Assembly (NCBI GenBank): GCA_021234155.1
Contig: JAJEKV010000041.1
Location: 12,412,689 to 12,476,688, forward strand
DNA from: Isoetes taiwanensis
Lineage: Eukaryota > Streptophyta > Lycopodiopsida > Isoetales > Isoetaceae
Length of the DNA: 64,000 nt
Direction of reading: 5' to 3'
The notes below the pieces were generated by a model. It was not told where the DNA came from, ran no database searches, and saw only the letters and a list, made by a program, of their open reading frames with translations. A program made the position numbers and the translations under genes. How positions within the stretch are numbered: position 1 is the stretch's first letter; every line of letters begins with the position of its first letter. Shown piece after piece: positions 1 through 64,000 of the stretch.

Positions 1-236
1 ATTGCATATCGCGTACGTAGTTTAGAAGGTTTCGCGTACGCGAATTTTTTTTTCGGCCGGCGACTAAAAAATACGTAAAATACATATTTTTTTACTCTAT
101 ACGTCAGGAATTTAGATTTCGTACGTACAGAACCTATCCCTGATCCGGAGATGGTGTGCACCTGTGTGGATAGAGACAATGGATCTGCGCTTTTTCATGG
201 GTAGATGAGTGCGCAGGTAGCATTGCGGGCCGCGCC
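1..236 (-). pseudogene. LINE 3' end (C-terminal tail of ORF2 and 3' UTR)
   Basis: Read on the minus strand from 236 down, this segment continues the reading frame of the LINE ORF2 that stops at 44849. The frame at the end of that LINE runs on through the shared 7-mer GGCGCGG for about 26 more codons and then meets TAG. Below the stop the sequence is A/T-rich with A tracts, as in a LINE 3' UTR, although no clean poly(A) is seen. The join is an inference from frame continuity plus the shared flank; no homologous intact LINE was available for comparison. Confidence 0.6.
230..236. repeat. Flank CCGCGCC next to gypsy LTR start (putative TSD)
   Basis: The 7-mer CCGCGCC lies directly before the TGTTATGCC start of the plus-strand gypsy LTR. 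Read in element orientation, the same 7-mer lies directly after the end of the minus-strand array, at 44843-44849. Ty3 elements usually make 4-6 bp duplications, so 7 bp is slightly long. Confidence 0.5.
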
Positions 237-1912
237 TGTTATGCCTAAATAAATTTGCAGACTATTGCTTGATATTGTGCATGCATACCAATACTGGCAT
301 AACGGAATGTTCTATGGTATATGGACCATAGATATTTTGTGGTTGCATACGTCCCTAGTCTAGCTTAAGGCAGAGTGGTGCACCATGGCCTGAGAGACTA
401 GGGGACTGGGTTGCCTTGTTGTATGGATATGTGGTGAGTAACTTTGATCATCAAGGGTTATCCCTTTTGAATAAATGACAACAAGGCAATATCTTGTGCT
501 ATCTAAAGTTAAAGGTAAAAATACCTTAATGGTTAGAATAGCTAATTAAATGGCTGATTAAAAAGGTGAGCACCCCTTAAATCGGGGATGCTACCTACAT
601 GCTCCTCCTGCAGCGTTGACAGGCTGGCCTGGGTGAGACCTGGGCCACCGGATCTGTTCCGGCAAGATCACCCCGCCGCCGCACGCGGCAATCGCCATGT
701 GGGGAAGGGTTTTCAACAAAAGGCGTGCCGATTCTGAATGAGGCGGGATTGGTTATGGAAAGCCAGAAGGCTGCAGAAGGAAAACGGAGGGATTAAAGGC
801 GAAGGAGAGGGCGTGATAACTTAGGAAGGCATCGTGCAAAGGCTACTATTGTAGAGGGCGCTGAGTTCCAGGTGAGCCACAGATTTGGCTGAGTCTGGTA
901 ATGGCACGACCGTAGTGGTAGTCTGGGTAAAACGGACTTTAAATCTATTACCTGTAAAACCATAAAGCGCCAGAATAGTCCTTGTGGTAAGGTCCTCGGT
1001 AATAGATGAGGGCTTGCCTTAAACTGATCCTTCCTTAGGAGCTGCTCCTGGAGGCCTTGTAGAAGCTTGAAGTAATTCTTGAGCGGTGAATTGCTTGCGA
1101 ACTGCTTGAAGCTAAAAGTATCAGCTATGGCTAGTGTTATTAAGTTAGCATGAAAGCTTAGCTGCTACAGGGCCTTGATCTCTTATGCAAATACCTATTC
1201 CTTCTGCAAGGATAAGTTGAGGCTTGTTCTTTGAGATGCTTGTGAGTGCTGGTGAGGTACGCATATGGTATTGGTATGGGACAATATCCTGTGTCCACCA
1301 ACAGGCCAGTGAAAGCAAGACATCCATTGTGGAGCCATGCTCCACTATTAGAGTATCTTCGGATACTGGGGTAGGTATATTAGATACTTATCCGGTAGAG
1401 TTTTATGCAAGTATGGGAAGATGAGCGTAGCTTGTCTAATTAAAAATCATGGGAACGTTGGTGAGGTGGAACATGTCACTGGTATAGGACGGTGATGGAT
1501 GTCGCCAATAGTCCGACGGCCAGGGTTTTTGTGATGCTTGCAGTTTCTCTCCTACACTGGATCCACCAGCGCAGGGGTTCTAGACGACGTACTGTCTAGA
1601 TATGGCGGGGTGTGCCTGCTTGGCAGATGCTATGGTGCGTGTGGTGGATTCCATATGTGTATACTTGCAGTCCGTCAGTCATTACTGGATAACCCTTATG
1701 CATGTTGCTAACATGTGGAAGCTTGTGCAGGCTGTTTGATAGCTGGCGGGGCATACGTGTGTGTTTGGTTATCTTTCCCGGTCATCTTGTTATCTGTGTA
1801 CATGGCTTTCATGTATATAGCCTCGTGGGAAGCAGTACTTGTTCTATGTACTCTGATGGTTTGATGTGAATATAAATCGAAATTTTTGGTACTAAAATTT
1901 TGGTTCGTAACA
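237..1912 (+). repeat. 5' LTR of gypsy copy 1
   Basis: The LTR is about 1.68 kb, starts TGTTATGCC and ends GTTCGTAACA. The boundaries were set by comparison with the two minus-strand LTRs (44850-45593 and 48691-55644). The short LTR lacks an internal block of roughly 0.9 kb that is present here at about 640-1600. Confidence 0.8.
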
Positions 1913-3313
1913 AGGTAGATGGCCTTTTGTGAACGATTCTCAGATGGAGGATCGTAAAGCTGTTGGGGTGCCCTTGAGTATTCAAGACTACCAGGAAAAG
2001 CTTGATTTTGACCTCTTGGATGTTGGCCAGTATGATGTGGTGCTAGGGGTAACATGGTTGCAACAAGAAAAGCCTACTGCAATAGATGGGAACACTCCCC
2101 AGATGACGCTGAAGCACGATGGGCGTGAGATCTATCTGCAAGGGAGTCCTTTGACGGAAGCTTCCAAGATCGTGTCGTCGCTTCAAGTCAAGAAACTGGT
2201 ACGTAAATCTTCCAATCAATGTTTCCTTCTATTTATTGATGAATGTTATCCTGTTTTTGAGTGCTGTCACATGAGTGCTGATAGTGAGGTCATAAAGAAT
2301 TCAAAAGGCCAGAGAGAATTGCAGGATTTGCTGTATGAATTTCAGGATGTGTTCCCTGAGGAACTGCCTGAAGGTCTTCCACCTAGTAGAGAGATAGAAC
2401 ATGAGATTGATTTTAGAGCCTGGATCCAAACCAGTGTTTCATAGCCCTTATAGATTGTTTATATTGGAACAAGATGAGGTTAAAAAGCAGGTTCATGAGC
2501 TGTTAGCCAAAGGGTTTGTGAGACCTAGCAAATCCCCTTATGGTGCTCCTGTCATTCTAGTCAAGAAAAAGGACGGATCAATGCGGATTTGCATTGATTA
2601 TCGCGCCTTGAATAAGATCACTATCAAGAATAGGTACCCCTTGCTTAGGATTGATGAGATTATGGATAGATTAACAGGAGCTAAATATTTTTCTAAGTTG
2701 AATTTGCGCAGTGGTTATCATCAAATAAGTGTGAAGGAGTCGGATGTACATAAAACTGCCTTTAGGACAAACTTTGGTCATTTTGAATTTTTGGTGATGC
2801 CTTTTGGACTAACAAATGCTCCTGCTACTTTTTTCAGAATGATGAATGAGGTTTTTGCAGGATGTCTTGATATTTTTGTGGAAGTATTTTTAGATGATAT
2901 CCTGGTGTATAGTAAACCTTAGAGGAGATTTGAATCATTTGCGTTCTGTGCTAACCCTGCTCAGACAACATAAGTTGTATGCAAAGATGTCAAATTGTGA
3001 ATTTCTGAAAGCACAAGTAGAATATTTGGGCCACATTATATCTGCAGAAGGTGTAGCTGTAAATCCCAAGAAGACGGAGGCATTCAGTCTTGGCCTGTGC
3101 CAAAGAATGTATCTGAGTTGCGTAGTTTCTTAAGATTAGCCAGTTATTATCGCAGATTTGTCTGGAAGTTTGCCAAGATTGCAGCTGCTCTAACTATGTT
3201 GTTGAAAACTAATGTCCAGTGGCAATGGGCAGCGAAGCAGCAGCAGGCAATGGATATGCTGAAGAGGTTGCTGACCTCAGCGCCTATTCTGTTGATTCCA
3301 GACATGAGTAAAC

Positions 3314-3980
3314 CATGGAATAAATTACTACTCCTATATTTTAGTGTAGCCAAAATAGGTTTAGCTAAACTACCTTCAAATTGGGGCTAGAAGTTTCTAA
3401 CACTTGGCTAAACTAAATTGTTTTTCTTCATCACAGTTTCTTGCTTTTGGCTAAACTTTCATAAAATGGAAAGGAAAATATTAGCCATCACGCTATAGTA
3501 ATTAAAAAAAATCCAAGCATTTTGGCAAAGACATTGAATTTATTGTAAATACATAAATCAAGACACAAATATACATGAACATGTTCAAAAACCTAAAAAA
3601 AAAAGGGACTATATTGTTCATTTTCCTCTAATGCTTCAACTTTGCACTTGGAACAAGAAAGAAAGTGGGAAAAAAAAGAAAAATATAAACCCTATTTGAA
3701 ATTTCTTAAAGTTAGTACATACATTGGTGTTGAATTTTAGGCTAATCTATCCATTTTTCCAAGCCCACTCTATCTTAGATTTAGCTAATCGATATCCTGA
3801 TGGATATGTTTGGAGGTAAAGGTTTGGCTATTCAACCTAAAAACTCACTTGGGCGGCAAAAAAATTGGGCTAAATTTTTCTTTTTTTTGGGCATTTTTTC
3901 CATATACTTTAGCCATTTTTCTTGGTAAAATTGCTACAAAATAGCCATTTGGCTAACCTTAGCCGTTATTTTATTCCATG
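3314..3980. mobile_element. MITE with 8-bp TSD (hAT-like)
   Basis: The 667-bp insertion has CATGGAATAAA at the left end and its complement at the right end. It is flanked by the 8-bp direct repeat GAGTAAAC (3306-3313 and 3981-3988). The minus-strand gypsy copy has the uninterrupted site with one GAGTGAAC. The interior is A/T-rich with many inverted TTAGCC/GGCTAA motifs and has no coding sequence. An 8-bp TSD fits hAT-derived MITEs. Confidence 0.8.
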
Positions 3981-4438
3981 GAGTAAACCTTATGAGGTTT
4001 ACAGGATACATGTGGTTATGCCATTGGTGCTGTTCTCATGCAGAATGGAAGGGTGGTGGCATATGAAAGCCGCCAACTTAATGCTGCTGAGAAGAACTAT
4101 TTCACCTATGAGCAGGAGTTACTGGCAATGGTTCATGTGCTCAAAGTCTGGAAACATCATCGCCACAATAAGCGCGAGTTTGTGGTCTATACGGATCATA
4201 AACCATTGAAATTTTTGCAAATCCAGGCCGAGGTAAGTCCAAGACAAGCAAGGTGGTTGGACTTTCCTTCTCAATTTCATTTTCACGTTGAACATCTTCC
4301 GGGAAAAAGAATCATGTTGCTGATGCTCTTTCTAGGGTTCGGGAAGTAAATGTGATGGTTCAATATGAAATTGCTTTGGTGTCACAGATTAAACTAACAT
4401 ATGACTTGGATGCCTATATTTTGAGTATGCAGCATCTA

Positions 4439-4502
4439 TCCAAGTTACCTAATGCTTGGGATATCAGAATTCCAAGTTACCTAATGCTTGGGATATCAGA
4501 AT
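4439..4502 (+). repeat. 32-bp tandem duplication in pol
   Basis: A 32-bp unit beginning TCCAAGTTACCTAATGC occurs twice head to tail between RNase H and integrase. It looks like a local replication slip in this copy. Confidence 0.85.
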
Positions 4503-5088
4503 GGACTCTGGTATCCTAAGGGACGTATTTCTGTTCCTGTTGTGGACACTTTGAGAAAGCAATTATTGAGCGGATTTCATGATGCATCTTATGCTGGGCA
4601 TGGAGTTGAATGGAAAACATATGAATCGCTCAAGAGAATATTTTATTGGCCTACTTTGAAAGAGGATGTACAGGAATATGTGAAAGTTTGTGAGACTTGT
4701 CAGTAGGTTAAAGGGGGTCGAGGCAAGACTCCAGGGCTTCTACAACCTCTGCCTGTGCCAGAGGAGAGGTGGAGTGAAATCTCTATGGATTTCATTATAA
4801 AGTTGCCTCGTACTGTGCATCACTATACCCAGATACTTGTCATTGTGGATAGGTTGACAAAGTATGCACGCTTTATACCTCTGAAAAAGAATGCTGATGG
4901 CTTGGCGGTGGCCAAGGATTATATGCAGCATGTATTTCCTATTTTTTGATTACCCAAAGCTATTGTAAGCGATCGAGATGTGAAATTCACTGGGAACTTC
5001 TGGCATAAATTGTTCTCTGCATTAAAATGCACTCTTCAATTCTCTAGTGGAGATCATCCGGAAACGGATAAGCAAACTGAAAGAGTCA

Positions 5089-5340
5089 AAATTTGTAGTC
5101 TAACATGGACAAAATGTTTCTAGGGAAGGTACACGCGTATAACCGCATAGCAAAACAATTTTGGTTAAGTGTGCGTTAAATACTGCGTTAAGAACAAATC
5201 ATTAAAATTGCGTGATGTCTATGATATCATAGACACAATATTTTTAGAAAAAGGCTGAGCCTATGACGGCATGACAAATTTTTCTACTTCATGGCAAATT
5301 TTGTTCTTCATGTGCAAAAAGCAAAGAGGGCAAACGGCAA
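5089..5340. other. Non-coding sequence left of the copia element
   Basis: This stretch joins 10016 onward once the copia element is removed, because the TSD GGCAA sits on both sides. At 5208-5250 it has a copy of the GTCTATGATATCATAGACA motif that recurs near 11430-11470, so it belongs to the same unit as the LINE 5' region. The left edge at 5088/5089 is the proposed inversion breakpoint. No gene is seen. Confidence 0.5.
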
Positions 5341-5588
5341 TGTTGACCGATATGGTGTACGTGGTGACCTGGAACGGGCACATGCATGCACAAGCGGTTA
5401 CTTAAGCGGTTCCTTCAATCTCTCCTACCTTTGTGGAGAAATCTCAGTTGCTTTATTGTTCTATTTAAACCTACTCTTATGATACGTTTGAACATCTGAG
5501 AGGCTTTCGTTGTTGTATTTGAGTTCACTCATTTTCTATCAATGCATGAGTTGATTTCCTCCTTTCTGTGTTAGTCCTGAGGTTTGCA
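5341..5588 (+). repeat. 5' LTR of the copia element
   Basis: It starts TGTTGACCGATATGG and ends GAGGTTTGCA. The primer site follows at once. Confidence 0.93.
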
Positions 5589-5600
5589 TGGTATCAGAGC
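5589..5600 (+). promoter_or_regulatory. Primer-binding site (initiator Met tRNA)
   Basis: TGGTATCAGAGC directly follows the LTR. It is the standard plant primer site, complementary to the 3' end of initiator Met tRNA. Confidence 0.93.
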
Positions 5601-5621
5601 CCAGCGTGAAGGACAGAAAGG

Positions 5622-8600
5622 ATGGCTATTGATTCGATGGCCTCTTCAGTTACCGCAGCAGAGTCTTCCCCTGCATCACCTGAAACCTTCGATCCTGCAA
5701 AGGATTAAAGGATTATGGCATTGAGCGATTCAGAGGGACAAATTTCCACATGTGGAAATATCAAATGAAGACATTTTTTGAGGCTGCTGGATTATGGGCA
5801 GTGGTGAATGGTACTGAGGTAAAACCAGTAGGAGATCCAGGGAAGCTAAAGAAGTGGATGGCAAAGGATTCAAGGGCGCACTCCCAGCTTATTTGCAGCC
5901 TGCACCATACCATCCTTAATAGGCTCAAGGTCTCTCAAAGCCCGCATGAGTGTTGGGCAAAATTGCTCCGAATGTGCGAAAGCAAAACTGTGGCCACCCA
6001 AGTCATGCTCAGTAACCAGTTATACGCCACCAAATACACTGATGGACAATCCATGTCTGACCACATTGGAAAAATGCGGAATATCATGGATCAATTGGAA
6101 GAATCTGGCAGCATAAAGCTATGTGGTAACTGCTCCGGATACATGGAACAGCATAATTGCCTTACTCTCCTGTCCAGTCTTTCACTAGCATATGGCAACC
6201 TTGTAGTAGTTCTCTCCAATCATCCTGGGAACCTCACCTGGGAAGACGTCAGTGCTAAAGTTCTACAAGAAGAAGCCAGGCTGAAAAGCAATGAACCTCA
6301 GGTGGCTCTCTTCACCAACAAGCTTTGCACGGAGAAACGTCCTGTTGCTGATCGCAGTGGAGCGGACTCTCGCAAACCACGCTGCACATATTGCAGGAGA
6401 AGAGGCCATCTTAAGGAAGAGTGCTGGAAACTTGCGGCAGATCAAGCCCGGGCAGACAAGGCAGAAAAGGCCAAGCTAGAAAAAACAGAAATTGGACACG
6501 CAGGTTGCACTATTGTTCAACCATCTTCTATGATTGAGGGAGCGTTTATGACCATCATTGCATTCCAAGGAGATGCGAGAACCTGGTGGCTTGATTCTGC
6601 GGCATCACAACACATGACAGGCATCAAGGGATATTTTCATCATCTCAAACCATTATCAACCTGCTTTCTTATCAAAGCCAGCAATGGAAATATGCTTCGA
6701 GCAAGTCAAATGGGAGACGTTACCATCATCTTGGATCAAGGTAAATCTCTTGTGGTTTCCAATGTGTTATATGTACCTGGCCTCGATCAGAATCTCCTCT
6801 GCATAGCTCAGTTGGCAGATTTAGAAGTGGGAGTGTATTTTTCTGCCCAAGAGGCCACTCTTACAAGCACCAAATCCAAAGAAGTTGTTGCCATAGGGAG
6901 CAGGCATGGGAATCTATATAAACTGGCGTCATTCACTGCCAGTTTAGTGCTATACACAGCAGTCTTGAATCCATGGCATGCTCGCCTTGGCCATGCAGGA
7001 ACTGAAAGCATTCAATATACTGTGAGCTCCAAAGCAGTAACAGGAATTAATAACAAGCTAGATCTTCCTTCTCAATGCACGATCTGCATCATGGGCAAGC
7101 ACCACAAAACTCCATTCCCAAGCGAGAATAATCGAGCCTCATTTGCAGGCCAAAGAGTTCATTCTGACATCTCAGGACATCATCCACGCTCTCTTGGTGG
7201 CTCTCTCTATTTCCTGACCTTCATTGACGATTATTCTCGCTATACTAAGGTATTCTTTCTAAAATTCAAGCACAAAGTTCTCTCAATTTTCCAGCAGTAT
7301 GTGGCTCAGGTTCACACCCAACAAGGGGCTTCACTTCAGTGCTTAATGAGTGACAATGGAGGGGAGTACAGTTCCCATCAAATGGTGCAATTTTGTGCAG
7401 CACAGGGGATCGAGCATAGAACCACAGTTGCCGGAAATCCGCAACAAAATGGTCTTGCTGAACGCATGAACCGGACTTTGAAGGACATGGCACGGTGCTT
7501 GCTGATTGAAGCACAATTGCCCATTCAATTCTGGGCAGAGGCCATTCATACCGCCGTGTACTTGCGCAATCGGCTTGTCTCTCGGAGGTCACCACAAAAG
7601 CAAACCCCGTTTGAGCTCTGGACCTCGCAGCAGCCTGATTTGGGTCACCTTCGAGTCTTTGGATGCCTGGCCCACGCTCTCATCCTCAAACATCCAGCCG
7701 GAGCGGCTTTCTCTTCTCGCAGCACGCCTTCCCTCTTCATTGGTTACTCACTGCTCAAGAAAGGATACAAACTTTACAACCCTCAGACAAAGAAGGTTTT
7801 TTACAGTCGGGATGTGGAATTCTTCGAACACCTTAAAGGTTCTTCCTTGCTGCATCCCATCCCTAATATGACAGAATTGATCTCCTTTTTTGTGCCACCC
7901 GCCACTGATCGTGAGGATGCTCATCCCCAGCAGGAGCCTAATTGCAGTGCTGATTTGCCTTTCCATGAGCCACTGGAACCTAGTGCCATTGATACACCAG
8001 AGCCCGGGGACTCATATGTAGCAGGACATATCAATCTGCCTGCACCACCTATGCCACTCCGACGGTCTATGCGCAGATGGAAACCCACTCTTCGCATATT
8101 GGAACATCACCAGGCTTCTTTCACTCGTCATGATACCTCTGATCCTGCCACTTTTCAAGAAGCTATGGATCACCCACAAGCTCAGGCTTGGCAAACTGCC
8201 ATGGACCTCGAAATTGAGGCCCTGCACAGCAATGGCACCTGGACATTGGTCCCTCTTCCTCCTGGCAGACGCATTGTCTCCTCCAAATGGCTCTACAAAA
8301 CAAAAGTCAAGGCTGATGGCACATTGGACAGATTCAAGGCACGCTTTGTTGCTCGAGGTTTCTCCCAAATTGAAGGTTTGGATTTCCTGGGCACCTATTC
8401 TCTTGTGGTCAAACTCGCATCCATCAGAATCTTGCTCGCCTTTGCTGCAGCTGGTAACTATGAAATCCACCAAATGGACGTCCAGTCGGCATTCCTCTAT
8501 GGTGACCTCGAAGAGTTTTGCAACAACCAGAGGGCTATATTTCCCCTGGATCTGAGCACCTAGTGTGCAGGCTGCACAAAGCTCTCTATGGGCTTCGGCA

Positions 8601-9609
8601 AGCTCCCCGGAGCTGGTACTTCAAGATGCACACTTTCCTCCTCTCCAAAGGATTTCGCAGTGGTGACTCCGATACAAACATGTACATTTATGTCACTGAC
8701 AGCGGCTTTGTTCTTTTGGGTCTATACATCGATGACACCATCCTTGTAAGCAATTCTCTCAAGCTTCTCCATTCCGTCAAAGCCCTCTTAGCTCAGCAAT
8801 TCAAGATGCATGATTTGGGAGACATCAACAGTTGCCTAGGTTTCCGGATCACCCGAGATCGTGTCAACCGCTTAATGTGAATTGATCAGGAAAAATATGC
8901 TCTTAATATCCTTCACAGGTTTGACATGCAATAATGCAATGGCTGTGTCACCCCAATGGAATCAGGCCTTCATCTCTCCACTGATCATTGCCCCACCACT
9001 GCCGAGGATAAACAGGCCATGAGCATTCAGCCATACCGCAGCATCATTGGCTGTCTCAATCATCTTGTGGTTTCCACCCGTCCAGACCTCACATTTGCTG
9101 TCAATTTTCTGAGCAGGTTCATGCGCAATCCAGGTCTTACTCACTGGACTGCACTCAAACGGGTGCTCCGCTACCTCAAAGGCACTTTCAACTATGGTCT
9201 ACTGTATGGCCTGCCCACAGAATTCCCCGTCAACACCTTCTATGGCTACTCTGATGCTGATTACGCAGGTGATGATGATGATACTAAGTCCACCAGTGGC
9301 TATGTATTTTTTCTAAACGGTGGTGCAATCTCCTGGAGCTCTCGCAAGCAGCCTGTAACAGCCCAATCCACCACAGGGGCTGAGTACATTTCAGCATGTG
9401 AAGCTGCCAAGGAAGCCGAATGGCTTATCAAAGTCACCCAGGATCTTCCGCTTCAGCAAGCTCCACCAATTACCATCTTCTGTGACAACATGAGCGCCAT
9501 TGCCTTGAGCAAAGACTCCAAATTTCATCACAAAAGCAAGCACATCAAAGTCAGGTTCCACTTTTTCCGTGAAAAGGTTCACGAGGGACACATCATTCTC
9601 CCTCATTGA
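5622..9609 (+). pseudogene. Copia gag-pol polyprotein (frameshifted)
   Basis: Gag probably starts at ATG 5622, but that frame meets TAA at 5706-5708 and shifts. The main open frame, 5750-8563 (937 codons), carries gag, a CX2CX4HX4C zinc knuckle (about 6383-6424) and protease (LDSAASQHMT, about 6591). Next come the GAG-pre-integrase HARLGH block and an integrase core with Asp in HSDISG, Asp in SDNGGEY and Glu in GLAERMNRT. RT follows to about 8515, where two bases appear lost. RT continues at 8518-8880 with catalytic YIDD (about 8727-8738), stops at 8878 and about 8932, and resumes from 8956 with RNase H (YSDADYAGD, TAQSTTGAEY). Domain order PR-IN-RT-RH is diagnostic for Ty1/copia. Confidence 0.93.
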
Positions 9610-9750
9610 GCTTCAGCTGCCATGGTAGCAGATATCTTCACCAAGCCTTTGCCTCGTGACAAATTTCAGCTCCATCGTCAGAATCTCCATGTGGTTCCTT
9701 GTGCATCCACTCAAGCAGGAGAACAAGAATGTGAGCAGGATCCCCACTCC

Positions 9751-9762
9751 ACCAAGCAGGAG
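9751..9762 (+). promoter_or_regulatory. Polypurine tract of the copia element
   Basis: AAGCAGGAG lies immediately before the TGTTGACT start of the 3' LTR, where plus-strand priming is expected. Confidence 0.6.
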
Positions 9763-10010
9763 TGTTGACTGATATGGTGTACGTGGTGACCTGGAACGGG
9801 CACATACATGCACAAGCGGTTACTTAAGCGGTTCCTTCAATCTCTCCTACCTTTGTGGAGAAATCTCAGTTGCTTTATTGTTCTATTTAAACCTACTCTT
9901 ATGATACATTTGATCATCTGAGAGGCTTTCATTGTTGTATTTGAGTTCACTCATTTTCTATCAATGCATGAGTTGATTTCCTCCTTTCTATGTTAGTCCT
10001 GAGGTTTGCA
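9763..10010 (+). repeat. 3' LTR of the copia element
   Basis: It is 248 bp and nearly identical to the 5' LTR. It ends GAGGTTTGCA before the TSD GGCAA. Confidence 0.93.
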
Positions 10011-10015
10011 GGCAA

Positions 10016-11485
10016 GATGGCAAATTTTTGTTCTTAAAGTGCAAACAGCAATAGCTTTTACGTTCATCCAGGTAAAAATGTTTCCAAGTAGCCCATTTTC
10101 ATATTCGGCATGTAGGAGACAGTAGATAGATAGCTAAGTAGGTCATTTTCATGTTTGGCAGGTAGGAGACAGCAGATAGATATCTATGACAGCATAGTAG
10201 CAGGCAAATTCACAGGATGGCATACCATTCGATTTATCCAACAGGTTTGCCAATCACTTCCATTTGATTTTCCAATTCGATTTTATCAGTGGGTTCCAAA
10301 GAAGGATTTTGCCGATCGATTTTAACAAGCAGATTGTTTTTCTAGAAAGGAAATCGCTGATAGAGAAGCAGATTAATTTTTCAGAAGTAAAGACCTAGAA
10401 AGCACTTTGTAGATGAAGTTTTTAAACATCAATTTGCTATGAAGACATAGCAAGAGCCATCTGGCAGATCTGTTACTCAGACCAGAAGCTTTGTTGCCAT
10501 GCACAATCTTGTAGACAAATGATGGAATTTTACAGTCAAGCAAATTAGTACTTAAGGAAATTTTTTTCTCATTCATACGCACCAAAATTTGTACAGCGCT
10601 TCACTGCACCTTTAGAGTTTGCCTCTTCCTACAAATTCACTCTTCGTCTATAAGAAACTGCATAACAGAAAGCAATGGGTGGAAACAGGTAAGTAATTTA
10701 CCTTTTTTTCTGCATTTTCAGTCTTTTTTCAAGTTCTAAGTAATCTTTTTGCTGCAGTTTGAGATATTTTCAGTTTTTTCCAGCCTTGTTTTAGTCTCTT
10801 TTTTATTCTGGTTTTCTTATTTTTTAGTCTCATTTCGTAAGCAATTTTGTTTTGGCTAGATAGATTGGACGTTTATTTGTAGCTTTGTGTTGTACTATCT
10901 TTGAATATAGGTCTTTTAGTAGTCCAAGATAGACATCATGTGCTTATATATTTCATTGTTTTGTACTATGATGGCATAGGCATGGCACGTTTTTAATAGG
11001 CCTTAACCATAACGTTATAGATACAATATAGTATTTGAATGTCTTGTGCTATGATGGCATGGGCGTAGCATGTTTTACAAAAGACCAGCTATAACATTAT
11101 AGACGGAAAGTATTTCAATGTCTTCTGTTATGACGGCATAAGCGTAGCATGTTTTACAAAAGGCCTTAGCTATAATGTTATAGACATGGTACAACTTAAC
11201 AGTACGAAGTGTGCTTATTTCAATGTTTTCTGCTATAACATTATAGGCATACCATGTTTTAAGAAGACCTTAGTCATGACATCATCGACATGGTACAACT
11301 TAGTAGTACAATGTTTAGCTGTCTGTAATCAATCTGTTGTTTTCTTACTTGAGGCAAAAAATACTATAATATTTAGTATTGTCTTGTGCTAGAATATTTG
11401 ATGGAGCATTTCTACCTTCAAAACTTCAAGATGTCTATAACATCATAGACATAATACAATTTTTAGAACACGTATTTTTAGTTAG
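10016..11485 (+). repeat. LINE 5' region: non-coding with tandem repeats
   Basis: There is no convincing gene. A block of about 60 bp with TAGGAGACAGTAGATAGATA is duplicated at roughly 10085-10190. From about 10965 to 11470 a degenerate unit of about 70-105 bp recurs at least four times (near 10965, 11043, 11120 and 11226). Each copy has TGTCTTNTGCTATGA, a GCATGTTTTACAAAAG-like core and ATTATAGAC. Tandem units like these are common in LINE 5' UTRs, and ORF1 starts at once after them, so I read this as the LINE promoter/UTR. The true LINE 5' end is not located. Confidence 0.5.
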
Positions 11486-11815
11486 ATGTACCGTTGTTGC
11501 AGGTGCAAGTGTTTTCTAAGCTTGTGTTCATGGGAATGCAGGAGGACTGAAACAGAAAGGGATGTTGGTGGTGGTTCAAGATCTACTGAGCTTCCTAAGA
11601 TGAAGTATCGTAAGGAAAAGCCAGCAGAGATTGATCGTTGTTCAGACCCAACGGCAGACCAGGCAGAAACGTCAGCCTTGAAACAACTGGAGGCAGAAAT
11701 CACATGCAATAGGACTCGAATTGCAGACCTAGCAGAAGAAATCCTGTCCTCGACGCCCCATGTTCTCAGAAGACAACTAGCAGCAAAGAGGCAGCGGATT
11801 GCAGAGATGGAGACC
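11486..11815 (+). pseudogene. LINE ORF1, N-terminal part (split)
   Basis: The 110-codon open stretch is rich in Lys, Arg, Glu and Ala, with a predicted coiled coil (LEAEITCNRTRIADLAEE). It runs straight into the chromovirus LTR at 11816. The frame resumes at 40507 with another coiled-coil stretch (QQLEHDIRLAHFERQQQ). ORF1 proteins of LINEs are RNA-binding trimers built on coiled coils. The start codon is chosen as the first ATG of the open frame. The part is disrupted by the nested insertion. Confidence 0.65.
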
Positions 11816-13373
11816 GGTGGACGTCCGGCCACAAAGATAACGGTCCCGGGGCGATATCTTGATCTTGCCGTCACACGCTGCATACGCCCACTCGGACCGA
11901 CGCGGTAATGCATAACGGATAGCAGTAAGTAGCCCTTTGGGGCAACTTGTTAGATATGTTCACATGTTATTAATGTGCACATGTGCACATTAATGTGGGC
12001 ACACCTTTCCATGTTGGCATATTTTGCCACCTAGCCATTAAAGGCAAGTGGGGCCTTTTCAATTATCCCACATGCCAAAATGGGTAATTGAAAACCCTAG
12101 CCTAAACCCCATGTCTATTTAGGGTAGGAAAACCCTAGCTTGCTAGTTTTCGCCCCTTAGGGTTTTAGAGCTCGAGTTTTGCTGCCCCAGAGCCAAAACC
12201 GCCTCCGTGACACTGCCCAAGCGAATTGCACCATCAGTTCCCTCAATTGATCAGCCCGGCCAGATGGTTGAACTTCAGTCGAGGAGCCACTCAAGGATCG
12301 GGGTATTTGGTCAATTTAATAGCTTAAACCGTCTTCTAGTCATAGAATCAGTAGGTTTAGACTATTAAATTGCCCATAGCAGCTATCTAGATCTTAGATC
12401 TCGGACACTAACTAAAGAACCTAACTCTATGATTAGATCTAGTTCTTTAGTTCTTCTGTGATGTATTTGGATGATGTATCTCTGTGAACTCCTTGTATTG
12501 GGAAGGGGTAGAGGCCCTAAAGCTTGTAGTTGATGCTCCTAGAGTAGCCTCTCTAGCACATCAGAGATTCGCCTGTGGCACAAGAACCACACCTGGTTGT
12601 GGGTGAAGGGGCCAGACTGGCTTAGAAAGAGGTTCGTGTTCTGACTCTTGAACGATCCCTATGGTGTGTTAGTGCTACCAGGGATCATTGTGACTACGTC
12701 TAATGGCTTACCACTGAGTGCGGGTAAGGCATGGGCTCGACACCCGTGAAGTGGTGTACACTTTCCAGTGGGTTCAGTCGAATACGGCGTGGCCCTCTAG
12801 TCACCTCGAGTCAAAGATGTAGACCTGCGGAGGGAGTGATCCCTACCTGCCCCATCGGAATCGGGAGATGAAACCCGTGAATAGCCCTTTTGGCTATGCA
12901 TCCCGAGGCTGATCGAGTCCCAACACTTTTCAGCCTACTACGCAAAGTGTGCACTGTGAGGGGCGGATGGAGTGGACAACCCTATGCCATGTTCATATGC
13001 CGCCCAACTCCATTGCCATGAATTCGGCATGCGCAATGAACTCACGGAGACCCAAGCCGCCGGATCACTCCCTTGAGTCCGAGCCTGGGGTAGGATTCCC
13101 TATGTGATGTGGGTGACCATTGTCTATGCAGATGTTGATATACCACCCCTCCGGGTGGATGGAGGACGCTGGTACCGACATGTATGTTTACGCTTCCAGC
13201 CTAGGTAGGCCCCGAGGGAGACAGTAGAATGACACCTTCACTCTTCCCACCGGGACTCAAGTACGGGTGCGATTGATATGTGGAGGGCCCCTCAGACGCG
13301 ATGGAGCTGGTGTGGGGAAGAACTCCTGCTTGTATACCGGTGAGAGCACCGTGACGCAGTAGGGGACGTCACA
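11816..13373 (+). repeat. 5' LTR of the large chromovirus
   Basis: It ends GACGTCACA just before the primer site. It matches 38947-40507 over its full length, with many small indels and substitutions, often at CG- or CNG-containing sites. The left edge is fixed by homology to the 3' LTR start TGTGGCGTTCCGGCC. Confidence 0.85.
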
Positions 13374-13374
13374 G

Positions 13375-13386
13375 TGGTATCAGAGC
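13375..13386 (+). promoter_or_regulatory. Primer-binding site (initiator Met tRNA)
   Basis: TGGTATCAGAGC lies one base after the LTR end and fixes the plus orientation of the element. Confidence 0.92.
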
Positions 13387-13576
13387 AATGTTCTTGGAGA
13401 CCAAGAGCAAAGCACTGACCATGTCCCGGTAGTATTTACTTGATAGGATCCTCAAGCCTCGAAAAGTGGGAAATTTTTTTTCTCATCTTTGTAGTTTATG
13501 CTAAGCTAGTAACAATTAAGTGAATTGGAATTTAACAAGATTAAAAAGAATGAGCCAAAATTTTTCCAAGTGAGGT

Positions 13577-13646
13577 GGTCTCACATTTCGGCTACCGTCA
13601 TGAGAACTAAATTTTAGTTTTGAAGCGAGGCGCAAGCTGTGAGACA
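13577..13646 (+). repeat. Hairpin repeat copy 1 (degenerate left arm)
   Basis: The right arm GAGGCGCAAGCTGTGAGAC is intact. The left arm keeps only GTCTCACA. It has the same layout as copies 2-4. Confidence 0.6.
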
Positions 13647-13765
13647 TCGAGCCAAGAACACCAAAACATGATGAATTTGAGAAAAATAATGTGGTAAGGC
13701 TAATTCTAAGGTAGGAATTAGTTAGAATAGCATGTTTTAATTACCTAAAAACCCTAGAAATGTAT

Positions 13766-13836
13766 GAGATCTCACAGCTCGCGCCTGGTCGCAAAACTAA
13801 ACATTAGTATTGGAACGAGGCGCAAGCTGTGAGACC
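13766..13836 (+). repeat. Hairpin repeat copy 2
   Basis: CTCACAGCTCGCGCCT (13771-13786) pairs with AGGCGCAAGCTGTGAG (13819-13834), with one mismatch in 16. The loop contains AAAACTAA...TTAGT. It ends about 100 bp upstream of the first TATA box. Confidence 0.8.
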
Positions 13837-13937
13837 AATAGGTAGAAAAAGTCTGAAATAAGTATAAGTTTTAGCTAAGTTGGTGCCTTAGCATGTTAAA
13901 CAGAGCAACTTGAGTTTTGACCTAAAATTCCCCAAGC

Positions 13938-13946
13938 TATAAATAG
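13938..13946 (+). promoter_or_regulatory. TATA box of accessory cassette 1
   Basis: TATAAATAG lies about 100 bp before the MARTK start codon. The leader after it (CCCCCTCATTT, then CCCTAGAAATCCGCTC) closely resembles the leader after the second TATA box at 15893, so the two promoters look like duplicates. Confidence 0.65.
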
Positions 13947-14047
13947 ATGTAGAACCCCCTCATTTTTTTCGTCCAAGCCCTAGAAATCCGCTCTTCCCAA
14001 CTTAGGCGATCTTTCGGCGCTTTTATCCGATTGACGATCCGTAAAGC

Positions 14048-15300
14048 ATGGCCCGAACCAAACGTATCAAGAAGGAAGCGTTGCCAGCGAAACCACCAGC
14101 GCCACCGAGGCAGTAGATCATTCGAAGATGCTTCGGAGAGGCTCGCGAGGGGGTCGCTCACGGACGAGGAGCAAGACACGCCCGACCGATTGATGTCTTC
14201 AACCAAAGAAGGAAAGCAGACGAGGCCACATCACCGAACTCCATGGACGAGGAGACGAGGGAGGTGTATGAAGAAATAGAGCGGGAGATCCGGCAGCAGG
14301 AACAAGCAGAAGACCATTCAGACGCACCCACAGAGATCCTCGAGCAGGATGAGCAAGTGGTGTCCGGAGCCGCCAGAGGTAGCGTAATCTTAGAAGGTTC
14401 ATCGAAAGTACGGCCGCGTAAGAGAAGGGAAGACAAAAAGAGGAAAAGGGAGGAAGAGGAACAAAAGGCAGCAGAAGAGAAGAAGAAGGCGAAAGGGAAG
14501 TTCGTGGCTGGCACAAGGAGGACGAAGGATTGCCCGCCAAGGAAGAGGCCGAACCCCAAGATTGTCATCAAGGAGCGGCAACCCGACGAACCCCCAAACC
14601 CCTCCGACGACTCTTCTGATGGGGACTTCAACCCTAATGCTGCAGGTGGAAGCTCTTCCAAGCACCCAGCGACGAAAGGTGAAGTACCCCGAGCAGCCGC
14701 ACTGAAAGCAACCCCAAAGAAGATCAAGTGAGAAGCCCCCGAAAATACCCGGCATGGGATAGAAAGAAGCAACCACGACCTGCCCGGGAAGCCTACGTCA
14801 CCGACAGGGTGAAGATTTACGAGAGGAAGATGAGGGAGCACGAGGCCTACATGAAGAAATGGGAGGCCTACAGCAAATATTATGAAGAAAACAGGGTCAG
14901 GTTCATCGAGGGAGGGCGACCAACGAAGCAGCAAACCTTAAAGCCGCCACCACCGAAGCCCAAGGTTCCCAAGCCACCACCCAAGAAGAAAGCTGATAGG
15001 AAGGAGGTGGAGAGAAGAGCGTTAAGGGAGATTAGACACTTCCAACAAGAAAGCCACGGACTTCTAATCCCCCGCGGCCCCCTTCGCCTCTGGGTTGGTC
15101 GAGAAGTGATGCAGCCCTCTGAAACGGACTTTAGAGTCACGGACGAGGGCTGGCGGCAATGCAAGAGGCGGGTGAGGCAAAGATAGTACAACATTTTGAG
15201 GATTCAACGGCTTGCACTATTCACGCCAAGCGGGTAACCTAATCGCGGCAAGACATGAGTCTTGGCGAAATAGAAAAGGAGAACGGCCTTAGAACTTGTT
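14048..15300 (+). pseudogene. Histone H3-like (CENH3-like) protein encoded inside the chromovirus
   Basis: The reading starts MARTKRIKKE, like an H3 tail, and hits TAG at 14114. It then continues in shifted frames as a long Lys/Arg/Glu-rich and Pro-rich tail to about 15000. From 15019 comes the H3 alpha-N motif ALREIRHFQ and then LLIP. LLIP at this place is typical of plant CENH3, where canonical H3 has LLIRKLPF. After one frameshift near 15155, codons 15156-15239 give QEAGEA, HFED and a perfect IHAKRVT, which are the alpha-2/loop-2 signature of H3. A stop follows at 15240, with RQDMSL-like residues downstream. There are no introns. The H3 fold is seen directly; the CENH3 assignment is an inference. 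The copy carries at least three breaks. Confidence 0.8.
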
Positions 15301-15436
15301 TTGTAAATAATTAAATTTTTGTAATATAGAGCGGTTTGTGTACCTTGATTGCATAAACTTGATTAATTAGAGCAAATTAATAAGTTTTAGCTTTTATTTC
15401 AGTGAAATAGGACATTTGCAAGCCGAGAGACATGAT

Positions 15437-15504
15437 GTCTCACAGCTCGCGCCTGGTCGCAAAACTAACTTTTAGTCTTGAAGCGAGGCGCAAGCTGTGA
15501 GACC
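15437..15504 (+). repeat. Hairpin repeat copy 3
   Basis: GTCTCACAGCTCGCGCCT on the left pairs with GAGGCGCAAGCTGTGAGAC on the right around a loop of about 30 bases. It is nearly identical to copy 2. Confidence 0.8.
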
Positions 15505-15636
15505 TCGCCCAAACTTGACCAAAACAGCTCCAAATCGACCAAATAAGGGGTCAATTCTGCCTGATTTGATGAGCCCATCACCTTTACACCATCAGTTTAC
15601 CCAAATTAGACACCTTTTGATCGAAATGAGACTGAT

Positions 15637-15703
15637 GTCTCACAGCTCGCGCCTGGTCAAAGAACTAAAAGTTAGTTTTTTTGAGGCATAAAGTTGTGAG
15701 ACC
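15637..15703 (+). repeat. Hairpin repeat copy 4
   Basis: The left arm is identical to copy 3. The right arm has decayed (GAGGCATAAAGTTGTGAGAC). It lies about 190 bp upstream of the second TATA box. Confidence 0.75.
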
Positions 15704-15892
15704 TCTTACCATTTCTTCACGGGACTTGTCAAAGTCACCTTCAACCTATTGCATAGCATCTTTTAGGTAATCTAGCCTTGTTCAAGCATCCCATATAGTC
15801 CTCAAAATCCCATTTTGACCTCAGATAGGCTAGAACTACCCAACCCCAGGAAATTTTCAAGTCATCCAAAAATTAGGGTTTTTTCCCTTTTT

Positions 15893-15901
15893 TATAAATA
15901 G
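15893..15901 (+). promoter_or_regulatory. TATA box of accessory cassette 2
   Basis: TATAAATAG is followed by ACCCCTCATTTCTC and CCCTACAAATCTGCTCC, which parallels the leader of cassette 1. Confidence 0.65.
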
Positions 15902-16035
15902 ACCCCTCATTTCTCAGATAGCACCCTACAAATCTGCTCCTGCCCTTCTAGCCGATTTCTCAACTCCCTGAGGCGCTCTTGCAACCGTTTTGTTACCCTC
16001 TTACGCAATTAATCAATGGGCTTCTGATTTCCACA

Positions 16036-17484
16036 GATGGTACAGCCGGCGCTCATCTTCTTGAGGCCGACGTCGACCAAATCTTCGGATCTTTAGGAAG
16101 GAGGTAGATGTCCAAGCAACCTTGCACGCGACCCAGCTTATAGTAGAGTCCCGACCGAGTTCCAAGCTAGGGTAGAACCGGTAGCCTAGTGCAACTCCCC
16201 CTTGTGTAGGCTATTTTGTTCCTAGACAGGTCCCTGCAGGCGGCATTAGACGATGTCCCTAACATCGCCAAATACCTCACAAACAAGGCGATCGCACACG
16301 AGCCAATGGTCCTAATCCAGCGGGACCAAGTACTTCTCTTTCAACACCGCCTCGGGCGATCTTTCTCACCCATCGCGAGAACACCCGGGGAAACCTCCAT
16401 TCCCCCATGGGCGTGGACCCATTAGCCATAGCGGCGAGCAACGGCTCCTCACACGGTATGAACAGGGAGCACGAAGGGAAGGAAGAAGACTTCGGAAGAA
16501 CAGGAATCAAGAAGAGGAAGACTATGTCGAAGCTCGACCCGGCCGAAGAGCGGCGACAAGCGAAACGAGTGGCAAGACTTGAAAAGAAGCCGGCAGACTC
16601 TCGAGTCGCGCCACCCCTCGGGTTAGGCATCACAAGCCTAGCTCCCATTATTGTCGAAGGTGAGGAGTCCTAAGCGACATTCAAAACCTCCCGGAGTGTG
16701 AGAGAAAGGAGTACAGGACGAAGAGTTGCTGCACTAACCCTCGAAAGAGCGGACTTGGACGATTTCATCGTCAGGGAGAATCCGACTTCCCCTCCAAGTA
16801 AGGGAAGCCGACACTTACACGGGAGAGTTTACCTCCGACATCCAAGCCTACAGCAACATCGTGCGATTATGGAGGCGGACAAGGCCGAGAACAAACTACC
16901 GACGGAGGGAAGAGTTCCTTGCTCTTGAGAAGCGCGGGGATCCACTATGCGACCTCAAACATCCTAACGGCAAGCTTCGTCCAGCAGCACCTCCCGGGAG
17001 AGGACAGGCTTAATTTCGACCTCGGGAGGGCTTCGACCAAGTCGAGACTACAGGGGAGCTCACCACGGTGGAGGTTGATGATTTCGGAAGCGAACCTGAG
17101 CTGGATACCGAAAGTGGCCGAGGACCCGCCTCGCAACTTGACAGTCACTCACGGTATTACCGCCACTGGCGATGGATGGAAGAATAGCGGTTATCCACCG
17201 CAAGTTCACCCCCGTGAGGCGAGGAAGGAGTATCGTTTCGATTGCACACTCGTGATTCGCCGGCATGCGGTTACCCCTTAACACCGAGTATGCAATCACG
17301 GTGAAGAGAGCGGTAGCACTTTCGGCGTCTTCGACCGCCATACCTTCACGGTGAAGAGGCAAGGCGCGATGGACAGCACCTTACACCTCCCACCGGGAAT
17401 AGAAGATTTGGCAAGAGCATTACAAGGTGGATCTCCGCCAATGTCCTTAGGAACTTGGGTCATTGATTGGGAACAGCCCAAGTG
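16036..17484 (+). pseudogene. Accessory cassette 2: unrecognised protein, frameshifted
   Basis: Coding-like patches follow the second promoter in shifting frames. They include a helical stretch (DDVPNIAKYLTNKAIAHEP, about 16250-16310), a basic segment (DPAEERRQAKRVARLEKK, about 16536-16590) and an acidic stretch (TTVEVDDFGSEPELDTE, about 17060-17115). A C-terminal patch ends ...TWVIDWEQPK and TGA at 17482. I recognise no family. The shared promoter suggests it is expressed with the H3-like gene; a link to histone or centromere biology is only a guess. It could also be an unusual gag-related product. Confidence 0.4.
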
Positions 17485-17639
17485 AAAAAAGTTCACGGAG
17501 GATAATCCATCTTACCTAAGCAACAACAGGAATGATTAGCCGTAGTTGTAATTTTTGTATTAGTGTAATATAAAATATAAATATAATATTCTCTTGCACT
17601 ATAAATGTTTTGTTGATATATTTTGTGTCCCCCCAACCA

Positions 17640-17814
17640 TGCCAACAAACATAAACAATGCAAGAAAACAAGGAAAACTAACCATGTAGCTATGAACCAC
17701 TTGTGTATGCAGCTAGAGGCCTAAGCGCAGGAGAACGACAACTGCGGGAACTTATAGAGGAACAGAGTCCGCCCAGGCCACGCCCGGCAAGGAACCTGCT
17801 TGAAGAATTTGGAC
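17640..17814 (+). pseudogene. Chromovirus gag, N-terminal part (split)
   Basis: An open stretch (about 17705-17814) reads GERQLRELIEEQ and ends EEFGQ at the AAAT target site of the 15.5-kb element. Removing that element and one AAAT joins this frame to MTPRRRNIAN from 33366 on without a shift, so both parts belong to one gene. The start is not certain. Confidence 0.5.
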
Positions 17815-18049
17815 AAATAACCATCATTCAATTAAATTGGGATTATGTCTTAATTTTGGGATAAATTTTATATTGCACTTTTTTAGTAACTTTGTTAAAT
17901 TCACTTTTTTAGTAACTTTGTTGCCCTTAGACTAGAATAGACGTTAACATATAATCACACACGGGAATATAAATTCACACCTTAACTTCAAATTACAAAA
18001 TCATATATCATGAAACTCAAGTAGTACACAACTTTTATTAAAAGTGATT

Positions 18050-20700
18050 GATACATAGTAACTGTTTATCATTTTTCCACCAACATCCCCAAGGATATGA
18101 GAACCTTATTCCTTACATCCTGAGGTATTGTAACTCTCGCTGTTTTACTAGGAATAGTTTTTGGAGTCCATGAGTACAATACGGTTTCAATGTCTAGCCA
18201 AAGATCAGGATCACTAGGATTTCTCCTCCACCTCTTTGTCCAACAATCTGAATATCTTTCTTTATCGGTGACATTACTCAACCGATGTCTTGGACACCAC
18301 CATTCCACGCCGCACCTTATTGAAGTTAACATCACCTTCTTCTTTGCAAATATGAGATAGTCCATCCCAACCACCTTTGGATAGGTCTCTAGATCTGGCT
18401 GGTTTTACTACTACAAATTGGTGGCACTCCACGTCGATTAGAAGGTTCATAACAATCCATGCCTAGATATTTTGGCCTATCCTTCTTAGGACCAACATAG
18501 TGTTTATCGAGTTGAGGAGGAGCATATGCCTTCACAATGCTACTAATGGTACCATCATCTTCGTCAGCACCAGCTAATGTTTTCCACTTACTTTTAGGGA
18601 ACCACCCTTCAAAGAAATTGCTACGAGGATGTGTCTACCTCATCCAACAAGTTGATCACCTTCTTCCAATAATCTATCAATGCGATTAGTCTCATCCGAA
18701 TTAGTTTGCCAATGCTTGATGTAGTCATTGATGCCATCCTTAGTCAAGCCCAATTGCTTGACTTCTTGATTGGTTTTAGAGCTTTTGGTTGACGGGGGAG
18801 GTATCATAGGCTTGCCATTTGCATCCTCAAGGCCAAATTTTCTGCCCCACCTCTCCACTTCTCCTCCGAAGGTCTCATTTTCCATTGCATGATTGGAATC
18901 CCTTCTCTCACCCAAAAAAGTGAATTGAAGAGGTCTAGAATGACCTTCCATGTCGAGAGCATAACCATCCACAAAACTCTTCCAATCGGGCACTTCTTCT
19001 ATGATAGATCCTATAGGAGATGGATTTGTACATCCATGAAATATTTCCAATAGCACGGGAAAGTTGGTAAGCTGTCTCATTGTCTCAATACATGACTATA
19101 TTTTCCAAACAATGCATCCACATCCTCATGAGTATGTCCAGGGCATTAGGAACCCCAAATTGACTCTTTCAAAAATACCCACGGTATGTTAAGTAGGATA
19201 GGAAAGAAAAACATCCACCTATTCTTATTTTGACCAACACAATTATCTAGTTGCAAGAGGAGCTTTACGGGCAGATCTCGAGGGTTTAGCACGAGATGTT
19301 GAAGCTCCAACATGTTCATTAGGTCCATTCCTCCTAAATCTTGCCTTGCTAAACTTTTCAATACTATTAGGGGTTCCATCCAACAATGCACTATGTAGTG
19401 CACGGCTAGTAGGATCACGTAGGTGACCATTGTAACCCTTCTCATAGTTTCTTAAACACCTCATGATACTCCCAATGTGAAAATCTGGACCATCACTCCA
19501 CAACTCTAAAACTGAAATGGCCATAATAGGTGCAGAGGCGCCCATGCAATATTGCCCCGGTCATTGAAATCTGCAAAGGGTATGATCTTCCACATGACTT
19601 AGGAATGTACTTGAATTGTGGAAGACAAGTCTTACGTTGGTCCATTTTATCATGTATAATACATAGATAGTTATTAGGTTCCATTGCGGATAAGGTCCTC
19701 CACATCCAATAAGTTGATCTACATGATAGTTGATCGTCATATGGTCCTTCATATGTTCCTTATCTTTGCCCTTAGACTTGGTTGCACGGTCTTATCTAGT
19801 GTCTCCTTGAGCTTAGCACATAAATTGCACTTGGCAAAGTTGTTTGAAGTTGCTATGGTCACATGCTTGAAATGCTTATTCCATAGCCTACTAAAACGGG
19901 GGCTGGGATATAGAGGCCACTCCAAGTTCTCAAGCAATGCATTTTATTTCCTCTAATATGCTCTTACGGGTACAATGGGATGGCAATCTCTTTTCAACAA
20001 TAACTCTACCTGTTCATCCTTCTTACTCTTATGTGGCATGTTTTCTGCATTGAAATCCACATATCTTTCAAATATTTCCTTTGCGACTATAGTTCTTGAG
20101 GTAGGCCTTACGGGCCGGTGTTCCCATGCAATGCAATTTTACTACCATTTTTCATGTCTCTTTTGCGGTTGTGCCAAGAAGAGGTTGGAATTCCATGTAT
20201 AGCCATCCATGCTTTTGAACATATCCACTTTCCATTCAATGGGAATCTTTTTTCTTCTTTGATCTTTCATCCCAATTGCATAGCCAAATATGGTGTACAT
20301 GAAATTCCTCCTGCTATCACACTTATGTTCACGATATGTAGCTCTTGCTCCCACCAACTCCTCTATTGTGAACATTCTAACACAAGAAGCCCAACAACAT
20401 TCACCTCCTCTAACCTTCATCATAGCCGGAGAACAATCATAATCGACTTGCATCTTTTGGTGGGATAATGTTTTGAAAGTTGGAAGTGGCCTCTTGCTAC
20501 ACCGTGTGAACATTGTTGACAATGGTTCTACATCTATAGGAAAGCGTGTAGTTCCCCTCGGTTGAATCTTGTCCCTAGGCCATGCAACAATAGTTGGAAC
20601 CTCTAGTTGCTTCACACAAGCTAGGCATTCTTGTTTGCTTTGAACCCTTTTCCTTCCAATTGTCATATAATTTTGAGATTGCCACACCTAACTTTGTCCT
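18050..20700 (-). pseudogene. Transposase-like protein of the GHTHEDVD type
   Basis: Minus-strand patches in shifting frames give a Cys-rich N-terminal part (about 20687-20142), ATSNNFAKCNLCAKLK (about 19860-19800) and NNYLCIIHDKMDQRK (about 19675-19630). They continue with LQLDNCVGQNKNRW (about 19260-19215) and GHTHEDVDALFGKYSHV (19143-19090). A basic C-terminus ends near 18069. The D-N-QNKN and GHTHED motifs, about 100 bp apart, mark a repeat-encoded protein family known from non-seed plants and algae, plausibly a DDE-type transposase. Several stops and frameshifts break the gene. The match rests on motif recognition only. Confidence 0.65.
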
Positions 20701-20761
20701 CCCCTAATCTTTCATCATTCCTTTGCATTGATAGGATCTGCTAGAACAATAATCCCTTCTC

Positions 20762-21064
20762 CTACTGCCTCTCTGTTGCATGCATGCAGGATCTTGACCT
20801 TTTTGTTTTTCCAATCGACCCGAGTATAAAGTACAATTTCCTTTCCTTTGGCATCATCCTTTTCATTTGAGGCCTTTTCCTTTCCTTTGCCATCATCAAC
20901 ATCATTTGAGTCTTTTCCTTTCCTTTGCCATCATGAACATCATTTGAGGTATTTTTCCTTTCCTTGGCCATCATGTTCATTAGTTGGGGATTTTTCCTTG
21001 CCTTGATCGGCATCATTAGGGGCTTTATTTTTAGCATTTTGCATGCCATTGACCTAGAATGCAT
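20762..21064 (-). pseudogene. Lys/Met-rich repeat patch upstream of the transposase
   Basis: The open stretch encodes imperfect repeats around MMAKERK. They come from a DNA minisatellite unit with CTTTCCTTTGCCATCAT recurring every 40-50 bp. It may be the N-terminal tail of the transposase or simply a minisatellite. Confidence 0.35.
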
Positions 21065-22700
21065 AAAAATATATAGTAAGTTAGCATATCCAAATAACCT
21101 CTCAATAACATGTTCATAAATGAAAGCCTCATATGTCTTATTCTATTTGATCATTCTATTTATATAATGGGATTCCCCAAGTTATTTTCCTCAACATTAT
21201 ATATAAATAAAACCCTCTACTTATTAGCCTTATAACTTGTATCCTATAATAACCTTTGTAATAAATTTTAACCTTGTAAAGGGATAACCCTTATGAGGGT
21301 TAACCTTAAAAGGTTAACTTTAACCATTAAAGGGATAACCTTGGTATCCTATAATAACCCTTATAATAAATTTAACCTTATTATTACAAGGGATAACCTT
21401 GGTATCCTATAATAACCCTTATAATAAATTTAACATTGTTATTACAAGGGATAAACTTCATGGTCCTTAAAACAATTAACCCGCAATAAATTTTTCGGAA
21501 GTTATAATGGCTGATACGAAATTTTGAAAGCGGTTATTATTTCAAGTTAGCATTCGTTTTTGAACTTTTTCTCTCTCACTTTTCAGGCTTCCAATTCCGG
21601 GCATTCAGCGCTTCCAATTTCTCGCTTTCTGCTTCCAATTTCTTCTCGGCTTCTATTTGCTTCAATCTGCTTCTCGGCTTCTATTATCTGCTTCAAACTT
21701 GGCTTCTGCTTCAATCTCGGCTTCTCGGCGTCTATCTGCTTTAAACTTCGGCTTCTATCTGCTTTTTTATCCGTTTTTATCTGCGCTTTCGGCTTCTACA
21801 ATCATTTTTATCTTGTTTTTTATCTCAAGGCTTTGAAGGTTTTTACGCTTCTACAATCTTACGCTTTAGGGTTTTTCGGCTCAAAGGTTTTTCGGCTAAA
21901 AGGTTTCTACTCGGCACTACGCTTTTACGCTTTAAACTCGGCTTCTATATGCTTTTCGGCTTCTATATGCTTTTTCGGCTCAATACAAGGTTCTATACAA
22001 GGTTTGTAGGCTCTATACAAGGTTTTCTGGTTTTTTTGGCTTTTCTGACTTTGAATAACTTTGGTTTTTTGTGTTAAAGCTTCTCGGCTGCTATTGCTTT
22101 TTCTCCAAATTAGCTGCTATTGCTTTTTCTCGGCTTCTTAAGGCTTCTCGAATCACTTCTTAAGGTTTCTCGGGTTAGTATTTACTGTTATTTACATAAA
22201 GTAGTTATTTTCCATAAAGCATGTTATTTACTTTTACATGCATCAGTTCTATTTCATATCATATCTGTTCTCTATCATATCATATTACTCTATCTGTTCT
22301 ATTTCATATCTGATCTATGATCTTGCTCTATGATCTAGATCATAGAGCAAGATCATAGATCTTCACTAGCTCTTCCTCTATCTGTTCTAAATAATGAACT
22401 AAAACAATGAACTAAATATTGAACTAAACAAGGAGTATTATTATTATATATCTGCTCTAACTGGCTTTATATTTTGAATTCTCAAGATTGCGTCGCATTC
22501 CGCATTATGTATTTTGTTAGAATAATATGTTGGAATGGGGAAATCGCTTGGCGCATTTCTATTTTTGGGTTACGTTTTCCACTAGGTTAATCAAATCGCC
22601 CGGCGGCGTTTTTAGTTTGGCATTTCAATTTCATACGGCTCTATACAAATGCGCCCGGCGCGTGTGAAAATAGATCGTGCTAATTACTTTTCTCGTTCTA
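21065..22700. repeat. Non-coding: A/T and pyrimidine-rich repeats between divergent gene blocks
   Basis: At 21240-21450 the motif GGGATAACC plus CTTATAATAAATTTAACC recurs several times. At 21560-22160 a degenerate CGGCTTCTATCTGCTT unit recurs many times, with few purine runs. No gene is supported; the short open frames here are translations of the repeat. The region sits between the minus-strand transposase and the plus-strand exon block, so it may hold the shared promoter. Confidence 0.6.
22312..22361. repeat. Perfect 50-bp palindrome
   Basis: The sequence from GATCTATGATC to GATCATAGATC equals its own reverse complement over all 50 bases, centred on TCTAGA between 22336 and 22337. It would extrude as a cruciform or hairpin. 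Confidence 0.9.
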
Positions 22701-22702
22701 GT

Positions 22703-25700
22703 GCCATGGATTTTCCTTATGCATGGACCGGCTGGTTCAAATACACCGGCCGGGTTCTAGTTCCCCGGGCGACCATCAACTCGGACCACGTACAAGATAT
22801 TACTTGAGTGTCTTTGTTCAAAAACGTTCAAAGAGAGTTGGAGAATCCATTAAACGCCTGTGCTGTCGGGCCATGGGTACACTTCCATCGCATCTATGGA
22901 CATATCAGACTCCTCATGCTCTTAGTAAGGCTCATGCCAACAAATAAGTACAAGGATTTGATTTATAGTATCGAGGGATCGATACAACACTCTGGTTTGG
23001 AGACTTCGACATCCCTCGGGAAAGATGAGGATCTGTCATATCGAGGGTGGTTCAGGTGGGACTTCTTCTTGGGATTGGGCGGATGAAGTGGGCTGTCGAC
23101 ATATTGTAGAGATAGAAAGAATTGGCGCTATTTTTTTTTGAGAGAAGAAGAAATGTACATAACTTTTTGGAATATGAATACAAACTCGCGCTGGCGCAAT
23201 TTTGCACTATACTTTTACGTCATTAGTTTTTTTTTTTTTATATGCAATGTCGACAACATTGAATCTGTGATGCCCTCCAGCCCGATTATGACCAACCCCA
23301 AGAAACTACATATTTTCATTAATGTGTAGTTTCATGGGGTTGATAAGATCGGCTAAAGACCATCCACGAGAATTCAAAGTTCACAACATCTTGAGATGAT
23401 ATGATATATTCTTTTTTTTGAATATCCAAATATACATACCTTTTTCGGCACGTTCTTTTGGCCATGCTACAAATGTGCCCCACGCTTTCACCAAATCAGA
23501 CGCTAAGGGATGTCTTCTTGGAAGAGCCTCATCTTCATAATTGCAGTTTAGAATAGAAATCTTACGTAAACTTGTTCCAAAGAGGAACACCATGACACAT
23601 AGAACTTGGATTCAAATCTTCGATTTTACACAATCCTACTGAAAGGCTTCAAGTTTCTTTGTAAAAAAGATAGCATTCTTTTCCGACGATAAAGAACCGA
23701 ATGCATTGTAAAAATAGAGGGCGAAAAATTGAGAACAAGAGAATGCATTTAATTCACCATAGTTCAGCGGACATCGAATGGGAATTGAAGGCGGCTCGAT
23801 CGAATGGATTGAAGGCGCTCGATCGATCGAATGGGATCGAACGGATCTTTAGGCCTCGATAGTCGATTGTTCTTGGGCGCTCGATACTAGGAATGATCTT
23901 GGGCTCGATAGTAGGTGGCGATTAGGTGGTAGTAGATTGCCACATATCGTTTCTTTGAAATTAATAATTAATTGTTATCTTGAAATTGCACTAAAAAGAA
24001 AAACACAATTTAAATTTGTAAATGGCGGATCGGGCGGTTAATTAAGGCAGTATAAATTTAAAAAGGGCTTAATTTGAATTTCTGATTTGTAAATCGGCGG
24101 CCTAGATTATGAACGCATACATATAAGTTTAAACCAAAACCCCCAGTCTCATACTATCCGCGACTTGCGGTTCTATGGCGTCTAGAGGATCCGCCGGTAG
24201 AAGGCCGGCCCCGGTAGAGGTGGGCGACAGCAAAGCACAAATCCCAAGCACGGAGGCTCTTTGAACAAGTGAAAGTTTTGATCCAACAAAGCCTCCGGGT
24301 AATTGATCCGTTTTTGTTTTGTAATTGATTTCTGTGTCCCTTTTATTGTTAGGGTTTCTAGGATGTTTTTCAACCCTGTGTATTTTACATTGTATCGTGT
24401 CTCGTGTATTGTCTACCTTTCATATTGTTTTACGTGTCATTTCTAACGCTTTTTACTACCTTGTTTTGTGTGTTTTTGTTATAATCTTCTCCTTTACTCC
24501 GATATGTTTTTGTTGGAACAATTCTCCATTTTGTATAATGTAGACCCGTGTAAGTCTTTACTTCAGTATTCTCCAGTTCTTTTGACAAGTCTTTTTTTTG
24601 TAGCCTAGTATGTCTCTTATAAAAGAGAAGTGTCTGCAGAGGTCCCCTCTTAAGAACGCTTCGGTAGCGATTTATAATTATGAGTGGTTTTGGTTGTCTC
24701 GCTACTTTCCACATTGTACAATTTATGTTTTTGAAAGTAAAGGCGTCTAAAAAAGCGCTTCGTAGCGATTTCATTACTCACCACATGATTGTAACTTTCG
24801 GGATCTTCTAAAAATGTGAAAAAGAAAAGCAAAGCACAAGCGAGGGTCGTGGACATCCGCACGAGAAAAAAACAAGAACGGATGAAGATGTATCGATTGC
24901 AGATTTGGCACACGTTGTGACCATTGGACGATACGACCCGAAATAATGAAGGCTCGGTAGAGCCTCCATGTCCGAAGAAGATCTACGAGAGGGCTCGAAT
25001 GGTATGTGGAGATCTTCAAGACTAGCGGAAAGACAGATCTGATTTTCATGTCTAGAGTTAAGGGAAGCAGATCAAATGAAGAAACAAGGTATTACGATCA
25101 CATGCGCGAAGAACGGGGCGATTCTTACTTGTTCCGTATTATTTGAAGCGGGTCGAGGAAAAATAAAACGTATTGAAGAAGTTAAATTATCGCGATTGCT
25201 AGTTCCTTTAAAGAGGCGCCCTAAGAACGGATGAGGCCATGAGATAACCTCTTCAAATTTGGCTGGTCGGGTGATCTATTGACACCAAAAAAATATGTGA
25301 AGGTCTGGTCACCGTGGAGAAGAGCAATCAGTACAAGGCGTCGTCCTAGTCCGGTACCTACAAGCTTTAAAAAGAGAAGGAAGATGCAAGTTCTAGAGCC
25401 GGAAACACGGACGTTCTAGGCATTACGGATATGACTAGTGATGATGACAAGGCGAGCGGTTAGAGGCCATGAGCAAACTCAAGAAATATCGCCGACAAGT
25501 ATCCATCGGGCCTTAGCTTCACGACGATCCTATCCATGTCGACGGGGCTTTTTCAGGTCCATGAAGGCTATGTTTGTCGGCCGAGAAGATTTGACAAGCA
25601 AAGACGCAATGGAAATAGTCGACAAAGATGATAGAAAACCGAGGGGGATGGTGCCACCGCCAAGCAGATGTGGTGCCTTTTGGATATGAAGACGGGCGGC

Positions 25701-27690
25701 GAAGGTGTTGATATGGAATAAACTTGAAGATTTGGCGGCAACCTCGATATTCACTTCATGATAATAGATGGCCAAAGATTGATTGGAAGCTGGTAAGGTT
25801 TTGATCGGGTCAAGCACAAAAACCGAAATCGGTTATTCTATAGATCGTATTCATGTCGAAATTGCCGATTCCTCGGTGGCTCCACAACAGCAGCCGAAAT
25901 TAGCCTAAATCGGTAGCTCTTGAATGACATGGGAAAGACATTCCTGCATAAAAGGTATTTTTTATGTTCCACACATAGCGTTCCAAATCGGGCCAAAGCG
26001 TTTACGCTAATCGCGTATTTATAAAACAAACGGCGGGCCCGATTTCTTCATATGGCTCGCGATTTTCTAAATACGCGATTAGCAAAATGCGCTGGCGCTT
26101 TATGTTGTTATTTGTGTGACGGATTTACAAAAACGCCACCGGGCGAAATTCTTCATCATGAAGAAATCGGCGCCCGGCGCGTTTTGTAAATACGTGATTA
26201 ACTTAAAAACGGCGGGCGCGTTTATATTGTTACTTTCACACATTTTATTTTTTTATCTAACGGCCCATATTTTGCAGTCCGTATGTGGAGCAGCTTATGC
26301 ACGCCGTAACCAATGGATCGAATATGGAAAACCAATGCCGACCGCACAAGGGGCAATCTAAGAGTGCGAATTCAAATTACTAGAAAGGACAACGTACAAA
26401 CCATAATACGTGACAAGAACAAGGCCACTAGATCAAAGAAGAAAAAGGGGATGCAATAAGCCGCAATGTAAGAGCAAGATTGCCAAAGGATGCCCGCAAG
26501 ATTGTTTTTTTCTTGACGGTGTATGGGAAAAGTGGAACAAATTTTGGGATTTATTCGAAAAGAAGTTGCCGATTCAGATGGCGGGTTTCCTCTTAAGATA
26601 CGTCTATTTTTGATATAGGTATCACGCGAAATGAGAAAGGCACAAGGATTGGATGATGCGTAATTAATCTACGTTCTAGATAGTTGCATCAGAAAGGAAG
26701 TTATCTACAAGAAAACGGCTCTGCAAAGAAAGCACTTGACATCTTTCAAGATGCATGCGAATCGATAAAGAATATGAAAGTCCCTAAAAAAGCCATTGGT
26801 GAAGAACCGCAAAGGCTCTCGGGGAGACATGATGTTATCGAGAGATAGGCTTAATGCAAAAGTACAACGTATCTAATGATGACATTAAGAAATATGTATT
26901 TTGGTCAAAAGATTTTGTGAAGCAGCAAAAGGCGAAGAATGTGGCAACTCTTAAGGGGATTCACACGAAAGTTGCGTCTGACCTAAAAAGAAAAGTTGCT
27001 TTGGTGAAGAAGGCGGGAGACGAAGTCTCCTTTTTTCTATAAGGTGTCCATTTGGTTATAAGTGTGCCATGCCAGGAGGTAGGTGAAGGGCCAACCGACA
27101 TCACTCTATTTGTTCTTGATAGCCGTGGCACGAGATGGACACAGGATGATTACAGCACCTTCTTCAACACATGCAGTGGTTTGACGACTGAGATGCATTA
27201 TACTACTATCGCGGTTGCCACTCCGACATTTCCTACGCGATATGCACTAGCTGCGCAAATGATGTCGAATGCATTAAAGTGATGAGGCAAGCAAGAATGA
27301 TAGATGAAAACAAAGATAGTGAGTTTAGTACCGAAAAGTAAGATCTCACATGTGCTAGTCCTTATGATAGCCATTATGGATGATAAAGAATATGAAAGAC
27401 TCAAGGGAAACCGTAAGGTGAGAAGATTGCTTGGCGGTGCTATCGGGCTAGATGAACCCCTATTGAAGAATGTTTTTATGTCGAATCCAATTGCGAAGAC
27501 AAAGGGAAAGGACTGCGGATGTGGATGTGGACTGGGACGAAGAGGAAGAGGAAGAGGAAGAAGAAAACTGGGTCGACCCTGTCCTTAATTCACCAATCAA
27601 GTATGAGCTCTTGGCGCATAAGGGGAGGCTGAATAAATGCGTGTTTTCTTTGGCCCTTTTCGGAGTTTTCTGATTGAAGCCTACGCCCGT
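22703..27690 (+). pseudogene. Block of broken, unrecognised exons in the 15.5-kb element
   Basis: Coding-like patches on the plus strand are separated by A/T-rich, intron-like DNA. They lie at 22703-23090, 24177-24270 (MASRGSAGRRPAP), 25070-25220 (GITITCAKNGAILTC), 25440-25690, 26440-26600 (GCNKPQCKSKIAKGCPQDC), 26850-27280 (LFVLDSRGTRWTQDDYSTFF) and 27300-27690 (acidic tract VDWDEEEEEEEE). I recognise none with confidence. They may be parts of one spliced gene of the transposon or captured host exons. Stops and frameshifts are frequent. Confidence 0.35.
25990..26225. repeat. GC-core palindrome cluster in intron-like DNA
   Basis: Several short inverted motifs with GC-rich cores (for example GCGCCCGGCGCG and CGGCGGGCGCG) lie between matching A/T-rich arms such as AATACGCGATTAG and its variants. 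The same style occurs at 22540-22670 and 28236-28352. Nothing coding is seen between them. Confidence 0.45.
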
Positions 27691-28235
27691 TAGAGTCTAC
27701 GTGTTGGGAGTTTCATGTTGGAGGTTATGTCGGGGAAGCTCCGAAGCTAGCTAGGAAATGCCAAAGTGTGGTCCCTCGATGGTCAAGCCAAGGACTTCCT
27801 CGATATTTTTTCGAGAAAGTGCTAGAGGTGGCACCTAGGGGTCCACTAGGTAGTGCAAAAATAAAGCTTCCAGCTCTAAGTCCAGCTTACCCTGCAGACC
27901 GGCACAAGAGCGGGAAGAAATGAGAAAGCATATAGAGGGGCATAAAGAAGAATATCGACAAGCAACAGCTTAACTATGCGGCGGCGTGCCTATCCTTCCA
28001 ATCACATTGGAAAATCCGGCGAAGTGGATGTGGTAACGCGAAACGAAGAAGACAAAATCCTAGATGATACAGTTGGATTCGAAAGCTCGAAAGGTTATTA
28101 TATAAAGAGTAATGAAGTATCAACCATAGTTCAAACATAAGTGATGTGGTCGACACTTTCCGGCAGACAAGAAGCTTGAGAGTAAGCTCATCATTGGCGG
28201 ATGTTGAACGGGAACCAGAAAGGTATGTTATTCAA

Positions 28236-28352
28236 AGCGAAATGAAAATCGGCCAGCGCCGATTTCAATTCTTCAAACAGAATTGAAAATCGCCGCGGCG
28301 ATTTCAATTATTCCAACAGTGAAAATCGCCAAGCGCGATTTCAATTTTCTTT
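28236..28352. repeat. Three tandem palindromes with GAAAATCGCC...GCGATTTC
   Basis: Three units of about 40-45 bp each contain an inverted repeat of the form AAAATCG(G)CC-NN-GCGC/GGCGATTT followed by CAATTNTTC. The arms are nearly the same between units but the central bases differ. Confidence 0.7.
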
Positions 28353-28385
28353 TCCTTTGTCTCACAAGTGTGTGCTTTATTATTA

Positions 28386-28990
28386 CGGACCTAATCCATT
28401 TCCTCCAAAAATTCTGGTGTTCGATTTGAATGGAGTGCTCTGCAAAACGTTACCTAAAGCACAATTTCCTTTATCATGGTATGCAATGTAAAACCATTTG
28501 AGACATATACTGAAAATGGGTATATCGGCAAGGTCAGATCACGAAGGGAGATGTTAGACCAAGCTTTTTTTATTTAGATTTACAGTAATTTGGTCGTCGA
28601 TGGAGAATAGAAATATACAGGAAGTTTTGAGAGTAGTTCCCGAGTTACATAGAGATTGGGCATCTGTTTTGGGATCGAGCAAATGTAAGTCATTCAATAA
28701 CCCAAAGGATCCTACAGTAAAAAAATATTTGTGAAATGCTTGAGCGACATGATGGATGACTTGGGCGCTCAGAGAAGGAAGACATCATTATAGTTGATGA
28801 TGGCCTTGAAGTGTTGCTTCAATCAGTCACGATCCACTAAATCCACCATCCTATCATCCTCGAGGATTTTGACAAAGATGACTTCACCGCTTCGTTTTGT
28901 CGGCATCTTGTGCCTAAATAGCTACAGGAAAAAGGTGAAGAGATACAAACACTATACCGCAACTTAATGGACGAGGGAAATTGACAGGGG
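28386..28990 (+). pseudogene. FCP1/SCP-like HAD phosphatase remnant
   Basis: The first patch reads PPKILVFDLNGVLCKTL. DLNGV is the HAD motif I of plant FCP1-like (NLI-interacting factor) proteins. It is followed in shifted frames by VIWSS (motif II), a WDRAN segment, FNNPKDPTVKKIF and IIIVDDGLEVLL (motif III region). The order and spacing fit the C-terminal-domain phosphatase-like family. In-frame stops and frameshifts make it a pseudogene. It lies inside the 15.5-kb transposon, so it is best read as a captured host gene fragment or the last exon of a transposon gene. Confidence 0.6.
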
Positions 28991-29258
28991 ACCTAGAGAA
29001 GATCGTTCTAGAAAGGGAACTTTTTTGATATATATATATGTATACAGGAAATACACTTTCCAAAAGTTTTGAATATAAGAAATATACTTTACACCAAACT
29101 CTTTCGAATATATATTGTGTTCTTATATCAGCATTATTGGTTCATTAATGCGTATTGTTCTTTTATATTCGTGTATGGTTTGCTATACTTGCAATAATTT
29201 GTATGTATATACCGTCAATAATTTAGGTGTCTATAAACATTATGCATGAAATTGGCAA
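28991..29258. other. A/T-rich spacer
   Basis: The sequence is A/T-rich with TATATATATGTATA near 29029. No gene or recognisable repeat is seen up to the nested LTR element. Confidence 0.6.
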
Positions 29259-29263
29259 ACCAT

Positions 29264-29653
29264 TGTTAGCCCCCTTTTGGGCTAAGTCATAAACGTTAGT
29301 GGCATAGGCCACATGTCATCATAGATGTTAGTGGCACATGGCCACATGTTGTCATCATATAGGGTTAGGGTTTGCTCACTATATAGAGAGCATTTCCCCT
29401 CATTGTTTAGGGTTTTAGCTCACGTTTGGGCGCCTCATTTTGTGGAGGTTTCAGGTTTTCACGTTTTTGGAGGCGCCCTCATTTTGGCAATATGATCCAC
29501 TTTGTTCATTTCTTGGCATTTGTGCTTTGTTTGTGTTCTTGGGTTTCCTCCCCTTTGTTTTGTCATTCTTGAGCATTTGTGGCAGCCTTGTTGCATCCGC
29601 GACCATGGTACCTGCTGCAGCAAGGTGCATGCCAAGAACCCCATATTTCAACA
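29264..29653 (+). repeat. 5' LTR of the non-autonomous element
   Basis: It starts TGTTAGCCCCC and ends CATATTTCAACA. It is closely similar to the 3' LTR except for small indels. Confidence 0.9.
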
Positions 29654-29654
29654 C

Positions 29655-29672
29655 TGGGCGTCGATGCCGGGT
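29655..29672 (+). promoter_or_regulatory. Primer-binding site, Asp-tRNA-like
   Basis: TGGGCGTCGATGCCGGG resembles the plant Asp-tRNA primer site (TGGCGCCGTTGCCGGGG) with a few changes. This differs from the Met-tRNA site of the other elements here. Confidence 0.5.
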
Positions 29673-32330
29673 TAAGCTCAAAATTTCTTGATCCTTTGTT
29701 GTTATCCTGTTGTCTTCTTTGCTCTCATGGTTCTTGATCTTTGAAAACTTTGTGTACACTACTCTAAACTCTTTTCCCTTTGCCCAACCAGGCTGAATTG
29801 TGCACGGAGGCCTTGCTGCATTCATTTGCCCAACCGGGGCGAATTATTCGAGGAGGCCCTTTGTCTTTCAAATCAAACCAGCGGTGATGATAAGCCGGCT
29901 GATCAATCAATCTTGTTCAAAAGCTGTTTTCAAAACTCTGTTCTTCAATTGCGGCAAGTACGATTAATGCGATTACGGCATTTTGGAGTGGTGGATGACA
30001 CTTCATTCTTAAAAAATTTACCGAGAAAAATGGGTTTCTCACAAGCTTTTTTCGTCCCATTTACGTGCGGGGACGTTTTCTTTGAAAAGCGCCAAAAATA
30101 TCATGCTTTTTCTTTGCCTCTGAAAGCTTTTTTTTTCCACATTTGGCGGGACGTTTTGCTGTTTTGTTTAAAATTTCAAAAATATCCTCTTGTTTTCTTT
30201 GTCTTACGTCATCCGCAAGAAACTATGGGTTATCATACAATCACCCTGTTTGGCGTGCCAAAGCGAAGGCTCTTGTTACTCTTGTTACAAATTTTTTCAA
30301 CACTCTTCAACAATCATCTTCAAAGAAAGCTTGATTCGGCATTGGCAAAGATTCATGCAACAACAAATTATCAACACATCTGCACAACAATCTACAGCTC
30401 AGATCTGTCTGAGTTCTTGTTCATAAATTTTCAAGAGGGCCAGCACTTGGGCTAGCCCCCATTCCTCTCTGTTCAAGCCTATAGAGGCTGCGGCAACAAC
30501 TCAATCGATCACATCAAGCACATCCCGAAGACTCGGGTCGAATCTATGCGCAAAAGCTTTACAACAATCAAATCAACACAACATTTCGTATTAAGTTTTT
30601 TAGGAGGGCCAGCACCTTGGGCTAGCCCCCTTTCCTCTGTTCAAGCACACAACAAAAGAAAACAGCAGCAGTTTATTTTTCAAGCAAGCAAAGATCTCTC
30701 AGCAGACATTTGGCCTTCGGTTTGGCTGGTGCGCAAGCATCTGCAAACAAATCTTCAAGTCGACTCATACGCAACAACAAACACGCGGCATCGCACACAA
30801 AGAAACAAGCACAAAGATTAACATGGGTATGCCTCGGTCGATGTCTCCGATCTAGTATTTTCAAGACTTCGATGTTGTTTTTCACCGTTGAAGCAAGCAC
30901 AAACATCCCACTAGCAGGGCGGACGCCTTCAAATCCAACCACCAGTTCAGTCTCTGTTACAGCAAATCCGGCCACCATTTGCAACGAATCCAGTAAATAT
31001 AGCAACTAACTGTGTTGCTCCAGCAAATCAGGCTGCCCTTGTGCAGAATCATGCAAATATCTACCATCCAAACTCTGTCTTCCAAGCAAAAACCGGCCCA
31101 ATAGCTCAGATCTGGCCGCCATTCTTGCAGACTCCAGCAACCCACTATGTTTTTCAAGCAAATCCGGCTATTGAGCAGGATGCCAAGATTCAAACAAAAA
31201 CAATCCGAACTTCTCGGCTATTTCAAGGCCAGGCCATTTTGACACCAATCCGGCCGCCTCTCGTGATTCAAGCGATTACATCAACAAAATCGAAGTTACA
31301 AACCGTATGAGACCCATTTTCTTTGTTCTTGTTGCAACCCGACCCATACCGGCCGAAGCAGTAAAAGATTTTTAGGGCAATTTTTTGTTCACGGCTAAGA
31401 TTTGGCCTTGACTCTATGGCCCAGATACACTGCCATTTTAGGGCATACACTTTCTCCGCGGAAGTTCATGCAGCGGCCCACCCCGCAAACACTTTCATCA
31501 CGCAACCAACAACGGCTTGACTGAACAACTTATTTGGTCAACACTTATTTTCCCTACTCAACCCGCGGGCCGCATTTGGACCACTTTGCAATTTTCCCTC
31601 TTACCCACCCCCGCGGAGGATGCCAGAAATCTTACCCACGCCAAGCTTGAAAATCATTTGCCCATAGCCACTCCGCATACCCGGTGGCGACGCTTATCTG
31701 CGCCATGCGCTAGTCATTTTACCTTTGTTAACACGCGCACATGTTTGTCACAACCAACCACGGGCCTTGTTAAAACCCACGCCCCATTATTTTGTTATGT
31801 GCATACTCTAACACTTGACACATTTGGCCCGGTAACTCCTCGCACTTTTTCCAGCCCACCCACGAGCTACACTTTGGCGACTTTTTTGGTCACGCCCAAC
31901 CAAGGGCCCCTCTTGCCAAGCCCACCCCCACAGTTCACACTTTGAAATACTTTTAGCAACACTTAAGAGCCCGCTTTGAACCCTTGCAAGTTTTTTCTCC
32001 GCCCCACCACGGGCCATCCTTACGCGCTTGTCCACGCCCGTGGTTGATATTTGGTGCTTACATTTTTTTTGAAGACCCTCTATCATTATTTTAAGTTGTA
32101 TTTTTGCCACTATTGTTTACAATTGCCTTCCCCATGATATAAGGGATGGCCATCATTATTTATTGCCCCTATGTGATCTACACGGCATCAACATTCTTTT
32201 TGATCTAATTCGTCCACCAACACCTTGAAGAAGACTTTTTGGCAAATATTTTTGTTACTTCCCTCGTTTTTGTAAACATGTCAAACCTAATATTATAAAG
32301 GTTTGCATATAGTGAGGTTTGGTGGGGAAG

Positions 32331-32711
32331 TGTGCCTTATGGGCTAAGTCATAAACGTTAGTGGCATAGGCCACATGTCATCATAGATGTTAGTGGCACA
32401 TGGCCACATGTTGTCATCATATAGGGTTAGGGTTTGCTCACTATATAGAGAGCATTTCCCCTCATTGTTTAGGGTTTTAGCTCACGTTTTTGGGCGCCTC
32501 ATTTTCAATGGAGGTTTCAGCTCACGTTTTGGCGCCTCATTTTGGCAATATGATCCACTTTTGTTCATTTCTTGGCATTTGTGCCTGTTTGTGTTCTTGG
32601 AGTTTCCTCCCCTTTGTTTTGTCATTCTTGAGCATTTGTGGCAGCCTTGTTGCATCCGCAAACCATGGTGCTAGCTGCAAAGGTGCATGCCAAGAACCCC
32701 ATATTTCAACA
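32331..32711 (+). repeat. 3' LTR of the non-autonomous element
   Basis: It is 381 bp, starts TGTGCCTTATGGGC and ends CATATTTCAACA just before the second ACCAT. Confidence 0.9.
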
Positions 32712-32716
32712 ACCAT

Positions 32717-33333
32717 CGGCCGGCATATACGCTTTGTTATTATGGCACATTCTATTACGCGGATGAACCACCTTGAGACCTCTGCGGTGCCGCGAGCTAG
32801 AAATAGAACTTAGGGACTGGCTTGATGTCGTTGCTATGAATCGGCCCGCTTCTATCCCGATCCCCTTTGATGTTGTAATCCATCTTATATGGAATCCGAG
32901 CATGGTTTGTTCATGATCAAAAGGATCTCAAAAGATCACCTTCTTACCGTCGGCGATGATTCGGATTAGTTTTTAAAGTTTATGTTCCACTATAATACGT
33001 TATTTATGGGAATAAAATCGCTACCACGCGATTTGACCCTTGAAAAATCTACGCTCAGCAACTTGCTTCTTTGTTATTTTTATTCAAAAACACTACAATT
33101 TCAATGTTTAGATTTCGTTTTGTCGCTTAGGTGATTGCACGTAATTAATAAGCAATTCCTACTTTTATATTGCCAACATTCTTTCATAATATGGGTCATT
33201 TGGACCTAATATTTGGATGCCTTGCATTTCAACATAAAATGCATCTTCCTAGCCCGAAAATGAACTCGGTGCAAAAAAGTGTGGTTAATTCAATATAATG
33301 GTCAATAAATAGCTTATACAGTGATTTTGGAAT
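32717..33333. other. Right end of the 15.5-kb element, non-coding
   Basis: I see no gene or clear repeat between the nested LTR element and the right TIR. The composition is A/T-rich towards the end. Confidence 0.6.
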
Positions 33334-33369
33334 AGACATAATCCCAATTTAATTGAATGATGGTTAAAT

Positions 33370-34510
33370 GACCCCGAGAAGAAGAAATATCGCAAATGAG
33401 GACGGACCCCGAGCAGATAAAGGCTTTGCTAGCCGCTGCAAGGAGCGAGGTTCGGTGGGTAACGCTCAAAAGCGCATAAGCATCATTTCGGAGGAAACGT
33501 GTAGAGACAGGAAGAGGAACAAGAGAGGAAGGTCCCCGGTTCGGACTCCTCCGATTCAATTTCAGATTCGAGACTCGGTTCAGGAAGAAGAAGAGCGAGA
33601 ACCAAGACCGACCGGATGGAAGGCGTAGAGAACACCCCGGACGAGGCGACAAAGGGACACAAGAACCTCGACTACGGAAGAAAGTAGACTGTGATTGGGA
33701 AATGTTTGGAAGGCCGAAGCTCGAGCAATTCTCAAAGGGGCGAACACGGTCGCATGGAGCATGAAAGGCATGGCTTGACGAGATGAGCAAACACGGCAAT
33801 GCCTATGGTATGAAGGATAAGGATAAAAGGCGTGGTGGCAACGGCCAACCCGAAGGGGAGCAGCACGCATTTGGTGGAAGGGGCTATGCAAGGCTCATGG
33901 CTTAAGCAGGGATGCTTGCAGGTTCAAGAAGTTTGCTAAAGCCTTCAAAGCCGCCATTACGTTCCAAAGAGCACAAGTCGGTATGATCTGGCAGTTCTGT
34001 GTTGCGACAAGGCAACAAGTCGATCTTTAAATATACGAGGAATTTACGAGGCTAAAGGTCAGTATGTGCAAAGTTAGGTGAGAAGCATGCGGTGGAAAGC
34101 TACATTGAAGGTCCTGAATGAGGAGATCCGCAAGCTTGTAAGGGCAATAAACCCTAGAAACGATGCTCGAGGCGGAGTCCAAGGCAATAAGCTTGCAAGG
34201 AACGGGACCTCGCCGAATGGCGAGGATGAGGCAAAGATTACCAAGATAAAGGCAAGGCAACAGGCGGTTTTAGCCCGAGGACACCCGGCCAGGGACCAGC
34301 TAGAGCCCCATATAGTGGCAATCAAGGGAAGCGGCGGAGAAGAAGCAGGTGTCTTTCAAAGACAAACAGGAGGGTCAAACTACTCCAAAGCAAAGGCGAT
34401 CCTTTCGCAGGCCATGCCAAGGAAAAGAGACAGAGTGCATAGAAAAGCGGCTTTGCTTCAGGTGTTTTCCCCAAGGCCATAGGACAAATAACTGCCCATA
34501 CGTTATGAGT
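33370..34510 (+). pseudogene. Chromovirus gag, C-terminal part with zinc knuckle
   Basis: The frame MTPRRRNIAN continues the gag part left of the transposon. A basic, Arg/Glu-rich stretch (33370-33620) and broken capsid-like patches follow. At 34454-34495 a CX2CX4HX4C zinc knuckle is intact (CFRCFPQGHRTNNC), the nucleic-acid-binding motif of retroviral-type Gag proteins. Several frameshifts lie between. Confidence 0.65.
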
Positions 34511-34559
34511 GCGGCCTAGCAGAGTTGGGAGATTGGGACACCACAATGCGGCGACGGCG

Positions 34560-37500
34560 GCAGGAGGAGGCCAGCGACTACATTAGTGGTGAGTGTCATA
34601 TTTTTGCCGCAATAGATCTGAGCAAAGCAGAGAACCAAAGATAAAAGTAATTTCCCGCGAGTGGGAAAGGCCAAGGCCAAGTCATTTATAGTCTTGATAG
34701 ATTGGGAAGTAGCCATAACTTTGCATCCCCTAGAATGGTTCAAATGTTGAAGTTGAAACCATTAAAGTCAAAGCCAAGGCCTGGTCATCTTAGCAAGTGG
34801 GCAATAAAGGCGCATGGCGGTAAAAGAATCAACTTTGACATCGACTTGCGAGGATTAAGATCGAGATGGGGGGCAAGTAATGGGCATCGGCAAATCTGAC
34901 TTGATAATAGGTATGGAGTACCTAGGACCTTGAGGGCCATTATTGATTGTGGAAAGCGGAAGGTGACCTTCCCACCCGGCGGCAAGATCATTGAGATAAC
35001 AAGTAAAGAAGTTGTTCCCATCATGCGGTGTATGTCTTCTAAACGACCGTTCAAGTGCATCAAGAGTGAGCAAGTGGCATACATCTTCAAGCTTGAGATT
35101 AGTGAGCGAATTGGAAGGAAGCAAAGAAGACAAGATGCTCCGCAAGTTGCGAAGCAAATAGCTAAGTTGATCCGCGGAGTTCCCGATCTCTTTCGGATGA
35201 GATCAAGCGGCTCCCCCTCCTTATAGGGGAGTCGAGAGTGCGAGATAGCTTTTCGAACCAGGAACAAAGCCAACAAGCAAGGCTCCATATAGAATGACAA
35301 CGAGGAGTTGCCGAGAGCTGAAGAAGCGTTGCGGAGCTGCTGCTTTCGACCTAGGTTTCATTAGACCTAGTGTCTCGCCCGTTTGGAGGCGCCCATTCTT
35401 TTTGTCAAGAAGAAGGATGGATCTTTGAGGATGTGCATAGACTATAAACAGTTGAATAAGCACACCATTAAGAACAAGTATCGCTTCAAGATCGACGACT
35501 TGATGGATCAGCTTCAAGGAGCAAAGATCTTCTCCAAAATCGACTTAAGGTCGGGTTATCATCGGATACGGATAAAGGAGGAAGATATCCACAAGACCGC
35601 CTTCAGGACGCGGTATGGGCATTATGAGTTCCGCGGTAATGCCTTTCGGCTATCAAATGCCCCATAGCGTTCATGAGGCTCATGAGCGATATCTTCGTGG
35701 AGTTCCGGACACCTTTGTGATTGTTTTCTTTGATGACATTTTGGTGTATAGCGGATCCCTTGAAGACCACGTGCAACACTTGAGAAAAGTGCTAGAGAAG
35801 TTGAAGAGGCACCGGTTATGCCAAGTTGTCGAAGTGCCACTTATAGAGAAGGTGGAATACCTTGGTCATGTGATCTCGGCCGAAGGCATCTCAGCGGACC
35901 CGCCAAGATTGAAGCTTGATGATTGATTGGCGGGCCGAAGAATGTGCATGAGGTCGAAGTTTTCTCGGGCTAGCGTGGTACTACAGGGGAAGTTAAGTGA
36001 AGAACTTTGCTAAAGATAGCAGCCAGATTAGTAAGACGGCGATGACGGGCAGAGAAGGTGAAAAGATTGGGTAGAGCATTGGCACAAGAAAGCCCAAAAG
36101 GGGTTTGAATTGTTGAAAGAAGCTCGGACGGCAGCCAATCTTGACCTTGCCGGACCGGAGAAAGATAAGCTTGTAGCAAATGATGCAGTAAGATAGCTGT
36201 GAAAAGTGCTTATGCAAGAAGCGTGTGGTAGCGTATGATTCCAGGAAGATGAGACGCCGCAGACGAGCCACCCAACGCGACGATGGGGAATTGCTTGCGG
36301 TTGTCGGGCATTAAGAATATGGAGGCACTATCTCTTGGGAAGGAAGTTCCAATTGGATCTGGACCATGAGCCTCCAATATGTATTCCGCGAACCACACCT
36401 TAATCACGAAGGCGGCGGAGATGGATGGAGTTCTCGAAGAATATGACTTTGATATAGTCTACAAGGGAAGCTCAATGTGGTAGCGGATGCGCTTTCAAGG
36501 CATCCCCCGACAACTAGAGTGCATTGCGAATGCAATTTGGACGCTCTCCGGCGACTTTGGTAAGAAGATTGAAGAGTCCTTGCCAGCGGATGTGGATTTC
36601 GGGGAAGTATGGGCAAGCCCTCTAAGGAGGCTAGAACAGATAAAAAGCGGGAGGCCTTCAAGCATTATAAGAAGGAAGGCAACTTTGTTATACCATAAGA
36701 ACAAGTTGTGCGTGCGAATCATCAGGTGTAAGGAAGTTGATCCTCCATGACACGCACAACAGCCCAATAGGCTGGCCATCGCGGGATTCATGAAAACATA
36801 TTTCAAAAGCGCAAAGCCTATTATTGGCCAGGAATGAAGAAGCAAATAGCTCGCTACATCAAGGAATGTCAGCTATGCCCGTGACGAGGCAGCGGGCGGC
36901 GAATTCGGGGGCATTAGAGCCATTAGCGGTGCCAAGCGCTAAGTGGGAGGTAATCGGCATGGATTTCATCATAGGACTCCCAAGAACAGCCCGAGAGGCA
37001 AGGATGCCTTGATGGTAGTGGTCGACAAGTTGTCGAAGATGGCACATTTTGTGCCTTGCGGGACCACGATACAGTCTGACTATGGATCAAAGCAAAGCTC
37101 TTCACCAAAGAGATCTTGGGCTTCATGGCATGCCAAGGGAGATTATCTCCGACGAGGGGATCCGAAGTTCATGAGTGCCTTTTTGGCAAGACCTTTTTGC
37201 GACGATTCAGACCAAGCTATCCATGAGCACGGCAGTATCATCCTCATCCGGATGGCCGCCGGAGGCGGACCAACGAGATTTTAGAGGACATGCTACTAAA
37301 CTATGTCCGGAATAAGCAAGGTATGTGGGAAGAATTTATTCACTTGGTGGAGTTTGCATACAATAGCACCAAGCGGGAATCATCCCAAATGTCGCCGTTT
37401 ATGATCAATTACGACTATCGATTGCCTAACTCGGACACTTGGCACAACCCGTGTCAAAGTGGAAGTCTCGCGGCCAGATGTTGGCTGATATCGGCGGCTT

Positions 37501-38061
37501 GTGGAAGAGGTTGAGGGTATCCGCTAGCAGCAAAAGAAGTCGACAAAAGAGCATCGTAGACAAGCATCGAACATAAGAGAGTTCAAAGTTGGAGATGATG
37601 TTTGGCTCAAGATCAAGGTGAAGCAGGCGAGATTGGGAATTGCAAGAAGCTTGCTCCAAGGTGGGCTGGACCTTTCAGAATAGTCGAGAGAGTAGGTAAT
37701 CAAGCCTACAAGCTAGACTTGCCAGCACACCTAAAGATTCATAAGGTCTTCCATGTGAGTTTGTTGAAGAAGCACACTCCAAATCCAGACGAAGTCTTGG
37801 ACACTCAACGTTGTTGGAAAAATGAGAAAGAGCGGTACTGGAAATAGTTCGAAATGATTCTTGATAAAGCTTTCAAAAGAAGACAAAGGAGGTCGGAGTT
37901 CCTCCAATACTTGGTCAAGTGGAAACACTTGCCGGTGGAAAACTTGGCGATGGGTACTTAAGAAGGATTTAGTAAAGCAGTACCCACAGTTTATGGAGCA
38001 ATGGGACGGCAAGGTCATCTCCGAAGAAATCGGCTCAGGCATGTCGATTTGTGTAGGTTAA
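34560..38061 (+). pseudogene. Chromovirus pol (PR-RT-RNase H-IN-chromodomain), heavily broken
   Basis: Protease is seen as GSSHNF (about 34708) with its Asp context altered, and DLIIGMEYL (about 34900). RT spans about 35370-35930 with [29 protein letters not shown] and catalytic FFDD (about 35730). RNase H and the integrase zinc region (about 36200-36880) are scrambled. The integrase core shows GMDFIIGLPR (about 36957) and HLVEFAYNSTKRESSQMSPF (about 37340). [10 protein letters not shown]-type linker (37660) leads into the chromodomain (EFLQYLVKWKHLPVENL, about 37900-37950). The chromodomain identifies a chromovirus, which reads chromatin marks when integrating. More than ten frame breaks are present. 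Confidence 0.85.
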
Positions 38062-38946
38062 TTCTTGTGTAGTTAGGATTAATCTACGCATGCCACCTAT
38101 GCTTGGTATGGGTCGCATGCGTTGTTACCGATGATGAGACCACTACGGTGATCTCTAGGGCGTGGTGTAATGTCAGCGTAGGCATGACCGCGTTAAACGG
38201 CTTGGGCGAGTGGAAGGTAGATTAGAAAATCTACTTACGTTCCCGCTAAGTAGGCGACCTCGAGAGAAAGGAGGTCATTAAGGAATGCCAGCGATAGGAA
38301 AAGCACCTCTAGCCCCATATATGCTTTGATAGGAGGAATGGGGCCTTCGCGCCCCATATCTGGGAAGGACCTATCCTCCATATTTGGGCAACTAGGGTGT
38401 AGGCATGGCGGCATATAGGGCACATAGGCTGTCTCCAATGGCCATAATGGAAGATTCACCCTCTTCCTCGCCGGGAGATTAGCCATGCATCCATGTAGAT
38501 AGGTGGGGTGGTCACCATATAACAAAAATTTATTAAATAATTAAAATGGTACTAATTAGTATCGACTGTGAGGCCAATAGAAGCTCCGGAGGGCAAGGAG
38601 GTCGAACTACGAAGACTTACAACACAAATTTTGTTGGAATGTGTAGCAAGGAATGAAGAGTACCCTCGAACAATAATTATAGATATGAGATGTTGAAATT
38701 TTTTGTATAACTTAATGTCATAATAAGCGAGATAGCGAATACCTTGTTTAATGATGTTATGAATTGTTAAGTATTCCATAGTATGATGGCGTGATAATGT
38801 TTTAAAAATATTACCTTAGGGTAATCACGGTAAATGTATAACTATTATATTGTATGCATCACGTTGATTGCGATTGCGATTAGGAAGATCCCAAGGTGGG
38901 AGACCCACGATCTTTGCCGGACGACATCATTTCAAGGTGGGGAGAA
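38062..38946 (+). other. 3' untranslated region and polypurine tract
   Basis: No gene is present between the chromodomain and the 3' LTR. A phrase with GCCCCATAT is repeated near 38314-38385. The purine run AAGGTGGGGAGAA (about 38933-38945) directly before the LTR is the probable polypurine tract. Confidence 0.65.
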
Positions 38947-40507
38947 TGTGGCGTTCCGGCCAAACGTATCACGGTCCCGGGGCGTATCGCATCTTGCCAA
39001 TCCCGCAGCGTACCGCCACCGACGGCCGGCGTGCATAGCGGATAGCCAGGTAAGTAGCCCTTGGGGGCAACTTGTTAGATATGTTCACATGTTATTAATG
39101 TGCACATGTGCACATTAATGTGGGCACACCTTTCCATGTTGGCATATTTTGCCACCTAGCCATTAAAGGCAAGTGGGGCCTTTTCAATTATCCCACATGC
39201 CAAAATGGGTAATTGAAAACCCTAGCCTAAACCCCATGTCTATTTAGGGTAGGAAAACCCTAGCTTGCTAGTTTTCGTCCTTAGGGTTTTAGAGCTCAGT
39301 TTTGGCTGCCCCAGGAGCCAAAACCGCCTCCCAGACGCTGCCCAAGCGAATTGCGCCATCAGTTCCCCTGAATTCGATCAGCCCAGCAGGATGGTTGAAC
39401 TCAGGTCAGGAGGAGCCACTCAAGGATCAGGTATTTGGTCAATTTAATAGCTTAAACCGTCTTCTAGTCATAGAATCGGTGAGGGTTTAGACTATTAAAT
39501 TGCCCATAGCAGCTATCTAGATCTTAGATCTCGGACACTAACTAAAGAACCTAACTCTATGATTAGATCTAGTTCTTTAGTTCTTCTGTGATGTATTTGG
39601 ATGATGTATCTCTGTGAACTCCTTGTATTGGGAAGGGGGGTAGAGGCCCTAAAGCTTGTAGTTGATGCTCCTAGAGTAGCCTCTCTAGCACAATTGTAGA
39701 TTCGCCTCGTGCACAAGAACCACACTGGGTTGTGGGTGAAGGGGCCGACCGGGCTTAGAAAGAGGTTAGTGTTGACTCTTGAGCGATCCCTATGGTGTGT
39801 TAGTGCTACCAAGGGATCATTGTGACTAGGTCTAATGGCTTACCACCGAGTGCGGGTAAGGCATGGGCTCGTACCCGTGAAGTGGTGTACACTTTCCAGT
39901 GGGTTCCCGGTCGAATCACGGGCAAGTGGCCCTCTAGTCACCTCGAAAGCATGTAGACCTCTGGAGGGAGTGATCCCTACCTGCCCCATCGGAACCGGGA
40001 GATGAAACCCGGGAATAGCCCTTTTGGCTATGCATCCGTGGGCTACGGTCAGGTCCCAACACTTTTCAGCCTACTGCGCAAAGTGTGCAATGTGAGGGGC
40101 GGATGGAGTGGACAACCCTATGCCATGTTCATATGCCACCAACTCCATTGCCATGAATTAAATCCGCAATGAACTCGAGACCCAAGCCGTCGATCCTCCC
40201 TTGAGTCCGAGCCTCGGGTAGGATTCCCTATGTGATGTCTTGACCATTGTCTATCTGGATGTTGATATACCACCCCCTCCTGGGTGGATGGAGGATTCTG
40301 TTGAATACTGACATGTATGTTTACGCCTTCAGCTTGCATAGGTAGGCCCGAGGGAGACGGGGTAGAATGACACCTTCACTCTTCCCACTTTGGGACTCGT
40401 TACGGTGCGATGATATGTGGAGGGTCCTCATCGACATGGAGCTGGTGTGGGGAAGAACTCTGTTTGTATACCGGTGAGAGCACTGCATACCTAGTGGGGG
40501 CGTCCGC
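38947..40507 (+). repeat. 3' LTR of the large chromovirus
   Basis: It starts TGTGGCGTTCCGG and aligns with 11816-13373 throughout. The right edge is placed by homology to the 5' LTR end and by return of the LINE ORF1 frame (from 40507). Confidence 0.85.
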
Positions 40508-41690
40508 GAACCCGCACACAACAACTGGAACACGACATCCGTTTGGCACACTTCGAAAGACAACAACAGAAGCAAGATCTAGTTGACTGACGGGCTCGTG
40601 TGGACTTCCTCTCCACCATCATAGAGACCATGGCACAAGATAGACAACGTGCTGATCACGAGACAATGGCAACCATCTCCCGCCTCCAATCAGAAGTCGC
40701 GGAGGCCGTCACCACCATGCAAAGCATACATATTGCATTTAAAGCGAAAATCCGGAGTTGCGGCGCTTTAGAAGGGCGACACGGTGACCGGGGAGTTGCA
40801 AAACTCTTCAGGCAACCATTGCCCGCCAAGAAGGAAAGGGCCTTCATGCGGAAGCCCATTTACAATTGCGGCAATGCACATATGAATTGGCAAGACAACA
40901 GTAATTCAGAGGGGAAGGCTCCCGACTTCTGAAAGTAGAGGCGCGGCATGGGGCCAGGGCGGATCCACATGCAGCGGACTGCAAGGCGCCAACCAGGCAG
41001 CTTCTGGCGCATCACCAAACAACCTCATGCCACCACCACCCTACTGCAGAGCCCTAACCCCCCCATCACAAACAACATATACGCGCGCCCGGCCAGCCCG
41101 AGCCGACCGTGACTTGAGTTTAGCGAGACGCAGGAGCCACAATGTGGTAGTGTGCGGCTTGACAGAGCAGGCAAGAGAGCATCTCATCAACCGACTCCAG
41201 ACGCAGATCCTGGCCCGGATGACATTTCACACGCCCGTACACATATTGTTAGGGTGATACGCCATGGAGCCCAGCGCCCTGATCGTCCCCTGGTATGCCT
41301 TCACAGTCAGGGACGCGCAAGAGCGAGCAGCCATCTTGTGCCAAGGCAGACAATTGAGGGGACTGCCGTATGTGGACTAGGATCTGACTCCGCCACAGCA
41401 GGAGGACCGCAGGCATGAATTGGAGAAAGTCAAGAGTATCCGCAAATAGGGAGGGGCAGCAAGGCTGGTCCGGGGAAGGATGCAGATCTTCAGGCCATCA
41501 AATGCGTATGCAGGCACCTTAAACCCTCGAAGCCCTTCTGATGCGACCCCAGTTGCACCCCTATTACAATGGCCTCACCTGCCACTGCCAACATGCCACA
41601 TGCCGCCTCCACCTCCACCACCACCCGTTGCGCTGCCACTGCCAAATCTGCTACCGCAGCTCCTGCCAGCGAATAGGGATTGTGCCTGCG
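40507..41690 (+). pseudogene. LINE ORF1, C-terminal part
   Basis: The frame continues the ORF1 stretch at 11486-11815: a coiled coil, one TGA near 40588, then an open stretch to 40932. Broken patches follow. NVVVCGLTEQAREHL (about 41140) and VPWYAFTVRDAQERA...LRG (about 41285-41365) have the look of the RRM-like and C-terminal domain of LINE ORF1 proteins. The end is Pro-rich (PPPPPPPP near 41605) and overlaps the start of the endonuclease frame. Confidence 0.6.
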
Positions 41691-42600
41691 CATAGTCTCT
41701 TGGAATTGTCGGGGCTTTCCATGGCAAAAGGGAGACAGTCTCAACTCGGTTGCCGCCGACATGGACCTCATCTTCCTCATGGAAACATAGGAGCATGCTG
41801 GACATAGACTATCAAACTTACCAGGATACTATCGCTACTCCATCTTCAATGAATGCACAGAAAAATGGGGGCACGGAGGGGTTGCTTGCTATTACCGGAC
41901 AACCCTGGCATAGTCAGTTTTCCTGTGCAAGACAGACAAACATAACAGGTACCTGTGGGTGCACGTGCAGAATTGCGGTGGTAGTCCTCTCTTTGCGGCG
42001 TCCTGCTACTTCCCACATGCCGAGAGCAACTTCTATCACAACCATCCGGATGTGGATAGGTTAGAGCCCTATGTCGATCTATATGTGACATACAGCAGCA
42101 CAAGCAGGAGGGTAATGTCATCCTCGTTGGAGACTTCAATGCCCGTACTGGCACAAAACAGCCAATGAGATTTGACCCTTTGACAGATGATGTGTTGCAA
42201 CTAAGCCATTCAAAAGGAGCTTGGCCACGGGCATCAGCTGACAATGACATTCAGGTCTCGCGCTATGGGAGGCAGTTGTTGCTACTCTGCAGTACCTTTG
42301 ACCTAGTGATTTGCAATGGACTAGCAGAGTGGCCGTCCACCTTTGCAGGCAGGAGAACCAGAGAGGTGGATCCAGCGTGGTAGACTATGTTTTGGTGGTC
42401 GAGCAAGACATACAGCTCGTCAAACATTTTCGATTGGGAACAGATGGTAGGGATGAGGAGGTGGGCTCGGACCACCTCCCCCTCTACTTGCAGCTGGCTT
42501 GGCAGGTTGCTCCAGATGCCTGTTCAACACCTCCTCATATGCCATAGCTCAGACTGGACTATGAGCGTGCTCATACTTACTCCCACATACTTACAGAGGA

Positions 42601-42839
42601 CCCGGGGGGTGCACTTATACATAAGGGGGGTATGGCATCTGCGTTCGGAGGGTATCAAAAAACCCCCCTTGTATACGCGATTTTAAAAGGCAAATTGACC
42701 CCTCCGTGTATAGATATTGCTCCAAATCAGTACCTAAAAGCACCTCTAACCCCTAAGTATACGTACGCAAATGGTCCAAAAAACACCCCTCCGTTGAACT
42801 CTCATGGGTTATACGCTGATCAAAGGTGAATCCCCCGGG
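42601..42839. mobile_element. 239-bp MITE with 8-bp TSD
   Basis: The ends are CCCGGGGG and CCCCCGGG, flanked by the exact direct repeat ACAGAGGA (42593-42600 and 42840-42847). The interior has TTATACATAAGGGG and CACCTCTAACCCCTAAGTAT. A diverged relative starts near 53099. It is non-coding. The 8-bp TSD fits hAT-type mobilisation. Confidence 0.85.
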
Positions 42840-44842
42840 ACAGAGGACCTGGCAAACATCTCACAGTGCTCAACGCTGGAGTAGCAGGCAGGCAGCCTCA
42901 TTGACATTCTCAGGGCTGCTGCAGAGAGATGTTTTGGGAGAAGTCGCCATCAGCAAACCTTGAGAGCTACGACATTTTCGCATAACCAGTGGTTCGATGC
43001 CGAGTGCAAAGAACGTAAATGCTGGCTCTGCCAAGTCATAGATCCTGCTATACGCCCGGATGCAGTCAAGCAATACCGCACTTTCCATGAGGCTAGAAAG
43101 GCCAGGTACATTGCGGCCCATCAACAGGAAATGTTCTTCCTCCTGGAACATCATCCCAGGACCTTCTGGCGAAGAGTGCTCAGGAGGCCAGTGCTGCCCA
43201 CATGAAACATCACTCCAGACCAGTGGGGGCAATACCTACAGCACCTCTACAACCCTGAGGGTGCACGGGAGACATTACCCCCCCAGGAGGGCCCAGTGCT
43301 GGAAATCACAGAGGCAGAGGTAGCGCAGGGGCTGCAACGTCTAGCCAATGGAAAAGCACCAGACCTTGATGGCATGCAGGCAAAGTTATTCATGTGGGCA
43401 GGACCATCCATGGCACCAATACTAACTGACATGTTCAACAAGGTATTGTGGGAAGGTTTTTCCCTGCAATGGAGCACTAGCAGGGTTGTCCCAATCTACA
43501 AAGCAGGAGACCCACACTACCCGGCCAATTACTCAGTGTTTGCAAAGCTCCTCGCAGGGATCTTTGAGCGGCAGTTGACACGATGGGCAAAGCAGGCAGC
43601 AAAAGTGCCGGCACTCATGCAGGCAGGATTCAGGCCGAGACACTCAACTATAGATCATATCTTCACGCTGCAGACTCTGGTTGAGGACAGCAGGAACCGT
43701 CGACATGATCTGTATTGCTGCTTTTTAGACTTCGCCAAGGCTTTTTGGGAAAGGTTGTGGACAAGACTGTAGCAGCTAAACGTCCCTGTCGAACTGTCGA
43801 ACGGGGTGTACAGGTTATATGAGACATGCACAGGCTGACTGCAACTAGCGGGCCAACCATTCGAGAGCAGTATATGGGGTCTGCCAGGGATGCCCCCTCT
43901 CTCCCACACTATTTGGCCTGTATATTGATCAGCTCGAGAGATGGCTCGCTGATAATGGAGGCATTGGGGCTCAACTCCTATACCATATCACCAGGCAACT
44001 GATCTATGCTGATGATGTGGACCTCCTAGCACACACTCAGGCAGACATGCAATGCCGTCTCGATGCCCTGGACACATTTTGCCAGATGACTGACATGCGT
44101 GGAACTTAGCCAAGACCAAGGTAGTTCTCGTATCGTCTGCACGCCAGCCACGGCCCCAACCCTCACTTATCGTGGCCAAAATGTTGAAGTGGTGTCTGGT
44201 TACAAATATTTGGGGGTGGAGTTCCCGTCGGCCATGAATTGAGACAATTTCATTCGGCTGCGAGTCGCAGCAGGTTGTAAAACACTCTATGCAATGCAAA
44301 ACAATAGCCACAAGGCAGAGATATATGATTGGGCCCACCAATCATACTATTCAAGGTGCTATTAGAACTTGTGCTTCTGTATGGGGTTGAGATCTGGGCC
44401 CAGTGATTTCCCTCGCCACTTGGAATGACTTGGAGCAGGCGCAGAAAGCTTTCTTGGCACGGGCCCTGGGGGTGAAGTCCACAGTCTCATACCAGATACT
44501 ATTGCAAGAAACAGGTTTCTTGCCTCTTCAAAAGGGGGCCCTTGACAGACACATCGTCTACTTCCAGAAGGTGGTCAGCATAGACGATACTCGTCTCCCT
44601 AACCTCGCTTACACTGTGGCAATGGGGCCTCAACACCTAAATGCCTACTGGCGGGAAAAGAGAGCTCCATGGCTGGCCAGATGGAATGTGCAGGAGCACA
44701 GGTGCATCTGAGTGCAAATGGAGGCAAATGGCCACACTCTCAGACAGTACCTTGACACATGCTTCCTTAGCAAGCTATGGGATGCCAGCACCCTTGAACA
44801 GGTCAAGACGGCACATTATCAACGCCACATAAATTCCATGTT

Positions 44843-44849
44843 GGCGCGG
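44843..44849. repeat. Flank GGCGCGG next to gypsy array (putative TSD)
   Basis: This is the reverse complement of 230-236, and directly abuts the LTR end at 44850. Confidence 0.5.
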
Positions 44850-45593
44850 TGTTACGAACCAAAATTTTAGTACCAAAAATTTCGATTTATATTCACATCA
44901 AACCATCAGAGTACACATAACAAGCATTGCCTTACACGAGGCTATATACATGAAAGCCACGTATACAGATAACAAGATGACCACAAAAGATAACCAAATA
45001 CATACGTATGCCCCCGCCAGCTATCAAACAGCCTGCACAAGCTTCCACGTGTTAGCAACATGCATAAGGGTTATCCAGTAGTGTCAACATGAAGCAATGA
45101 CTGACGGACTGCAAGTACACATATATGGAATCCACCACATGCTCCATAGCATCTGCCAAGCAGACGCACCCCGCCATATCTAGACCCAGGTCTCATTCAG
45201 GCCAGCCCGTCAATGCTGCAGGAGGAGCACGTAGGTGGCATCCCCGATTTAAAGGGTGCTCACCTTTTTAATCAGTCATTTAATTAACTATTCTAACCAT
45301 TAAGGTATTTTTACCTTTAACTTTAGATAACACAATATATTGCCTTGTTGTCATTTATTTAAAAGGGATAACCCTTGATAGCCAAAGTTACCCACCACAG
45401 ATCCATACAACAAGGCAACCCAGTCTTCTAGTCTCTCAGGCCATGGTGCACCACTCCGCCTTAAGCTAGACTAGGGACGTATGCAACCACAAAATATCTA
45501 TGGTCTATATACCATAGAACATTCCATTATGCCAAGTATTAGTATGCATGCACAATATCAAGCAATAGTCTGCAAATTTATTTAGGCATAACA
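44850..45593 (-). repeat. Short LTR (A) of the gypsy array
   Basis: It is 744 bp, with the same ends as the LTR at 237-1912. A jump at about 45182, from CCGCCATATCTAGA to CCCAGGTCTCA, removes an internal block of roughly 0.9 kb. Confidence 0.85.
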
Positions 45594-48500
45594 TTACTCC
45601 CCTGGGATTCTTGTCCTCAAGAATCGGCTCCAGACCATTGAGCCATAACATCCGAATACTGAGTCATGAAACAACGACTCTCCCACGTCGCCTCTGAGAT
45701 AGGTCTATGCTTCCATTTCACCAGAAATTCCATCTGGTCTCTTTGGCAGATCCACACTATCTGCGAATTCAATATTCTTTCAGGGGTAGAGATTCTATCC
45801 AACTCCACCATGTGTTCCTGTGAAGGCACAACATTCGCAGCTTTTCCTAGAGCTGGTCGCAACTGGCTCACATGGAAAACTGGATGAATGTCCACATTCG
45901 GTGGAAGTTGCAACTTGAAGGCAACATCATTATATTTCTTCAAAATCTTATAAGGACCAGGGGGAGAGCTTTGGTTTCTTTCCTGCAAGCAATGTCAATA
46001 TTGCTTTTCTTTTCAGATTTGCAGGAAAGACCACATGAAGGTAGACCATCTATCCCTCATGTAACTCGATCGGGGCTCTCGACAAATTGGCACGTGCCCT
46101 TGCCTGATCCTGGGCCTGTCTCATATGGAATTGACACAACTCAAATGTCACATCCATGCCTTCAAGCATATTTATAGCAGCATCAGTTTTCATCCCTTCA
46201 AAACCAAGCGATACAGGTCCTCTGGGATTTCTCCCAAACATAGCCATAAACAGGCTAGTTTTGATGCTCTGTTGGAACCCGTTATTGTAAGCGAACTCCA
46301 CAATTGGCAAATAGTCCTCCCATCTGGATTGCTGAGTGGCCACATAAGATCTCAATATATCTTCCAGAATCGGATTCACTCTTTTAGTTTGCCCATCTGT
46401 TTCCGGATGATCTCCACTAGAGAATTGAAGAGTGCATTTTAATGCAGAGAACAAATCATGTCAGAAGTTCCCAGTGAATTTCACATCTCGATCGCTTACA
46501 ATAGCTTTGGGTAATCCAAAAATAGGAAATACATGCTGCATATAAGCCTTGGCCACCGCCAAGCCATCAGCATTTTTTGTCAGAGGTATAAAGCGTGCAT
46601 ACTTCGTCAACCTATCCACAATGACAAGTATCTGGGTATAGTGATGCATAGGCAGAGGTTGTAGAAGCCCTGGAGTCTTGCCTCGACCCGCTTTAACCTG
46701 CTGGCAAGTCTCACAAACTTTCACATATTCCTGTACATCCTCTTTCAAACTAGGCCAATAAAACATTCTCTTGAGCGATTCATATGTTTTCCATTCACCT
46801 CCATGCCCAGCATAAGGTGCATCATGAAATTCGCTCAATAATTGCTTTCTCAAAGTGTCCACAAAATATAGGCATCCAAGTCATATGCTTGCTTAATCTG
46901 TGACACCAAAGCAATTTCACATTGAACCATCACATTTATTTCCCGAACTCTAGAAAGAGCATCAGCAACATGATTCTTTTTCCCGGGAAGATGTTCAACG
47001 TGTAAATGAAATTGAGAAAGAAAGTCCAACCACATTGCTGGTCTTGGACTTACCTCGGCCTGGATTTGCAGGAATTTCAATGGTTTATGATCTGTATAGA
47101 CCACAAACTCGCACTTATTGCAGAGATAATGTTTCTAGACTTTGAGCGCATGAACTATTGCCAGTAACTCCTGCTCATAGGTGGAATAGTTCTTCTCAGC
47201 AGCATTAAGTTGGCGGCTTTCATACGCCACCACTGCATGAGAACATCACCAATGGCATAACCACATGCATCCTGTAAACCTCATAAGGTTCACTCATGTC
47301 TGGAATCAACAGAATAGGCGCTGAGGTCAGCAACCTCTTCAGCATATCCATTGCCTGCTGCTGCTTCGCCGTCCATTGCCACTGGACATTACTTTTCAAC
47401 AACATAGTTAGAGCAGCTGCAATCTTGGCAAACTTCCAGACAAATCTGCGATAATTACTGGCTAATCCCAAGAAACTACGCAACTTAGATACATTCTTTG
47501 GCACAGGCCAAGACTGAATTGCCTCCGTCTTCTTGGGATCTACAGCTACACCTTCGTTTGCAGATATAATGTGGCCCAAATATTCCACTTGTGCTTTCAG
47601 AAATTCACACTTCGACATCGTTGCATACAACTTATGCTGTCTGAGCAGGGTTAGCACAGAACGCAAATGATTCAAATGCTCCTCTAAGGTTTTACTATAC
47701 ACCAGGATATCATCTAAAAATACTTCCACAAAAGTATCAAGACATCCTGCAAAAACCTCATTCATCATTTTGGAAAAAATAGCAGGAGCATTTGTTAGTC
47801 CAAAAGGCATCACCAAAAATTCAAAATGACCAAAGGTGGTCCTAAAGGCAGTTTTATGTACATCCAAATCCTTCACCCTTATTTGGTGATAACCACTGCG
47901 CAAATCCAACTTAGAAAAATATTTAGCTCCTGTTAATCTATCCATAATCTCATCAATCCTAGGCAAGTACCTATTCTTGATCGTGATCTTATTCAAGGCA
48001 CGATAATCAATGCACATCCGCATTGATCCGTCCTTTTTCTTGACTAGAATGACAGGAGCATCATAAGGGGATTTGCTAGGTCTCATAAACCCTTTGGCTA
48101 AAGCTCATGAACCTGCTTTTTAACCTTCTCTTGTTCCAATATGAACAATCTATAAGGGCTACAAAACATGGGTTTGGATCCAGGCTCTAAATCAATATCA
48201 TGTTCTATCTCTCTACTAGGTGGAAGACCTTCAGGCAGTTCCTTAGGGAACACATCCTGAAACTCAAACAACAAATCCTGCAATTCTCTCTGGCCTTTTG
48301 AATTCTCTATGACCTCGCTATCAGCACTCATGTGACAGCACTCAAAAGCAGAATAACATTCATCAATAAATAGAAGGAAACATTGATTGGAAGATTTACG
48401 TACAAGTTTCTTGACCTGAAGCGACGACACGATCTTGGAAGCTCCCGTCAAAGGACTCCCTTGCAGATAGATCTCACGCCCATACTGCTTCAGTGTCATC

Positions 48501-48690
48501 TGGTGAGTGTTCCAATCTATTGCAGTAGGCTTAACCCGCTGCAACCATGTTATCCCCAGCACCACATCATACTGGCCAACATCCAAGAGGTCAAAATCAA
48601 GCTTTTCCTGGTAGCCTTGAATACATAAGGGCACCTCAACAGCTTTATGATCCTCCACCTGAGAATCATTCACAAAAGGCCCATCTACCT
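45594..48690 (-). pseudogene. Gypsy pol of the array (PR-RT-RNase H-IN-chromodomain)
   Basis: Reading begins at the LTR junction in protease (LLDVGQYDVVLG, about 48580). RT is in the 288-codon frame 48086-47220 with [20 protein letters not shown] and catalytic FLDD (about 47715). RNase H follows (YTDHKPLKFL, about 47090). About 110 bp between RNase H and integrase are missing compared with copy 1. Integrase (46862-46050) lacks a block of about 20 codons that in copy 1 holds SMDFI, the first catalytic Asp, so it cannot be active. The C-terminal chromodomain is clear (EFLVKWKHRPISEATWE, about 45720-45660). Confidence 0.87.
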
Positions 48691-50067
48691 TGTTACGAAC
48701 CAAAATTTTAGTACCAAAATTTTTGATTTATATTCACATCAAACCATCAGAGTACACAGAACAAGTACTGCCTCCCACGAGGCTATATACATGGAAGCCA
48801 CGTATACAGATAACAAGATGACTGCAAAAGATAACCAAACACACACGTATGCCCCGCCAGCTATCAAACAGCCTGGGCAAGCTTCCACGTGTTAGCAACA
48901 TGCATAAGGGTTATCCAGTGGTGTCAACATGAAGCAATGACTGACGGACTGCAAGTACACACATATGGAATGCACCACATGCACCATAGCATCTGCCAAG
49001 CAGACGCACCCCGCCATATCTAGACAGTACATTGTCTAGAACCCCCGCGTTGGTGGATCCAATATAGGAGAGAAACTGCAAGCATCACAAGAACCCCGGC
49101 CGTCGGACTGTTGGCTACATCCATCACCATCCCATACCAGTGACGAGTTCCACCTCGCCAACGTTCCCATGATTCTTAATTAGACAAGCTACGCTCATCT
49201 TCCCATACTTGCATAAAACTCTACCAGATAAGTATCTAATGTACCTACTCCAGTATCCAAAGATACTCTAACACAAGGCCCCCAAAAAAGAATCATTACC
49301 AGTTTTTTGGAACAATTTTCACATAAAACCACATTCATAAGGTGATATCACTTTGTGGGTTAATATATTGAATAAGCATTACCAGTTACATTACATGGTG
49401 TGATTCTTATTTATGGTTTATCGTTCTAGTTTATTAGCACAGTTCAACTTGATAGTTTCTTACAATAGTTTATTCATTGATTTTTAGTAGTGTTTTTGCT
49501 TTGTTAAAGATAGGCTGCAGTTAGTAATGTAAGCTATAAACCACAACTCATTTTGACTTGATTCTTTGTGCAACTTAAAGTGGTTTTCCAATGAAGTTGT
49601 GTACATCTTTTCATCTGAGCCAATGCAGTTCGATACAATAAAATATTGTAATTTTTTATTAAGAAAGATAGGAAAAATGCTAATGGTTTTCCCATTAAGA
49701 TACTCTAGGTTTTTGCATTTTTAATCTATTTTGTATTGAGACAAATCCATAGTACTTTAGCCAATGCAATTAGTGTTGGTTTCGTAAACATAATAAGGCA
49801 TACAAAACTAGGACACAAGGGGAGTTTCTCTATTATTTGATAACAATTTCTCCATGGAACTCTTATTTGTTTTTTGCATAATCCGTGTTCGTTTTCTATA
49901 ACAAACTAAGAAAGAAATGTTCTTTGAATCGTCGTCGTTTTGAGTAAAAAGAATATACTAGTTTATCATATAAAAACATCAATTCCTTACATTAAAATAA
50001 CATGCATTTGGATTGGGTTTTGCAGCTTACGACGTTAAAATAACCATAGTTCTACAATAAAAAAGCT

Positions 50068-50166
50068 ATAAAAGGGACCCAAGGATTTGAACCTTGGTAT
50101 TCCAAATTTTCCAATGCTTAAAAAGACTAAAGTGAGCCAGATACTAACCAATCAGTTATGTGAGTT
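50068..50166 (-). repeat. tRNA-like / SINE-like sequence
   Basis: On the minus strand a D-arm-like GGTTAGTATC is followed about 50 bases later by GGTTCAAATCC, a perfect pol III B-box, within CCAAG...CTTGG arms and then GGGTCCC. The 5' half does not complete an acceptor stem, so it is a degenerate tRNA or a tRNA-derived SINE head, not a working tRNA gene. Confidence 0.4.
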
Positions 50167-51429
50167 TTGAAGTCTTCCTCGTACTATTGCTACATAAAAC
50201 CCCATAAAATGTCCCTGTTTCCAAAACTTTGAATAAATGATAAAAGCACATAAAAAGGAAAAAAATTGCATTCATGGAAAAAATCAAACAATAGAATATA
50301 TAACATTCATTAGCAGATTGTTTATATCAATCCACAGTGTTTGCCGCATTCTTCTGTGAGCAAACCATAAGAAAGGTATTTTTAAGCACAAATATTGTAG
50401 CACAATTGAAGAACAGCATGATAGTTGAGAAAGGGAATCCAATTCCACTGAAGCTTCAATAGTTCACGGCGGTCCTTGGTTTCTAAAGAAACATCTAGCA
50501 ATTCCATAAAAATACTACTAATTGCATAGGCAATCGCAAGTGTTACCTTTTAAAAGTGTTTAAGATACTTCTTTGTTTCTCATCAAACATAAAAAGGACA
50601 CTTCTTTCCCTGCAGTCATCAAGCAGCCCACAGAAAACGGTATCAAGCAAAAAGTATCAACAACCGGCATGCAAAAAACAAAGAGACAGAGGGGCCTAAG
50701 ATTTACATATGAGAAAAGAACAAGGGAGTATAATGAGAAACCTGAGCATCCGCCATAGCCTTGAAATAGATTGTGCGAGTAGCAGAATAGCTTCTATATT
50801 GCAATATGAAGCTCCCTTGGCGTCATAACTGCTGAAGAAAGAAGCATTCGTTTATTTCCTCAAACAAAACTAATACTTCACCTGGCTCATAGCCATGGGG
50901 CTCTGAGGCAATGCCATCAAAAGTACCGGTTCTTTGTCATATTAGCAACATTTGAGATCACCAAATCCATGTTAGTAACAAAAAGTCTGAAAAAACCCTC
51001 TTTTGAAAGATAAGATGATAGAAATTAACACAGATCGAAAACGAAAGCAACGCATGCAAGAATGAAAGTTCTACAAACTGGGTTTATAGAGCTCGCCGCA
51101 GTCATCCAGCTGATCATTAAACGTCCGAAACACATAAGCTGCTTACTTCCTTGAATATTAAGAGCTTATCAGGCTGTCCAGGCGCGTGCTCCCCACTTCA
51201 TAGAGCCGTTTTACTGAAGAATGCATTGCACATGCCTTTGCAGCCAGAGGTTTCTACTAAAGAAAGAGTTGAACATGCCTTTGCAGATAGAACTGACGCC
51301 ACCACATCTAAACATCAACTTGCACAGATTACAGAGCAAACTCTGGCAAATAGACATGTTGGTCCATACCAAAGTGAGAACCCGAAATGCAAATGGCATG
51401 GCAAGGTAACTCACGTCTCAAATTGCAGG

Positions 51430-51935
51430 ACGTCGTTATTCTGTGATGCCGGAACTATAATCTTGAATATGATCTTAATTAAGGCTGGGTAAAGCTACGA
51501 TAAAAAGGAGCTAGAAAAAACCCTGATTTACCTTTGTGGAGCATCTTCTGACCTAACCATAGGCGATGATCCATACCTTTGTAGAGCATCTTCTGATCTA
51601 ACCTAGGCGACGGCCCAGAACGGCCATTAAATTTTGAAAACAGTCTATTCTAGATCGTGATCGAATGGGTTAAGCCACATCCAACTCAAGTTATCCTGTG
51701 ATGCCGGAAACTACGATCTTGAATATGATCTTAATTAAGGCTGAAACAGAGCTACGATAAATAGAAGCTAAGAAAACGCTGATTTACCTTTATGGAGCAT
51801 CATAAGGCGTCGATCAATTACCTTTGTGGGGCATCTTCTGCTCTAACCTAGGCGACGGTCCAGAATGGCCATCGAATTTTGAAGACCGTCTGGTACTGTA
51901 CATCAGATCAAATGGCTTAAGCCATAACCAACTCA
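51430..51935. repeat. Tandem duplication of about 250 bp
   Basis: Two copies (about 51440-51690 and 51695-51930) share GATCTTGAATATGATCTTAA, CTGATTTACCTTTNTGGAGC and GCGACGGNCCAGAANGGCC. Inside each, ACCTTTGT(G/A)GAGCATCTTC occurs twice. Confidence 0.75.
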
Positions 51936-53304
51936 GATGTTTTTAACACTTGAATGGGCTAGCAAAAGGGGCGACTTGTGGACTAGCCGTAATGCAGGTT
52001 TGAGAAGATTAGGATACAGTTCAGAAACAATGGGAAAGTTTTCCTTGGACATCTCCACGGCAATGCAGCAAAAGTCTCTCCATATGGCCGCCGCCTTGCT
52101 TCTGCCCTACTTTTTCCTCATATTCCATTACATTTAGGGTTTTAACTTTGGCCCTTAGATCTATTCCCCATACTCAATCGCAGCCCTTGCTACTTTCTAC
52201 ATGAATTGGGGCTCTTTTCTTGGTTAAAACAATTGTTTGGCCATAGTTTCCTTGCACCCATTGCATGTTCATGCATGTTATCACTCAAGACACCCCTATG
52301 TGCCACAAATCCTAGTTGTTACATATAACATCAAACAGAATTATGCATAAATAACTTTTCAACTTTACTTCAAAGCCTGCATTTTGATAGTTGATATCTC
52401 GCCCATAATTCCTTTAAACACATTGAATGTAAATAATAAGGAGAAACAAGGTGCTTTAGCATGTGGATCTCCCATGAGGGAGTTTATGCAATGAGAGCTT
52501 TTGCAGATAAACAAGCTATGCTTTTACCTATTGATTCCTTTGCTCCGGCACTTTGAGGCCTGGAACAAAAGATTCACAGCTTCTATTACAATGAAAACAC
52601 AACAAACATGGACTTTAAAATGTTGCAAATTTTGAGACATGTTTATGTGGCATGGCATAAAATACTATATATCTATCTATTATCTCTATTATGCAATAAC
52701 TATTTTTGCACATCGGATTTGATGTTCAATGATCTCCCAAGTGATTACTCTATTGTGTCAACATACTACTACATCATTGTAGCTTTCAAGGATCTGGTTG
52801 TTTTTGTAGCGACTACCACCACCGACTTGATAACCTCTCTAATCACACATATGGAAGTGATAACATATAAGAAGCTAAGAGTTAAGGAAAATAACTTTTA
52901 CCAAGATGTTAATTCAACAGTGGATGATGCTATATTTGCTAATCACATGGCACCAATTGTTTAAGAACCATTGAAATAAGCAAATAACATATTCCCACTG
53001 AGTCTGTCTTTTTCGCCTGTGGCCTTATCTTGATACTCTATATTTGCAATACAACCTAAGATGGAAATATGATTTTCATTTACTATTCTATTCTATTTAC
53101 CCTGGGATGCACTTATACATAAGAAGAATATGCCAATGGTGATCAAGAACACCTGATATGCGGGTAACCCAGCCAGTAACACGCCTGCTACGAATGAAAT
53201 TTACAGTAAGCAAATTCCCAAATGCGCTCCTAACCCCTAAGTATATCTATATTTTTCAACAAGTAAAAAAAACCCCTAGGAGCCACTCAAGTGGTCTATA
53301 CAGG

Positions 53305-53832
53305 TTCGTAAACGTCCACAGGGAGGAAATTTTCTATTTTTTAGCTTTTTGTTCAAAACAAGAAACCAGCCCGGTTCGGCTCAGGCGTCGCCGTCAATGC
53401 TCAAGAAACCTTCAGAAGGTTTTTTTTTGAAAGCCATAGCCAGAGGCTTTGAAGCCCGTTGAAAGCCATAGCCAAAAGCCATGGCCATAGCTCGGAAGCT
53501 CTGAAAGCCTTGGTTGGAAGCCTATCTGATTAGAAGTCCAGAAGCTCTGGAAGCCGGATTTTTTATCTATTCAGAAGCCATAACCATAGCTCGAAAGCTC
53601 TGAAAGCACATGACTCCCTACCCCATATCGAAAGCTCTGAAAGCCTTAGCCGGAAGCTCTGAAGCCAGATCTTCTATCTATTCAGAAGCCCGTTGATCTG
53701 TCTGGGCAGGTTTGGTGATTTGGAGTAGAACAGAACCACCGGCACCATTCGTGGTTTCGTGATCATGCCTTTAGGCTATGCCGTAAAACAATTTTTTTTG
53801 CAAAAATTTCCTCCCTGTGGACGTTTACGTGG
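53305..53832. repeat. Inverted repeat pair enclosing about 480 bp
   Basis: GTAAACGTCCACAGGGAGGA at the left is repeated in inverse orientation at the right (about 53797-53826), with a perfect match of about 26 bp. The interior has many GAAGCTCTGAAAGCC-type repeats. No target-site duplication is obvious, so it is either a MITE with lost TSD or a large hairpin. Confidence 0.65.
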
Positions 53833-55644
53833 CGCAACCGCATTGTGATATGGTATGACATAGACATGATATAGCCTTGGATGCTCAAGGACGAGCATAG
53901 TTCTAGTGGGAGAGACTGTAACGGGCTCATGGTAGACCGCTCGAGTATTCGATCCTTGAATGTGCCTATGAGGCATTACCGAGACACCGACATAGATGGG
54001 TAGAAGCGACTACTCATAAACGTCTAGACGGTTTTGCCCAGTTGGTTAAGGGCATGTTTGTTAGGAATGTTACATGGTTTGTGTGAACATTTTTTATGCG
54101 GGGAAACTTCCTAGACTATTCAAACAATGCTTTGTACTATTTACACTTTGCCACATGTTTAGATAGACAAAACTTTCCATATTTCATGTAAAGCCAAAAG
54201 TTTGCTATATCTCGTCATCATAATTAAACTAGTCTCCAAACCATGTCACAATTCACATAGTGGTTTTGACTAGTTTTGATAAACTATTTTATATACATGA
54301 AACCATCACGTAAACCACTACTAGTCTAACAAACCATTATAGGATTGATAACCTACATAAAAAGCCGTATCAAAAACCACTATCAATCTAACAAACCACT
54401 ATGATATGTGGTTTTCTTTTGTCAAATATATTCATGCATAAGAAACCACATATATCATGGTTTTTAGACGATCTAGTAGTGCTTAAATATAATAGTTAAT
54501 TTTTGGGGGCCTTGTGTAATAGTGGAGCATGGCTCCACAATGGATGTCTTGCTTTCACTGGCCTGTTGGTGGACACAGGATATTGTCCCATACCAATACC
54601 ATCTGCATACCTCACCAGCACTCACAAGCATCTCAAAGGACAAGCCTCAGCTTATCCTCGCAGAAGGAATAGGTATTTGCATAAGGGTCAAGGCCCTGTA
54701 GCAGCTAAGCTTTCATGCTAACTTAATAACACTAGCCATAACTGATACTTTTAGCTTCAAGCAGTTCGCAAGCAATTCACTGCTCAAGAATTACTTCAAG
54801 CTTCTACGAGGCCTCCAGGAGCAGCTCCTAAGGAAGCATCAGTTTAAGGCAAGCCCTCATCTATTACCAAGGACCTTACCACAAGGACTATTTTGGAGCT
54901 CTATGGTTTTACAGGTAATAGATTTAAAGTCCGTTTTCCCCAAACTACCACTACGGTCGTGCCATTACCAGACTCAGCCAAATCCGTGGATCACCTGGAA
55001 CTCAGCCCCTTCTGCAATAGTAGCCTTTGCACGATGCCTTCCTAAGTTTTCACGCCTTCTCCTTCGCCTTTAATCCCTCCGTTTTTCTTCTGCAGCCTTC
55101 TGGCTTTCCATAACCAATCCCGCCCCCTTCTGTAACAGGCTGCCGCTCCTTTTGTTGGAAATCCCTGCCCACATAGCAGGGCCACGTGGCAGCATACCGA
55201 CAGCAGGGCGATCCTGCCGGAACAGATCCGGTGGCCCAGGTCTCACCCAGGCCAGCCCGTCAATGCTACAGGAGGAGCACGTAGGTGGCATCCCCGATTT
55301 AAAGGGTGCTCACCTTTTTAATCAGCCATTTAATTAACTATTCTAACCATTAAGGTATTTTTACCTTTAACTTTAGATAGCACAATATATTGCCTTGTTG
55401 TCATTTATTCAAAAGGGATAACCCTTGATGGTCAAAGTTACTCACCACATATCCATAAACAAGGCAACCCAGTCCCCTAGTCTCTCAGGCCATGGTGCAC
55501 CACTCCGCCTTAAGCTAGACTAGGGACGTATGCAACCACAAAACATCTATGGTCTATATATACCATAGAACATTCCGTTATGCCAAGTATTAGTATGCAT
55601 GCACAATATCAAGCAATAGTCTGCAAATTTATTTAGGCATAACA

Positions 55645-56096
55645 TTACTCCCCCCTGGGATTCTTGTCCTCAAGAATCGGCTCCAGACCATTGAGCCATA
55701 ACATCGTGATACTGAGTCATGAAATGACGACTCTCCCACGTCGCCTCTGAGACAGGTCTATGCTTCTATTTCACCAGAAATTCCATCTGGTCACTTTGGC
55801 AGATCCACACTATCCGGGAATTCAATATTCTTTCAGGGATTGGGATTTTATCCAACTCCACCATGTGTTCCTGTGAAGGCACAACATTCGCAGCTTTTAT
55901 TAGAGCTGGTCGCAACTGGCTCACATGGGAAACTAGATGAATGTCCACATTCGGTGGAAGTTGCAACTTGAAGGCAACATCACTATATTTCTTCAAAATC
56001 TTATAAAGACCACTGTATCTTGGGGAGAGCTTTGGTTTCTTTCCTACAAGCAATGTCAATATTGCTTTTCTTTTCAGATTTGCAGGAAAGACCATA
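55645..56096 (-). pseudogene. Gypsy integrase C-terminus and chromodomain, partial copy
   Basis: It matches 45594-46035 of the complete array unit (FPANLKRKAILTLL, DVAFKLQLPPNVDIH, ERILNSRIVWIC, EFLVK) and stops abruptly at about 56096. A stop directly after EFLVK breaks the chromodomain. In the inversion model this is the missing 3' part of the element at 237-5088, with about 340 bp lost between. Confidence 0.75.
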
Positions 56097-58700
56097 CGAA
56101 ACAAGGTGACCTAGCAATTGCACTAATGACCTATGGTGCAATTGCAAACTTTTTAAAAAAAAAATGGGATTTTAGCTTGTTTTGGAGTTATGATTTTAAA
56201 TTTTTTGTGAAAGTAATAGATTGCAATTCAAAATAAGTATTTCTAGGAAGACAACCAATAAATACTAGTTATGGTGCCCGGCGTTGCCGGGCTTTAGTAA
56301 CAATTTGAAGTGGTTGTTTCGTTGTTGTCTAGAATAACAATGTGGCCGGGAGGGGGCAAGGTAATATAGAGTTGAATTGAATTGAATGTGTTCTTATCGT
56401 CCGCGATCAAGCTTTTAAGAGATAAAGCTAAAAAAAACCAAGAAATTATAGATTTGATCTCAAATGTTGAATTGTAGAGATGTTGTAGTGCATTGTTTTG
56501 TTCATATGATTTTTCTACCATAATGATTTTATGGTGAGGCATTGGTAGGCTTTAGCAACCTATAGAAATTTGTGTGGCAACGTAATAGCAAGAATAGTTA
56601 TAGTTGAAGTTAGGCATGCCCGTCTTGGGTTTGGAGAGAGGTAGTGGCGTTTAGCAGTACTTATGAATTTATTATGATGAATAGGCCTTCATGGTTGTGA
56701 ACAAACAGAGTCCCTAATTTTTGAACTACACGATAGGACAAAGAATGCAATGGACAAAAATGTGTGTCAAAGTTTTGCATTTGGCATTATGAAATATGGA
56801 AGGTTTAATACATGGTCATAGTGGTTTCTGGAAATGTATATGATATGCCTGGAAATGTAGAAGTAAGGAAACATTGCAAAAGAAGACCATAGCTAGGGAT
56901 ATGGGTGACTACTGTCGTGATCATGCCCCACTTAGGCGTTGGACGTGTGGGATTATTAAATTGAAAAATGCCAATAGTCAAGCTTTAATGCAAACATAAA
57001 GCGTATGGACCTATGATATTGCACATTTTTGGATTTCTTTTCGTAGATGAACTTATTTCATCTTAATCTTTGTAAAGCACCATGTCCCCAATATAAACAA
57101 CATAATGAGCCCATAGAACCAAACACTTACGAACGTAAACAACATTTGAGCTCATACAACCAAATTTTCATCGATAGTTTTAATTCATCTTATCTATGCA
57201 AAAAACCTTAACCACTTAATATTTGAACCCATTCAACTAACGTGGCTCCACTTGTTTCACCAAACATAATCAGACATTTGAAATAGTAACAGAACAAATT
57301 TGGGAGCAAGTGAAATAACCCCTGTGATGTGATGCACGACTCTATTTTTTAATACATCCAACATTTTGCCATTACATTACATAAAAGTACATTTTGGAGG
57401 ACTGCAATTCTTCCCTGAGATTACACACATCATGAATACAGTAGAGGGAATTTACTTTACATTTGGTATTGATGGCTTGATAAAATGGTCACGCTGTTTA
57501 TAAATCATGAATCAAAAGCTTTCTTGAGTAGAACATTCTCCCGATCTTGAGTAGAACATTTTCCCGACTTTGGATTTTCTAACCAAATATGCCTTGGCTC
57601 TTTCTTGAACTTTTTTGCACTTGGTAAGGGCATGTTTACTGTATTTCACCCCCAAATTATATGGTCTACAAAGAAACTGCAAAACAACTACAACGAATGT
57701 TTAGATTCATGTTGGTACAATATGAACGGGCAATAGGAAAATATGTTGTCCATACAAACATTATTATACATGATTGAACAGGCGAATGGAATGTAGGTCT
57801 TAATCTTCTAGAATAGCCGAACCTAAAATCCATATTCAAAACATACACAAATGTGGATTTCGATGGCGAATGGATAGGAAGCAGTAGCAGCGCAATAGGG
57901 AATGGGTAGATCCGGGACATTGTGTTAGATGAGCTGGGGCAGAGACTTTATTCTCACGAAGAGCACTGAGGACCTCCATAGACATCAACCGTAATAACTC
58001 ATCGCCATTAGACTTAGCCTATGATGGGTTCATCTGGAAATTAGATTTGGTCAACATAAAACAAATAGAACTTATAATGCGCTTCACATTAGTAAACTGG
58101 CTTAAGGATGAGCAATATCAATTTGCCTAGTGCTGAACAGTTTAATGTGCTTAGTGCTGAATAGTTTAATGTGCCTAGTCATCCTCGATTCACAAAAAAA
58201 GGCTGCAGAAATCTAAGCCCATGCATGCTGCTCTTGCTGCCAAATTAGAAGTCACAAAAATTTAAACAATAGGATAACTTGCACATACTCATATGTTGCG
58301 TATAGTTATAGCTATAAAATGTAGAATATACTGAGCAATAATGAAAGTAACTATATATAACTGTCAGGGACAAACGTAGCTGGCTACACATGATAAGCAC
58401 AGCCCAGTGCCGTGGCTTTCTAAGTGCTTGAAGGCCGAATACAAATTCATGTAATAGAGAACTCAAATCATTAATCTGATGGATAAGGTGTTCTGTACAA
58501 CCAAGTCTTATGCCCAAATGTGCTGCTACATAAGGTGTTGTAAGAGAGCTATATTGGTTCTGTGTCACCAATGTCTTGCATTACCTGGGCAGAGAGTTTA
58601 TTCTTGGACTGGCAAAGTCAACAAAATTCATAATTGTAGGTATGCAGACATAGAGCACAGAAAATCCATGAAAAAATGCTAAGTCCCTAGTAAAAATGGA
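56097..58700. other. Non-coding intergenic DNA
   Basis: I see no gene and no RNA gene. Small features are a GTGCCCGGCGTTGCCGGG inverted motif at 56273 and a 24-bp tandem (GTGCTGAACAGTTTAATGTG and variant) at about 58129-58175. Open frames are short and lack family features. Confidence 0.6.
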
Positions 58701-58719
58701 GTATGGACATTTTTGAAGC

Positions 58720-60480
58720 AACCAAGTAGGATCTGATCTGTTCACTGTTTCTAAGTCTCCAGTCATTGACCCTTTTTTATGAGCTCGTGAAGGGTAATTT
58801 TAAAGTGCATGAATAGCATTTCATATGCTCTTGAAGGATAGATGCAACATATAATAGAGAATTGGTCATTGATCTAATGGATAAGACATGAACTTGAAAA
58901 GATAGTCTTGGAAAGGGACTCACCTGTGGAAGTTATGAGTAGCCACACCGCTTGCGCAACTGTGTGTTCTTTATCAGGAAGTTGTTTGGATTTGTGTAAA
59001 TGGTGAGTTCACGGTTTCAAGCTTGCTGGATTGCTATCTTGCATGCATAGAGGAGCCAATAGTAAGTGCTCTCAAAAAATAACAATGGATTTGGATTCCA
59101 TATATAGAACTGTAATATGACAACTCAGAATCCTACGGTTGATAATCTTATACACAAAACGGAATCATGTTGTGTGACAGCAAAAAGGACAGAAGAATGT
59201 ACACTTGGGATCACCATAAAACATGGTTGTACATAGCTCCTGCATGCATGGAGGAGCCAATGAAGCAACCAAGTAGGATCTGATCTGTTCACTGTTCCTA
59301 AGTCTCCAGTCATTGACCTTTTTTTATGAGCTCGTGAAGGGTAACTCTAAAGTGCATGAATAGCATTTCATATGCTCTTGAAGGATAGATGCAACATATA
59401 ATAGGGTAAAAGCATGTTAGGGTGTCCCTTAAAAAGTATTATTTAGTGACCAAAAAAGTACCTAAAAAGGTACCCAGGACTGGGTACTGGGTACCCGTGT
59501 AATATCTCAATAAAAGTTACATTTTAGAACTTTTATATATATTTTGGTCTCCGGTAGCATTATCTTTATCTTAACTTTGAATATTAATGCGTCCTTGACT
59601 TTTATTTTGGACCTTTGTACTAGTTTTAATGAAAATAAAAATGAGAAAGTACCCAGTTCTGAAGTACCTAGTGTATGTACTTTTGCAGGTTCCAAAAGTG
59701 GTACACCCTAACATGCTTTTACCCAATAGAGAATTGATCATTGATCTAATGGATAAGACATGAACTTGAAAAGATAGTCTTGGAAAGGCACTCACCTGTG
59801 GAAGTTATGAGTAGCCACACCTCTTGCGCAACTGTGTGTTCTTTATCAGGAAGTTGTTTGGATTTGTGTAAATGGTGAGTTCACGGTTTCAAGCTTGCTG
59901 GATTGCTATCCTGCATGCATGGAGGAGCCAATAGTAAGTGCTCTCAAGAAATAACAATGGATTTGGATTCCATATATAGAACTGTAATATGACAACTCAA
60001 AATCCCACGATTGATAATCTTATACACAAAAGCGAAATCATGTTGTGTCCACAGCAAAAAGAGATCCAAATCATAAAATCACATGCCCCATCCTAAATCT
60101 GTTCTTCTAGAGTTAGAAAACCACGGCATTGTTTTTAAAAAGGACGGAAGAATGTATTCTCACTTGGTATCACCATAAAACTTGGTTGTACATAGCTCCT
60201 ACATGCATGGAGGAGCCAATAATAAGCGCTCTCAAGAAATAACAATGGATTTGGATTCCATATATAGAGCGTAATATGACAACTCGGAATCCCTACGGTT
60301 GATAATCTTATACACAAAAGCGAAACCATGTTGTGTGGATGACAAAAAGAGATCCAAATCATAAAATCATGTGGCCCATCCTAAATCTGTTCTTCTAGAG
60401 CTAGAAACCCTGGCATTGTTTTAAAAAAGGACAGAAGAATGTACACTTGGGATCACCATAAAACACCAAAACCTTGGGGA
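58720..60480. repeat. Diverged tandem duplication, units about 540 bp plus a shorter one
   Basis: A unit starting GAAGCAACCAAGTAGGATC occurs at about 58718 and again at 59260. A third, partial unit with TAACAATGGATTTGGATTCC and TGATAATCTTATACACAAA follows at about 60185-60465. Units differ by scattered substitutions. Unit 2 alone carries the MITE at 59404-59724. Non-coding. Confidence 0.8.
59404..59724. mobile_element. 321-bp MITE with 4-bp TSD
   Basis: Perfect inverted ends begin GGGTAAAAGCATGTTAGG and are flanked by AATA (59400-59403 and 59725-59728). The sister tandem unit at about 58859 shows the empty site ATATAATAGAGAATT. The interior repeats GTACC/GGTAC motifs and is non-coding. Confidence 0.85.
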
Positions 60481-60483
60481 TGA

Positions 60484-60721
60484 TCACTTACCACTGCAGA
60501 CTCAAATGAAGATAGAAGTTTTGAAATGTAGATTGGCCAAAACTTGCAAGGAAATATTCTTCGTGGCCTGCTTTGCATGCCGAGATTGGGCCAAAATCCA
60601 CCTGCATAAACTTGCTCCTGTACCTTTGCTTCCATGTCTACATCTGTGCAAGCATCACCTGCGTCCTTAAAGCACGTCCCCATTTCTCTTTTGACCCTTC
60701 TTAGATCTTTTGTTCCTGCAC
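60484..60721 (-). CDS. Possible host exon, unrecognised
   Basis: On the minus strand a TGTGCAG acceptor-like site (about 60722) is followed by an open stretch containing DLRRVKREMGTCFKDAGDAC and VQEQVYAGGFWPNLGMQ. It ends at a good donor context, GCAGTG|GTAAGTG (about 60491). The frame stays open throughout. A second open stretch upstream (60840-60925, RTESPAVYARPIKRNLAK, ending at AAG|GTAGAT) could be the preceding exon. I recognise no family, and the whole model is speculative. Confidence 0.3.
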
Positions 60722-60929
60722 AGACCGTAGAATGCTTGGCAAAGGAGCAAAGAAATTAAAGCATTAACCTTGACGAAGTCATAAATCTGCTGTAGAGAAT
60801 CGCTTCGGGATAAACAATAAACAAATAATATCTACCTTGGCCAAGTTGCGCTTAATCGGTCGAGCATATACGGCTGGCGATTCCGTCCTTGTAGGCGAGG
60901 GAAGCAGTCTGTGCCAGGAAAGCGGGTGT

Positions 60930-62640
60930 CTTCCATGCTCGCTCTTCACAAAAAATTTCCAAAAACAGATCATCGCAGGGAAAAACTCTTCCAGAAATCA
61001 TACCAATCTAAAATATTCGATTTTTGGATAATCAGAAAACATCTCCGGGCGTTAAAAAATTCCAGAACCTTAGGCAAAGCAACCTGGAAAAAAATCCAAA
61101 AACTTTTCGGAACGCCGGAAAAACCAAACTTAAACAATAGGATTACATGCATCCTACAATTAAGACATAATTATAAAAAAAGAGAAATAGACATTTTTTT
61201 CGACTTGCCTGCCCTCAATCCGACCCCTTTATCGCTCCGTCCTTGGAATTCCCCTAGTTGCCTTGAAACACACTTGTGTGCCCTGCACCACTCTGCCACG
61301 ATAGCTTTTGATCCGCCTTTGTCCCCTTTTTTCATTCCCCCAGGAACTTTTTCTGGCCACGTCACTTTTGAGTGTGCAGCTATACATTTTTGCACCCCAA
61401 ATCGAATTCTAAACCTCATTTTCCATAGGAGCGCATCCTTCCTTCTTATGCACTTTTAATTCGCCCCTTAACCTTGCGAACTCCAATCAACAATGACCGC
61501 CTGTGTACCCCTCTACCCAAACCCCCACTTGGATGGAGACACCCCTCAAGCCCACGACCCAAGCCCGGACCGGGCCCGGTCGGCCGCGGCGTCGGACCCG
61601 TCTTGGCGTGTCCCCCACCATTATTAATTTGAGCACCCGTTATCGATAGCCAGCGGCGTGTAGCGGCCGGGCCTTGGGCGCCCGGTCCGGTCCGGCGGGC
61701 AAGTGCACATTGGCGGCGTGGAAGCCATCTCGGCCACGCCATCAAGACCCGTGCTGATGTGTCGGCCCCTCCCCTACCCCGGTTATTGGCCAAGTACCCC
61801 GTTATCACCCAAAGGCGGTCGTGGCGGGCCTGAGAGCCACCACGGGTGCATTGCGATGTGGAACCATCTCGGTAGATTCAAAACAAGCGAGAAACGGTGG
61901 GCCGGGAAGGAACAATCCAAGGCAAAAGTGATGTGCCGGAAGTAATATTTTTATTCTTTGAAGAGGGCCATACAGCTTTAAATCTAATTTGTAAGGTCTC
62001 CCAACTACTGAAGCGGTCAATCTCGATTCCGAGCTCTTCCCAATCCCGAGCTCTTTGGCGAAACAATCGAAAAATCGAAAAACACAGTAAAGCGTCTTGG
62101 CAAACGATGAGATCGCCATCGCCGAAGCTCGAGACTCGTTACGTCATGTAGGGGAAAAAAAAAAGGAAATAAGAAAAAGTAACGAACGGAAAAAATAATA
62201 CATTTGCCACGTCAACAAAACTTCACTTAACTAGGGCTTATGCCTTAACCTGGCGATTTGAGGGGTTTCCGGCCGTAAACCCCTCAAAATACAGGTTATC
62301 GAATACGAAACCTTTTAATTTTGAAATTTTGTCAAAAATGTTGAAATAGCAAAGCGACACTTGTTTTTGTATAAGGAAATGTTCACTTATACGACATTCC
62401 TGAAAACCATGCTAGGAATGTCACATATGTCAACATTCTCTTTAACATGTAAACAACCTACAAAATACTAAAATACTACGTGTGCCAATTTTTCTTTATT
62501 TTTAGCAGGGTTGCCTAACCCGAGCTGCCCACTTTCTTGCGATTCTAGCTATGCCACGTGTCTTGTCACGCCAGCTCAAAACATGTTGAGCCGTCCGATT
62601 CTGTAATTTCCAATCCTAGGGCCAGGAAAACTAGAAAACC
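60930..62640. other. Stretch with no supported gene; GC-rich island at 61550-61850
   Basis: Nothing convincing is coded. The 61550-61850 part is GC- and CG-rich, unlike its neighbours, and could be a promoter-type island or a repeat end. At 62259-62284 the hairpin GAGGGGTTT...AAACCCCTC is present. Confidence 0.5.
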
Positions 62641-62716
62641 CAAGTAATTCGACCCTGAAGCTCAAGCCACTATTGATGTGAGACCATTGCTTCGTCTTGT
62701 TCTTCCTTCGTGGCCA

Positions 62717-62831
62717 TGGCCTTCTATACCTGGCTTGTTTGCGACTTCATCTTCGCTCTATTCTCCGCATTCTCTGTTTCCTTCTATTTTTTGAGCTTCT
62801 GGAAATTCTCCTCACTCCGGCATCCATTCGG
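62717..62831 (+). CDS. Possible first exon with a membrane-anchor N-terminus
   Basis: The ATG in GTGGCCATGGCC has a good plant context and opens MAFYTWLVCDFIFALFSAFS, a strongly hydrophobic segment of about 30 residues that would act as a signal anchor. The frame reaches CGG|GTAATT, a plausible 5' splice site. No downstream exon could be linked with confidence. Whether it belongs with the callose-synthase-like exon is unknown, and the family is not recognised. Confidence 0.35.
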
Positions 62832-63281
62832 GTAATTGATCCAGCCATATTTATATTTAATTGACCATTCTCGGCAAAGACAACTACTTTGGCCTGGAGA
62901 ATTTTGTGATTGTCACCATAGCCTTGCACTAGTAGGTAATTTGTGGTACATGGATTCGATTGTAAACGGATCTGGATTTTGTAGCAAGCGCAAAACTCCT
63001 GTGGAAGGTCCTGATTGTCAGAGGTGCCATAGCTGGGCTTATTCCAGTTTCCAAATGATGGCATGCTTGGCAGAGTGCTTACCTCTGCAAAATTATGCAG
63101 TTGCAGGGAATGGCTATATCTAGAGATCTTGCTTACCGGTTGATGTATCATGTATGAGTGGCACAAATGAACAAGATTTTGGATGGGCAGTCTGTAATTG
63201 CACATGATGGACTAGATTCTATTGCTGCATTGACTGATCACTTGGTACGTGTTTTTTTTCCTTCTCTATAAACTTAGTTGA

Positions 63282-63690
63282 AGCAGACAAAGCATTTTCT
63301 AGGATTACCAAACCAAGTTTGTATACATGGAGTGCAAGCCATGCTAAATCTGGCAAAGGTGAGATGGCACTTCAGCTGTATAACACAATGGAATATGAGA
63401 GCATCAATTCAGAGAAACATACATATTCAAGCATTTAAAGGCATGTAGCATTGTGGGAGCTATTGAGCACGGTAGACAAATCCATGACCATCTCACTAAA
63501 AAGGGACTTTTGTCTGATATTGTTGTAATGGGCACAACTCTGGTTCATATTTACAGGACATGTCTAGCATGACAAAGCCACACTTGCTATTGAATGCTTT
63601 GACATCATGATTCAGAAAGGGATAAAACCTAACGAGTTTATTTTTGCAGTCATTTGATATATGTGAATCCTCTACATTCTGGCGTCTTTT
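63282..63690 (+). pseudogene. PPR protein fragment
   Basis: Translated patches give ADKAFSRITKPSLYTWSA, GEMALQLYNTM, TYSSI, KACSIVGAIEHGRQIHDHL and KGIKPNEFIFAVI, which is the repeat pattern of plant PLS-class pentatricopeptide proteins. These bind organellar RNA. TAA interrupts after TYSSI (about 63437), and a frameshift and stop follow near 63570. It lies within what may be an intron, so it is a dispersed pseudogene fragment. Confidence 0.7.
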
Positions 63691-63943
63691 TGGGGGCCCT
63701 GCTTGTGGAGCCATTTTTTGTTGCAGCGGCATTGCTTCATGCTAACTCGATTGTTTCTGGCCACTTTTTAACAGGAATCTTGGTGGCTGCAATAGGCATT
63801 GGAAAAGTCTAGAGGTGAGATGTGAATTTAACTAATAATTGCCTTTGTCATATTTTTGCATTATACATAGTCAATTTTCTGTGCTAAATGCTTTTTGGTT
63901 GCCTAGAACTGTCAATCTAAGATCTGACTTACGCATTTCTTAG

Positions 63944-64000
63944 GGCCCGAATGCATTATGGACATCCAGATGTCTTTGATAGAGTGTTCCACCCTAACAC
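63944..64000 (+). pseudogene. Callose synthase (glucan synthase-like) exon start, truncated by window
   Basis: After a TTTCTTAG acceptor the frame reads ARMHYGHPDVFDRVFH. This is the conserved catalytic-region block of callose synthases (the family motif continues with a Leu/Ile-Thr-Arg-Gly-Gly stretch). These plasma-membrane enzymes make beta-1,3-glucan from UDP-glucose. After TTCCAC one extra C seems present: as written it gives Pro-Asn, whereas without it the expected Leu-Thr would follow. So this is either a frameshifted copy or a base error. Only 57 bases are visible. Confidence 0.7.

Follow-up and report, generated by a model that had tools for sequence, protein, structure and literature searches.

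A divergent histone H3-like gene within a chromodomain-bearing Ty3-type LTR retrotransposon of Isoetes taiwanensis

Why would a plant LTR retrotransposon carry a gene for a histone? This question is raised by a 64-kb stretch of the Isoetes taiwanensis genome (64,000 nucleotides; hereafter the window), in which an intronless histone H3-like gene lies at 14048-15300 on the + strand, inside a Ty3-type LTR element. We asked whether the homology is real, from which kind of H3 the sequence might derive, and whether the gene belongs to the element or merely travels with it.

The window has a GC content of 43.6% and is dense in retrotransposons. A Ty1/copia element with LTRs 96-98% similar over ~250 nt lies at 5331-10010; a search with the protein of its 959-aa open frame returned 16 proteins from plants, a fungus, and unnamed sources, the best by score being 33% identical. 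A different Ty3-type element is present in several diverged copies, in opposite orientations, at 1-5100 and 44850-56100.

The element carrying the H3-like gene is a single Ty3-type LTR element spanning approximately 11816-40510, with an apparent length of 28.7 kb and the following features:

11816..13373, + strand: 5' LTR, ending CA just before the primer site
13375..13386, + strand: primer binding site TGGTATCAGAGC, recognized by sequence
13577..13836 (13577-13646 and 13769-13836), + strand: first hairpin pair, fold z -2.4 and -8.2
13938..14047, + strand: first TATAAATA box and 5' leader of the H3-like gene, delimited by local alignment
14048..15016, + strand: N-terminal part of the H3-like gene, with a MARTK start, rich in K/R, D/E, and P, frame broken
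15017..15289, + strand: histone H3 fold, with alpha-N, alpha-1, loop 1, alpha-2, loop 2, and a decayed C-terminal end
15437..15704 (15437-15504 and 15637-15704), + strand: second hairpin pair, fold z -7.8 and -5.3
15893..16036, + strand: second TATAAATA box and leader, 5' of the second unit, delimited by local alignment
16037..17817, + strand: second unit, broken frames with basic stretches, towards gag
17818..33366, no strand: nested inverted-repeat transposon of 15.5 kb with 33-bp perfect terminal inverted repeats
33367..34516, + strand: putative gag region, with a CCHC knuckle at approximately 34448-34501 that reads CX2CX4HX4C
35371..35923, + strand: reverse transcriptase in two frames, PF00078 E 7e-12 and 1.1e-7
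37599..37998, + strand: integrase SH3-like end and degenerate chromodomain, PF24626 E 9.7e-21
38947..40510 (end approximate), + strand: 3' LTR, preceded by a purine tract

The two LTRs are ~90% identical by blastn (11817-13349 against 38948-40483) and have diverged by a K2P distance of 0.0997 over 1483 aligned columns. The primer site is one that we take to be of the methionine-tRNA type, and the PF24626 match identifies the integrase end as a Tf2-type SH3 domain. Pfam returned no match for the chromodomain region alone (piece 37858-38058); in frameshift-tolerant alignments, three chromodomain reference sequences scored 89, 48, and 39, each higher than all 60 shuffles, and the best score compared with 23.3 ± 4.3 for the shuffles (0 of 60 as high). 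With its LTR pair, primer site, reverse transcriptase, Tf2-type integrase end, and chromodomain, the element has the sequence hallmarks of a chromovirus, as the initial annotation of this locus had proposed. Gag was placed, provisionally, from a zinc-knuckle match that is weak (E 0.033, under the Pfam family cut-off), and apart from the knuckle the three pieces of this region submitted to Pfam gave no match.

Much of the apparent 28.7 kb is due to insertion of the nested transposon, which carries DUF7869-containing ORFs on the - strand (18640-19451) and is foreign to the original element. The layout reads LTR, primer site, a unit made of hairpins, TATA, and the H3-like gene, a further unit made of hairpins, TATA, the second unit and gag, then pol and LTR. 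Pfam, searched up to E 10, matched none of six pieces within 16210-17861; the second unit may represent another additional gene or a lengthened gag. The initial annotation had set the H3-like gene between the primer site and gag; it does lie upstream of gag but does not adjoin it, with both the second unit (15437-17817 including its hairpins) and the 15.5-kb transposon intervening before the knuckle near 34.45-34.50 kb.

The H3-like gene starts 0.66 kb past the primer site, in the same sense as the reverse transcriptase and integrase. Its MARTK start opens a charged stretch of ~320 codons that precedes the fold. In two open pieces, the second extending partly into the fold, K+R fractions are 0.23-0.28 and D+E fractions 0.13-0.19. 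One open stretch in the N-terminal part runs to 204 codons, a length that is only modestly unusual (equalled or exceeded by 23 of 1000 shuffles). The fold itself occupies the last ~90 codons and is divergent. Without any alteration of the sequence, piece 14728-15186 matched PF00125 over profile positions 8-78 (E=0.055, 14.2 bits) and piece 15150-15239 matched positions 81-109 (E=2.8e-5, 24.8 bits)—in profile order and nearly abutting, each alone scoring below the curated cut-off of 26.4 bits. When the breaks were read through as X, the match rose to 49.7 bits (E=5.2e-13), well above that cut-off. The best PDB match by sequence was histone H3.3 (E 5.7e-16), and the best 60 of 175 PDB matches were all H3 or H3 variants rather than H2A, H2B, or H4. 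In a frameshift-tolerant alignment with the Arabidopsis H3.1 core, 43 of 88 residues were identical and the score was 151, as against 24.5 ± 3.1 in 40 mononucleotide shuffles, a control that rules out chance resemblance to H3; the same kind of alignment traces the C-terminal end beyond the stop codon that follows IHAKRVT (15240-15242), to approximately 15286. The profile search for a histone fold, which the initial annotation had proposed as a check, thus bears out its call of H3 homology, and at the level of sequence we regard the gene as confirmed at 14048-15300 on the + strand; the MARTK start, the absence of introns, and the long charged tail were likewise correctly read.

A motif scan of all three frames found ARTK at 14051 only, and ARKS-type motifs (the contexts of H3K9 and H3K27) occur in none of the three, where a frame break could hide one. 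A protein-database search with the H3-like sequence returned no relative; the same collection also holds no close relative of the window's copia protein, and this negative therefore carries little weight. Searches of viral and prokaryote contigs likewise gave no relative, as expected for a plant element.

From which H3 might the sequence derive? The initial annotation called it a centromeric variant on the strength of LLIP, and a source in plant CENH3, used by the element to reach or mark centromeric chromatin, has some evidence on its side: LLIP and RHFQ both occur in plant CENH3s, identity to maize CENH3 (44/89) is equal to that with H3.1 (43/88), and in an 11-row tree maize CENH3 is nearest by path. 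In that tree, however, no branch is starred, and the H3-like sequence, at the end of a branch of 1.75, is left unplaced. In frameshift-tolerant alignments, all four canonical H3 cores (145-151) outscored the six CENH3/CENP-A cores (89-122); loop 1 fits canonical H3 ungapped and is thus of H3 length, whereas the CENH3/CENP-A cores, all six of them, align only when gaps are opened between alpha-1 and alpha-2. Among the best 60 of 175 PDB matches, which are canonical H3 and H3 variants, CENP-A does not appear by name. Neither the lengthened loop 1 of a plant CENH3 nor a closer resemblance to CENH3 than to H3 was found, and we consider a centromeric source improbable. The LLIP observation stands, but not the label drawn from it; the gene is best described, on present alignments, as a divergent H3 whose source the tree does not place.

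Evidence that the gene is part of the element comes from a duplicated module. Each hairpin pair consists of two palindromic hairpins of ~70 nt, arranged in the same order; the two hairpin-pair regions share 65% identity over 273 nt and one consensus fold, for which there is weak covariation, both partners having changed in 1 of 25 pairs. Downstream of the hairpins, 13938-14032 is homologous to 15893-15990, with an alignment score of 55 against 24.7 ± 4.6 for shuffles (0 of 1000 as high), and of the four TATAAATA occurrences on the + strand of the window, two fall in the duplicated modules. By alignment, the H3 unit and the second unit thus have a common opening module, in which two hairpins are followed by a TATAAATA box and a leader, and through this shared module the H3-like gene belongs to the element's own plan. 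We regard the module as a putative promoter, and its palindromes may bind protein as DNA or fold as RNA structures. The window yielded nothing in scans for Rfam families and tRNAs, and a promoter/terminator scan, whose models are bacterial and not applicable to plants, gave one promoter-like and no terminator-like hit, neither above shuffles.

The history of the gene is more difficult to read. Its frame is interrupted ~4 times between 14048 and 15242, in keeping with the several breaks noted initially, and two frames compete near the N-terminus, so that this copy does not have an intact open frame; the breaks may represent decay or, in part, assembly error. The LTR pair is separated by 0.10 differences per site, or ~0.05 per LTR, a level at which at most ~15% of codons would be changed. 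Given this LTR difference and a core with only 43 of 88 residues identical to H3.1, most of the divergence predates the present insertion, which favours either long residence of the gene within the element or the capture of an already divergent variant. Tests for selection do not settle the matter in favour of retention: when neutral drift was simulated to 43/88 identities, 28-31% of runs had at most one stop, and the paucity of stops in the core is therefore no proof of selection, while a conservative-change test on the core gave P=0.062.

The LTR differences are of an odd kind, which bears on whether all of the frame breaks are real. They show no excess of clustering in 20-column bins (24 empty bins versus 23.9 expected), although stretches of 214 and 151 columns are identical. 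Of the difference events, 71% lie near CG, as against 35% of columns. Among 57 difference clusters, 33 are complex and eight are single transitions, whereas in seven of the other eight pairs of repeats complex clusters make up 12-31% and single transitions 40-65% (nine pairs compared in all including the LTRs, not all of them independent). Consensus error in methylated repeats is one possible explanation of this pattern, though not proven. A direct repeat pair within the nested transposon (29273-29653 and 32335-32711) resembles the LTRs in this respect, with 6/11 clusters complex and 0/11 single transitions; its differences are mostly complex or indel.

The explanation we favour, at a probability of roughly 0.55, is that the H3-like sequence is a gene of the element that acts through nucleosomes. 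A chromodomain Ty3 element would have acquired an intronless H3 coding sequence between its primer site and gag and retained it as a gene of its own, served by a promoter-like module homologous to the one that opens the gag-side unit; the H3 part would then have diverged to about half identity, with the long charged N-terminal stretch keeping its MARTK start. Since this is a single histone without partners, the element-made H3 would need host H4, with which it may pair to enter nucleosomes positioned on the element or on its targets; such nucleosomes may weaken silencing. An H3 that lacks ARKS-type motifs could form nucleosomes free of K9 and K27 marks, and the absence of these motifs fits the proposed weakening of silencing. 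A stronger version of this proposal, in which the element lineage encodes a replacement H3 without K9/K27 contexts, expressed from an internal promoter, to form nucleosomes that silencing cannot read or remodel—a chromatin decoy—is speculative, and we think it rather unlikely.

Nucleosomes containing H3 are the substrate of transposon silencing in plants. A study of Arabidopsis indicates how H3 variants matter there (PMC10529913): DDM1 promotes the replacement of H3.3 by H3.1, heterochromatin in ddm1 mutants is kept from being methylated by the deposition of H3.3, and another H3 variant, MGH3, is resistant to DDM1 remodelling.

Several observations weigh against a retained element gene, namely that a single copy of the element was examined, that its frame is broken, that its stops are compatible with neutrality, and that neither the 204-codon stretch (23/1000 shuffles) nor the conservative-change result (P=0.062) is decisive. 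The broken single copy and the failure of the neutral simulations to reject drift are also what would be seen if a retrocopy of a host H3 or H3 variant had been caught by one element lineage and carried without function, and there is a precedent in Mycosphaerellaceae, where the H3 copies captured by hAT elements are all described as inactivated, with no retained function (PMC6710886). Yet the divergence is older than the insertion while the fold can still be read end to end, and the duplicated module stands 5' of the H3-like gene, both of which sit poorly with mere carriage; we view such a passenger as possible, but with the odds against it. The long K/R- and P-rich stretch could alternatively suit a basic protein whose target is not host chromatin but the nucleic acid of the element, which it would condense as some giant-virus histones condense viral genomes; viral histones that package genomes do exist (PMC9145170). 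Only one histone was found here, however, the H3 fold normally requires H4, and viral histones that occur singly are believed to become part of host nucleosomes (same source), which makes a packaging role very improbable.

What would an H3 gene of the element mean? Plants silence retrotransposons through H3 marks and the replacement of H3 variants, and an H3 supplied by the element would, if the favoured reading is correct, attack silencing at its substrate and represent a retroelement counterpart of viral histones. The way in which H3 variants govern the DNA methylation of transposons could also be tested concretely on an H3-carrying element. Were the gene no more than a passenger, this would still be the first H3-bearing LTR element in the open-access literature searched, in which we found no LTR element with a histone; the initial annotation, which knew of no plant LTR element with such cargo, agrees with this.

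The separate ingredients—H3 capture, ORFs ahead of gag, and captured regulatory domains—are each known, and it is an H3 within an LTR element that is new to the open-access literature searched. The capture of H3 by a mobile element has been described for hAT DNA transposons of Dothideomycete fungi (PMC3538342, PMC6710886), which similarly bear an H3-like coding sequence. Those elements are DNA transposons with near-identical or RIP-mutated H3 copies, whereas the element described here is a plant LTR retrotransposon with a strongly diverged H3, a long N-terminal stretch, and a module common to the gag side. A further comparison is with Retrosat2, RIRE3, and RIRE8, which have been placed under the Del/Tekay chromoviruses (PMC6317226) and are likewise plant LTR elements with an extra ORF (ORF0) upstream of gag-pol (PMC3485330). 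Within the available text of the latter source, however, ORF0 is given no histone assignment ("histone" has 0 occurrences) and no duplicated hairpin/TATA module is reported. LTR elements can also capture ORFs downstream of pol, according to a review (PMC6431247). In Phalaenopsis, Gypsy elements carry an m6A RNA demethylase domain and resemble the present case in being large elements whose captured regulatory gene is believed to work against control by the host, although the cargo is different; the accompanying screen of 121 angiosperm genomes names no histone in the portion available, which does not name all 15 domains (PMC9289625).

Another parallel is bracovirus H4, a single viral histone with a 38-residue extra tail that can join host nucleosomes and change expression (PMC9145170, PMC5423620). 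Both are core histones encoded singly by a mobile agent, and both have a lengthened N-terminal tail; the bracovirus protein derives from a DNA virus and is ~87% identical to host H4, whereas the Isoetes sequence is an H3, ~49% identical to its canonical counterpart, and resides in a retrotransposon.
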